A stretch of 41,652 bases of DNA from Bryobacterales bacterium (GTDB lineage: Bacteria; Acidobacteriota; Terriglobia; Bryobacterales; Bryobacteraceae). The notes below the pieces were generated by a model, which was not told the origin of the DNA, made no database searches, and saw only the letters and a program-made list of their open reading frames with translations. The position numbers were made by a program, and so were the translations under genes. Positions 1-41,652 of the stretch are shown here, one piece after another (position 1 is the stretch's first letter; each line of letters opens with the position of its first letter). Location of the stretch: assembly GCA_947467185.1 (NCBI GenBank), contig CANIHR010000011.1:1-41652 (forward strand), written 5' to 3'.

Positions 1-37
1 AGTTGTAAAAGAGTTGTAAAAGCTCGTTACCCGAGCT
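1..37 (-). terminator. possible weak intrinsic terminator plus 11-bp tandem repeat
   Basis: Bases 1-11 and 12-22 are a perfect tandem copy of agttgtaaaag. Bases 21-26 (agctcg) and 32-37 (cgagct) form a 6-bp stem whose 5-base loop contains the stop codon of the minus-strand sensor gene. On the minus strand the stem is followed by CTTTTACAACTCTTTTACAA, so a weak terminator is possible. The stem is short and the U tract is interrupted, so this is tentative. Confidence 0.35.
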
Positions 38-3000
38 GAAGAGCTTGTGCGCCGGCGGCATTGCCCGCCTGGAGCAGTTTAAAGGCTGCTTCCGGGGGCA
101 CCGGCACAGAGAACAGGTTGCCCTGCGCTTTGCCGAAGCCAGCCTGACGGAGGATCTCGAACTGGGCCTCGGTTTCCACCCCTTCGGCGATCACCTGGAG
201 GTTGAGGGTGCGGGCGAGCTTCACCATGCCTTCCACCAGAGGCAGGCTGCTGGGCACGTCGTCGAGGTCGCGGACAAAGACCTGGTCGATTTTCACGATA
301 TCGACGGGCAACTGGTGGAGGTACTGCATGGGCGAATAACCGGTGCCGAAGTCATCGAGGGCTATCAGAATACCGCGGTTGCGAAGCCGGTTGAGCACGC
401 TGGCGGAGTTGCCGGTGTCCTTGACCAGGGCGGTCTCCGTCAGTTCCAGTTCGAGGCGCGTCGGGTCCAGGCCCGTTTCTTCGAGAACCTCGATTACGAA
501 CTGTTCAAAGCCACTGTGGGCGAGTTGCATGACCGAGACGTTCACGGAAATGCAGGCTTGCGGGAAGCCGGCCTTGTGCCATACCTGCATTTGGCGGCAG
601 GCTTCGCGGAGGACCCACGCGCCCATTTCCACGATGAGGCCGCTCTCTTCGGCAATGGGAATGAATTCGCCGGGCGGGAGTTCGCGCTCCGCGCCCTCGA
701 TGCGCAGCAGCGCTTCGAAACCCGTGATCTGGCCCGTGATGGCGTACTGCGGCTGGTAGCGAAGCCGGAAACCATTGTTGCGAAGGGCTTCGCGGAGCTT
801 GTCCTCGATGTTCTGCGGCCGGGAAGCAGCCTCCATCATGCCGGACCTGAAGAGTTGTACCTGATTCTTACCGGCAGCCTTCGCGTTGTACATGGCGGCG
901 TCGGCAGCGGCCATCAGGCTGTCGGGCTGCAGGGCGTCATCCGGGTAGGTGGCGATGCCGATACTCATGGTGGCGAAGACGTTCTTGTCTTCAATCCGGA
1001 TGGGAGCCTGCAGCGTGTTGAGCAGCGCCTGGCCTCGCGCCGCCGCCCCTTCGCGCGAACGCAGCCCCGGAAGCAGGACGATGAATTCGTCGCCGCCGAT
1101 GCGGCCAATCATTTCGCCGGGCCGGAGGCCGGAAGACAATCTCTCAGAGATCTGGCGCAGGAAGTTGTCGCCCACCTGATGGCCCCAGGTGTCGTTAATC
1201 CGCTTGAAGCGGTCGAGATCGATGAACAGGACAGCGACGCGCGAGTTTTCAGTGCCTGCGATACGGAGTTCCCGATTCAGGCGCTCACCGAAGAGGAGCC
1301 GGTTGGGGAGGCCTGTCAGCACGTCGTGTCGGTACTGGTGCGCCAGTTCACGAGTGCGCTCGGCGACGGCGGTTTCCAGAGCGCGGCGGATCTCGGCCTG
1401 ACGTTTGGTTCGCTGACGCACTAACAGGAAGACCATGATGGCGGCTCCGAGGATGCTGCCGAGCGTAAACCACCATGTCCGCCACCAGGGCGGCGTGATG
1501 CGGAAACGCAGCGTGGCCACTTCACCGAGTTTCGCCCCCTTATTCTCCCGCGAGGCAATTTCGAGCGTGTATTCGCCCGGTTGGATGGCCGCGATCTGCA
1601 ACTGCCGTTCGGAAGTCTCCCGCCACTGTTTATCGAGGGGCGTGAGGCGGTAGGTGAAGGTGACGTCGCGGTCGTGGCCGAAGCGCAGCGCGGAGAAGCG
1701 GACTTCGAAGGGGTCCGACGTGTATTTCAGATCGTGCGGGCGAGCCAGATCGAGGACCGTTTTTCCGTAAACAGCACTGGTGAAGACGGTGCGGGGCGGG
1801 TCCGCCTGCGCGATACCGGCCCGTCGCTTGAAGCGGGAAAGGCCTCCGGAGGTGCCGATCCACACATGCCCGTCTGCCTCGGCGGCGAAGGCGTGGAGAT
1901 CGCAGTCATCCCAGATGAGACCGTCACGGTGATCGTAGCGGTCCCAGCGGGTGCTGTTCGGCGCGCGGACCAGGACGCCGAGATTGGTGCCCGCCCAAAG
2001 GTTGCCTTTGGGGTCGAATTCGAGGAAATAGGTGATGTTCGCCTGGCGGCCCTGGGGCGGGTCGAAGGTCTCGAAGGTCGGTTTCCCGTTGCTGAAGGTT
2101 AGGCGGGAAATGACACCTGTCAGGCGGTAGCCGATCCAGATCTCGCCGTTCATGCCCGCCGCGAGGGCGATTACGGAGTTGCCCTTCAGCCCGTCGTTCA
2201 TGCTGAAACGCTTCCAGACACCGCCGGAAAGGTGCCAGAGGCCGTCGCCGGTGCCCGCCCAGATGTCGCCGTTGGGGGCCTCCAGCAGCGTCCAGCATCG
2301 GAGCTTTGTGGCTGTTTCCACGCGTTCAAACTTCGCAGCTCCCTTCGCCAGCGTGAAGATACCTTTTTCGGTGCCGGCCCAGACGGTCTGGTTGCGGTCA
2401 ATGATGATCGTGTAGGGGGAACGCCCGCCCAGGCCTTCATTCGCGGCGTACCATTTGACGGCTCCGGTTTTGGGGTCAAACCGGCCGGCACCTTTGCCGT
2501 CTGTTCCGAGCCAAATATACCCGGAGTCGTCCCGGCGCACCGCGTGGACCGGAATGGAATTCAGGGCTTTCTGTTGCGTCCATTCCCAGGCGTGGCCATT
2601 TTCGGTCTGGATGCCCCGGAAGAAACCGCTCTCGGTACCAACCCAGACATCGCCTTTGCCTCCGGGGAGAATTTCGTAAACGGTTTCGCTGGTGAGGCCG
2701 CTTTGAGCGGAGAAGCTCTCCCACTCGCTGTAGCCGAGCCACCGCGCCAGCCCGCGCCCGGCCAGCCCGAGCCACACGGAGCCTTCCCGGTCCTGGAGTA
2801 CGGAGAAGACGGGGGGGAGGATGCCGGCCATTCTGCCGGCGATGCGGAATTTGCCGTCCTGCCAAATTGCCAGGCCTTCGGTTGTGGGGGCGAGGAGACG
2901 ACCGTCCTGATCGAGCACGGGACTGCGCCCGGGGCCGGCGGGCGGGAGTTTCGGGTCCCCTTCGGCGAAGCGTCCGGAGCCGGCCGGCATGAGGAAAAGC

Positions 3001-3686
3001 CGCCGGTTTTGCAGAACCCAGAGGCCGCCGTCTTTATCACGGACGATGGAGCCGATTCGGTCCTTCAGGAGACCTTCACCGGGACCGAAGACCTTAATGC
3101 CATCCGGGCCCATGCGGCAAAGTTCGGTGCCACAGCCCCACGCCAGTGTCTGGCCATCCACGAAGATGCTCTGGGCATCGGTGCGGCCTTCGCCGGGAGC
3201 TTTGGGGCCGGCAGCGAAGCTCAGCGTGCCGTTGGGGCCGGAAGTCGCTTCCAGGAGCCCGGCGTCGGTGGCAATCCAGGTTCGCTTATCGGCCAGAACG
3301 ACGCCGTTGTAGCCGTTGACGCGATTGCCAAAGGGCAGCGTGAGCTTTTCGAAACGCTCACCACGCAGCCGGAAAAGGCCTGACTGGTTGCCGACGAGGA
3401 CTGTGCCGTCCGGGGCCTCGCCAATGGAGGCGCTGATACTGGAAGGCAGCCCCTGTTCGGGCGAAAATTCACGAAACCGGATGCCCTCATAGCGAAAAAG
3501 GCCGTTTTCAGTGACAACCCAGATGAAACCGGTGCGGTCCTGATAGAGGGTTTTTACGGTGAGGTTGCTGAGGCCCTGTTCGACTCCAAAGTATTGAAAA
3601 GCATACTGCTGCGCTTTCGCGGGAAGGGCCGCAAAGGAGAGAGATAAAAGGATCGGAAGCGCGGCAGCTCGTCGAAAAGAAGACAC
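27..3686 (-). CDS. two-component-regulator propeller GGDEF-EAL transmembrane sensor
   Basis: Probable periplasmic-sensing protein that makes and/or degrades cyclic di-GMP. Seen: signal peptide, many propeller repeats of the Reg_prop type (motifs such as DRTGFIWVVTENGLFRY and GDIWAGTGDGLWHLSGG), a Y_Y_Y-type domain (TYRLTPLDKQW), a membrane segment near residue 745, then a GGDEF domain (signature GGDEF about residues 864-868) and an EAL domain (EALLR at about 991, then ELTET, DDFGTGYS, KID, AEGVET, QG). The catalytic residues of both output domains look intact. The inhibitory-site position before GGDEF reads RPGE rather than RxxD. Start: a longer frame begins with TTG at 3707, but GTG at 3686 is preceded by GAGG six bases upstream and gives a tidy signal peptide; it is preferred (1219 aa). 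Divergent from ftsY across 115 bp. Whether net activity is synthesis or hydrolysis cannot be told. Confidence 0.9.
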   Translation of the reverse strand: MSSFRRAAALPILLSLSFAALPAKAQQYAFQYFGVEQGLSNLTVKTLYQDRTGFIWVVTENGLFRYEGIRFREFSPEQGLPSSISASIGEAPDGTVLVGNQSGLFRLRGERFEKLTLPFGNRVNGYNGVVLADKRTWIATDAGLLEATSGPNGTLSFAAGPKAPGEGRTDAQSIFVDGQTLAWGCGTELCRMGPDGIKVFGPGEGLLKDRIGSIVRDKDGGLWVLQNRRLFLMPAGSGRFAEGDPKLPPAGPGRSPVLDQDGRLLAPTTEGLAIWQDGKFRIAGRMAGILPPVFSVLQDREGSVWLGLAGRGLARWLGYSEWESFSAQSGLTSETVYEILPGGKGDVWVGTESGFFRGIQTENGHAWEWTQQKALNSIPVHAVRRDDSGYIWLGTDGKGAGRFDPKTGAVKWYAANEGLGGRSPYTIIIDRNQTVWAGTEKGIFTLAKGAAKFERVETATKLRCWTLLEAPNGDIWAGTGDGLWHLSGGVWKRFSMNDGLKGNSVIALAAGMNGEIWIGYRLTGVISRLTFSNGKPTFETFDPPQGRQANITYFLEFDPKGNLWAGTNLGVLVRAPNSTRWDRYDHRDGLIWDDCDLHAFAAEADGHVWIGTSGGLSRFKRRAGIAQADPPRTVFTSAVYGKTVLDLARPHDLKYTSDPFEVRFSALRFGHDRDVTFTYRLTPLDKQWRETSERQLQIAAIQPGEYTLEIASRENKGAKLGEVATLRFRITPPWWRTWWFTLGSILGAAIMVFLLVRQRTKRQAEIRRALETAVAERTRELAHQYRHDVLTGLPNRLLFGERLNRELRIAGTENSRVAVLFIDLDRFKRINDTWGHQVGDNFLRQISERLSSGLRPGEMIGRIGGDEFIVLLPGLRSREGAAARGQALLNTLQAPIRIEDKNVFATMSIGIATYPDDALQPDSLMAAADAAMYNAKAAGKNQVQLFRSGMMEAASRPQNIEDKLREALRNNGFRLRYQPQYAITGQITGFEALLRIEGAERELPPGEFIPIAEESGLIVEMGAWVLREACRQMQVWHKAGFPQACISVNVSVMQLAHSGFEQFVIEVLEETGLDPTRLELELTETALVKDTGNSASVLNRLRNRGILIALDDFGTGYSPMQYLHQLPVDIVKIDQVFVRDLDDVPSSLPLVEGMVKLARTLNLQVIAEGVETEAQFEILRQAGFGKAQGNLFSVPVPPEAAFKLLQAGNAAGAQALQLG

Positions 3687-3801
3687 TTGAATCCTCAAGG
3701 TTACCAATCGAGGGGCCGGTAGACCAGTACCATTGTTACTCGCGTTGTCGGGCGCGGCAGGGAGGCGTCATTGTCCCACGCTGCTAACATCATTAAAGAT
3801 C

Positions 3802-4749
3802 ATGATTCAAACCCTTTTCGGCCCCGTAGAGCAGGAGCCGACGCTTCTTGAAAAGCTAAAGAGCGGCGTACAGAAGACGCGCGATGGGCTCGTCACGCGC
3901 ATTGAGGAAGTTGTCTCCGGCAAAAAGAAGATCGACGCAGATCTTCTGGAAGAACTGGAGTACACGCTGATCAGCGCCGATATCGGTGTGAAGACGACTC
4001 AGGAGATTCTGGACCGCATCCGTGAGCGCGTGCACCGCAGCATGGTGAACGATTCCAGCGAACTGAAGGGCCTGATTCGCGAGTACATGTATGAAGTGCT
4101 CCAGGCGAACGACCGTCCCCTGGCCTATGTGGATCATCCCCCCGCCGTCGTGATGCTGGTAGGCGTGAACGGGGCGGGGAAGACCACCACTATCGGGAAG
4201 CTGTGCTCGCTGCTGAAGCGGGATGGCAAGACGGTGCTGCTGTGCGCGGCCGATACGTTCCGCGCGGCTGCGATTGAGCAGTTGGAAGTGTGGGGCGAAC
4301 GCACCGGGACGCAGGTCATCCGGCAGAATACCGGATCGGATCCGAGCGCGGTCCTGTTTGATGCGCTGCAATCGGCAAAGTCCAAAGGCGTGGACTACGT
4401 GATTGTGGATACGGCCGGGCGTCTGCAGACCAAGGTCAATCTGATGGCCGAGTTGGAGAAGATGCGGCGGACCGCGCAGCGCGTGATTCCCGATGCTCCG
4501 CATGAAGTGCTGCTGGTGCTGGATGCGACGACCGGCCAGAACGGGCTGGAGCAGGCGCGGAAGTTCACCGAAGCTTCGGGCGTGACGGGCATTGTGCTGA
4601 CCAAGCTGGATGGCACCGCAAAGGGCGGTGTCGCCGTGGCGATTACGCGTGAACTGGGGCTGCCGATTCGGTATATCGGGGTGGGCGAGAAGGTGGACGA
4701 TCTGCTGCCGTTTGAGCCGGAGCGTTTTGTGGATTCGCTGTTCGCATAA
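3802..4749 (+). CDS. ftsY: signal recognition particle receptor FtsY
   Basis: SRP receptor GTPase that docks ribosome-nascent chain-SRP complexes at the membrane for co-translational insertion. The 315-residue product has the helical N domain followed by the G domain: P-loop GVNGAGKTTTIGKL, DTFRAAA insertion-box motif, DTAGR, TKLDGTAKGG, and the C-terminal GVGEKVDDLLPF motif typical of FtsY. The acidic A domain found in E. coli FtsY is essentially absent, as in many bacteria. The frame is open up to 3733, but family similarity starts at the ATG at 3802; no clear Shine-Dalgarno precedes it, so the start is probable rather than certain. Followed after 9 bases by ribD, so likely the first gene of a five-gene transcription unit. 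Confidence 0.96.
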   Translation: MIQTLFGPVEQEPTLLEKLKSGVQKTRDGLVTRIEEVVSGKKKIDADLLEELEYTLISADIGVKTTQEILDRIRERVHRSMVNDSSELKGLIREYMYEVLQANDRPLAYVDHPPAVVMLVGVNGAGKTTTIGKLCSLLKRDGKTVLLCAADTFRAAAIEQLEVWGERTGTQVIRQNTGSDPSAVLFDALQSAKSKGVDYVIVDTAGRLQTKVNLMAELEKMRRTAQRVIPDAPHEVLLVLDATTGQNGLEQARKFTEASGVTGIVLTKLDGTAKGGVAVAITRELGLPIRYIGVGEKVDDLLPFEPERFVDSLFA

Positions 4750-4758
4750 GTGGGAAAC

Positions 4759-5886
4759 ATGGGCTTAACGGGTAGTTCCAAATTGATGGCAGAGGCGCTG
4801 GGGCTGGCGCGCCAGGGTGTGGCTTTGACCTCGCCGAATCCGATGGTGGGCTGTGTGATCGCCCGCGGCGACGTGGTGGTGGGGCGCGGTTTCCATACGT
4901 GGGATCGCGTGAAGCATGCCGAGGTGCTGGCGCTGGAAGAGGCCGGGGATCAGGCTCGCGGGGCTGATGTTTACGTCACGCTGGAACCTTGTTCGCATAC
5001 CGGGCGGACCGGGCCTTGCGCGGATGCGCTGATTGCGGCGGGTGTGGCGCGGGTATTTGCGGCGTCGGGCGACCCGAATCCGCAGGTGGATGGCGAAGGT
5101 TTTCGTCGCCTGCGGGCGGCGGGAATTGAAGTGTTCCTGCTGGAGGAGTTTGAGGAGGCTGCGGCGGCGCTGAATGAGCCCTTCTTCCACTTTGCAAAGA
5201 CCGGGAAGCCGCTGGTAACCCTGAAGTGTGCGGTGACTCTGGACGGCAAAATTTCCGCTCCCGTGGATAACACCGGGTGGATCACGAGTATTCGGGCGCG
5301 GGCTCACGTGCAGACGCTGCGGCACGCGGCGGACGTGATGGTGACGGGCAGCGGCACGGTGCTGGCGGACAATCCTCTGCTGACGGATCGGAGTGGCTTG
5401 CCGCGGTCGCGGAAGCTGCTGCGCGTGGTGCTGGATTCCACACTGCGGATTCCGTTGCATTCACGGCTGGTGGAGTCGGTGGACGGCGATTTGCTGATCG
5501 CGACCACGTCGGCGGCGTCGCCCGAGCGGCGCGCGGCGCTGGAAGCTCGCGGCGTGGAAGTGCGGGTATTCGATGGGCCGCGCGGTCGTGTGGATATCCG
5601 CGATGTGGTGGCGGAACTGGCTGCCCGAAAGTACCTGTCGGTGATGATCGAAGCCGGCAGTATGGTGAACTGGGCCGCGCTGGATTCCGGCGTGGTTGAT
5701 AAGGTCTTCCTGTATTACGCGCCGAAGATTCTGGGTGGGCTGCAGTCGTTGCCGCTGGCCGGGGGCGCGGGGCGGCAGCGCCGGACCGACGCGCTGGTGC
5801 TGGAGCGCACGAAGTTACACGAGATTCCCCCCGATGAGTTCGCGGTGGAAGCCTGGGTGAAGGCGGAATCGCGGAGGGACGGGTAA
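4759..5886 (+). CDS. ribD: bifunctional diaminohydroxyphosphoribosylaminopyrimidine deaminase / 5-amino-6-(5-phosphoribosylamino)uracil reductase
   Basis: Catalyses the second and third steps of riboflavin synthesis: deamination of the pyrimidine ring, then NADPH-dependent reduction of the ribose. The N-terminal deaminase half carries the zinc site HAE (about residues 53-55) and PCSHTGRTGPC (Cys78 and Cys87). The C-terminal half is the RibD-type reductase (VTLKCAVTLDGKI, then GWITS and VMVTGSGTVLADNPLLT). The length of 375 aa is normal. Start: ATG at 4759, with GGGA three bases upstream; an in-frame GTG at 4750, directly after the ftsY stop, is an alternative. Two bases separate it from ribE, so coupled translation is likely. 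No FMN riboswitch fits in the 9-base gap before it. Confidence 0.95.
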   Translation: MGLTGSSKLMAEALGLARQGVALTSPNPMVGCVIARGDVVVGRGFHTWDRVKHAEVLALEEAGDQARGADVYVTLEPCSHTGRTGPCADALIAAGVARVFAASGDPNPQVDGEGFRRLRAAGIEVFLLEEFEEAAAALNEPFFHFAKTGKPLVTLKCAVTLDGKISAPVDNTGWITSIRARAHVQTLRHAADVMVTGSGTVLADNPLLTDRSGLPRSRKLLRVVLDSTLRIPLHSRLVESVDGDLLIATTSAASPERRAALEARGVEVRVFDGPRGRVDIRDVVAELAARKYLSVMIEAGSMVNWAALDSGVVDKVFLYYAPKILGGLQSLPLAGGAGRQRRTDALVLERTKLHEIPPDEFAVEAWVKAESRRDG

Positions 5887-5888
5887 CC

Positions 5889-6491
5889 GTGTTCACCGGG
5901 ATCATTGAAGAGCTGGGTTCCGTTGCGGCGTTTACGCCTGCGGCTGGTGGTGGTGCGAAGCTGCGCATCGCATGCAAAGTTGTGATGTCGGACGTGACCC
6001 CTGGCGCCAGTATTGCGGTCAATGGCGTTTGCCTGACGGCGGTGGATCTGTATGACGATGGCTTCGGCGCGGATCTGGCTCCCGAGACTTTGCAACGGTC
6101 GAATCTGGGTGACCTGCGGACGGGCGATGTGGTGAATCTGGAGCGTCCGGTGACGCCGACCACACGGCTCAGCGGGCATATCGTGCAGGGTCATGTGGAC
6201 GCGACGGGCGCGGTGGAATCGATCACAGATCTCGAGGGCGGGAACTGGGAACTGCGTGTGAAAGTGCCGGCCGAGCTCGATCCCTATCTGGTGTACAAGG
6301 GCTCGATTACGATTGACGGCATCAGCCTGACGATTGCGTCTTTGGACGATTCTGTCGTGAAGGTTGCGATCATTCCGCATACCTGGGAGGCGACGAATTT
6401 GCAGTCGCGCCAGGCTGGGTCGCGGGTCAATCTGGAATGCGATGTGCTGGCAAAGCACGTGGCGAAATTGCTGGGCAAACTGACGCTCTAA
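5889..6491 (+). CDS. ribE: riboflavin synthase alpha subunit
   Basis: Dismutates two molecules of 6,7-dimethyl-8-ribityllumazine to riboflavin. The protein starts with the hallmark MFTGIIEELGSV and consists of two tandem lumazine-binding halves: the first has VNGVCLTAVDL and the second has IDGISLTIASL. Both end in short beta-barrel segments (ERPVTPTTRLSGHIVQGHVD; LECDVLAKHVAK). At 200 aa it is full length. Starts with GTG two bases after the ribD stop; the conserved N-terminus leaves no doubt about this start. The mscS-like gene follows with no gap. The symbol ribC is used for this enzyme in some organisms. ribA/B and ribH are not in the window. Confidence 0.96.
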   Translation: MFTGIIEELGSVAAFTPAAGGGAKLRIACKVVMSDVTPGASIAVNGVCLTAVDLYDDGFGADLAPETLQRSNLGDLRTGDVVNLERPVTPTTRLSGHIVQGHVDATGAVESITDLEGGNWELRVKVPAELDPYLVYKGSITIDGISLTIASLDDSVVKVAIIPHTWEATNLQSRQAGSRVNLECDVLAKHVAKLLGKLTL

Positions 6492-7529
6492 ATGAACCTC
6501 GATCCGCTGATCTTCGTGCAACCCGTGGCGCTGTTCCTGGGAACGGTGGCAGCGGTGCTGGTGTTGCGGCGCGTCCTGTTCGCCGTGCTGCGGCGCTGGG
6601 CCGTGAGCGCGGAAAGCCAACTGGCGGAACTGGTGACCGAGACGTTCTCGGGGTCGATTCTGCTCTGGGGCATCATCCTCGCGTTCCATGTGGCGACGCT
6701 GGACGACGAGATCCCGAAGCGCTACATGCGGTACATCCACCCGTCGATTGACGTGCTGTGGGTGTGGTCGATTACCGCGGCGGTGAGCCGCTTTGCGGGG
6801 CGCGCGGTACGGCACTACGGGACTCCGGTAACGGGCGTGAAGTCGGTGACCAGCCTGACGCAGAAGCTGGTGCAACTGGCGGTGGTTTCGATTGGCCTGG
6901 TGTGGCTGCTGAAGGTGGTGTTCGACATCAGTCTGACGCCGATTCTGACCACCTTAGGTGTTGGTGGCCTGGCGGTCGCGCTGGCGTTACAGGATACTCT
7001 GTCGAACCTGTTCGCCGGGTTCTATGTTTCGATTTCGGGCCTGGTGAATCTGGGCGATTACATCCGGCTGAATTCAGGCGAAGAGGGTTACATCAGCGAC
7101 ATTACGTGGCGCTGCACCACCATGCGGACCAACGGGAATAACCTGGTGGTGATTCCGAACAACAAGCTGGCACAGGCGATTTACACGAACTTTCATCTGC
7201 CGGAGCCTCGCATGGGGATTTCGGTGGTTTTCCATGTGTCGATGAATTCGGATGTCGCACAGGTGATGGCGACGCTGCAGGATGAAGTTGCGAAGGCTGT
7301 GACGATGGTGCCGGGGGCGCTGCCGGAACCTGCGCCGTCCGTGCGGTTCAATGGTCCGGGCGACGCGGGCCTGGCGTTCCAGGTGAACTGTAATATTACA
7401 AGGTTCGGGGATCAGTTCCAGATTCTGAGTGACCTGCGGATGCAGTTGTTTAACCGTCTGCAGAAGGACGGCGTGCGGTTCGATGTTCCTCCGAAGGCGG
7501 TAGTGCTTGATCAACAACCCCGCTCCTGA
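6492..7529 (+). CDS. MscS-family mechanosensitive ion channel
   Basis: Small-conductance mechanosensitive channel that releases solutes under hypo-osmotic stress. The 345-aa protein has hydrophobic N-terminal membrane segments (from about residue 5), then the glycine/alanine-rich pore helix (LGVGGLAVALALQDTLSNLF) and the beta domain (GLVNLGDYIRL, VVIPNNKLAQAIYTNF), followed by an MscS-type C-terminal alpha/beta domain. The ATG lies immediately after the ribE stop codon. Its 3' end overlaps the methyltransferase gene by 23 bases. A functional link to riboflavin synthesis is not evident; the arrangement may only reflect operon packing. Confidence 0.92.
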   Translation: MNLDPLIFVQPVALFLGTVAAVLVLRRVLFAVLRRWAVSAESQLAELVTETFSGSILLWGIILAFHVATLDDEIPKRYMRYIHPSIDVLWVWSITAAVSRFAGRAVRHYGTPVTGVKSVTSLTQKLVQLAVVSIGLVWLLKVVFDISLTPILTTLGVGGLAVALALQDTLSNLFAGFYVSISGLVNLGDYIRLNSGEEGYISDITWRCTTMRTNGNNLVVIPNNKLAQAIYTNFHLPEPRMGISVVFHVSMNSDVAQVMATLQDEVAKAVTMVPGALPEPAPSVRFNGPGDAGLAFQVNCNITRFGDQFQILSDLRMQLFNRLQKDGVRFDVPPKAVVLDQQPRS

Positions 7530-7944
7530 GATCATCGCTGCGCTGGCAGGAGAACCTGCGGGACGGGCTCTGGATATTGCTTGTGGTGGTGGACGCCATG
7601 CGCTGTGGCTGGCTTCGCTGGGGTGGGTTGTTGAGGCGGCGGATCAGGTGCCGGTGGAATTACCCGGAGTGGAATTCCATGTGGCCGATATCGAGCGAGG
7701 CGGGTATCCGATTGAGGTGGGCGCGTGGGATCTGATTGTCTGCTGGCTGTACTGGCAGGCGGATCTCTTGCCGGGGATTGGGGCAGGGGTGAAACCGGGC
7801 GGGCTGGTGGCGCTGGCAGGGAAGACTACCGGACGGTTTGCGACTTCGCTGGAGAACTACAGGGCGGCGTTTCCGGGATGGACCGAAATCGCCGCCGGTG
7901 AGGATGACGGGCGGGCGTGGTTTATTGCACGGCGGTCTGCGTAA
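7507..7944 (+). CDS. small class I SAM-dependent methyltransferase
   Basis: Predicted S-adenosylmethionine-binding methyltransferase of unknown substrate. Motif I is clear (ALDIACGGGRHALWLA, about residues 21-36), followed by an acidic beta-2 end (VEAAD), DLIVCWLYWQ as motif II/post-II and VKPGGLVALAG as motif III. At 145 aa it is short for the family and lacks most C-terminal substrate-recognition elements. Start is TTG at 7507, inside the end of the channel gene; no other start upstream of motif I exists in this frame, and AAGGCGG lies 7-8 bases before it. Its last 23 bases overlap the convergent minus-strand gene. Last gene of the ftsY-rib unit. Confidence 0.72.
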   Translation: MINNPAPEIIAALAGEPAGRALDIACGGGRHALWLASLGWVVEAADQVPVELPGVEFHVADIERGGYPIEVGAWDLIVCWLYWQADLLPGIGAGVKPGGLVALAGKTTGRFATSLENYRAAFPGWTEIAAGEDDGRAWFIARRSA

Positions 7945-8524
7945 GGTTCCGAACAGGAACGCAACTCCCCTCTTTGCTCAGAGTGCGTTTTGCCCTCCCC
8001 TCAATCAGTTGAGTGAAGGGTAGATCTTTTATTCTGGTGAATACCTGCCATGTCGCATCCGCATCCATCGGCCTTGGTAATGGCAGGCTCTCACTGGTCA
8101 CCGGATTCCAGGCAGAACTCGCCGTCTTAGTCGCCTTGCCAGCAGCAATTTGATAGGACTCCTGCTTTACCTCGTGCTCAGACACATACAGTATGTTTCG
8201 CAACAGACCTACAATTTGACCCAGCCGATTTAGTTCATACCAATCGTGGAGTACCCATTCTACGTTAGAATTCTGCTGCTGCAGGTAAATCCGCGAGACC
8301 CGGCCACCGTGGTACTCAATACCTCCCGCCATTTCTGGTTGGACGCTATTTACGCGAGAGTCCCATGTTTCCTTGTTTGAGTACACACACCAACGGCCCT
8401 GAAGGTCATCGCGCAGAAAATACCTCGTCCCGGGAGCCAGCGGAGGCGCGAACGATTGAGAGAATCCAAGCGTACCGAGTGTCAGAGTGACCGCAAAGAC
8501 GCGGATGGCCAAGATCGCCTTCAT
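7922..8524 (-). CDS. secreted hypothetical protein
   Basis: Not recognised. The 200-aa product has a signal peptide (MKAILAIRVFAVTLTLGTLG, probably cut near FSQS) and a mature part rich in polar and aromatic residues, including GTRYFLRDDLQGRWCVYS and WVLHDWYELNRLGQIVGLL. No catalytic motif is visible. The gene is visibly less GC-rich than its neighbours, which suggests later acquisition or relaxed composition. It overlaps the methyltransferase gene tail-to-tail by 23 bases and lies 19 bases upstream... in map order, of the argH end; both argH and this gene read leftward, so it could be cotranscribed downstream of argH. Export and gene reality are moderately well supported; function is unknown. 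Confidence 0.72.
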   Translation of the reverse strand: MKAILAIRVFAVTLTLGTLGFSQSFAPPLAPGTRYFLRDDLQGRWCVYSNKETWDSRVNSVQPEMAGGIEYHGGRVSRIYLQQQNSNVEWVLHDWYELNRLGQIVGLLRNILYVSEHEVKQESYQIAAGKATKTASSAWNPVTSESLPLPRPMDADATWQVFTRIKDLPFTQLIEGRAKRTLSKEGSCVPVRNLTQTAVQ

Positions 8525-8543
8525 GATCGGATTTTAAGCTGCT

Positions 8544-10010
8544 TTAGCCTTTCAGGGCCAGATCGCTTAGCTTGCGCAGGGTTTCGCGGTAGTTACGGAG
8601 CAGGGTTGTCTTGGTGTTGAGCCAGGCTTCGATTTGAGCTTCCTGCTTTGCCGTATCGTTAAACACCGGCTGTAATGCTCCGGGGCCTCCGGGGATGGTC
8701 CGGATTTCCACGAAGTTACGGGCGTCGAGGGCGGCTTCGAGGTCTGCGTGGGTGAGGTTGAGTTTGCGTCCGAGGGCCTCGGGGGCCAGCCGGGCGGTTG
8801 CTTCTGCCATCGACGCGACGGAGTACTTGCCTCCCAGTGCCTTCACGGCTTTGGACACCAGGTGATGGGCATCGCGGAAGCTGAGGTTTTCTTTGCGGAC
8901 CAGGGTATCGGCCAGTTCGGTCACCGTGAGGAAATCCGCCGCCGCCATTTCGGCCATGCGGGCGGTCTGGAATTCACAGTCGCTGAGGACCCCGGCGAGT
9001 AGTTTCAGTGCCCGCTGCGCATTTGCGGTCATGGTGAACACGATGGGCTGGATGTCGTCTTCCGAATCGTTGATGTCGCCGAACGGTGTGTTGTGGACGC
9101 AGGTGAAAACACCCTGCGCTTCGGCCAGCGCGCGGCTGGCGAGAATCCGAGTGTGTTCCAGCGGCACCGGGTTGCGCTTCTGGGGCATGATGCTGGAGAT
9201 CTGGACCCAGGCGTCGGTCAGGCGCAGGAAGCCGAGCGTCGGGTTGCACCAGAGGAGAAGATCCTGCGTGAATTTGCCGAGGTTCGCCATGGTGGTGGCG
9301 ACGGCTCCGGCGAGTTCGGTCAGATAATCGGTGGCCGCGATCGCGCCAAAGGAATTGAGTTGCAGACCTTCGAAGCCGAGCAGTTCGGCGATGCAGTCGC
9401 GGTCAACCGGGAAGGCGGTGGTGGTGATCGCGCAGGCTCCGAGGGGGCTGCGGTTGATGGTGGCGAAAGCAGCCTGGAGGCGCGTCTCATCGCGACCCAC
9501 CGCTTCGGCGTACGCCATCAGGTAGTGGCCGAGAGTGGTCGGTTGCGCTGGCTGGGTGTGCGTGTAGGCGGGCATCAGCGCGTGTTCGTGCTCACGTGCC
9601 AGCTTCAGCAGGACCTGCCGGAGGGCCGAAACCGCCTTGAGGATTTCGAGGGCTTCAGCTCGCGCCTTCATGCGATAGAGCGCGATGCAGATGTCGTTGC
9701 GGCTGCGCGCGGTATGCATGCGGCCTGCGTGATCGGGGCCGGCGAGCGCTTCGAGCTTTGATTCGATGTAGAAGAAAAGGTCCTCGAATTTGCCATCGTA
9801 CTGCGCGGTCCGGAGATCGTCGCGGTCGAGGGCATCGAGGGCCAGGAGGCACGCCTTCGCCGACTCGGCAGGGATAATTCCCTGCCGGGTCAGCATCAGC
9901 GTATGTGCGTAGTGGAGTTCGAGCAGCGCCTCCAGGAAGAAGCGCTGCGCGTCACGGAAGTTATGAGAAAGAACAGTCTCCGCGTAGACAGGTGCCGGGA
10001 AAGTGCTCAA
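8544..10010 (-). CDS. argH: argininosuccinate lyase
   Basis: Last step of arginine synthesis: cleaves argininosuccinate to arginine and fumarate. Member of the fumarase/aspartase superfamily, with the signature SSIMPQKRNPVPLEHTR, a conserved HTARSRND segment (about residues 98-105) and YTHTQPAQPTTLGHY. At 488 aa it is slightly longer than the usual 460. The start appears to be TTG at 10010, three bases after the stop codon of the upstream receptor gene; GGACTGG lies about 6 bases before it. Expression is therefore probably coupled to the outer-membrane receptor, an unusual partner. The partner enzyme gene argG is 17 kb away on the other strand. Confidence 0.94.
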   Translation of the reverse strand: MSTFPAPVYAETVLSHNFRDAQRFFLEALLELHYAHTLMLTRQGIIPAESAKACLLALDALDRDDLRTAQYDGKFEDLFFYIESKLEALAGPDHAGRMHTARSRNDICIALYRMKARAEALEILKAVSALRQVLLKLAREHEHALMPAYTHTQPAQPTTLGHYLMAYAEAVGRDETRLQAAFATINRSPLGACAITTTAFPVDRDCIAELLGFEGLQLNSFGAIAATDYLTELAGAVATTMANLGKFTQDLLLWCNPTLGFLRLTDAWVQISSIMPQKRNPVPLEHTRILASRALAEAQGVFTCVHNTPFGDINDSEDDIQPIVFTMTANAQRALKLLAGVLSDCEFQTARMAEMAAADFLTVTELADTLVRKENLSFRDAHHLVSKAVKALGGKYSVASMAEATARLAPEALGRKLNLTHADLEAALDARNFVEIRTIPGGPGALQPVFNDTAKQEAQIEAWLNTKTTLLRNYRETLRKLSDLALKG

Positions 10011-10013
10011 GCT

Positions 10014-12860
10014 TTACCAGTCCAGCCTGATGCCGAGCTGTACGATGCGGCTTTCGAGCACCGTGGAAACCGGCGTAATGACGGCCGGAATCGTGGCAGC
10101 GCCGAGAGCGTCCACCGTGAGCGTGCCGTTGTAATTGGTGATGTTCTTGTGGTTGAAGATGTTGTTGACTTCAGCGAAGAACTTCGGCTTCAGGTGTTCG
10201 TGCCACGTGAACAGCGTGCGGGTGTAGCGGGAGTCGATCTGGTAAACGTTTTTGCCACGACCCAGATTGCGGGCGAGGTACAGGGGCCGGTTGACGCCCA
10301 GCGTATCGTTGTTCAGGTTGCGGCTGGACGTGTAGTTGAACTGATCGCCTGACGAGATGTTGGCCGAGATGGTCAGCTGGTTGTCGTTCGCGAGGCGGCG
10401 CAGCGCCACGTTCGACAGCTTGAACGTGGGTTCAATGAACGCCGTGGCGGTGAGCGCCTGCGGACGGTTCACGATGCTGTTGGCGCGGTCGCGGCGGCGG
10501 TTCGTTGGGTCGGAGATGGCGAGGTTCTGCTCGAAGCTGTTGGCATCCGGCGCGTCGCTGATGGAGTGGGACCAGGTGTAGGAAACGCTGGCGGTGTAGC
10601 CCTGCGAGAACTGGTGCTTGAAGTGGGCGATGAGCGCTTCGTAGTCGGCAACGGCGCCGATGTCCTGCATGGTGATGTTGCCAAACTGCGGATAGATGCG
10701 AGAGGAGACCGAGGTGGAGAAGATCGGGCGGCCATCGGCGAGAACTCCGGTGGGGTTGGTCAGATTGGCGTTCCGCAGGTATCCCTGATTGCGGGCACCG
10801 GTGTGGATGAAGCCGACCATCAGGCTCTCGCTCTTCGTGATCTGGCGTTCCACCTGGAAGTTCGTGTTGAAGGTGTAGGCGTTCTTGAAGTTCGGCGTCA
10901 CGGTGGTGATGGACGGCGTGACCGGAGCAGCGCCCGCAATGACGGCGAGAACAACCGGGAAGGCCGGGGCACCAGCCGAAGTCGGCTGCAGGGTAGCGGT
11001 GAAAGACCGGTTGGAACCGTCGTTGTTCAACGCGTTGTACCAGAGGTTGGTGGCGGGCGCTTCATAGAAGTAACCGGCGTTGAAGCGGACCACGGTCTTC
11101 GAGTCCAGAGACCAGGCGATACCGACGCGGGGGGCAAAGTTGGCGTTGGGCGTGCGGAACTTGCGGCTCATCTCGAACGGCGCGTTGGCATCGGCGGGAG
11201 GGCCGGCAAAGCGGTCGTAGCGGACGCCGTAGTTGAACGTCAGGTTCGGGAGAATTTTCCACGAATCCTGGAAGAAGAGGTTCTGGAAGTTCGAATTGTA
11301 GTGGCGGCCAGGCGTGCCGAGGACGGTGGCGTAACTGGTGTAGCCGAAGGGCCTCGCGCCGCTTTTCGCGGCCAGGTAAGAGGCAATATCCGGGAAGGTG
11401 TAGCGGCTGAACACGTTGCCGACCTGATTGTCGTTGATGTGCAGGAAGCCGTAGCCCGCCTTAAACGTATGGCCACCGTGGATCCAGGTCATGGTGTCGT
11501 TGGCGCTGATGTCCTTCTCGGCGAAACGATCACCGATGGCGGAGGATCCGTTGAAGGTGGCGATACCGTTGATCACGATCTGCACGCCGGTGGCCGTATT
11601 CGGGCCCGCCAGGTGAGCGGAACTACGGTACGGCATGGAGGCGCGGAATTCGTTCAGGACGTTCGGGGTGAACGTGGAGAGCAACTGGATACCGGCAACG
11701 TGGGCACGGTCGCGGAAGTCAGCGGCCACGTCCTGCGCGTTCTTCGCGCCGACAGCGGTGTTGAACGGGTACTGGTTGCGGAAGTAGTTGTAGCGAACAA
11801 AGGCCTGGTGCTTCGAACTGATGATCCAGTCGAGGCGGACGTTGAGGAACTGTGCGTACTGAATCGAAGGCGCGGTGGCCAGCAGGGCCGGCGCGATGCC
11901 GATCTGTGCAGCCTGGGTGGGATCAATCGTGTTGGGGCTGGGCAGACCGCGGGTCAGGTGCTCATAACCGGCGAAGAAGAAGAGCTTGTCCTTGATCAGA
12001 CGGCCGGATCCGTTCACGGCGGAATCGGCGAGCGTCAGGTTCGGCTTGGGCTGGCTGAGAGCAAGCAGCGTGGGGCGGGCGTTGGCGTCCACCGGGCGGC
12101 CGATGTAGTAAAACTCGCTGTGATACTGGTTCGCGCCGGAGTTGGTGATGACGTTGAAGATGTTGCCGGAGGTGCCGCCGAATTCCGGGGCATAGCTGTT
12201 GGAGACGGTCTGGACTTCGCGGACGTAGATGTCGGAGATGGGGAAGAGGCGGAGGCCGTAGCGGTCGCTCTGCGTATTCACCATACCGTCCATCTGGTAG
12301 TTGATGCGGTCGAGCAGCCCGTTGGTGTTGATGGTGCGGGGGATGCCGAGTTCGGCATTCGGGTGGCCGCTGACGCCGGGCTGGAACAGGATGAAGTTAT
12401 AAGGGTTACGCGAGGTGAGGGGCAGGTTGTCGACTTCGGCGTGGGAAATGGTGCGGCCGGTTTCGAGACGCGAGGGCTCCAGAACCGGAGCGCCACCGGT
12501 CACTTCCACGGAGGTGCTCACCTGGCCGACGGCCAGCTGGGCGTTGATTTCCGCCTGGGTACCGGCGCTGAGGGCGATGCCGGTGGCGCGCTTCGTCTCA
12601 AAGCCTTCTTTCTTGATGGTGACGGTCCAGGTGCCGAGGGGGAGGTTCGGGAAGACGAAGTAGCCATCTTCGGCCGTTTCAAATGAGCGGTTGAAGCCGG
12701 TGTCGGTGCTGAGTGCGTCGACTTTGGCTCCGGGAATGGGAGCTCCGACCGGATCGGTGACACGGCCGCGGATTGCTCCGTTTACAGCCTGCGTTTGCGC
12801 GGGTAAAAATTGCGTCGCAAATGCCAACAAAGCGGCAAGCGCGAGGAGACGTTTTTTCAT
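10014..12860 (-). CDS. Oar-like TonB-dependent outer-membrane receptor
   Basis: Large outer-membrane beta-barrel of the acidobacterial Oar-like family. Seen: signal peptide (MKKRLLALAALLAFATQFLP), a carboxypeptidase-regulatory-like beta-sandwich (about residues 28-105, GRVTDPVGAPIPGAKV), a plug-like region (about 120-230, including NLPLTSRNPYNFILFQPGVS), then a long barrel ending in LGIRLDW with a terminal aromatic residue, as needed for outer-membrane insertion. 948 aa. ATG at 12860 with AGGAAAG about 11 bases upstream. Substrate is unknown; such receptors are often linked to polymer or peptide uptake. Followed after three bases by argH. Divergent from the PIG-L gene over 136 bp, which contains a 6-bp inverted repeat (12898-12903/12910-12915). 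Confidence 0.9.
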   Translation of the reverse strand: MKKRLLALAALLAFATQFLPAQTQAVNGAIRGRVTDPVGAPIPGAKVDALSTDTGFNRSFETAEDGYFVFPNLPLGTWTVTIKKEGFETKRATGIALSAGTQAEINAQLAVGQVSTSVEVTGGAPVLEPSRLETGRTISHAEVDNLPLTSRNPYNFILFQPGVSGHPNAELGIPRTINTNGLLDRINYQMDGMVNTQSDRYGLRLFPISDIYVREVQTVSNSYAPEFGGTSGNIFNVITNSGANQYHSEFYYIGRPVDANARPTLLALSQPKPNLTLADSAVNGSGRLIKDKLFFFAGYEHLTRGLPSPNTIDPTQAAQIGIAPALLATAPSIQYAQFLNVRLDWIISSKHQAFVRYNYFRNQYPFNTAVGAKNAQDVAADFRDRAHVAGIQLLSTFTPNVLNEFRASMPYRSSAHLAGPNTATGVQIVINGIATFNGSSAIGDRFAEKDISANDTMTWIHGGHTFKAGYGFLHINDNQVGNVFSRYTFPDIASYLAAKSGARPFGYTSYATVLGTPGRHYNSNFQNLFFQDSWKILPNLTFNYGVRYDRFAGPPADANAPFEMSRKFRTPNANFAPRVGIAWSLDSKTVVRFNAGYFYEAPATNLWYNALNNDGSNRSFTATLQPTSAGAPAFPVVLAVIAGAAPVTPSITTVTPNFKNAYTFNTNFQVERQITKSESLMVGFIHTGARNQGYLRNANLTNPTGVLADGRPIFSTSVSSRIYPQFGNITMQDIGAVADYEALIAHFKHQFSQGYTASVSYTWSHSISDAPDANSFEQNLAISDPTNRRRDRANSIVNRPQALTATAFIEPTFKLSNVALRRLANDNQLTISANISSGDQFNYTSSRNLNNDTLGVNRPLYLARNLGRGKNVYQIDSRYTRTLFTWHEHLKPKFFAEVNNIFNHKNITNYNGTLTVDALGAATIPAVITPVSTVLESRIVQLGIRLDW

Positions 12861-12996
12861 AGATGTATGACTTTCCTGAACTGAAACCAGTTGCCTTGCC
12901 AGCTGCGCCGCTGGCCGGATGTGGGTACAACCCCTATGCCAAACTATTGTAGCGGTCTATTTCGTACGTGTTTCATTCTCCTTACCGGATACCTTC

Positions 12997-15810
12997 ATGC
13001 AAAAACAATCCAGGCTTCGTTATTTTTCAGTCATAATTGCCCTCGCAGTAATCGTTTCCGGTGTTGTGGTGCGGCGGGCGTCGGCCGAAGGTGATGCGAT
13101 GCCGCTTCATGTGGATCGCGGCGCGGGCGGAATGGCGCGAATTCTGCGCGAGATTCGCACCCGAGCCAGTCTGGCACTGGTGGTGGCGCACCCGGATGAC
13201 GAGGACGGCGGCATGCTCGTCTGGGAGTCACGCGGCGTTGGTGCCCGCACGATTCAGCTGACGCTGAATCGCGGTGAGGGCGGACAGAACGAAATGTCCT
13301 CTGATACCTACGACGCGATGGGCCTGGTCCGGACGCAGGAACTGCTGCAGGCGGGCCGCTACTACGGCGTGGAACAGTTTTTTACCCGCGCCATCGACTA
13401 CGGGTTTTCGAAGACTCGTGAAGAGGCGCTCGACAAGTGGAATCACGATCGTGTACTGGCCGATGTGGTCCGCGTGATTCGCATGACCCGGCCGCTGGTG
13501 ATCACGTCGGTGTTTATTGGCAATCCGACCGATGGCCACGGCAACCACCAGGTGGCGGGCCAGTTGGCGCAGGAAGCGTTCGTGATGGCGGGCGATGCGA
13601 CGAAGTTCCCGGAACAGTTGCAGGAAGGACTGCGGCCGTGGTCGCCGATGAAGATGTATGGCCGGACCCCGTTCGCCGACATCACCAAAGACGGCATGTA
13701 CGATTACGCCATCGACAAGTACGTGCCGGTGCGCTTCTTTGACTACGTGGAACAGAAATGGGTGACCGAGAAGCCGACGCCGACGCTGACGATTGACGAA
13801 GCGAAGATGATTCCGGGCACGGGCCTGACGGCGACGCAGATTGCGCGCGAAGGGTGGGGGTTGCAGAAGTCGCAGAACGGTGGCGGGACGCTGCCGCAGC
13901 CAGCTCCGGCGTCGGCCAGCTATCACCGCTATGGTTCGAGGGTGAAGTCGGGCGACCAGGAACAGACGTTTTTTGATGGCATGGACGTGACGCTGAACGG
14001 TATCGCGACTCTGGCAACGGGCGACACGCAGTTTCTGAAGACGGGCCTGGCGGCGATCACCGCGAAGGCCGATCAGGCATTTGCGCAGTACTCTCCGGAA
14101 AAGCCTGCCGCGCTTGCGCCGCTGCTGGCGGATGGCCTGAAAGGCACGCGGGATCTGATCGCGCAGGTGAAGACCAGCAAGCTGGCGGAGCCGGGCAAGA
14201 GCGATGTTCTTTTCGAACTGGGTGTGAAGGAAAAGCAGTTCCAGAAGGGGCTGGTCGCGTCGCTGGAATTGTCACTGAATACGGCCGTTTCGTCGCAATT
14301 GGGCGTGCCGGCGCCGAATGCCGGCGGACGTGGCCGCGGGATGGGGATGATTCGCGGTGGTTCGGTGTTCACGATGGCGATTCCCGGCCAGGCGTTTGCG
14401 ATTGAAGCGACTTCGTTCAACATGGGTTCGGAAGGCGTGAAGCTGGACGACGTGACGGTGATTCCGTCGGATGGGAAGAACTGGAGCGTTACGCCGCAGG
14501 GCACCCCGTCGCATGACCTGACCCCGGCGAAGCAGGAGATGTGGCGCATGACCGTGAAGGTTCCGGTGGACGCCGCTATCACCCGCCCGTATTACAAGCG
14601 TGATTCCACGGAGCAGCCTTACTACGATTTGATTGATGCGCGGTACCGGAATCTTTCCACCGTGCCGTATCCTCTCACCGCCCGCGCGAAGCTGACGTAT
14701 CGCGGCGTGCCGTTTGAGATGGAGCAGGTGGTACAGGCGAGTGAGCGTGTGGCCGGAATTGGTCAGGTGCAGATGCCGCTGATGGTGGCTCCGGCGATTT
14801 CGGTGAGCCTCGGGCTGCCGGGCGGTGCACTGCCTCTGACGGCGAAGTCGCTGTCTTTAACGGCTACGGTGCACAGCAACGTGAAGGGTCCGGCTCAGGG
14901 CGTGTTGCGCCTGACGATGCCCGCAGGTTGGAAGTCGGAACCGGCGGAAGCGCCGTTCATCATGGCGCGGGACGGCGAAGATCGTGTGATTTCGTTCAAC
15001 GTGATTCCGGCTGGCGTGCAGGCGCAGCCGTACAGCATTTCAGCGGTGGCGGAGTACAACGGCCAGAAGTACTCGGAAGGCTACCGGATGGCCGGGTATC
15101 CTGGCGTTCGCAACTATCCGTTCTACTCGGCTGCCACGTACCGTGCAATGGGCGTGGATGTGAAGACCGTGTCGGGGCTGCGGCTTGGCTACCTGCCGGG
15201 GACGGGCGACGATGTCCCGAAGGCGATTGAGAATCTGGGCCATGAAGTTCGCGTGCTGGCCACGACGGATCTGACGCAGGGTGATCTGTCGGGTTATGAC
15301 GCTATCGTGCTGGGTGTTCGCGCTTACGCGGTGCGGGCGGATCTGAAGTCGGCGAATGGCCGACTGCTGGATTACGTGAAGAACGGTGGCGTGCTGATTG
15401 TGCAGTACAACCTGCAGGACTTTGACCACAACTACGGGCCGTATCCGTTTGAACTGGGTTCAAATCCGCAGAAGGTGGTGGATGAGGCCAACGCCGTGAC
15501 ATTCCTGGAACCGAATCATCCCCTGTTTGCCTGGCCAAATAAGATCGGGATTGACGATTTTAAGGGCTGGGAAGAAGAGCGCGGTCACGGCTTCATGAAG
15601 ACCTGGGATAAACAGTACACGGCTCTGGTGGAAACGCATGATCCGGAGCAGGATGCGCAGAAGGGTGGCTTGCTCATCGCGCGGTACGGCAAGGGTTTCT
15701 ACGTCTATGATGCGTTCGCGATCCATCGTCAGTTACCTGCGGGCGTGACGGGGGCGTTCCGTCTGCTGGGCAACCTGATCAGCCTGAAGAAGAACCCGGC
15801 TTACAACTAA
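12997..15810 (+). CDS. large secreted PIG-L family deacetylase with C-terminal Rossmann-like (ThuA/glutamine-amidotransferase-like) domain
   Basis: Predicted zinc-dependent N-deacetylase acting on an unknown N-acetylated sugar or glycolipid outside the cytoplasm. Seen: hydrophobic N-terminal signal/anchor (residues 10-25), a PIG-L/LmbE domain with the metal site AHPDDE (residues 64-69) and HGNHQ (His181, His184), a middle linker, a beta-sandwich of the NEW3 type (SLTATVHSNVKGPAQGVLRL), and a C-terminal alpha/beta domain (LGYLPGTGDDVPKAIENLGH, GYDAIVLGVRAYAV, VKNGGVLIVQYN). At 937 aa it is three to four times longer than single-domain LmbE enzymes. The frame is open from 12919, but ATG 12997 directly precedes the signal sequence; no strong ribosome site is seen. 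Followed 37 bases later by the P-type ATPase. Confidence 0.85.
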   Translation: MQKQSRLRYFSVIIALAVIVSGVVVRRASAEGDAMPLHVDRGAGGMARILREIRTRASLALVVAHPDDEDGGMLVWESRGVGARTIQLTLNRGEGGQNEMSSDTYDAMGLVRTQELLQAGRYYGVEQFFTRAIDYGFSKTREEALDKWNHDRVLADVVRVIRMTRPLVITSVFIGNPTDGHGNHQVAGQLAQEAFVMAGDATKFPEQLQEGLRPWSPMKMYGRTPFADITKDGMYDYAIDKYVPVRFFDYVEQKWVTEKPTPTLTIDEAKMIPGTGLTATQIAREGWGLQKSQNGGGTLPQPAPASASYHRYGSRVKSGDQEQTFFDGMDVTLNGIATLATGDTQFLKTGLAAITAKADQAFAQYSPEKPAALAPLLADGLKGTRDLIAQVKTSKLAEPGKSDVLFELGVKEKQFQKGLVASLELSLNTAVSSQLGVPAPNAGGRGRGMGMIRGGSVFTMAIPGQAFAIEATSFNMGSEGVKLDDVTVIPSDGKNWSVTPQGTPSHDLTPAKQEMWRMTVKVPVDAAITRPYYKRDSTEQPYYDLIDARYRNLSTVPYPLTARAKLTYRGVPFEMEQVVQASERVAGIGQVQMPLMVAPAISVSLGLPGGALPLTAKSLSLTATVHSNVKGPAQGVLRLTMPAGWKSEPAEAPFIMARDGEDRVISFNVIPAGVQAQPYSISAVAEYNGQKYSEGYRMAGYPGVRNYPFYSAATYRAMGVDVKTVSGLRLGYLPGTGDDVPKAIENLGHEVRVLATTDLTQGDLSGYDAIVLGVRAYAVRADLKSANGRLLDYVKNGGVLIVQYNLQDFDHNYGPYPFELGSNPQKVVDEANAVTFLEPNHPLFAWPNKIGIDDFKGWEEERGHGFMKTWDKQYTALVETHDPEQDAQKGGLLIARYGKGFYVYDAFAIHRQLPAGVTGAFRLLGNLISLKKNPAYN

Positions 15811-15817
15811 ATCACAT

Positions 15818-15842
15818 TGGCATACAACCTGCTTGTATGCCA
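15818..15842. promoter_or_regulatory. perfect 10-bp inverted repeat at the P-type ATPase start
   Basis: tggcatacaa (15818-15827) and ttgtatgcca (15833-15842) are exact reverse complements around a 5-base loop cctgc. The element lies 7 bases after the PIG-L stop and ends 5 bases before the ATPase ATG at 15848; the only purine-rich sequence before that ATG (AGGG, 15842-15845) touches the stem. No T run follows, so it is not a typical intrinsic terminator. It could be a repressor operator or an mRNA hairpin that hinders ribosome access. Confidence 0.6.
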
Positions 15843-15847
15843 GGGTA

Positions 15848-18589
15848 ATGCAGGCATTTCAACCTTACGAAGCTTCCATTACGGAAGTGGCAGCGGCTCT
15901 GGGAACTGATCTGACGGTCGGTCTGAGCGGCTCTGTGGCTGCCGAGCGGCTGACCGAGTTCGGTCCCAACGAACTGGAGACGGAAGCGCGGGTCTCCGCG
16001 TGGCGGCGCTTTGTGGCTCAGTTCTCCGATGCCCTGGTGATTCTGCTGATCGTAGCGGCGTTCGTCTCCGCCCTGGTCTGGTTGCTGGAGCGGGAATCGT
16101 TCCTGCCGTACGAAGCGATTGTGATCATTGCGGTGGTGGTCCTGAACGCCCTGATGGGGTTCATTCAGGAGGGTCGCGCCGAGGAGGCGCTGGCGGCTCT
16201 GCGGGCGACTGCTGTCCCCTGGGCCACAGTAATTCGTGATGGGACACAGCAGCGAATTCCGGCTCGCGACCTGGTACCGGGCGACCTCCTCATCATCAGC
16301 GAAGGGGACTCGATTTCGGCGGACGCGCGGCTCACCGAAGTGGTGGAACTGCAGACCACGGAAGCCTCGCTGACAGGCGAAAGCCTGCCCGTCCTGAAGA
16401 CGAAGGAGCCGATTTCCGGCACTCCTGCGATCGCCGAGCGCTTCAATACTGTATTTTCCGGTACAGCTGTCGCGTTCGGCCATGCCGCCGGCATCGTGAC
16501 TCAGACCGGCATGAAAACGGAACTCGGTGCGATTGCCGGGTTGTTGCGGAACACGAAGTCGCAGGCGACCCCGCTCCAGCGCGATCTGGACCGCATTGGG
16601 CGGCAGCTGGGCTACGTCGTGATTGTGATTGCCGTCATCGTGGTGGCGACGCTGGCGATCCTGCATGGTGTTCGCGATCTGGCGGGCTTCGTGCAGATTC
16701 TGATGTTCGGCGTGGCTCTGGCCGTGGCGGCGGCCCCGGAGAGTCTGGCGACCGTGGTGACGACGGTACTGGCGCTCGGCGTACAGAAGATGGCAGGTTG
16801 CGGCGCGATTGTGCGCAAGCTCTCGGCGGTGGAATCGCTGGGCAGTGTCACCGTGATCGCCTCGGATAAGACCGGCACGCTGACGAAGAACGAGATGACG
16901 GTCCGCGTGATTCTGACGGCCAGCGGATCGGTGGTGCCGGAGGGAAATCCGGGCCAGAAGAACGAGCCCTGGAAGAACGAAACGGACCGTCTGCTGCGTG
17001 CCGCGTCGCTCGCGAACAATGCGGCCATTGGCAGCGATGGTGTGGTCCAGGGAGACCCGACCGAAGGGGCGTTGCTGATCGCGGCGGCGACGGCGGGGAT
17101 TGACCATGCGGCACTGCGGATACGGTATCCGCGTCTGGCCGAAGCGCCGTTTTCGTCGGACCGGAAACGGATGAGTACGGTGAACCGTGCGCCTGCCTCG
17201 CCGGAGGACTGCTATGTGTTTACCAAAGGTGCGGCCGGGGCCCTGCTGGACCTGTGCACGCACGAACTGGTGGGGCATGACCACGTTCTGCTGACTCACG
17301 AGCGGCGGACCGCCATTCTACAGGCCAATGAAACGCTGGCTTCTACCGCGTTACGAACTCTGGGTGTGGCGTTCCGAAAGATGGCGGCAGCGCCGGAAGG
17401 AGCGTCGGTCAGCCCGGGGGAACTGGAGCGAGATCTGGTATTTCTGGGGCTGATCGGGATGCTGGATCCTGCCCGTCCGGAAGCTGCGCCCGCGGTAGCG
17501 AAAGCACGGAGTGCCGGGATTCGGCCCGTGCTGATTACCGGGGATCATCCGGCTACCGCGGCGGCGATCGCTCGGGAGACGGGTATTTCGGTTGAAGGTC
17601 GCGTGATTGCGGGGCCGGAGCTGGAGGCGATGTCGGATGCGCAACTGGATGTGGCGGTTCGGGAAGTCTCCGTGTTTGCCCGGGTGACGCCGAGCCATAA
17701 GTTGCGCATCGTCGCGGCGCTACAACGTGGAGGGGCGATTGTGGCGATGACGGGCGACGGTGTGAATGACGCCCCCGCACTGAAGGCCGCCGATATCGGG
17801 ATTGCGATGGGGATTACCGGGACCGACGTGGCGAAGGAAGCGTCGGATCTGGTGCTCACCGATGACAACTTTGCCACCATCGTGGTGGCCGTGGAAGAGG
17901 GGCGCGCGGTATTTGACAACATCCGCAAAACGATCCTCTATTTGCTGTCTTCGAATGCCGGCGAAGTGCTGACGGTGTTCTTTGCCGTGTTGCTGGCAAG
18001 GCCTCTTGGCCTCGATTCGGGGAATGGTTTCACTTTGCCGTTACTGGCGACACAGATCTTGTGGATCAACCTGATTACCGATGGCGCACCCGCTCTGGCA
18101 CTGGGCTTTGATCCTCCGGCGCCGGACCTGATGCGGCGTGCGCCGCGAGCACGGACAGAAGGTGTGATTAACCGGCCGATGTTCGCGGGGATTCTTCTGG
18201 TGGGCGTTGTGATGACGGTGGGGACGCTGGCGGTCTTCCACCATGCGCTGCCCGGTGGCATCCCCTATGCACGCACCATGGCGTTCAATGCTCTGGTGTT
18301 CTACCAGTTGTTTAACGCCTTCAATTCGCGTGCCGGCATGCGCAGTGCGCTGCCGGGGCTGGGTGCCAACTGGCGGCTGTCCGCAGCTGTGGCGCTGTCC
18401 ATCGCACTGCATGCGCTGGTGATCTATGTGCCGATGTTGCAGGTTGCGTTCGGCACGGTAAGTTTGGGGGCCGCCGACTGGGTCCTGACGGTAGTTGTGG
18501 CCAGCAGCGTGTTGTGGCTGGCCGAAGTCGCGAAGTGGGCCGTGCGGAATAGCTACGTGCCAGGCTTTTCGGCCACCCTCAAGATCTGA
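15848..18589 (+). CDS. calcium-type (P2) cation-transporting P-type ATPase
   Basis: ATP-driven cation pump, most like the SERCA/PMCA group. 913 aa. Seen: N-terminal cation-ATPase domain (SITEVAAALGTDL), actuator loop with TGES (about residues 176-179), M4 motif PESLATVVT, phosphorylation site SDKTGTLTKNEM with Asp340, nucleotide domain KGAAGALLDLC, hinge MTGDGVNDAPALKAADIGIA, M6 NLITDGAPALALGF and four C-terminal membrane helices. The ion-site sequence PESL in M4 differs from PEGLP of SERCA, so calcium specificity is inferred only. Start: an in-frame TTG at 15833 falls inside the hairpin; ATG 15848 is preferred. The gene ends in a 37-base convergent overlap with the AI-2E transporter gene. 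Confidence 0.92.
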   Translation: MQAFQPYEASITEVAAALGTDLTVGLSGSVAAERLTEFGPNELETEARVSAWRRFVAQFSDALVILLIVAAFVSALVWLLERESFLPYEAIVIIAVVVLNALMGFIQEGRAEEALAALRATAVPWATVIRDGTQQRIPARDLVPGDLLIISEGDSISADARLTEVVELQTTEASLTGESLPVLKTKEPISGTPAIAERFNTVFSGTAVAFGHAAGIVTQTGMKTELGAIAGLLRNTKSQATPLQRDLDRIGRQLGYVVIVIAVIVVATLAILHGVRDLAGFVQILMFGVALAVAAAPESLATVVTTVLALGVQKMAGCGAIVRKLSAVESLGSVTVIASDKTGTLTKNEMTVRVILTASGSVVPEGNPGQKNEPWKNETDRLLRAASLANNAAIGSDGVVQGDPTEGALLIAAATAGIDHAALRIRYPRLAEAPFSSDRKRMSTVNRAPASPEDCYVFTKGAAGALLDLCTHELVGHDHVLLTHERRTAILQANETLASTALRTLGVAFRKMAAAPEGASVSPGELERDLVFLGLIGMLDPARPEAAPAVAKARSAGIRPVLITGDHPATAAAIARETGISVEGRVIAGPELEAMSDAQLDVAVREVSVFARVTPSHKLRIVAALQRGGAIVAMTGDGVNDAPALKAADIGIAMGITGTDVAKEASDLVLTDDNFATIVVAVEEGRAVFDNIRKTILYLLSSNAGEVLTVFFAVLLARPLGLDSGNGFTLPLLATQILWINLITDGAPALALGFDPPAPDLMRRAPRARTEGVINRPMFAGILLVGVVMTVGTLAVFHHALPGGIPYARTMAFNALVFYQLFNAFNSRAGMRSALPGLGANWRLSAAVALSIALHALVIYVPMLQVAFGTVSLGAADWVLTVVVASSVLWLAEVAKWAVRNSYVPGFSATLKI

Positions 18590-19608
18590 ATTTCCTTCAC
18601 CAGTGCCCCCGCAAGAGAGACGACCAGCGGGCCGACGAGGATACCTAATACGCCGAACGCCCAGGTGCCTCCGATGGCTCCCAGCGCCATCACCAGGGGG
18701 GGCTGTTTGGCCCGCACACCCATCACGAGTGGCCGCAGTACGTTATCGACCGAGCCGACCACAAACGCGCCCCAGAGGGCGAGGAACAGAACCTTCCACC
18801 ACGCCCCGGCAATCGCATAGGCGATCACTACCGGGACCCAGACGAGGGGCGCGCCCAGAACAGGGATGATGGAGCAGACGCCACCGATGGTGCCCCACAG
18901 GGCGGGCGAACGAACTCCGGCCATCCAGAAGCCCAGCGCGACGAATAAGCCCTGGCCGAGCGCAACGGCGATGACTCCGTAGACGGTTGCCGTGACGGAA
19001 TCTTCCACGGTCTGAAAAAGGCTATCGATGACGTGTTTTTCCAGCGGCACAATATCGCTGAGGGTTGCCAGCCACTGTTTGCCGTGCAGGAGAAGAAAGT
19101 AGAGGAAGACAGTGGTGAAGAGGATGCCCAATACCGCTGTTGTGACGCCTCCAACGGCAGTGCCGACGCTGCCGGCCATCCGCCCCGCCACGTTTTGCAG
19201 ACCATTCATGAAGCTGTCGCGGATCGCATCTTTATCGAGGGGGATGCGCGTGGCGAGCACGTCCACAAGCCGGTCTGTTGTACTGGCGACCATGGCGGGC
19301 CAGCCGCCTTCCTGGAGCGACCGGCGGCTTAGTGCGTTGTAGCTGCTTTGCAACTCAGAGCTGATGGTGAAGCCGACGAAAACCAGCAACCCGGCGAGGA
19401 CCAGCATGATGCTGAAGGTAGTCAGGCTGGTGGAGAGCGTGGGGCGTTTCAGGTGCCGGGTCAGCCATTGATTCGCGGGGTGGAGGACGATGGCGAGAAC
19501 GCCGGCGAGGAGGGCGGGTGTGAGGAAGGGCCGTGAAATCTGAAACAACGCCGGCACCAGCAGGGCGAGGAGGAATCCGAGAACGACGAGGGGTCGTTTG
19601 TTCAACAT
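18553..19608 (-). CDS. AI-2E family transporter
   Basis: Polytopic inner-membrane protein of the AI-2 exporter (PerM/TqsA) superfamily, thought to export small signalling molecules or exchange ions. 351 aa with N-terminal helices (PLVVLGFLLALLVPALF; PALLAGVLAIVLHP), a periplasmic/coil section (residues about 75-150) and a C-terminal set of helices including GTIGGVCSIIPVLGAPLVWV and GTWAFGVLGILVGPLVVSL, all characteristic of the family. ATG at 19608 has a strong GGAGG eight bases upstream. It follows the decarboxylase gene by 27 bases on the same strand, so it is probably the export component of that operon (inference). Overlaps the ATPase gene tail-to-tail. Confidence 0.9.
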   Translation of the reverse strand: MLNKRPLVVLGFLLALLVPALFQISRPFLTPALLAGVLAIVLHPANQWLTRHLKRPTLSTSLTTFSIMLVLAGLLVFVGFTISSELQSSYNALSRRSLQEGGWPAMVASTTDRLVDVLATRIPLDKDAIRDSFMNGLQNVAGRMAGSVGTAVGGVTTAVLGILFTTVFLYFLLLHGKQWLATLSDIVPLEKHVIDSLFQTVEDSVTATVYGVIAVALGQGLFVALGFWMAGVRSPALWGTIGGVCSIIPVLGAPLVWVPVVIAYAIAGAWWKVLFLALWGAFVVGSVDNVLRPLVMGVRAKQPPLVMALGAIGGTWAFGVLGILVGPLVVSLAGALVKEIQILRVAEKPGT

Positions 19609-19635
19609 TCGTCGTGCCTCCGCACCTTGAGTCTA

Positions 19636-21054
19636 CTAGAGTGTGGCAGCGAGAACACGCAGGAGCCGGAATGTTTCTTCCACACTCTGCCTGGTGACGG
19701 AGCGGCTGGCGATGCAGGCCCGCAGAACGCGGCGTCCGTTCAGTTGCGTGCCTGAGATCAGGCCGCGGCCATCGCGCATCAGGGCGAGTTCCAGATCGTA
19801 GTTGAGCTGGTCCAGGGTGACGGGGTCGGTCACGCCTGGAGGTACGTAACGGAAGCAGCAGATGCTGAGCTCTGGTTCGCAGGCGAGTTCGAACTCCGGG
19901 GCCTCTTTGATCAGCGACGCGAGGTGATGGGTGAAGTCGAGATGGTCCGCTACCATCGCCGCATAGGCTGCGACTCCGTACTGGCGCAACGCCAGCCAGA
20001 CCTTGAGCGCACGGTCTGTTCGGCTGAGTTCGAAGCCGTACTCGTACTGGTTGTGCTCGGTGCCCATGGCTGCCTGGAGGTAGTGCGGAATCAGGCTGAA
20101 GGTGAGGCGGAGATCGGCCCAGTCGCGGAAGAGAATGCAGCCAGCTTCAAAGGGAGTGTTGAGCCACTTGTGAGGGTCAACGGTGAGGGAATCGGCGCGG
20201 GCGATCCCGGTCATCAGCGCACGTTTTTCGGGAACGAGCGCCGCGAAGGCTCCGTACGCTCCATCCACGTGGAACCAGAGGTTGTTGCGTTGCGCGATAT
20301 CGGCCAAGGCGTTCAGCGGGTCGATGGCTCCGGTCTCCACGGTACCGGCGTTACCGACGACGCAGAAAGGCTTGTGGCCAGCGGTAACGTCAGCCTGGAT
20401 GGCCTGTTCGAGGAGGTCTGTTCGGAGGCGGAAGTGTTTGTCGAGGGGGATTTTGCGCAGCCAGTTCGCGCCGATGCCGAGCATCTCGCAGGATCGCTGG
20501 ATGCAGGAGTGGGTGTGCTCAGAGGTATAGGCGACCAGTTGCGGTTTGCCGTTCAGGCCTTCGGCGCGAACATCCCATCCGGCCTTTCGGACACGGGCTA
20601 CTGAGAGTGCGGCGAGATTGGCCCACGAGCCGCCAGTGGTGACGTAACCGGCGGCGTCGGGTGCGAAGCCCGCCATCTCGCCCAGCCAGCGGACGACGGT
20701 GGTCTCGATGTGGCAACTGGCTGGCTGATTCTTCCACGTGGTCGGGCGCAGCTTGATGGCTGCCACCAGGGCTTCAAAGAGCGCGGGCAGCGGGGAGGAC
20801 GACGTGAGGACGTAGCCCATCGAACCCGGGTGATTGGGATTGCCCGCGGCTGGCAGAATCCGGTCGAGGGCGAGTTGCAGGAGCGCATCCGGCTCCATGC
20901 CCTCCAGGGGCAAAGGCCCGCCAAAGGCCGCTTCCATCGCGTCGCGGGTCTGCGGGGCAGGGAAGACGGGGCGGGGATTTGCGCCGTGGAACTCTTCGAC
21001 GATCTGATCGACAATACGGTAGCCGAGGTCGCGGAGGGTGTCGGGCCTGGTCAT
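19636..21054 (-). CDS. pyridoxal-phosphate-dependent aromatic-L-amino-acid decarboxylase family protein
   Basis: Group II decarboxylase expected to convert an amino acid, probably aromatic, to its amine. 472 aa. Seen: HPGSMGYVLTSSSP (about residues 75-88), TTGGSWANLAAL cofactor-binding segment (139-150), the ring-stacking histidine in SEHTHS (His182), DGAYG with the pyridine-nitrogen Asp264, and DPHKWLN with Schiff-base Lys296. These match the AADC/tyrosine/tryptophan decarboxylase family; the exact substrate cannot be read. Start ATG overlaps the upstream GNAT-cNMP stop in an ATGA (21051-21054), which implies translational coupling. The transporter gene follows after 27 bases. Confidence 0.92.
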   Translation of the reverse strand: MTRPDTLRDLGYRIVDQIVEEFHGANPRPVFPAPQTRDAMEAAFGGPLPLEGMEPDALLQLALDRILPAAGNPNHPGSMGYVLTSSSPLPALFEALVAAIKLRPTTWKNQPASCHIETTVVRWLGEMAGFAPDAAGYVTTGGSWANLAALSVARVRKAGWDVRAEGLNGKPQLVAYTSEHTHSCIQRSCEMLGIGANWLRKIPLDKHFRLRTDLLEQAIQADVTAGHKPFCVVGNAGTVETGAIDPLNALADIAQRNNLWFHVDGAYGAFAALVPEKRALMTGIARADSLTVDPHKWLNTPFEAGCILFRDWADLRLTFSLIPHYLQAAMGTEHNQYEYGFELSRTDRALKVWLALRQYGVAAYAAMVADHLDFTHHLASLIKEAPEFELACEPELSICCFRYVPPGVTDPVTLDQLNYDLELALMRDGRGLISGTQLNGRRVLRACIASRSVTRQSVEETFRLLRVLAATL

Positions 21055-22157
21055 CGGCCTGCCGGGTTAATCAGTCGCAGCGCGAGGGATTTCGAGAGGT
21101 TGAGGAGGAACTTCGCGGCGAGGGCGGCGTTGCCATCCAGCAGACGCTGCAGTGTGCGTTCATCAAGGACCAGGAGGCGGACCCGCTCGCCTTTGGCGTA
21201 GACGTCTGCAGTACGTTTGGTGGCCAGCAGCAGAGCGAATTCGCCGAACAGTTCGCCTTCGCCGATTTGTGCGAGGAGCTTCCCTTCGAGGCGGACTTCG
21301 GCAAGGCCCTCCAGGACCACGTACGCGGAGCGTGTGCCGTGACCTTTGACGACGATTTGCTGGCCATCAATGCAGTCGAGTACCTGGCCGCGGTCGAGGA
21401 AGGCCTTGATTTCCTCTTCGGTGAAGCCTTCAAAGGCTCCGGTGCGCTCGCGCGCCTGGCTGAGCAGGCCGACCGTTTCGGCCCAGGAGGCGCGTTCCAG
21501 GTCCGTGGTGGTGAGCACCGGTGATTGCTCGGGCAGCAGGGCGACGAGGCGTGCCGCTTCGGCCGGATCGTCGATACCCTTCGCGTAGCGGATCATCGGC
21601 GACCGGATGTTTCGCAGATGCGCGACATCGGGGGCGACGTAGACGAGCGGCACCATGACGCCGAAGCCTGGCTGCTCAAAAACGGGCGCGTAGGGCCGGA
21701 AGCCGATGCCCTGGTAGAGGTTCAGCAGATGCGGCTGGCAGTCGCAGAAAATCAGCTTCATACCGGTCGAAAACTGGAATTTCGCGGCTTCCACCATCAG
21801 CTTAAAGGGCAGTTGGGAACTGCGGTACTCCGGGCGCACGAGGAAGCGAATGTTGATCGCCATTTTCGAACGGGGAACAACAGGAAGAAAGCGCGAAATG
21901 TCAAAGCCGTGTTCAAAATGTTCGGGGAAGGGCTGTTCGTCGTTGCCCACCAGAATGCCGATCGTGCCGGCCATCTCGCCATCCACCTGGCCGTGAAAGA
22001 CGTGCGCGGCCTCGATGGCGGCGTCCCGCAGCAGGCCTTTTTCGTGATCGGCATCTTCCCGCATTGTGCCCATTTCGCCACAGAATATTTCGTAGGCGAG
22101 CCGGTAACACTCTTCACGTTGTTGTTCGTTCGCGAGCGAAATTACGATTTCTGCCAT
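21051..22157 (-). CDS. GNAT-type acyltransferase fused to a C-terminal cyclic-nucleotide-binding domain
   Basis: Predicted acyltransferase whose activity may be controlled by cAMP or cGMP. Residues 1 to about 190 look like an acyltransferase of the GNAT/N-acyl amino acid synthase (FeeM-like) fold: LAYEIFCGEMGTM, acidic stretch REDADHEKG, AGTIGILVG, INIRFLVRPEYRSSQL, and LNLYQGIGFRPY near the C-terminal part. Residues from about 243 to 365 form a CRP-like domain with an intact phosphate cassette GELFGEFALLLATKRTADV (Glu306 and Arg315 in the ligand-contact positions). No DNA-binding helix-turn-helix follows. First gene of the operon with the decarboxylase and AI-2E transporter. Acyl donor and acceptor are unknown; FeeM similarity is by motif impression only. 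Divergent from the PSD1 gene (66 bp). Confidence 0.8.
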   Translation of the reverse strand: MAEIVISLANEQQREECYRLAYEIFCGEMGTMREDADHEKGLLRDAAIEAAHVFHGQVDGEMAGTIGILVGNDEQPFPEHFEHGFDISRFLPVVPRSKMAINIRFLVRPEYRSSQLPFKLMVEAAKFQFSTGMKLIFCDCQPHLLNLYQGIGFRPYAPVFEQPGFGVMVPLVYVAPDVAHLRNIRSPMIRYAKGIDDPAEAARLVALLPEQSPVLTTTDLERASWAETVGLLSQARERTGAFEGFTEEEIKAFLDRGQVLDCIDGQQIVVKGHGTRSAYVVLEGLAEVRLEGKLLAQIGEGELFGEFALLLATKRTADVYAKGERVRLLVLDERTLQRLLDGNAALAAKFLLNLSKSLALRLINPAGR

Positions 22158-22223
22158 GCCCTGTCAGGATACAAAAAGCGGCGCTGCGGCACGGGCGTCA
22201 TAATGACTGCTAAGGTGCACCCT

Positions 22224-25200
22224 ATGTCCGTAGCCCGTTTCCTGTTTGCGGCCGTTGCTCTGTCGGCAACTCTCGCTGCTGCCCCGGTGTCGTTTAATCG
22301 CGATATCCGGCCCATCATGTCGGATACCTGCCTCCGCTGCCACGGGCCGGATAAGAGTTCGCGCATGGCGAATTTGCGGCTGGACTTGCGGGAAGAAGCG
22401 ACGAAGGCGCTGCGCAATGGGCGGACTCCGATTGTGCCGGGTGACCCGGACCACAGCGAAATCATCACGCGCATTTTTGCAACCGGAGCGCGCATTATGC
22501 CTCCGGAGTTCGCGCATAAGACCTTGACGGACGCGCAGAAGCAGACGCTGAAGCGATGGGTGGCGGAAGGCGCGGTTTATGAAGGTCACTGGGCGTATCA
22601 GCCGGTAAGGCGGCCGGAGCCTCCGGTATTGGCGGGGAATCCGGTGGATGCTTTTATTGAGGCTCGTCTGGCACGCGAAGGTCTGAAGTTTTCGGCCGAG
22701 GCGGACCGGCGGACTTTGCTGCGGAGGGCGTCGTTTGACCTGACAGGGCTGCCGCCGACTCCGGCTGAAGTTACGGCGTTTCAGAACGACAAGTCGCCCG
22801 ATGCCTGGGTGAAAGTTGTGGATCGTTTGATGGCCTCCTCACACTATGCCGAGAAGCAGGCGATGCACTGGCTGGATGCCGTTCGCTATGCCGATTCGGC
22901 GGGGTTCCACGGCGATAATCTGTGGCCCGCATGGCCGTATCGCGACTACGTTTTGAAGGCCTTCCGGGATAACAAACCGTTTGATCAATTTACGCGCGAG
23001 CAACTCGCCGGGGATCTGATGCCGAATGCGACGGTGGAGCAGAAAATTGCTTCGGCGTACAACCGGATGAATCGCTATTCGGCGGAGGGCGGACTACAGC
23101 CGAAGGAGTATCTCGCGAAGTACGGCGCAGACCGGGTGAGAACTCTCTCGGCGGTGTGGCTTGGCTCCACGATGGGCTGCGCGGAGTGTCACGATCACAA
23201 GTTCGATCCGTTTGCATCGAAGGATTTCTACTCGATGAAGGCGTTCTTTGCGGATATCAAAGAGACGGGGTTGATGCCGGATCGTGGTGCGGATGCGTGG
23301 GGTTCGAAGCTGCTGCTGGCTACGCCGGAACAGCAGCGTCAACTGGACGCGTTGACGGCGAAGGCGGATGCTGCCCGGCGCGAACTGGATGAGAAGGCGA
23401 AGGCCCTGCTGGCGAAGGCACCGAACTATGTGGGGACGGCAGATCGTTCGTGGCACTGGCAGAAGCCTGTGTCTGCGCGCGCCGCCGCTGGTTCGGTACT
23501 GAAGATTTATAACGACGAGATGGTGGAGAGCTCGATCAATGGCTTTGAACGCAAGCGTGGCGACGGCCTGATTGTGGCTTCGGGGCCGATTCCGAGCAAC
23601 GACACTTACACGGTGGAATTACGTCCCGGAGCGGGGAAGTGGACGGCACTGGGCTTAGATCTGCACAGCGACGAAGTCCTGCCGGGCAATGGCCTGGCAC
23701 GCGGTGCGGATCGCTTTGTTCTGACGGAAGTGGATGCGGAGATGAACGGGCGGAAATTGCCGTTTGTGCTGGCGACCGCTAACAAGACCGATGTCCATGT
23801 TGATGCACCAGCGATGGCCGCCATCGACGGTGATCCGTCGACGGGTTGGTCCGAAGGGCACATGCTGGGGCTGCGTTTTGGCAGCACAGTGACGACGGCC
23901 GCTGACTCGGTTATTACGGTTCGTCTGCATCAGGATTCGCCGATTCGACGTGCGGTGATTGGCCGGTTCCGGGTGGCATTGTCGAACGCTGAATATTCAT
24001 GGCCGTATCTGGGCGATTCGGGGAAGCAATCGAAGGCGCGTACAGACGAGAATCAGGCTGTACTCAATGTGGATGTGGAGCATGGCGTTCCCTTCGACGT
24101 GACGGAGGGCTTCAAAGCCGAGCCCGACAAGCGAACCGAGAGACAGCAAAAAGCGATTCTCGATTTCTTCGAATTCACCACGCCCGAACTGCAGCCGTTG
24201 CTGATCGCGGCGGAACAGACCGCCTGGGAGCGGACGCGCTTCTTCTGGTCGATTCCGCGTGTGGTGACGACGGAGACGACCGAACCCGCGATCACGCGCA
24301 TTCTGCCGCGCGCCGACTGGATGAATGAGACGACGGAGATTGTGCAGCCTGCTGTACCTGCGTTCCTCGGTAAGGTGGAAACTGGCGGGCGTCGCGCCAC
24401 GCGTCTGGATCTGGCGAACTGGCTGGTCTCAGCACAGAATCCGCTGACGGCGCGCGCGTATGCCAACCGCACCTGGCGCGAATTCTTCGGTATGGGGATT
24501 ACGAAGTCGCTGGATGATTTGGGGTCGCAGGGGGAAGCGCCGGTGCATCCGGAACTGTTGGACTGGCTGGCTTCGGAGTTCGTACAGCCCAGCTACGATG
24601 CCGCTGGTGCGCACGCCTGGGATATGAAGCATCTGGTTCGGACCATCGTGCTCAGCAAGGCTTATCGGCAGACGTCGATGAGTACGCCGGCGCTCGATGA
24701 GAAGGATCCTGACAATCGCCTGATTGCCCGGCAGAGCCGTTTTCGCGTGGATGCCGAGGTGGTTCACGATACGGCGCTGCAGGTGTCGGGGTTGCTGGTG
24801 GACCAGTTCGGCGGGCCGCCGGTGAAGCCGGTTGCTCCTGCCGGCTATCTGTTCGCGATGAACTTTCCGAAGCGCGATTATTCCGAGAGTCGCGGTGCGG
24901 ATCTGTATCGTCGTGGTGTTTACACCGAATGGCAGCGGACATTCCTGCATCCGGCGTTGCTGAACTTCGATGCGCCGACGCGCGAGGAGTGCGCGGTGAA
25001 TCGCACGAACTCAAATACGCCACTGCAGGCGCTGGATCTGCTGAACGATCCCATCTTTGTGGAGGCGTCCCGTGTGTTTGCGCAGCGGGCGCTGGCGGCG
25101 AATCCGAAGAACCCGATTGACGAGGCGTTCCGTCTGGCGGAAGACCGTTTGCCGACCGCACAGGAACGCCGGATTCTGCTCGGCCTGCATGCGGAAAGTC

Positions 25201-25355
25201 TGAAGCAGTTCCGGGCCGATCCAAAGGCCGCGGAAGCGCTGCTTTCAGTGGGGGAGGCCCCGCGTCCCAAGGCTGTTGCGGCAGCCGACCTGGCCGCGCT
25301 GACGGCTGTTACGCGCGCCATCCTGAATCTGCACGAAACGATCACGAGGAACTAG
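22224..25355 (+). CDS. PSD1-family cytochrome-like protein (PSCyt1, DUF1549, DUF1553)
   Basis: Secreted protein of the planctomycete-type cytochrome family, 1043 aa, common in Planctomycetes, Verrucomicrobia and Acidobacteria. Seen: signal peptide (residues 1-20), PSCyt1 domain with haem motif CLRCH (36-40), the DUF1549 domain (WLDAVRYADSAGFHGDN, PFDQFTREQLAGDLMPN) with a second CxxCH in CAECHDHKFDP (Cys319-His323), a middle carbohydrate-binding-like beta region, and a C-terminal DUF1553 domain (VSAQNPLTARAYANRTW, NRTNSNTPLQALDLLNDP). ATG 22224 has AAGG eight bases upstream; ATG 22203 and a longer open frame from 21525 antisense to the GNAT gene are not favoured. The DUF1501 gene follows by two bases. 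Biochemical role is not established; links to polysaccharide breakdown are inference. Confidence 0.9.
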   Translation: MSVARFLFAAVALSATLAAAPVSFNRDIRPIMSDTCLRCHGPDKSSRMANLRLDLREEATKALRNGRTPIVPGDPDHSEIITRIFATGARIMPPEFAHKTLTDAQKQTLKRWVAEGAVYEGHWAYQPVRRPEPPVLAGNPVDAFIEARLAREGLKFSAEADRRTLLRRASFDLTGLPPTPAEVTAFQNDKSPDAWVKVVDRLMASSHYAEKQAMHWLDAVRYADSAGFHGDNLWPAWPYRDYVLKAFRDNKPFDQFTREQLAGDLMPNATVEQKIASAYNRMNRYSAEGGLQPKEYLAKYGADRVRTLSAVWLGSTMGCAECHDHKFDPFASKDFYSMKAFFADIKETGLMPDRGADAWGSKLLLATPEQQRQLDALTAKADAARRELDEKAKALLAKAPNYVGTADRSWHWQKPVSARAAAGSVLKIYNDEMVESSINGFERKRGDGLIVASGPIPSNDTYTVELRPGAGKWTALGLDLHSDEVLPGNGLARGADRFVLTEVDAEMNGRKLPFVLATANKTDVHVDAPAMAAIDGDPSTGWSEGHMLGLRFGSTVTTAADSVITVRLHQDSPIRRAVIGRFRVALSNAEYSWPYLGDSGKQSKARTDENQAVLNVDVEHGVPFDVTEGFKAEPDKRTERQQKAILDFFEFTTPELQPLLIAAEQTAWERTRFFWSIPRVVTTETTEPAITRILPRADWMNETTEIVQPAVPAFLGKVETGGRRATRLDLANWLVSAQNPLTARAYANRTWREFFGMGITKSLDDLGSQGEAPVHPELLDWLASEFVQPSYDAAGAHAWDMKHLVRTIVLSKAYRQTSMSTPALDEKDPDNRLIARQSRFRVDAEVVHDTALQVSGLLVDQFGGPPVKPVAPAGYLFAMNFPKRDYSESRGADLYRRGVYTEWQRTFLHPALLNFDAPTREECAVNRTNSNTPLQALDLLNDPIFVEASRVFAQRALAANPKNPIDEAFRLAEDRLPTAQERRILLGLHAESLKQFRADPKAAEALLSVGEAPRPKAVAAADLAALTAVTRAILNLHETITRN

Positions 25356-25357
25356 AA

Positions 25358-26757
<1,400 letters not shown>

Positions 26758-26758
<1 letters not shown>

Positions 26759-27135
26759 TGAAGTACGATCCACAGAAGAACCCCAACCCCGGCATCTGGC
26801 TCTCGCTGGAAGAGGCCGAGCGTGTCTACTCGGTCCAGAAGTTCCACACCGAGGCGAACATTAAACTGCCGAACGCGACGCTGCATTCGCTGTTCCACGT
26901 GATTGTGGAAAATCAGGTCGCGCTGGGCGACGATTTCATCGCGAAAGCCACCCTGGAACGCCTGATGGACGAGGGTCTGGACCGTCACGAAGCCATCCAC
27001 GCCATCGGTTCGGTGGTCGCCACGCATGTGCACAAGACCGTGAACGACAAGGTCGATCCGGGTGAAGCGACGCGTGTTTACCAGAAGAAGCTCAATGGCC
27101 TCAACGCGGCGGAGTGGAAAAAGCTGATGCAGTAG
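26758..27135 (+). CDS. DUF1841-like protein
   Basis: Small 125-aa cytoplasmic protein resembling the DUF1841 family: LHSLFHVIVENQVALGD and a helix containing RHEAIHAIGSVVATHVH are its most conserved stretches. The three histidines around the HEAIHAIG helix could bind metal, but no activity is known. Starts with GTG sharing one base with the DUF1501 stop (TAGTG), so it is probably translated by re-initiation and belongs to the PSD1-DUF1501 transcript. The following 84 bases hold the putative argG promoter. Confidence 0.75.
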
Positions 27136-28569
<1,434 letters not shown>

Positions 28570-28573
28570 CTAT

Positions 28574-28620
28574 TGAAATCGGGTGGTACTGGTACTACTG
28601 TATCTGCATGTCCGATTTCA
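28574..28620. repeat. 9-bp inverted repeat around the DUF4360 start
   Basis: tgaaatcgg (28574-28582) and ccgatttca (28612-28620) are exact reverse complements separated by 29 bases that include the two GTAC units of ggtactggtacta. The first candidate start codon (28608) is in the loop and the second (28620) at the stem end. It may fold in the mRNA leader or act as the argG 3' structure; no T run follows. Confidence 0.45.
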
Positions 28621-29270
28621 TGCGTCGAGTTACGCGCGTTTCCGTTACCGCTCTGTTGGGGTTTGCGGGTGCAGTTTTTGCCGTCGGCCCCGATCCGAGC
28701 CAGCCTTACATTCAGGCCATCAGCTATGGCGGTTCCGGCTGTCCCCAAGGCACCGTGGGCCAGTCGATCTCCAATGATCGCCAGACTTTCACCCTGATCT
28801 TCGATACCTTCATCGCGTCAACCGGTCCCAACGTGCCTGCGACCGAGAACAGTAAGACCTGCGAAGTCACGCTACGCCTGCATTTAGCACCGGGCTGGCA
28901 GACCTGGTCGCAGTCGTTCGCACGTCGTGGCTACGTGCAGCTGTCGGCCGGGTCGACGGCAACTGCCGGTTCCACGGTGGTAATGAATCCGCCCTCCGCC
29001 AGCGGCCATTCCAACGGCGACAGCGGCATCAATCAGACCTCACAGAATAACTTCACCGGGCCGGTGGCGAAGGATTACCTCGGCGCCGACGGGGCCTCCA
29101 TAACCGCGCACGCGCCCAACACCTGTAATGAGGTGCCGGAGCGCGTGCAGGATTTGAAGATTACCGTTCAGGTCGGCGCGACCGGCAGCCAACAGGGGCA
29201 GGTCACCACCGATTCTCTGGACGGCAAGCTGGTGGTTACTTCGCTCGCGAAGTCAAAAGCCTGCCAGTAA
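28608..29270 (+). CDS. secreted DUF4360 family protein
   Basis: Small secreted protein, 220 aa, of the DUF4360 type. Seen: signal peptide (about residues 1-26), then YGGSGCPQGTVGQSISNDRQ, FTLIFDTFIASTGPNVP and FARRGYVQLSAGSTATAGST, a pattern I associate with DUF4360 proteins of fungi and actinobacteria. Four cysteines (in SGCPQ, KTCEV, NTCNE and KACQ) suggest two disulfides in the exported form. Function is unknown. ATG at 28608 or at 28620 could be the start; both lie at the right arm of an inverted repeat (28574-28582/28612-28620). Overlaps the convergent PEP-CTERM gene by 35 bases. Confidence 0.8.
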   Translation: MSDFMRRVTRVSVTALLGFAGAVFAVGPDPSQPYIQAISYGGSGCPQGTVGQSISNDRQTFTLIFDTFIASTGPNVPATENSKTCEVTLRLHLAPGWQTWSQSFARRGYVQLSAGSTATAGSTVVMNPPSASGHSNGDSGINQTSQNNFTGPVAKDYLGADGASITAHAPNTCNEVPERVQDLKITVQVGATGSQQGQVTTDSLDGKLVVTSLAKSKACQ

Positions 29271-29859
29271 AGCGTCGGCGCAGGCCAGCCAATGCCACGA
29301 GCGCGCCTCCCACCAGTACCAGCGTTGCTGGTTCCGGCGCGGCGGCGTCGGTGAGGACGATGTTGTCGATGCCGGTATTGAAGGCGCCATAGCTGGTTCC
29401 CGTAATTGTCAGTGAGTTGATCGCCGTTGTGGCCCATGAATTATTCACTGTCGTGTACGTGGCCCCCCCAATTGCAGGATCAGAGGTGAAGCTATCCGGG
29501 AAGAAGCCTGCCGCCGTGGTTCCCGAAAAGGTGAATTGCTGAACGATCCCGAGAAACCCGGTAATCGTGTAAGCCAGGCTGTTGTTACCGATATCAATGC
29601 TGTTGAAGAAGAAGTTGCCGGCTCCGGTAACAGTCAGAGTTGCCCCGGTGCCATTCTGTGACACGATTTCGGGTGCCCCGTTGCCTCGGATGGTTTCGTA
29701 ATACCAACTCCCGGCGGTGGCTGCCGCGGTGAACCCGTTCTGGGTGAAACTGCTCACTGGATCGTAGCGATTCCCCGTGAAAGTGCTGAAGTTGATGGTT
29801 GCTGAAAATGCCGGTACTACGCAAAAGGCGGCGAACAGCAAACTGCTGGTAAGGCGCAT
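29236..29859 (-). CDS. PEP-CTERM sorting-domain protein
   Basis: Exported surface or matrix protein of unknown function, 207 aa. Signal peptide (RLTSSLLFAAFCVVPAFSA), a beta-rich low-charge body (TINFSTFTGNRYDPVSSF, GAGNFFFNSIDIGNNSLAY, TGIDNIVLTDAA) and a C-terminal PEP-CTERM signal: PEP, a hydrophobic helix (ATLVLVGGALVALAGL) and RRR. Unusually, ten or so residues (FTGRLLTSRAK) follow the arginine cluster; they are encoded where the gene overlaps the convergent DUF4360 gene. ATG 29859 has AGGAG nine bases upstream and fits the signal peptide; the open frame to 29955 is rejected. Sorting would need an exosortase, which is not in the window. Confidence 0.85.
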   Translation of the reverse strand: MRLTSSLLFAAFCVVPAFSATINFSTFTGNRYDPVSSFTQNGFTAAATAGSWYYETIRGNGAPEIVSQNGTGATLTVTGAGNFFFNSIDIGNNSLAYTITGFLGIVQQFTFSGTTAAGFFPDSFTSDPAIGGATYTTVNNSWATTAINSLTITGTSYGAFNTGIDNIVLTDAAAPEPATLVLVGGALVALAGLRRRFTGRLLTSRAK

Positions 29860-30011
29860 GGTAATGGCTCTCCTGACGCGAGAACTGCACGCCACCGCCC
29901 ATCCGGTATCGCTGCTCAAATTACTGAAAATAAAAACAAAACCTGCAACAGGCACCGCCAGTTTCGCCGGTTCCCGTTGCAGGATGAATCACTCTTCGCA
30001 GAATGTGCCGT

Positions 30012-30707
30012 TCAGTTTCGACGTCTTCGTCGCGATAAAACCAGCAGGCCCAGAGCCGATCCCGCCATTGCTACTGTTGCCGGTTCAGGCGTTCCGGCGC
30101 CGGCGGAATCGAGCAACTGAAACGCGAGCTGCGCTTCTGCCACCGGAGCCGAGAGGTTGTTGATGATCCACGGCCCCGGAGGCGCGCCGGTGCGAATGAA
30201 GTTGTAGCTGTGTGACGTGCCATTGTTGTCGGTGGTCTCCCAGTAAAAACTCTGGTCGGTCTGGAAACCATAGCCACCGTTGTGCAGCACCAGCCAGTAG
30301 GTTCCGGCTGACAGCGTGATGGGTACGCTCAGGCTAATGTCGTTCTGGTACTCGTCGTAGCCGGCCCACGTGCCGGAAGTAAACGACTGGATGACGCTGC
30401 GGGTTGGGGTGGCGGCCCCACTGCCCAGGGTTGCGACTGCGGGAAAGCCCGGATTGTCCTGATTGACGACCCAAACCACGCTGCCGTTGTAAGATGCCCC
30501 GCCGGTTGGCTCCAGATCCCAGAAGCGGATTGTGTCGAATGTGAAGGGGGCAGTGACGACGATGTCATCACCGTGCATCCAGTGCGTCATCTCCTCCCCG
30601 CTGGTCTGGTTCGGCAGGCCGTTACTGTAAACGATGCCCGCGCTGGCCAGCGGGACTGAGCCAAGGGCGAGGCAGAGCGCGATCAAGGGTATTCGCGGCA
30701 AAAACAT
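30012..30707 (-). CDS. PEP-CTERM sorting-domain protein
   Basis: Exported protein of 231 aa, no enzyme motif recognised. Signal peptide (FLPRIPLIALCLALGSVPLA), a beta-sandwich-like body with many aromatic residues (FDTIRFWDLEPTGGASYNGS, AGTYWLVLHNGGYGFQTDQS, WETTDNNGTSHSYNFI), and PEP-CTERM tail (PEPATVAMAGSALGLLVLSRRRRRN). GGAGG is nine bases before ATG 30707; a GTG at 30710 adds one residue. Same strand as, and 152 bases upstream of, the preceding PEP-CTERM gene; the regulator gene ends 143 bases upstream of it. Confidence 0.87.
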   Translation of the reverse strand: MFLPRIPLIALCLALGSVPLASAGIVYSNGLPNQTSGEEMTHWMHGDDIVVTAPFTFDTIRFWDLEPTGGASYNGSVVWVVNQDNPGFPAVATLGSGAATPTRSVIQSFTSGTWAGYDEYQNDISLSVPITLSAGTYWLVLHNGGYGFQTDQSFYWETTDNNGTSHSYNFIRTGAPPGPWIINNLSAPVAEAQLAFQLLDSAGAGTPEPATVAMAGSALGLLVLSRRRRRN

Positions 30708-30850
30708 CACTGATTTCCTCCGAAGTGCAGTGGACTACGCTGACTGAGTGTCAGACGAACGCCGATCGTTTCAGCACGGTGGAGATGCCGGGGGGCTGGT
30801 GATTTTCGAGGCTATGTGATCAGTACAGGGCGAATCAGAGGTCGCGGGTC

Positions 30851-33646
30851 TTAGCGGAAATTCCCGATCAGCATTAATCCATCCACTCGATTGTCGACCT
30901 GGGAGTACACCAGCGTTCGGCCGTCCGGAGATATGTCCAGACCGGGATAGTTAGACGGCGTTGCCCGCTCCGGGGTCAGCACGGTACTCACCTGTCGCGT
31001 GGCGAAATTGAAGAATCGGACTTGTGGCTTTGCGACTGTTTCCTGATAGAAATAGATTCCCTCGGCGCGCACGGTCCAGGCGCGAGTTCGACGGACGCCG
31101 CTGAGTTCGGGAACCGCTTCTTCGAGGCCCCCATCCAGCGGAACGCTCCATATGCCATGACCGTGTTCGCGGCGAAAGTAATAGAGAAGCTTGCCATCGG
31201 CCGATTCCAGGGACTCGCCGCCATCGCCCTGGGTCACCTGCCGGGCCGGCCCTCCCTCGAAGGGCACCTTCCAGATGTGAGACTGCCCCCCCCGATCAGA
31301 GACGAAATAAACCCATTTCCCGTCGTGCGACCAACTCGGCTCGATTTCCAGCGAAGGCTCCGGAGTCAGCACGCGCGGCGTTCCGCCCGAGGTGCTGATG
31401 ACGTACACGTCGGAGCTGCCTCCTGCGCGTGAATCGAAGGCTACCCAACGGCCGTCCGGGGACCACCGGGGGCTGCCGGTTCGTCCCTCCAGAAACGTTA
31501 ATTGCTTCGGAGCGCTTCCGTTGCTGTTGGCCGTCCAGATCTCCTCTGACCCGGTCCGCCAGGAAACAAACACGATTCTGCGGCCGTCGGGTGAGAATCG
31601 GGGGCTGTCGTCCTCAACGGCGGAACAGAGCAGGCATTTCGGGCGCGGCGACAAGGTGTTCGCACTATTGGATGGGCCGGCGAGTTCATACTGCCAGACG
31701 TTCGAATCAACGAAGTAGTCGGCATAAACCAGGCGGTTGCCATGCATGGCGACGAAGGGAAAGGTCGGATGACTCGCCATGGAGCCGACCGGTTCCGGCG
31801 TCCCGCCTGCCACCCGAATACGCCAGAGGTTTCCTCCAGTCTTGCGGCTCGAGTCGAACACCAGTTCCTTGCTGTCGGGCGTCCAGGAGATGCCGCCCGT
31901 AACCTGATGGTCGAAAGTGAGTTGCCGCGCCACACCCCCCTGGCTCGGAACGACGAACAATTCGCGCGCAGGCGCCATGTTACGAGTGAACGCAATCTGC
32001 GTGCCGTCGGGCGACCAGGCCACCCAGCGCTCCCCGTGAGGCTGTGGACTGGTGAGTTGGCGAACTTCCCCCGTTTTGAGCGATCGCACCAAAATGCCAC
32101 CATTGCCCGTGGGCGCGTAGGGCGCGACATAGGCGATTTCACGGCCATCAGGCGACCAGGCGAAACCGACTCCCACGTCCGCGATCTTGTGCTCCGCGCC
32201 ACCGGTCGGCGAGACGATCATTTCGAGGAAGCCGGTTGGGGTGGTCCGATGGAATGCGATCTCCCTGCCATCCGGCGACCAGGCTGGATACCGGTCTTCG
32301 GTCGGTCCGCTGGTAACCTGAACAGTCTCGCCAGTGAGAATGGACTTGACGTAAATATTCATGGCCGGCTGCCCGTCCTGCCGCGGAGGGCCGACCCAGG
32401 CGAACGCGACCTTCTCTCCGTCGGGCGAGAAGGCCGGGAAGTTTTGCTGACCTGGCAGTGTGGTGAAAGGGACCGCATGGGTGGGCGGCTTCAGTGTGCG
32501 TCCATCGCGTTGCAGGTAGAGGCCGGTTCCGATTGCCAGGACCACCAACGCGGCTGCCGACAACCAGGGCCAGATGCTCCGCCGGACCGGGGGAACATCC
32601 GATTCCAGGTCCCCTGCGATTCGCTCCAGGTTCGCCTGCGCTTCGGCTACCGATTGCCACTGTGCCTCCGGATCAGGTGCGAGGCAACGGGTCAGGAACA
32701 GCGCGACGGCGGGCGGGACATCGCTCAGGTCCTTCCTGCTCGCGTCCCTGGGGGCCGGTCTCGCGGTCAGCATTTCGTAAAGCATCAGGCCCAGCGAAAA
32801 GATATCGTCACGCACGTCGGGCTTCCCGGCTGGTGCCGCACCTTCCACTGCCGCCAGGCCGAAATCCAGCACCTTCACGCCGTTTTTCGTCAGCATGATA
32901 TTGGCCGGCTTCAAATCGCCATGCACCGCTCCTGCTGCGTGCCCTTCCGCCAGAGCGCTGGCAGTCTGGATTGCAATCCGCAACGCATCCTCCGGCCCCA
33001 GCGGTCCGTGCGCCAGACGCTCCCTCAGGGTTTCGCCCCCCACCAGGTCCATGACAATGCCCGGCCTGCCGTCAAAATCCTCCAGCCCATAGATGGTGCA
33101 GATGTGCGGGTGAATCAAACCCAGGGCGGCGCGCGCCTCCCGGTGAAAACGGGCCATCACCGATTCGGGCGATTCGCCATCCTTTACCGGGAGGATCTTC
33201 ACGGCTACCAGACGCCCCAGTTCCAGGTCCTCAGCCCGATATACGGACCCTGTGTCGCCTTCGCGGAGTTTTTCCAAAAGAAGATAACGAAATACGCTGG
33301 CCGCCTGCGGCCCGGGCGTCACCTCGTCATTCCGCTGGACTTCGGCGATGAACCGATAGCCCCGCTTGGAGATGGTTTCGATGTAACGGGTAGTGCCGGT
33401 CTCTTCGCCAAGCGCGTTCCGCAGCCGCTTAAGGGCTGAGTTGATGCTTTGATCGAAATCCACTACGGTGTCGCCGGGCCAAAGCCGCTGGCGAATTTCG
33501 GACCGGAGCACCACGTCGCCGGGATGCTCCAGCAACATCAGGAGGATTTGAAAGGCCTGTTCCGGAAGATGAATGCGAGTGCCGTGCCGGAGCAGGTCGC
33601 CCGAGCGAACATCCAACTCGAACGGTCCAAATCGTACCAACGGCAT
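30851..33646 (-). CDS. winged-helix / protein-kinase-like / PD40 propeller transmembrane regulator
   Basis: Single-chain membrane regulator, 931 aa. Residues 3-103: OmpR-type winged helix (FGPFELDVRSGDLLRHG, IRQRLWPGDT, ISKRGYRFIAEV), expected to bind DNA. Residues 118-345: Hanks-type kinase domain with Lys150 (VAVKIL), HGDLKPANIM (242-251) and DFG (261-263). The glycine loop is degenerate (LREGDTGSVY). After DFG only about 17 residues precede DDIFSLGLMLYEML, so the activation segment with its APE motif is missing. Residues about 357-378: one membrane helix. The rest: about ten WD40-like PD40 repeats (WSPDGREIAFHR type) outside the membrane. Either a pseudokinase or an unusual kinase. ATG 33646; no clear ribosome site. 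Confidence 0.88.
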   Translation of the reverse strand: MPLVRFGPFELDVRSGDLLRHGTRIHLPEQAFQILLMLLEHPGDVVLRSEIRQRLWPGDTVVDFDQSINSALKRLRNALGEETGTTRYIETISKRGYRFIAEVQRNDEVTPGPQAASVFRYLLLEKLREGDTGSVYRAEDLELGRLVAVKILPVKDGESPESVMARFHREARAALGLIHPHICTIYGLEDFDGRPGIVMDLVGGETLRERLAHGPLGPEDALRIAIQTASALAEGHAAGAVHGDLKPANIMLTKNGVKVLDFGLAAVEGAAPAGKPDVRDDIFSLGLMLYEMLTARPAPRDASRKDLSDVPPAVALFLTRCLAPDPEAQWQSVAEAQANLERIAGDLESDVPPVRRSIWPWLSAAALVVLAIGTGLYLQRDGRTLKPPTHAVPFTTLPGQQNFPAFSPDGEKVAFAWVGPPRQDGQPAMNIYVKSILTGETVQVTSGPTEDRYPAWSPDGREIAFHRTTPTGFLEMIVSPTGGAEHKIADVGVGFAWSPDGREIAYVAPYAPTGNGGILVRSLKTGEVRQLTSPQPHGERWVAWSPDGTQIAFTRNMAPARELFVVPSQGGVARQLTFDHQVTGGISWTPDSKELVFDSSRKTGGNLWRIRVAGGTPEPVGSMASHPTFPFVAMHGNRLVYADYFVDSNVWQYELAGPSNSANTLSPRPKCLLCSAVEDDSPRFSPDGRRIVFVSWRTGSEEIWTANSNGSAPKQLTFLEGRTGSPRWSPDGRWVAFDSRAGGSSDVYVISTSGGTPRVLTPEPSLEIEPSWSHDGKWVYFVSDRGGQSHIWKVPFEGGPARQVTQGDGGESLESADGKLLYYFRREHGHGIWSVPLDGGLEEAVPELSGVRRTRAWTVRAEGIYFYQETVAKPQVRFFNFATRQVSTVLTPERATPSNYPGLDISPDGRTLVYSQVDNRVDGLMLIGNFR

Positions 33647-34035
33647 TGTGATATGAGGAGAGTCTCTCCCTTCATGCTATCAGGCCCATATTTTTCAAGA
33701 AGTTGCGTGGTCAGTTAATCGTCAGATTAAATCCCCGGCGTTTTCATTGACGAATTTGGGGGCCACCTGAAACTGTGGACTGTTACCGGATTGCCGTGCG
33801 AAGCACCCCGGCGCACTCTTGTCCACCTGGCGCCGCTCTACTCGGCATCACCGCCAAATCTGTTCGTCAAAGAAGGAGCAACAACTTGAGAGATACCAAA
33901 AGCATTTTCCTTACACTCAGTCCCGTCACTGGCAATTTTGCCAGCCCATGCAGCGGGCTGATTGAGTCAACCTTTCCACTTCTTGAGGCAACCAACCATT
34001 CCAGCCACGACGGCTCTGTCTCTGAAAACCAAAAA
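33647..34035. other. 389-bp intergenic region between divergent regulator and PEP-CTERM gene
   Basis: No convincing gene. It is AT-richer than its surroundings. It contains a 13-base palindrome ggagag-t-ctctcc (33657-33669), 11 bases before the regulator start, and a near-direct repeat gtcagttaatc / gtcagattaaatc (33710-33733). Either could be an operator for the divergent winged-helix regulator (inference). An open frame from 33775 continues into the PEP-CTERM gene but lacks any export signal before 34036. Confidence 0.5.
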
Positions 34036-34710
34036 ATGAGCAGACATCGGTCCCTAGTCCTGACGTGCGGGCTCTTTCTCGCCGCGGCCCTGAGCGCGCA
34101 GGCAAGCAATATCGTGGTCAACGGAAACTTTACGGACACGACGTCTGCGGGGCTTGTCGGGTGGACGTACAATCACGGAGTCTGGCAAAAGACGAACCGG
34201 GCGTCTATTGCGGGTGGCGGGGCCAAGACAGGTTGCGGCGCGGGGGACTCGTGTATCAACGACAGCGGGTACGGAATCAGCCAATCTCTGTCCACGATTC
34301 CCGGCGGCGTGTATGCACTGACCTTCTGGTTTAACGGGGAACGGCGGGAGGGCGATATTCAGGCGGTGTTCGACGGGACTGCCGGGGTGCTGCCGACTTA
34401 CCCGACCCGGCTGGGAGCCCAGGTGTATGACGGAACAACTCTGGCGTTCAACGCGACCGTCACGAATATCGTGCTTCAGAGCGGAGTTTTTAACTACGAC
34501 GGGACGTGGCAGCAGGTTACCGTGGACGGCCTTGTGGCGAAATCAACCTCGACGAATCTGGCGTTCTTCTGGACCGGGGACTGGGTCGGGTATGTAGGTC
34601 AGGTCAGTGTGGTGCAGACCAATCCGGAGCCAATGAGCGGGCTGCTGCTGGTGTCCGGGCTTGCCGGACTGGTGATGTGGAAGAGAAGGAAGAGCGGCTT
34701 GGGGCGCTAG
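34036..34710 (+). CDS. PEP-CTERM sorting-domain protein
   Basis: Exported protein of 224 aa. Signal peptide (HRSLVLTCGLFLAAALSAQA), then a jelly-roll-like beta body typical of choice-of-anchor or DUF642/carbohydrate-binding-like modules: NIVVNGNFTDTTSAGLVGWT, SQSLSTIPGGVYALTFWFNG, DGTWQQVTVDGLV, NLAFFWTGDWVGYVGQVSV. The C-terminus NPEPMSGLLLVSGLAGLVMW followed by KRRK is a PEP-CTERM signal. Function is unknown; carbohydrate binding is only suggested by the fold impression. ATG 34036 fits the signal peptide but has no visible ribosome site. Divergent from the winged-helix kinase-like regulator, a possible controller. Confidence 0.82.
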   Translation: MSRHRSLVLTCGLFLAAALSAQASNIVVNGNFTDTTSAGLVGWTYNHGVWQKTNRASIAGGGAKTGCGAGDSCINDSGYGISQSLSTIPGGVYALTFWFNGERREGDIQAVFDGTAGVLPTYPTRLGAQVYDGTTLAFNATVTNIVLQSGVFNYDGTWQQVTVDGLVAKSTSTNLAFFWTGDWVGYVGQVSVVQTNPEPMSGLLLVSGLAGLVMWKRRKSGLGR

Positions 34711-34885
34711 GGGCGGGCGCTTAACCGTCAGGCGGCGCGGCCCCGGCTGCGGTATACCGAACGCCCGGTGAGACTGTTTTCGATGATAGCGGGTCTGGTG
34801 CTGGCTGCGGTTGCCGGCACCGGACTCCTTGACTTGCTTATCCTGTGGTGCACGAACATCGTCCGCAGGGCCTGGCGCTCGCCGG

Positions 34886-34990
34886 CCCCATTAGGTGCGA
34901 GGAGCCGTATTGTGTTCTTAGGATTGGTTCGGAGGCTGACTGCCCCCATTAAGTGCGAAGAGCCGAGCCGAAGAGCCTGCGAAGAGCCGA
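34886..34990. repeat. short imperfect repeats beside the tRNA
   Basis: A 22-base unit ccccattaggtgcgaggagccg (34886-34907) recurs at 34944-34965 with two changes. The 13-mer tgcgaagagccga occurs at 34954-34966 and again at 34978-34990, with gaagagcc also at 34970-34977. The array ends next to the 3' end of the tRNA gene. The region 34711-34994 holds no other convincing gene. Confidence 0.6.
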
Positions 34991-34994
34991 AAAA

Positions 34995-35071
34995 TGGTGG
35001 GCGCGCAGGGACTCGAACCCCGGACCTCCTGCGTGTGAAGCAGGCGCTCTAACCAGCTGAGCTACGCGCCC
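34995..35071 (-). tRNA. tRNA-Val (anticodon CAC)
   Basis: On the minus strand a complete 77-base cloverleaf: acceptor GGGCGCG/CGCGCCC, D-arm GCTC-AGCTGGTTA-GAGC, anticodon stem CCTGC/GCAGG with loop TTCACAC (anticodon CAC, reads GUG), variable loop AGGTC, T-arm CGGGG-TTCGAGT-CCCTG with one G-U pair, discriminator A and encoded CCA. A run of five T follows the CCA on the minus strand and may help termination. Confidence 0.95.
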
Positions 35072-35185
35072 CAATCCGGCAGCGGACGCGCCGGGAGGAA
35101 CGCTGCAGCGATGCCCACAACTCCCGGGCTTCGTGCAGAAATTTCAGTTTACCAGACCACTCCTCGGCGTCCCGCGACCCCGTCC

Positions 35186-35201
35186 GCTACCCTGAAGATT
35201 G
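35186..35201 (+). promoter_or_regulatory. promoter-like element at the MutS-family gene
   Basis: gctaccctgaagattg matches the element upstream of argG in 15 of 16 positions. TACCCT (35188-35193) could be a -10 box. The first possible start codon of the gene (TTG 35199) lies at its end, so transcription would begin very close to the start codon, giving a leaderless message, or translation starts further in. Confidence 0.35.
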
Positions 35202-36995
35202 ATACCGTCCGCATCCACTCCCGCCACCATCTACACACAGAGGTTGCAGGAGCGGACCGCCGCCCTCGTCTCCCTCGAAGCCCACCGCAAACTCCTCGGC
35301 TGGGCGCGCCTCGCTGCCGCGGCTGCCACCATCGGGGCCATCTGGATGGCGATCCAGCTCTGGATTCCTCTCACTGCCGTCCTCCTGCCCATCGCCCTCT
35401 TCGTCTTCCTCGTCTGGAAGCACGCGCAGGCCGACCGCGCCGCCACCCGCATGCGCCGCGCCATCCACTTCCACGAACGCGGTCTCGCCCGCCTCGAAAA
35501 TCGCTGGCAGGCCCTCGGCGAACCCGGCGACCGCTTCAACGACCCCAACCACCCGTACGCGGCCGACCTCGACATCTTCGGCAAAGGCGGCCTCTTCCAG
35601 TACCTCTCCACCGCCCGCACACGGGGCGGGGAAGCCCGCCTCGCCTCCTGGCTCAAGGGGCCGTCGCCCCTGCCCGAGTTGCGCGCCCGCCACGAAGCCA
35701 TCGCCGAACTCCGGCCTCTCCTCGACCTCCGCGAGCAACTCGCCATCCTCGGCGAAGACTTCCGCACTGGCGTCAATCCTGAGCACCTCACGCAGTGGGC
35801 CGCCGCGCCCGCGCAGCCGTTCGCGAAGTGGCAGCGCGCCGTCGCCCTCGTCCTCTCCGCCATCGCCGCCGGCGTGCTCGTGTGGTGGTTCTCTACCGCG
35901 TTCATGGGCGTGGAATCGCGCCTCGCGCTCATCGCCGTCGCCATGGTGGAAGGCCTGTTCTCCATCACGCTTCGCGACCGCGTCCTTGCCATCGTTCATG
36001 GCCTCAACGAACCTTCGCACGATCTCGACCTTCTCGCCGGCATCCTCACCGAGCTCGAAAAAATCAACTTCACGTCGACGCCGCTCGCGAAGCTGCAGAC
36101 CGCCATCCGGCCCGAGCAGGGCGACTCCGCCTCGAAGCGCATCGCCCACCTCCGCCGCCTGCAGGAACTCCTCGATTCGCGAGACAACGTCGTGGTCCGT
36201 ATGTTCGGTCCGCTGCTCCTCTGGGGCACGCAGACCGCCATGGCCATCGAACAGTGGCGCTCGGAGAACGGCCCTTACGTCGCGCAGTGGCTGCACGCCG
36301 TCGCCGAAATCGAGGCGCTCTCCTCGCTCGCCAGCTACTCGTACGAGCACCCCGCAGACCCGTTCCCGGAATTCTCAGAAACGCCCGGCATTCGCGGCGA
36401 ATTCCTCTACCATCCGCTGATGGACCCCGTGCGCGCCATTCCGAACTCCGTCGCGCTCACGGCCCCGCCCGCGCTCTACGTGGTCAGCGGTTCCAACATG
36501 TCGGGCAAGAGCACGTTCCTGCGCACCGTCGGCACCAACGCTGTCCTCGCGCTGGCCGGTGCCCCGGTGCGCGCGAAGCACCTCACGCTTTCGACGCTCT
36601 CTCTCGGCGCCTCCATCCGCACGGTCGATTCGCTGGAAGGCGGCGTCTCGCGCTTCATGGCCGAACTCCTCCGCCTGCGCCAGATTCTGGAACTGCCCGC
36701 GCCCGCGTTCTTCCTGCTCGATGAACTCCTCGCCGGCACCAACTCGCACGACCGCGCCATTGGAGCCGCCGGCCTGGTCCGCGCCCTGCTGGCACGCGGA
36801 GCGATCGGCATCGCCACCACGCACGATCTCTCGCTGGCCCGCGTGGCCGATGAACTCGCGCCCAACGCCATCAACGTGCATTTCGAAGATCGCCTCGAAG
36901 GCGGCAAGCTTGTCTTCGACTACACGATGCGCCCCGGCGTGGTGCAGCGCTCCAACGCGCTCGACCTGATGCGCGCTGTTGGCCTCGATGTGTAG
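35199..36995 (+). CDS. membrane-associated MutS-family ATPase
   Basis: MutS-related ATPase, 598 aa, without the mismatch-recognition domain I. Seen: hydrophobic segments at about residues 36-73 and 213-250 that look like membrane helices, MutS core/clamp-like helices in between (LDIFGKGGLFQYLSTARTRG), and a C-terminal ABC-type MutS V domain with Walker A GSNMSGKST (431-439), Walker B FFLLDELLAGTNSHDR (Asp508-Glu509) and ATTHDLSLA. A role in standard mismatch repair is unlikely given the missing domain I and the membrane helices; actual role unknown. The start is uncertain: TTG 35199 is the first possibility, TTG 35244 another. Codons strongly prefer C at the third position, unlike genes in the first half of the window. 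Confidence 0.86.
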   Translation: MIPSASTPATIYTQRLQERTAALVSLEAHRKLLGWARLAAAAATIGAIWMAIQLWIPLTAVLLPIALFVFLVWKHAQADRAATRMRRAIHFHERGLARLENRWQALGEPGDRFNDPNHPYAADLDIFGKGGLFQYLSTARTRGGEARLASWLKGPSPLPELRARHEAIAELRPLLDLREQLAILGEDFRTGVNPEHLTQWAAAPAQPFAKWQRAVALVLSAIAAGVLVWWFSTAFMGVESRLALIAVAMVEGLFSITLRDRVLAIVHGLNEPSHDLDLLAGILTELEKINFTSTPLAKLQTAIRPEQGDSASKRIAHLRRLQELLDSRDNVVVRMFGPLLLWGTQTAMAIEQWRSENGPYVAQWLHAVAEIEALSSLASYSYEHPADPFPEFSETPGIRGEFLYHPLMDPVRAIPNSVALTAPPALYVVSGSNMSGKSTFLRTVGTNAVLALAGAPVRAKHLTLSTLSLGASIRTVDSLEGGVSRFMAELLRLRQILELPAPAFFLLDELLAGTNSHDRAIGAAGLVRALLARGAIGIATTHDLSLARVADELAPNAINVHFEDRLEGGKLVFDYTMRPGVVQRSNALDLMRAVGLDV

Positions 36996-37027
36996 TAAGC
37001 GACGTCTAAAGCGAGTATCATGATCGG

Positions 37028-38545
37028 GTGCTGAAACCGCTCGCCCTGTTCGCTCTCACGGCCCTCTTCGCCCACGCCCAGTACAACGAACCTTACCGGC
37101 CCCAGTTCCACTTCTCGCCGAAAACGAACTGGACCAACGACCCCAACGGTCTGGTCTACTTCGACGGCGAGTACCACGTTTTCTACCAGTACAACCCCTT
37201 CGGCGACACCTGGGGTCACATGAGCTGGGGCCACGCGGTCAGTCCCGATCTCATCCACTGGCAGGAACTTCCGGTCGCGCTAGCCGAAGAGAACGGCGTC
37301 ATGATCTTCACCGGCAGCATCGTGGTGGACGAGCGCAACACCAGCGGCTTCTGCAGCGACGGCAAGGCATGTCTGGTGGCGGTCTATACCGGTCACACAC
37401 CGAAGTCCGCCACCGCCAACACACTGCAGACGCAAAACCTCGCGTACAGCAATGACCGTGGCCGCACGTGGACGAAGTTCAGCGCGAATCCTGTCCTCGA
37501 CCTGAAGATGACCGACTTCCGCGACCCGCACGTCTTCTGGTCTGCCGCCGGAAGCCGCTGGGTCATGGCCGTCGCGCTGCCCAATGAGCACAAGGTTTTG
37601 TTCTACGGTGCTTCCGATCTGAAGCACTGGAGCAAGCTCAGCGAATTCGGGCCTGCGGGCGCGGTAGGTGGTCAGTGGGAGTGCCCGACACTCGCGGAAC
37701 TCCCCGTGGATGGCAGCCCGACGCGGACACGCTTCGTCCTCAAGATCGGCCTTAATCCGGGCGGCCTGCAGGGCGGTTCCGGCGAGCAGTATTTTGTCGG
37801 TACCTTCGATGGCACAAAGTTCACCAATGACAATCCAGCCACCACCACGCTCTGGACCGACTACGGCAAGGACTGTTACTGCGCCCTGGTCTTCAACGGT
37901 CTGCCGCGCACGCAAACCCCCGTGATGCTGGGCTGGATGAACAACTGGCAGTATGCCGGGAAAGTGCCGACGCAGCCGTGGCGCGGCCAGATGACACTGC
38001 CCCGGCAGGTGGGCCTGAAGACCACGCCAGCCGGGCTGCGACTGGTCCAGCAACCTGCGGCGATCCTCGCGACCCTGCGCGGTGAGCGCTTCGCCTGGAG
38101 CGGCCAGAATGTGCAGGAACTTAACACCGCGCTGAAGGCGAAGGCGGGTACCGGCTACGAACTGCAAACCAGCATCACGCTGGGTGACGCGCAGAAAATC
38201 GAGTGGAAGTTGCTTGCCTCCGACGGCGCCTGGACCACGGTAGGTTATGACAGAGCCAAAGGTGAAATCTACCTCGACCGGACCCGCTCCGGTAACGTCG
38301 CTTTCAGCAAGGATTTCCCCGGCCGCATCACCGCCCCACTCACCCTTCCGGCGGGTGTCCTCAAACTGCGGATCATTGTTGACCGTTCCACTCTGGAGGT
38401 CTTTGCGCAGGCTGGTCTCGTCGCCATGACAGACCTGACTTATCCCCCGGCGGGCGCCAACAACATCGAGTTCACCACCGAGGGTCCCGCGCCAAAACGC
38501 ACCGAAGTCGAGCTCTGGCCTCTCACTTCCGCGTGGCGGCGGTAG
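37028..38545 (+). CDS. secreted glycoside hydrolase family 32 (fructan hydrolase)
   Basis: Secreted beta-fructosidase of GH32, acting on levan, inulin or sucrose. 505 aa. Signal peptide MLKPLALFALTALFAHA, then the five-bladed propeller with the three catalytic motifs: WTNDPNG (nucleophile Asp38), FRDPHV (transition-state Asp166) and WECP (acid/base Glu218). The C-terminal beta-sandwich module (about residues 350-500, including LRIIVDRSTLEVFAQ) is also present. The subset with single-domain exo-levanase/inulinase activity is likely, but specificity is not readable. Starts with GTG 32 bases after the MutS-family gene. Ends in a 23-base convergent overlap. It may supply sugars for uptake by the nearby receptor (inference from location only). 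Confidence 0.94.
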   Translation: MLKPLALFALTALFAHAQYNEPYRPQFHFSPKTNWTNDPNGLVYFDGEYHVFYQYNPFGDTWGHMSWGHAVSPDLIHWQELPVALAEENGVMIFTGSIVVDERNTSGFCSDGKACLVAVYTGHTPKSATANTLQTQNLAYSNDRGRTWTKFSANPVLDLKMTDFRDPHVFWSAAGSRWVMAVALPNEHKVLFYGASDLKHWSKLSEFGPAGAVGGQWECPTLAELPVDGSPTRTRFVLKIGLNPGGLQGGSGEQYFVGTFDGTKFTNDNPATTTLWTDYGKDCYCALVFNGLPRTQTPVMLGWMNNWQYAGKVPTQPWRGQMTLPRQVGLKTTPAGLRLVQQPAAILATLRGERFAWSGQNVQELNTALKAKAGTGYELQTSITLGDAQKIEWKLLASDGAWTTVGYDRAKGEIYLDRTRSGNVAFSKDFPGRITAPLTLPAGVLKLRIIVDRSTLEVFAQAGLVAMTDLTYPPAGANNIEFTTEGPAPKRTEVELWPLTSAWRR

Positions 38546-39392
38546 TGTATTCAATCGCGGTCACCAGGCCGCGCCAGTAAGGCTTGCGGCCCGACGGCAA
38601 CATCCACGCGACCTCGCCTTCCAGCGGCACTACCATGCCGTCGCGTTCGGCGTAATTCCAGAAGCGGCCTTCCCACGGGGCGGATGTCGATTTGCCACCC
38701 GACGTCCGCGTTCTCGATTCTGCCCGAAAACTATCGATCAGATCGTGCTCATTGAAGCGGCAAAGCAGCTTAACGGTCACGCTGGCTTCCGTCAGCGACA
38801 CAAATGCCGAGTGCTCGTCCACGGCCTCCCACTTCGCCCCCTGACTCGGGAGCAACGCCGTCGGATACCAGGCCGCTTCGGCAAGCCAGCGCATCAGTTC
38901 ACCCTTCGCCAGATCATGCCCGCCACGAATCTCCGCGACCGTAAACGCGCCCAGAATCGAAGCATGCAGGGCACCCTCGCCGCTCGCAAACGAATCATGC
39001 ACCGCAGCGGCAACACCGGGAAACATCAAAATACGCGCGTCCCAGTCAAAGCCCGGCCGCCGCATCACCACCAACTGGTCGGCCTTGAAGGTTTTCCACT
39101 GCTCTCCGTCTTCGCTCATGTTCATGGTGCCGGTCTGCTGCAGATGCGCACCAGCGAGCATTGGAGCACCCGGCTTCAATACAGCACGGAAGTAACGCTG
39201 CACCGGCGCGGGCAGGCCTTCCAGTTCCATAAAATCGACCACTGCAGGCAGCACAGCCTCGCGACCGGCCTCCAGCTTCGCCCTCAATGCGACCGTCTCA
39301 CCGTGCCATCGCGAAGCGCCGTAGACTCGGGTACCCGCTACCACCGCAATCAGCCCAACCACGACAACAGCGAGAATCAGTGCGAGTCGCAT
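38523..39392 (-). CDS. membrane-anchored protein of unknown function (DUF6544-like)
   Basis: 289 aa with one N-terminal membrane helix (LALILAVVVVGLIAVVAG) and a soluble domain, probably outside the membrane. Conserved-looking stretches are LPAPVQRYFRAVL, LRW-type MRWLAEAAWYPTALLPSQGA, and GEVAWMLPSGRKPYWRG. The composition resembles a group of uncharacterised proteins that I believe is DUF6544/DUF6920; the assignment is from memory and uncertain. ATG 39392 has GGAG five bases upstream and is preferred over ATG 39404. No catalytic residues identified. It overlaps the GH32 gene by 23 bases at the 3' end and lies downstream of the terminator of the receptor gene. Confidence 0.75.
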   Translation of the reverse strand: MRLALILAVVVVGLIAVVAGTRVYGASRWHGETVALRAKLEAGREAVLPAVVDFMELEGLPAPVQRYFRAVLKPGAPMLAGAHLQQTGTMNMSEDGEQWKTFKADQLVVMRRPGFDWDARILMFPGVAAAVHDSFASGEGALHASILGAFTVAEIRGGHDLAKGELMRWLAEAAWYPTALLPSQGAKWEAVDEHSAFVSLTEASVTVKLLCRFNEHDLIDSFRAESRTRTSGGKSTSAPWEGRFWNYAERDGMVVPLEGEVAWMLPSGRKPYWRGLVTAIEYTTAATRK

Positions 39393-39436
39393 ATCCGCTC
39401 CCATTCTGTCACCGTTTCCGTCAGCGTGCGGAGCAA

Positions 39437-39482
39437 TAAAAAAGGCCGGCTTTCCCGCCTGGTAAGGCGAAAAAGCCGGCCT
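39437..39482 (-). terminator. strong intrinsic terminator of the receptor gene
   Basis: Bases 39443-39453 (aggccggcttt) and 39472-39482 (aaagccggcct) form an 11-bp perfect stem with an inner 5-bp stem cgcct/aggcg (39456-39460/39465-39469). On the minus strand the structure is followed by TTTTTTATT. It begins 20 bases after the receptor stop codon at 39502. This is the clearest intrinsic terminator in the window. Confidence 0.88.
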
Positions 39483-39501
39483 GGTTGTTCAGTTCGCCGA
39501 C

Positions 39502-41652
39502 TTAGAAACGAAGGCGAAGCTGCAGCTGAATGTTACGCATTGCCTGGGCGGCGTTAGCCGCGCCGAAGCCCGCGTTCCGCGGTTGCAGACGAGCCTGGTT
39601 GAGCGAACCGTCGGCGTTGTACTGGTTGTTGACCAGCGTGGTGGCGCTGGCGGGGCTGGCAAACTGAGCCGAGTTGTTCCGACCCGTGATTACCGTCCAG
39701 TTACCAGCGTTGAACACGTCAGCCCGGAGTTCGACGTTGTACTTCTCGCCACCGGGAACGCGAATCCGGCGAACGAGGGACAGATCGATGTTCCGGTTCA
39801 TGCAACCACGGAGGTAGTTGCGGCCGGATTCCATGCCGAGGCTGTTGTAGCCCGGACCCTGGACCTTGGTGGCATCGAACTGACCGTACTGGTTATCCGA
39901 GCAACCACTGCCGAGCGCACCGAGCAGATTCACTCGTCCGGCGTAGTCGGGCGACCCCGTGATGTTCACGTTGGAGCCGTTGTTCTGGTAGCTGTAACCG
40001 AGGTCATAAGCAGCGCCGGAACCGAACGTCATGACGGTGGAAACCTGCCAGTCCTTCGCCAGGATGCGGAGGGCAGCGGGCTTGCCGGTCATGTTCGGGC
40101 TGTTCCAGATACCGTTGGCCTTGAACAGGTGCGGACGAACGTCGAGCGTTTCATTCAGCTTTTCGTATGCGCCCTGATCGCTGCGCAGCGAGATTTTGCC
40201 GTCAGCCGAATGCTGCAGGCGCTGAATCAGACCCGTGTTGCCCTTGAGCGAAATGCCGTAGGTGTAGTTGGCGCCCCACGAGAAGCCACCCTTGAAGCGG
40301 CGGTTCACGTTGGCCTGGATGGAGTGGTACATATCCCAGAAGTTCGTCTGGTTTTCTTCCACGCCAGCCAGTCCGCGGAAGGTGCGGAGCAGGTTGGAGG
40401 TGTAAGCGGTCTGGCCGGGAATTGCGTTCGTACCCAGCGTCGGGTCCTGATTCTGCGACAGGTAAGCTGCGCCGAAATCGACCGCGTTCAGGTTCGTACG
40501 CTGGCCACCCTGGAAGGCGCCCATGCGGTTGACACCGCGGTTGCCGACGTAGGTGACGTCGCCGACCATGGCCCACGGCAGAGACTTCTGCACGCCGATC
40601 TGCCACTGCCACGAAGCCGGAATGTTGGCTTTGTACTGGAAGGTGATCAGCGTCGGGATCGGTTGCGGGCTCAGGCCCTGGCCGAGGGTGGACAGGAGCC
40701 CGTTGCGGAGATCCTGTGCGGTTGCGACCGGCGGGTTTCCCGGCGTGGAGAACGTCGTGTTGCCGTCCGGACGGTCATAGAACATACCGACACCGCCACG
40801 GATGACCCAGTCCGACTTGCCGGAAGCGTCATAAGCGAAGCCGAAGCGAGGTCCGAAGACCAGCGTGGGCCAGGTGTAGTTCGTCTTGGCGATGCCGTTG
40901 CCAGCCTTGATGATGCCGTTGAGGGCCTGGCCGGTGCCGGGAATCGGAGTTCCGATCGCGGCCTGCGTGTTGGCTGCGCCTGCAGCCGACAGAATTGCGC
41001 CGGTGCGGGGATCCATCGCGTTGCGGTCGTTGCCCGAGCAAACCTTCGCGCCACTCCGGCAGCCGGCGATGTACATAACCGGTGCGTTGCTGAGCGAGAA
41101 CTTGTCGGGGAAGAAGTTGGACATCTGCAGCAGTTTGTCGTACTGCGGCTGCTGATTCACGAAACGCATGCCGTAATCCAGGGTCAGGCGGTTGGTTACC
41201 TTCCAGTTGTCCTGGATGTAAGCTTCACGCTGGTTGTAGATCAGGTTGCCTTCGATGAACTTGGAAGCCTGCAGGTACTGGGTGAAGATACCGAGCGACG
41301 CGTTGGAATAGCCGAAGCCGGTATCGAGTGCGTTGTTGGTATCGTTGCCAAAGTTCACATAGCCCTGGAAGCTCAGGTTCGCGATGCCACCGGCACCCAC
41401 GTTCTGCGCTTTGTAGCTGTAGTTGTGATAGTAGCCACCCTTAATGGTGTGGCGTCCGGTGACGTGGACGAGGCTGACCGCCAGATCCTGCGTCTTGTTG
41501 ATGTTCAGCCAACCCGGATACCGCTGCTGCGGAGGAGCGGCGCCAATGCGGCTGCCCCAGCCCCAGACGGGCGGCAGGTTCAACTGCTTGCCATCGAAGA
41601 AGGCCGGCTTTTCGGCCGTCAGGATCTTGTAGCCGTAGTACTGCGGATCCAT
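39502..41652 (-). CDS. Oar-like TonB-dependent receptor, C-terminal part (cut by window edge)
   Basis: 716 aa of the barrel of a second Oar-like receptor; the N-terminus lies beyond the window, so the apparent ATG at 41652 is only the edge. Barrel strands alternate with loops rich in Asn, Gly and Tyr (HTIKGGYYHNYSYKAQNVGA, RRFKGGFSWGANYTYGISLK); the protein ends in QLQLRLRF with a terminal phenylalanine, as for outer-membrane proteins. Two cysteine pairs in loops (CRSGAKVC; SGCSDNQYG with RGCMNRN) may form disulfides. Followed by the strong terminator. Substrate unknown. It differs from the 10-13 kb receptor throughout its length as far as visible. Confidence 0.88.
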   Translation of the reverse strand: MDPQYYGYKILTAEKPAFFDGKQLNLPPVWGWGSRIGAAPPQQRYPGWLNINKTQDLAVSLVHVTGRHTIKGGYYHNYSYKAQNVGAGGIANLSFQGYVNFGNDTNNALDTGFGYSNASLGIFTQYLQASKFIEGNLIYNQREAYIQDNWKVTNRLTLDYGMRFVNQQPQYDKLLQMSNFFPDKFSLSNAPVMYIAGCRSGAKVCSGNDRNAMDPRTGAILSAAGAANTQAAIGTPIPGTGQALNGIIKAGNGIAKTNYTWPTLVFGPRFGFAYDASGKSDWVIRGGVGMFYDRPDGNTTFSTPGNPPVATAQDLRNGLLSTLGQGLSPQPIPTLITFQYKANIPASWQWQIGVQKSLPWAMVGDVTYVGNRGVNRMGAFQGGQRTNLNAVDFGAAYLSQNQDPTLGTNAIPGQTAYTSNLLRTFRGLAGVEENQTNFWDMYHSIQANVNRRFKGGFSWGANYTYGISLKGNTGLIQRLQHSADGKISLRSDQGAYEKLNETLDVRPHLFKANGIWNSPNMTGKPAALRILAKDWQVSTVMTFGSGAAYDLGYSYQNNGSNVNITGSPDYAGRVNLLGALGSGCSDNQYGQFDATKVQGPGYNSLGMESGRNYLRGCMNRNIDLSLVRRIRVPGGEKYNVELRADVFNAGNWTVITGRNNSAQFASPASATTLVNNQYNADGSLNQARLQPRNAGFGAANAAQAMRNIQLQLRLRF

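Follow-up and report, generated by a model that had tools for sequence, protein, structure and literature searches.

Do the three minus-strand genes packed into one compact run in this stretch of a Bryobacterales genome form a single small-molecule pathway, or do only some of them belong together? A preliminary description of the window (the whole stretch of 41,652 nucleotides that was analysed) had proposed that an acyltransferase fused to a cyclic-nucleotide domain, an aromatic amino acid decarboxylase and an AI-2E family exporter together make and export a signal. The tight layout of the three genes was borne out in full, including coordinates, ATGA overlap, 27-base gap and a GGAGG ribosome site 8 bases 5′ of the AI-2E ATG (Table 1), as was the fusion, which is encoded in a single 368-aa frame (P0001) carrying PF00027 and a FeeM-like profile and fold. 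No terminator-like site was found between the genes, and a promoter scan found 0 against 0.7 expected. Purifying selection is indicated for all three, with dN/dS of 0.06-0.22 for the transferase (10 pairs; 0.11-0.20 for P0001 against four orthologues of the genus), 0.09-0.15 for the decarboxylase (6 pairs) and 0.16-0.20 for AI-2E (3 pairs), values that are rough in that most dS values exceed 1.

Table 1. Positions in the window of the genes, domains and sites discussed.
Feature	Position	Strand	Basis
Fused FeeM-like acyltransferase and cyclic-nucleotide-binding protein (P0001, 368 aa)	21051..22157	minus	Profiles, fold, dN/dS
N-terminal acyltransferase domain of P0001, residues 1-185	21603..22157	minus	Fold match
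Cyclic-nucleotide-binding domain of P0001, residues 239-368	21054..21443	minus	PF00027, CRP/CLP fold, Glu306 and Arg315
Ile101 codon of P0001	21855..21857	minus	Glu in AHL synthases and other family group
His143 codon of P0001	21729..21731	minus	Fixed in 9/9 of window's group; Gly in 9/9 of other group
ATGA stop/start overlap, transferase-decarboxylase	21051..21054	minus	Sequence; also in L057 and L058
PLP-dependent group II decarboxylase (P0002, 472 aa)	19636..21054	minus	PF00282, 235 bits; catalytic His182, Asp264, PLP Lys296 and loop Tyr325 intact
Arg103 codon of P0002, substrate-side loop	20746..20748	minus	Arg confined to P0002 orthologue group
27-base spacer ahead of AI-2E, GGAGG at 19617-19621	19609..19635	minus	Sequence
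AI-2E family transporter (P0003, 351 aa), neighbouring background gene	18553..19608	minus	PF01594; synteny
Position of two-gene module, stretch without counterpart in relative G007	19609..22181	none	Flanks match L110 collinearly

Co-inheritance of transferase and decarboxylase

The fused transferase occurs in 5 of 19 genomes of the genus. In four of these five a close decarboxylase lies directly behind it, and all four close decarboxylases in the 19 genomes occupy that position (Fisher p = 0.0013, kinship ignored); the fifth, G018, keeps the transferase and has no decarboxylase. The pair is found in three different gene neighbourhoods, and the two genes share the ATGA overlap in L057 and L058 and abut in L060. 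In the window, positions 15000-19608 and 22182-25573 are collinear with L110, and the homology is interrupted precisely at the pair, whose place in G007 is taken by 477 bases of largely intergenic DNA. These genome comparisons are best explained if transferase and decarboxylase come and go together as a single two-gene unit. Base composition lends no support to acquisition from afar, the GC content of the pair (60.8 and 63.9%) resembling that of the flanks (60.8-63.0%), and no plasmid relatives of the transferase were found at E<=1e-5 among 72,556 records. The transferase is rare, with matches at E<=1e-35 in at least 5 of 396 genomes of the phylum; in the large searches at most 5, 4 or 13 candidates were scored per genome, so that member counts are lower bounds.

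The part assigned to the AI-2E exporter in the function of the operon did not hold up. P0003 is an AI-2E protein (PF01594, 170 bits), and its orthologues (54-69%) occur in three other genomes of the genus, none of which carries the pair. In the remaining four genomes with the transferase the AI-2E homologue is at 28, 29 or 32%, or absent at E<=1e-10, and at 0 of the 4 further transferase loci of the genus is AI-2E linked to the pair. In G007 and G015 the AI-2E orthologue adjoins an ATPase gene without the pair, and in G007 the order ATPase–AI-2E–PSD1 is the same as in the window. Of the co-occurrence of three families that had been anticipated, the transferase-decarboxylase association is thus conserved and the AI-2E link is not. 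Judged by gene order, AI-2E is a background neighbour outside the function of the module. It may be co-transcribed with the pair in the window, because the two-gene unit lies ahead of it.

The fused transferase and its putative active site

P0001 scores 24.3 bits against the FeeM profile PF21926 (cut-off 27). Nine of nine family members match this profile at E<=0.01, and 10 of 10 family members scanned exceed the cut-off, including the orthologues L059 (33.4) and L060 (29.3). In the model (pLDDT 81.9) the N-domain superimposes on FeeM 2g0b with Z 16.4 and an rmsd of 2.9 over 169 residues, and on the AHL synthases TofI (Z 15.6) and LasI (Z 14.8); small GNATs tie with FeeM on Z (up to 16.8), over fewer residues (~140). 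The structural comparison with FeeM and LuxI-type synthases that had been suggested therefore agrees with the FeeM-like assignment, and the transferase domain is FeeM/AHL-synthase-like as judged by profile and predicted fold.

The candidate active site is different. Where LuxI-type AHL synthases (TofI, LasI, BjaI), which share the fold and weak sequence similarity with P0001, have E-x-S-R, P0001 reads I-N-I-R at 101-104, and the Autoind_synth profile gave no match to P0001 itself. The Glu column, located by alignment to the E-x-S-R of BjaI and TofI, holds Ile or Thr in all nine members of the window's group, and in P0001 aligns with Ile101. In Nas354, an N-acyl amino acid synthase, changing the active-site Glu to Ala is reported to give a dead enzyme (PMC4897644). 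The Glu of N-acyl amino acid synthases thus appears to be absent from P0001. The two nine-member groups are far apart, with 55 columns in which they have no letter in common, and only column 143 is fixed in each; Tyr148 and Arg104 are invariant in the nine-row alignment. The tree and these counts cover 18 of at least 19 full-length members, L179 (from G553, on a short contig and with one in-frame TAG) having been left out. A Glu/His swap as a strict rule fits the 9 + 9 fused proteins but was rejected, because five relatives without the cNMP domain have neither residue by alignment (L227 and L228 by eye), and for the same reason the direction of the change is not fixed.

The C-terminal domain matches PF00027 at 43.5 bits (cut-off 27.5) and the CRP/CLP fold at Z 16-17. 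Glu306 and Arg315, the phosphate-binding residues expected in the cNMP domain of a NasP-type cAMP-activated synthase, are present in P0001, and this Glu and Arg are kept in 18 of 18 family members aligned. Four matches over cut-off to the class III cyclase profile were found in the window's genome.

Substrate of the decarboxylase

P0002 has the fold, PLP lysine, His and loop Tyr in common with group II PLP decarboxylases such as the R. gnavus tryptophan decarboxylase (TDC) and the diaminobutyrate, glutamate and DOPA enzymes, but differs in its substrate-side Arg103, which is found in 3 of 3 P0002 orthologues counted and in 0 of 37 other homologues (Asn in 29). Arg103 aligns with His120 of R. 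gnavus TDC, which stacks on Trp, and lies in a loop (residues 81-109) modelled with pLDDT <50; Tyr81 occupies the position of Phe98, so that this aromatic is retained. Since the effect of mutating His120 was modest in one screen, and H120N lowered Trp and Phe activity just slightly, Arg103 alone cannot exclude an aromatic substrate. Fold matches do not separate glutamate, tryptophan, lysine and DOPA enzymes, all of which fall within a few Z units, with the DfoJ lysine decarboxylase among the near ties, and the best NCBIfam match, L-2,4-diaminobutyrate decarboxylase, reaches 207 of 900 bits (below cut-off). A plain aromatic amino acid as substrate, as first assumed, is not supported by the sequence comparisons, although Arg103 is not decisive.

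Proposed function and alternatives

Our preferred reading, held with slightly less than even confidence, is that the two-gene unit makes an N-acyl amine, or an amino lipid related to one, under cNMP control. The decarboxylase would convert an amino acid to an amine. The FeeM-like domain, with acyl-ACP or acyl-CoA as donor, would attach a fatty acyl chain to an amine that comes from this decarboxylation or is connected with it, and the C-terminal domain would bind cAMP or cGMP and set transferase activity; the acyl transfer itself, the sequence of the reactions, the role of cNMP and the product are what we infer. If true, a second messenger would directly gate lipid amide synthesis through a compact system in Acidobacteriota, one acyltransferase scaffold would be paired with different substrate-making enzymes, a family whose descriptions to date all feature a catalytic glutamate would gain a Glu-independent branch, and new N-acyl amines could be expected from the unit.

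FeeM and FeeG lie in one fee cluster, to our knowledge the only one joining a FeeM-type synthase with a decarboxylase within one pathway, and we know of no decarboxylase partner for NasP. NasP is reported to be an N-acyl amino acid synthase activated by cAMP (Clardy & Brady 2007, J Bacteriol 189:6487), FeeG to decarboxylate N-acylated tyrosine oxidatively (PMC8762209), and Nas343 and Nas354 to carry a C-terminal PilZ domain (PMC4897644). NasP, set beside P0001 by description only, resembles it as an N-acyl synthase under direct cyclic-nucleotide control, but P0001 appears to lack the usual Glu and has a decarboxylase partner in the window; Nas343 and Nas354 likewise join a FeeM-like N-domain to a second-messenger domain, which is of c-di-GMP type rather than the cNMP type of P0001, and differ in the same two respects. 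FeeG is oxidative and acts on N-acylated tyrosine, in contrast to the PLP group II type of P0002. The view that no described system has this combination therefore stands in part: the cAMP-activated synthase half is already published, and what is unusual is the apparently Glu-less group with its fixed His143 and its partner genes, here the decarboxylase.

Several observations weigh against the N-acyl amine maker, namely the apparent loss of the Glu, the lone transferase in G018, the about equal fit by Z of small acetyltransferases over fewer residues, the FeeG pathway, in which acylation precedes decarboxylation, and the rarity of the transferase. Alternatively, the product of the transferase may be an N-acyl amino acid, as with NasP, and the decarboxylase may serve a separate or later step. 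Amino acids are the reported substrates of FeeM, NasP and TyzA (a FeeM-like enzyme acylating Tyr or Phe with acyl-CoA as donor), and FeeG of soil bacteria and the situation in G018 fit as well; we nevertheless consider this somewhat unlikely, given the apparently missing Glu and the overlapping, co-inherited decarboxylase gene. PLP decarboxylases require a free alpha-amino group, and P0002 should therefore not act after N-alpha-acylation. Also unlikely, a little more so, is an undescribed class of cNMP-gated acyltransferases without the Glu, in which His143, where the next helix starts, would serve as base and a lineage-specific partner would make the substrate, a PLP decarboxylase here and possibly a Haem_oxygenas_2 iron enzyme or a 298-aa protein elsewhere. 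The Ile/Thr in place of Glu and the differing partners would equally suit a non-catalytic FeeM-like domain regulating the partner enzyme in response to cNMP; purifying selection, the invariant Tyr148 and Arg104 and the fixed His143 speak against such a regulator, which we hold to be decidedly unlikely.

Acylation of a diamine or polyamine, siderophore-like, would follow the DesA-DesC order, in which a decarboxylase step precedes acylation of the diamine. The diaminobutyrate decarboxylase match and the DfoJ fold point in this direction, but the transferase is of FeeM type and inspection of the nearby reading frames by eye revealed no monooxygenase or siderophore synthetase, making this route improbable. 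A make-and-export cassette with AI-2E as exporter is hardly credible: the 27-base gap, good ribosome site and lack of a terminator-like site would suit it, but gene order contradicts it, since G007 and G015 have the AI-2E gene but not the pair, and the relatives that do carry the pair have no close AI-2E. Just as remote is a role like that of mycobacterial Pat, the acetylation of protein lysines under cNMP control; Pat also has a cNMP domain and a GNAT in a single chain, in an order opposite to that of P0001 and with a different transferase subtype; the weak NCBIfam match to NF058543 (20.9 of 460 bits) is limited to the cNMP part (residues 242-340), and the N-domain is of FeeM/AHL-synthase type.

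Other neighbouring genes were also considered. DUF3667, which follows the pair in L057 and L058 and the transferase in L059, was set aside as background, with matches in pair-less genomes and elsewhere in the window's genome. PLP-synthase genes beside the transferase site were rejected as a cofactor supply, G018 having pdxS there without the decarboxylase; pdxT beside the pair in L057 is PF01174, and pdxS and its regulator were assigned by sequence impression. The 298-aa protein (L061, L180) had no Pfam or NCBIfam matches and nothing convincing in the PDB set, and a role as adenylating enzyme, suggested by a motif impression, was dropped after the AMP-binding enzyme profile comparison gave 3.9% probability. 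In the window's group 8 of 9 transferases adjoin an extra gene (decarboxylase, Haem_oxygenas_2 or the 298-aa protein; raw count), but such partners do not mark this group alone: in the other group, the transferase of L176 is followed after 13 bases by a cNMP-patatin gene, and L181 and L182 have same-strand neighbours in common, including a gene that in L181 is semialdehyde dehydrogenase-like.

Organization of the gene pair and its neighbourhoods

The window corresponds to contig 11 in a genome assembly of 5.78 Mb and 496 contigs. Its three genes of interest are listed in the table; an NCBIfam scan of the three proteins gave nothing above any cut-off.

Genes of the packed minus-strand stretch and their Pfam matches
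Protein	Length (aa)	Position	Strand	Pfam match	Remark
Fused transferase and cNMP domain (P0001)	368	21051-22157	minus	cNMP-binding domain, 43.5 bits; FeeM, 24.3 bits (slightly below the cut-off of 27)	
PLP decarboxylase (P0002)	472	19636-21054	minus	PLP decarboxylase family, 235 bits	ATG overlaps the transferase stop
AI-2E transporter (P0003)	351	18553-19608	minus	AI-2E transporter family, 170 bits	27 bases past the decarboxylase; GGAGG precedes the ATG

The transferase and decarboxylase genes are a real, co-inherited pair. Within the genus, the full-length fused transferase was found in five of 19 genomes (the window's own, G009, G014, G017 and G018) and a close decarboxylase (67-72% identity to the window's) in four, the window's own counted. 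All four close decarboxylases occur in transferase-bearing genomes, each adjoining the transferase, and the best decarboxylase match in the other 15 genomes is at most 38%. In G018 the transferase stands without a decarboxylase, and there is no space for a remnant of one because transferase and next gene overlap by four bases. The pair occurs in three gene neighbourhoods (neighbours are named from sequence impression, except those with a Pfam number): between the AI-2E gene and a PSD1-type gene in the window; ahead of a DUF3667 gene (PF12412) in G014 and G017, with PLP-synthase genes flanking the other side in G017; and, in G009, close to genes resembling those for ATP synthase and phosphoheptose isomerase. 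The lone transferase of G018 likewise precedes the DUF3667 gene, which is a background gene, like that for AI-2E.

The preliminary description had all three genes as one packed unit. Coordinates, overlap and gap are as it gave them, and transferase and decarboxylase do go together, but the AI-2E gene falls outside the unit: its close orthologues (54-69%) are present in G007, G015 and G016, genomes that all lack the pair, and G007 keeps the window's gene order without it. DNA matches between G007 and the window run from window position 15000 to 19608 and then from 22182 to 25573, the 2,573 bases in between comparing with 477 largely intergenic bases in G007. Given this break in homology around the pair, it was gained in the window's genome, or lost in G007, as a unit. 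In G015 the same flanking genes surround a different stretch. The AI-2E gene is a mere neighbour of the pair, although the genes may now be co-transcribed. At the place of the pair, the G007 stretch carries a short direct tandem repeat, seen by eye (L110, ~3780-3870). A cation-ATPase-like gene and the AI-2E gene are convergent with overlapping 3' ends (window 15833-19608), and G007 and G015 share this arrangement.

Fold and grouping of the fused transferases

In the first alignment, each of the nine sequences is matched by both FeeM (E<=0.01) and the cNMP domain, and the FeeM cut-off was passed by all ten family members scanned singly, including the orthologues at L059 and L060. The FeeM-like nature suggested earlier for the transferase is supported by structural comparison, in which an AlphaFold2 model from nine sequences (pLDDT 81.9, pTM 0.57) matched FeeM with Z 16.4 over 169 residues, TofI with Z 15.6 and LasI with Z 14.8; small GNATs equal FeeM by Z, over ~140 residues. 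The C-terminal part matches CRP/CLP with Z 16-17, and the best 50 rows of the plain Foldseek list are all cNMP-domain proteins. The Glu and Arg for cNMP binding are retained in all 18 full-length members, and class III cyclases gave four matches above cut-off in the window's genome.

Among the matches listed, the full-length transferase is rare in the phylum (5 of 396 sampled genomes) and, across 399 sampled genomes of the window's class, lies in the window's genus alone (four genomes). Searching 148 genomes from G298's class and 93 from G258's brought up more full-length members. Of the 19 members detected, 18 were placed in a tree, midpoint-rooted for drawing only, in which a branch with support 100/99 splits them nine and nine. 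At the AHL-synthase Glu column, three residues ahead of a conserved Arg and placed through BjaI and TofI alignments, the window's group has Ile or Thr in 9/9 members and the other group Glu in 9/9. Column 143 is the sole column fixed within each group yet differing between them, with His in the window's group and Gly in the other. Judged by this alignment, the window's transferase belongs to the Glu-less, His-bearing branch. The Glu column, placed by BjaI and TofI, is very likely the counterpart of FeeM Glu95 and Nas354 Glu103; PMC4897644 reports that changing Glu103 of Nas354 to Ala leaves it inactive. Since five relatives without a cNMP domain have neither the Glu nor the His (alignment, partly by eye), the swap does not hold generally.

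The decarboxylase and a reading of the pair

The window's decarboxylase has its PLP lysine, catalytic His, Asp and loop Tyr intact. Its earlier designation as aromatic is not supported. Glutamate, tryptophan, lysine and DOPA types all match the fold within a few Z units. Arg103 sits at the position of His120 in the R. gnavus tryptophan decarboxylase; Arg was counted there in 3 of 3 orthologues and in 0 of 37 other homologues, 29 of which carry Asn. The enzyme therefore matches neither compared pattern; this position deserves limited weight, because one screen saw only modest effects from mutating His120 (PMC9448781). Among the matches listed for 396 phylum genomes, no decarboxylase exceeds 43% identity besides the window's own.

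FeeG and FeeM lie in a common cluster. FeeG of soil bacteria carries out the oxidative decarboxylation of N-acyl tyrosine, according to PMC8762209, so precedent exists for a FeeM-type synthase joined with a decarboxylase of another kind. The pair is best read as making an N-acyl amine under cNMP control, a reading in which we infer the product, the donor and the sensor role. Cyclic-nucleotide control has a published precedent: NasP is activated by cAMP (Clardy & Brady 2007, as cited in PMC7293339, PMC4897644, PMC5643525 and PMC8433624). NasP acylates phenylalanine (PMC5643525), PMC4897644 describes N-acyl synthases ending in a PilZ domain, and the FeeM-like TyzA can use acyl-CoA as donor (PMC10404671). 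The open-licence literature, mostly without subscription journals and hence weak evidence of absence, yielded no paper linking an N-acyl amino acid synthase to cyclic nucleotide-binding or to Acidobacteria, and none on a cNMP domain with GNAT/acyltransferase and cAMP or on an N-acyltyramine gene cluster with decarboxylase and acyltransferase. The earlier lead was a good one after correction, with two genes instead of three, "aromatic" dropped and cAMP control already published; what remains is a real, co-inherited pair whose transferase falls in the Glu-less, His-bearing branch.

Genes adjoining related transferases

A same-strand extra gene adjoins eight of the nine members of the window's group (raw counts from few, related genomes): the decarboxylase in four, a Haem_oxygenas_2 protein in two of one lineage and a ~298-aa protein in two. 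The last lies directly before the fused transferase (L061, 1857-2753; L180, 6490-7458); its two copies are 54% identical, and Pfam and NCBIfam scans gave no match. In L228 (G718) a cNMP-less relative, which has no Pfam match and was detected by profile search, is flanked by a fatty acid desaturase gene on one side and another Haem_oxygenas_2 gene on the other. Together with L062 and L063, this locus suggests a recurring link of FeeM-like transferases with PF14518 iron enzymes. The three L228 genes stand in a row on one strand (849-3268), the middle protein being Glu-less. Another cNMP-less FeeM-like protein is encoded behind, and overlapping, a fatty acid desaturase gene (L227 in G661, 1414-3130).

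In the other group, a cNMP-patatin esterase gene lies 13 bases behind the transferase in L176 and on the opposite strand in L175, and L181 and L182 have same-strand neighbours in common; no neighbour pattern was seen by eye at the remaining loci. Given these loci, the partner contrast between the groups is not clean. Both esterases are of the NTE type with two cNMP-binding stretches (L175, 5053-7305; L176, 8509-10731). The transferase of L064 lies near an asparagine synthase gene and an HprK-like-looking P-loop gene (9727-12976), which recalls a lasso peptide cluster, and in L173 a TIR-domain protein adjoins the transferase on the opposite strand (4667-6487).
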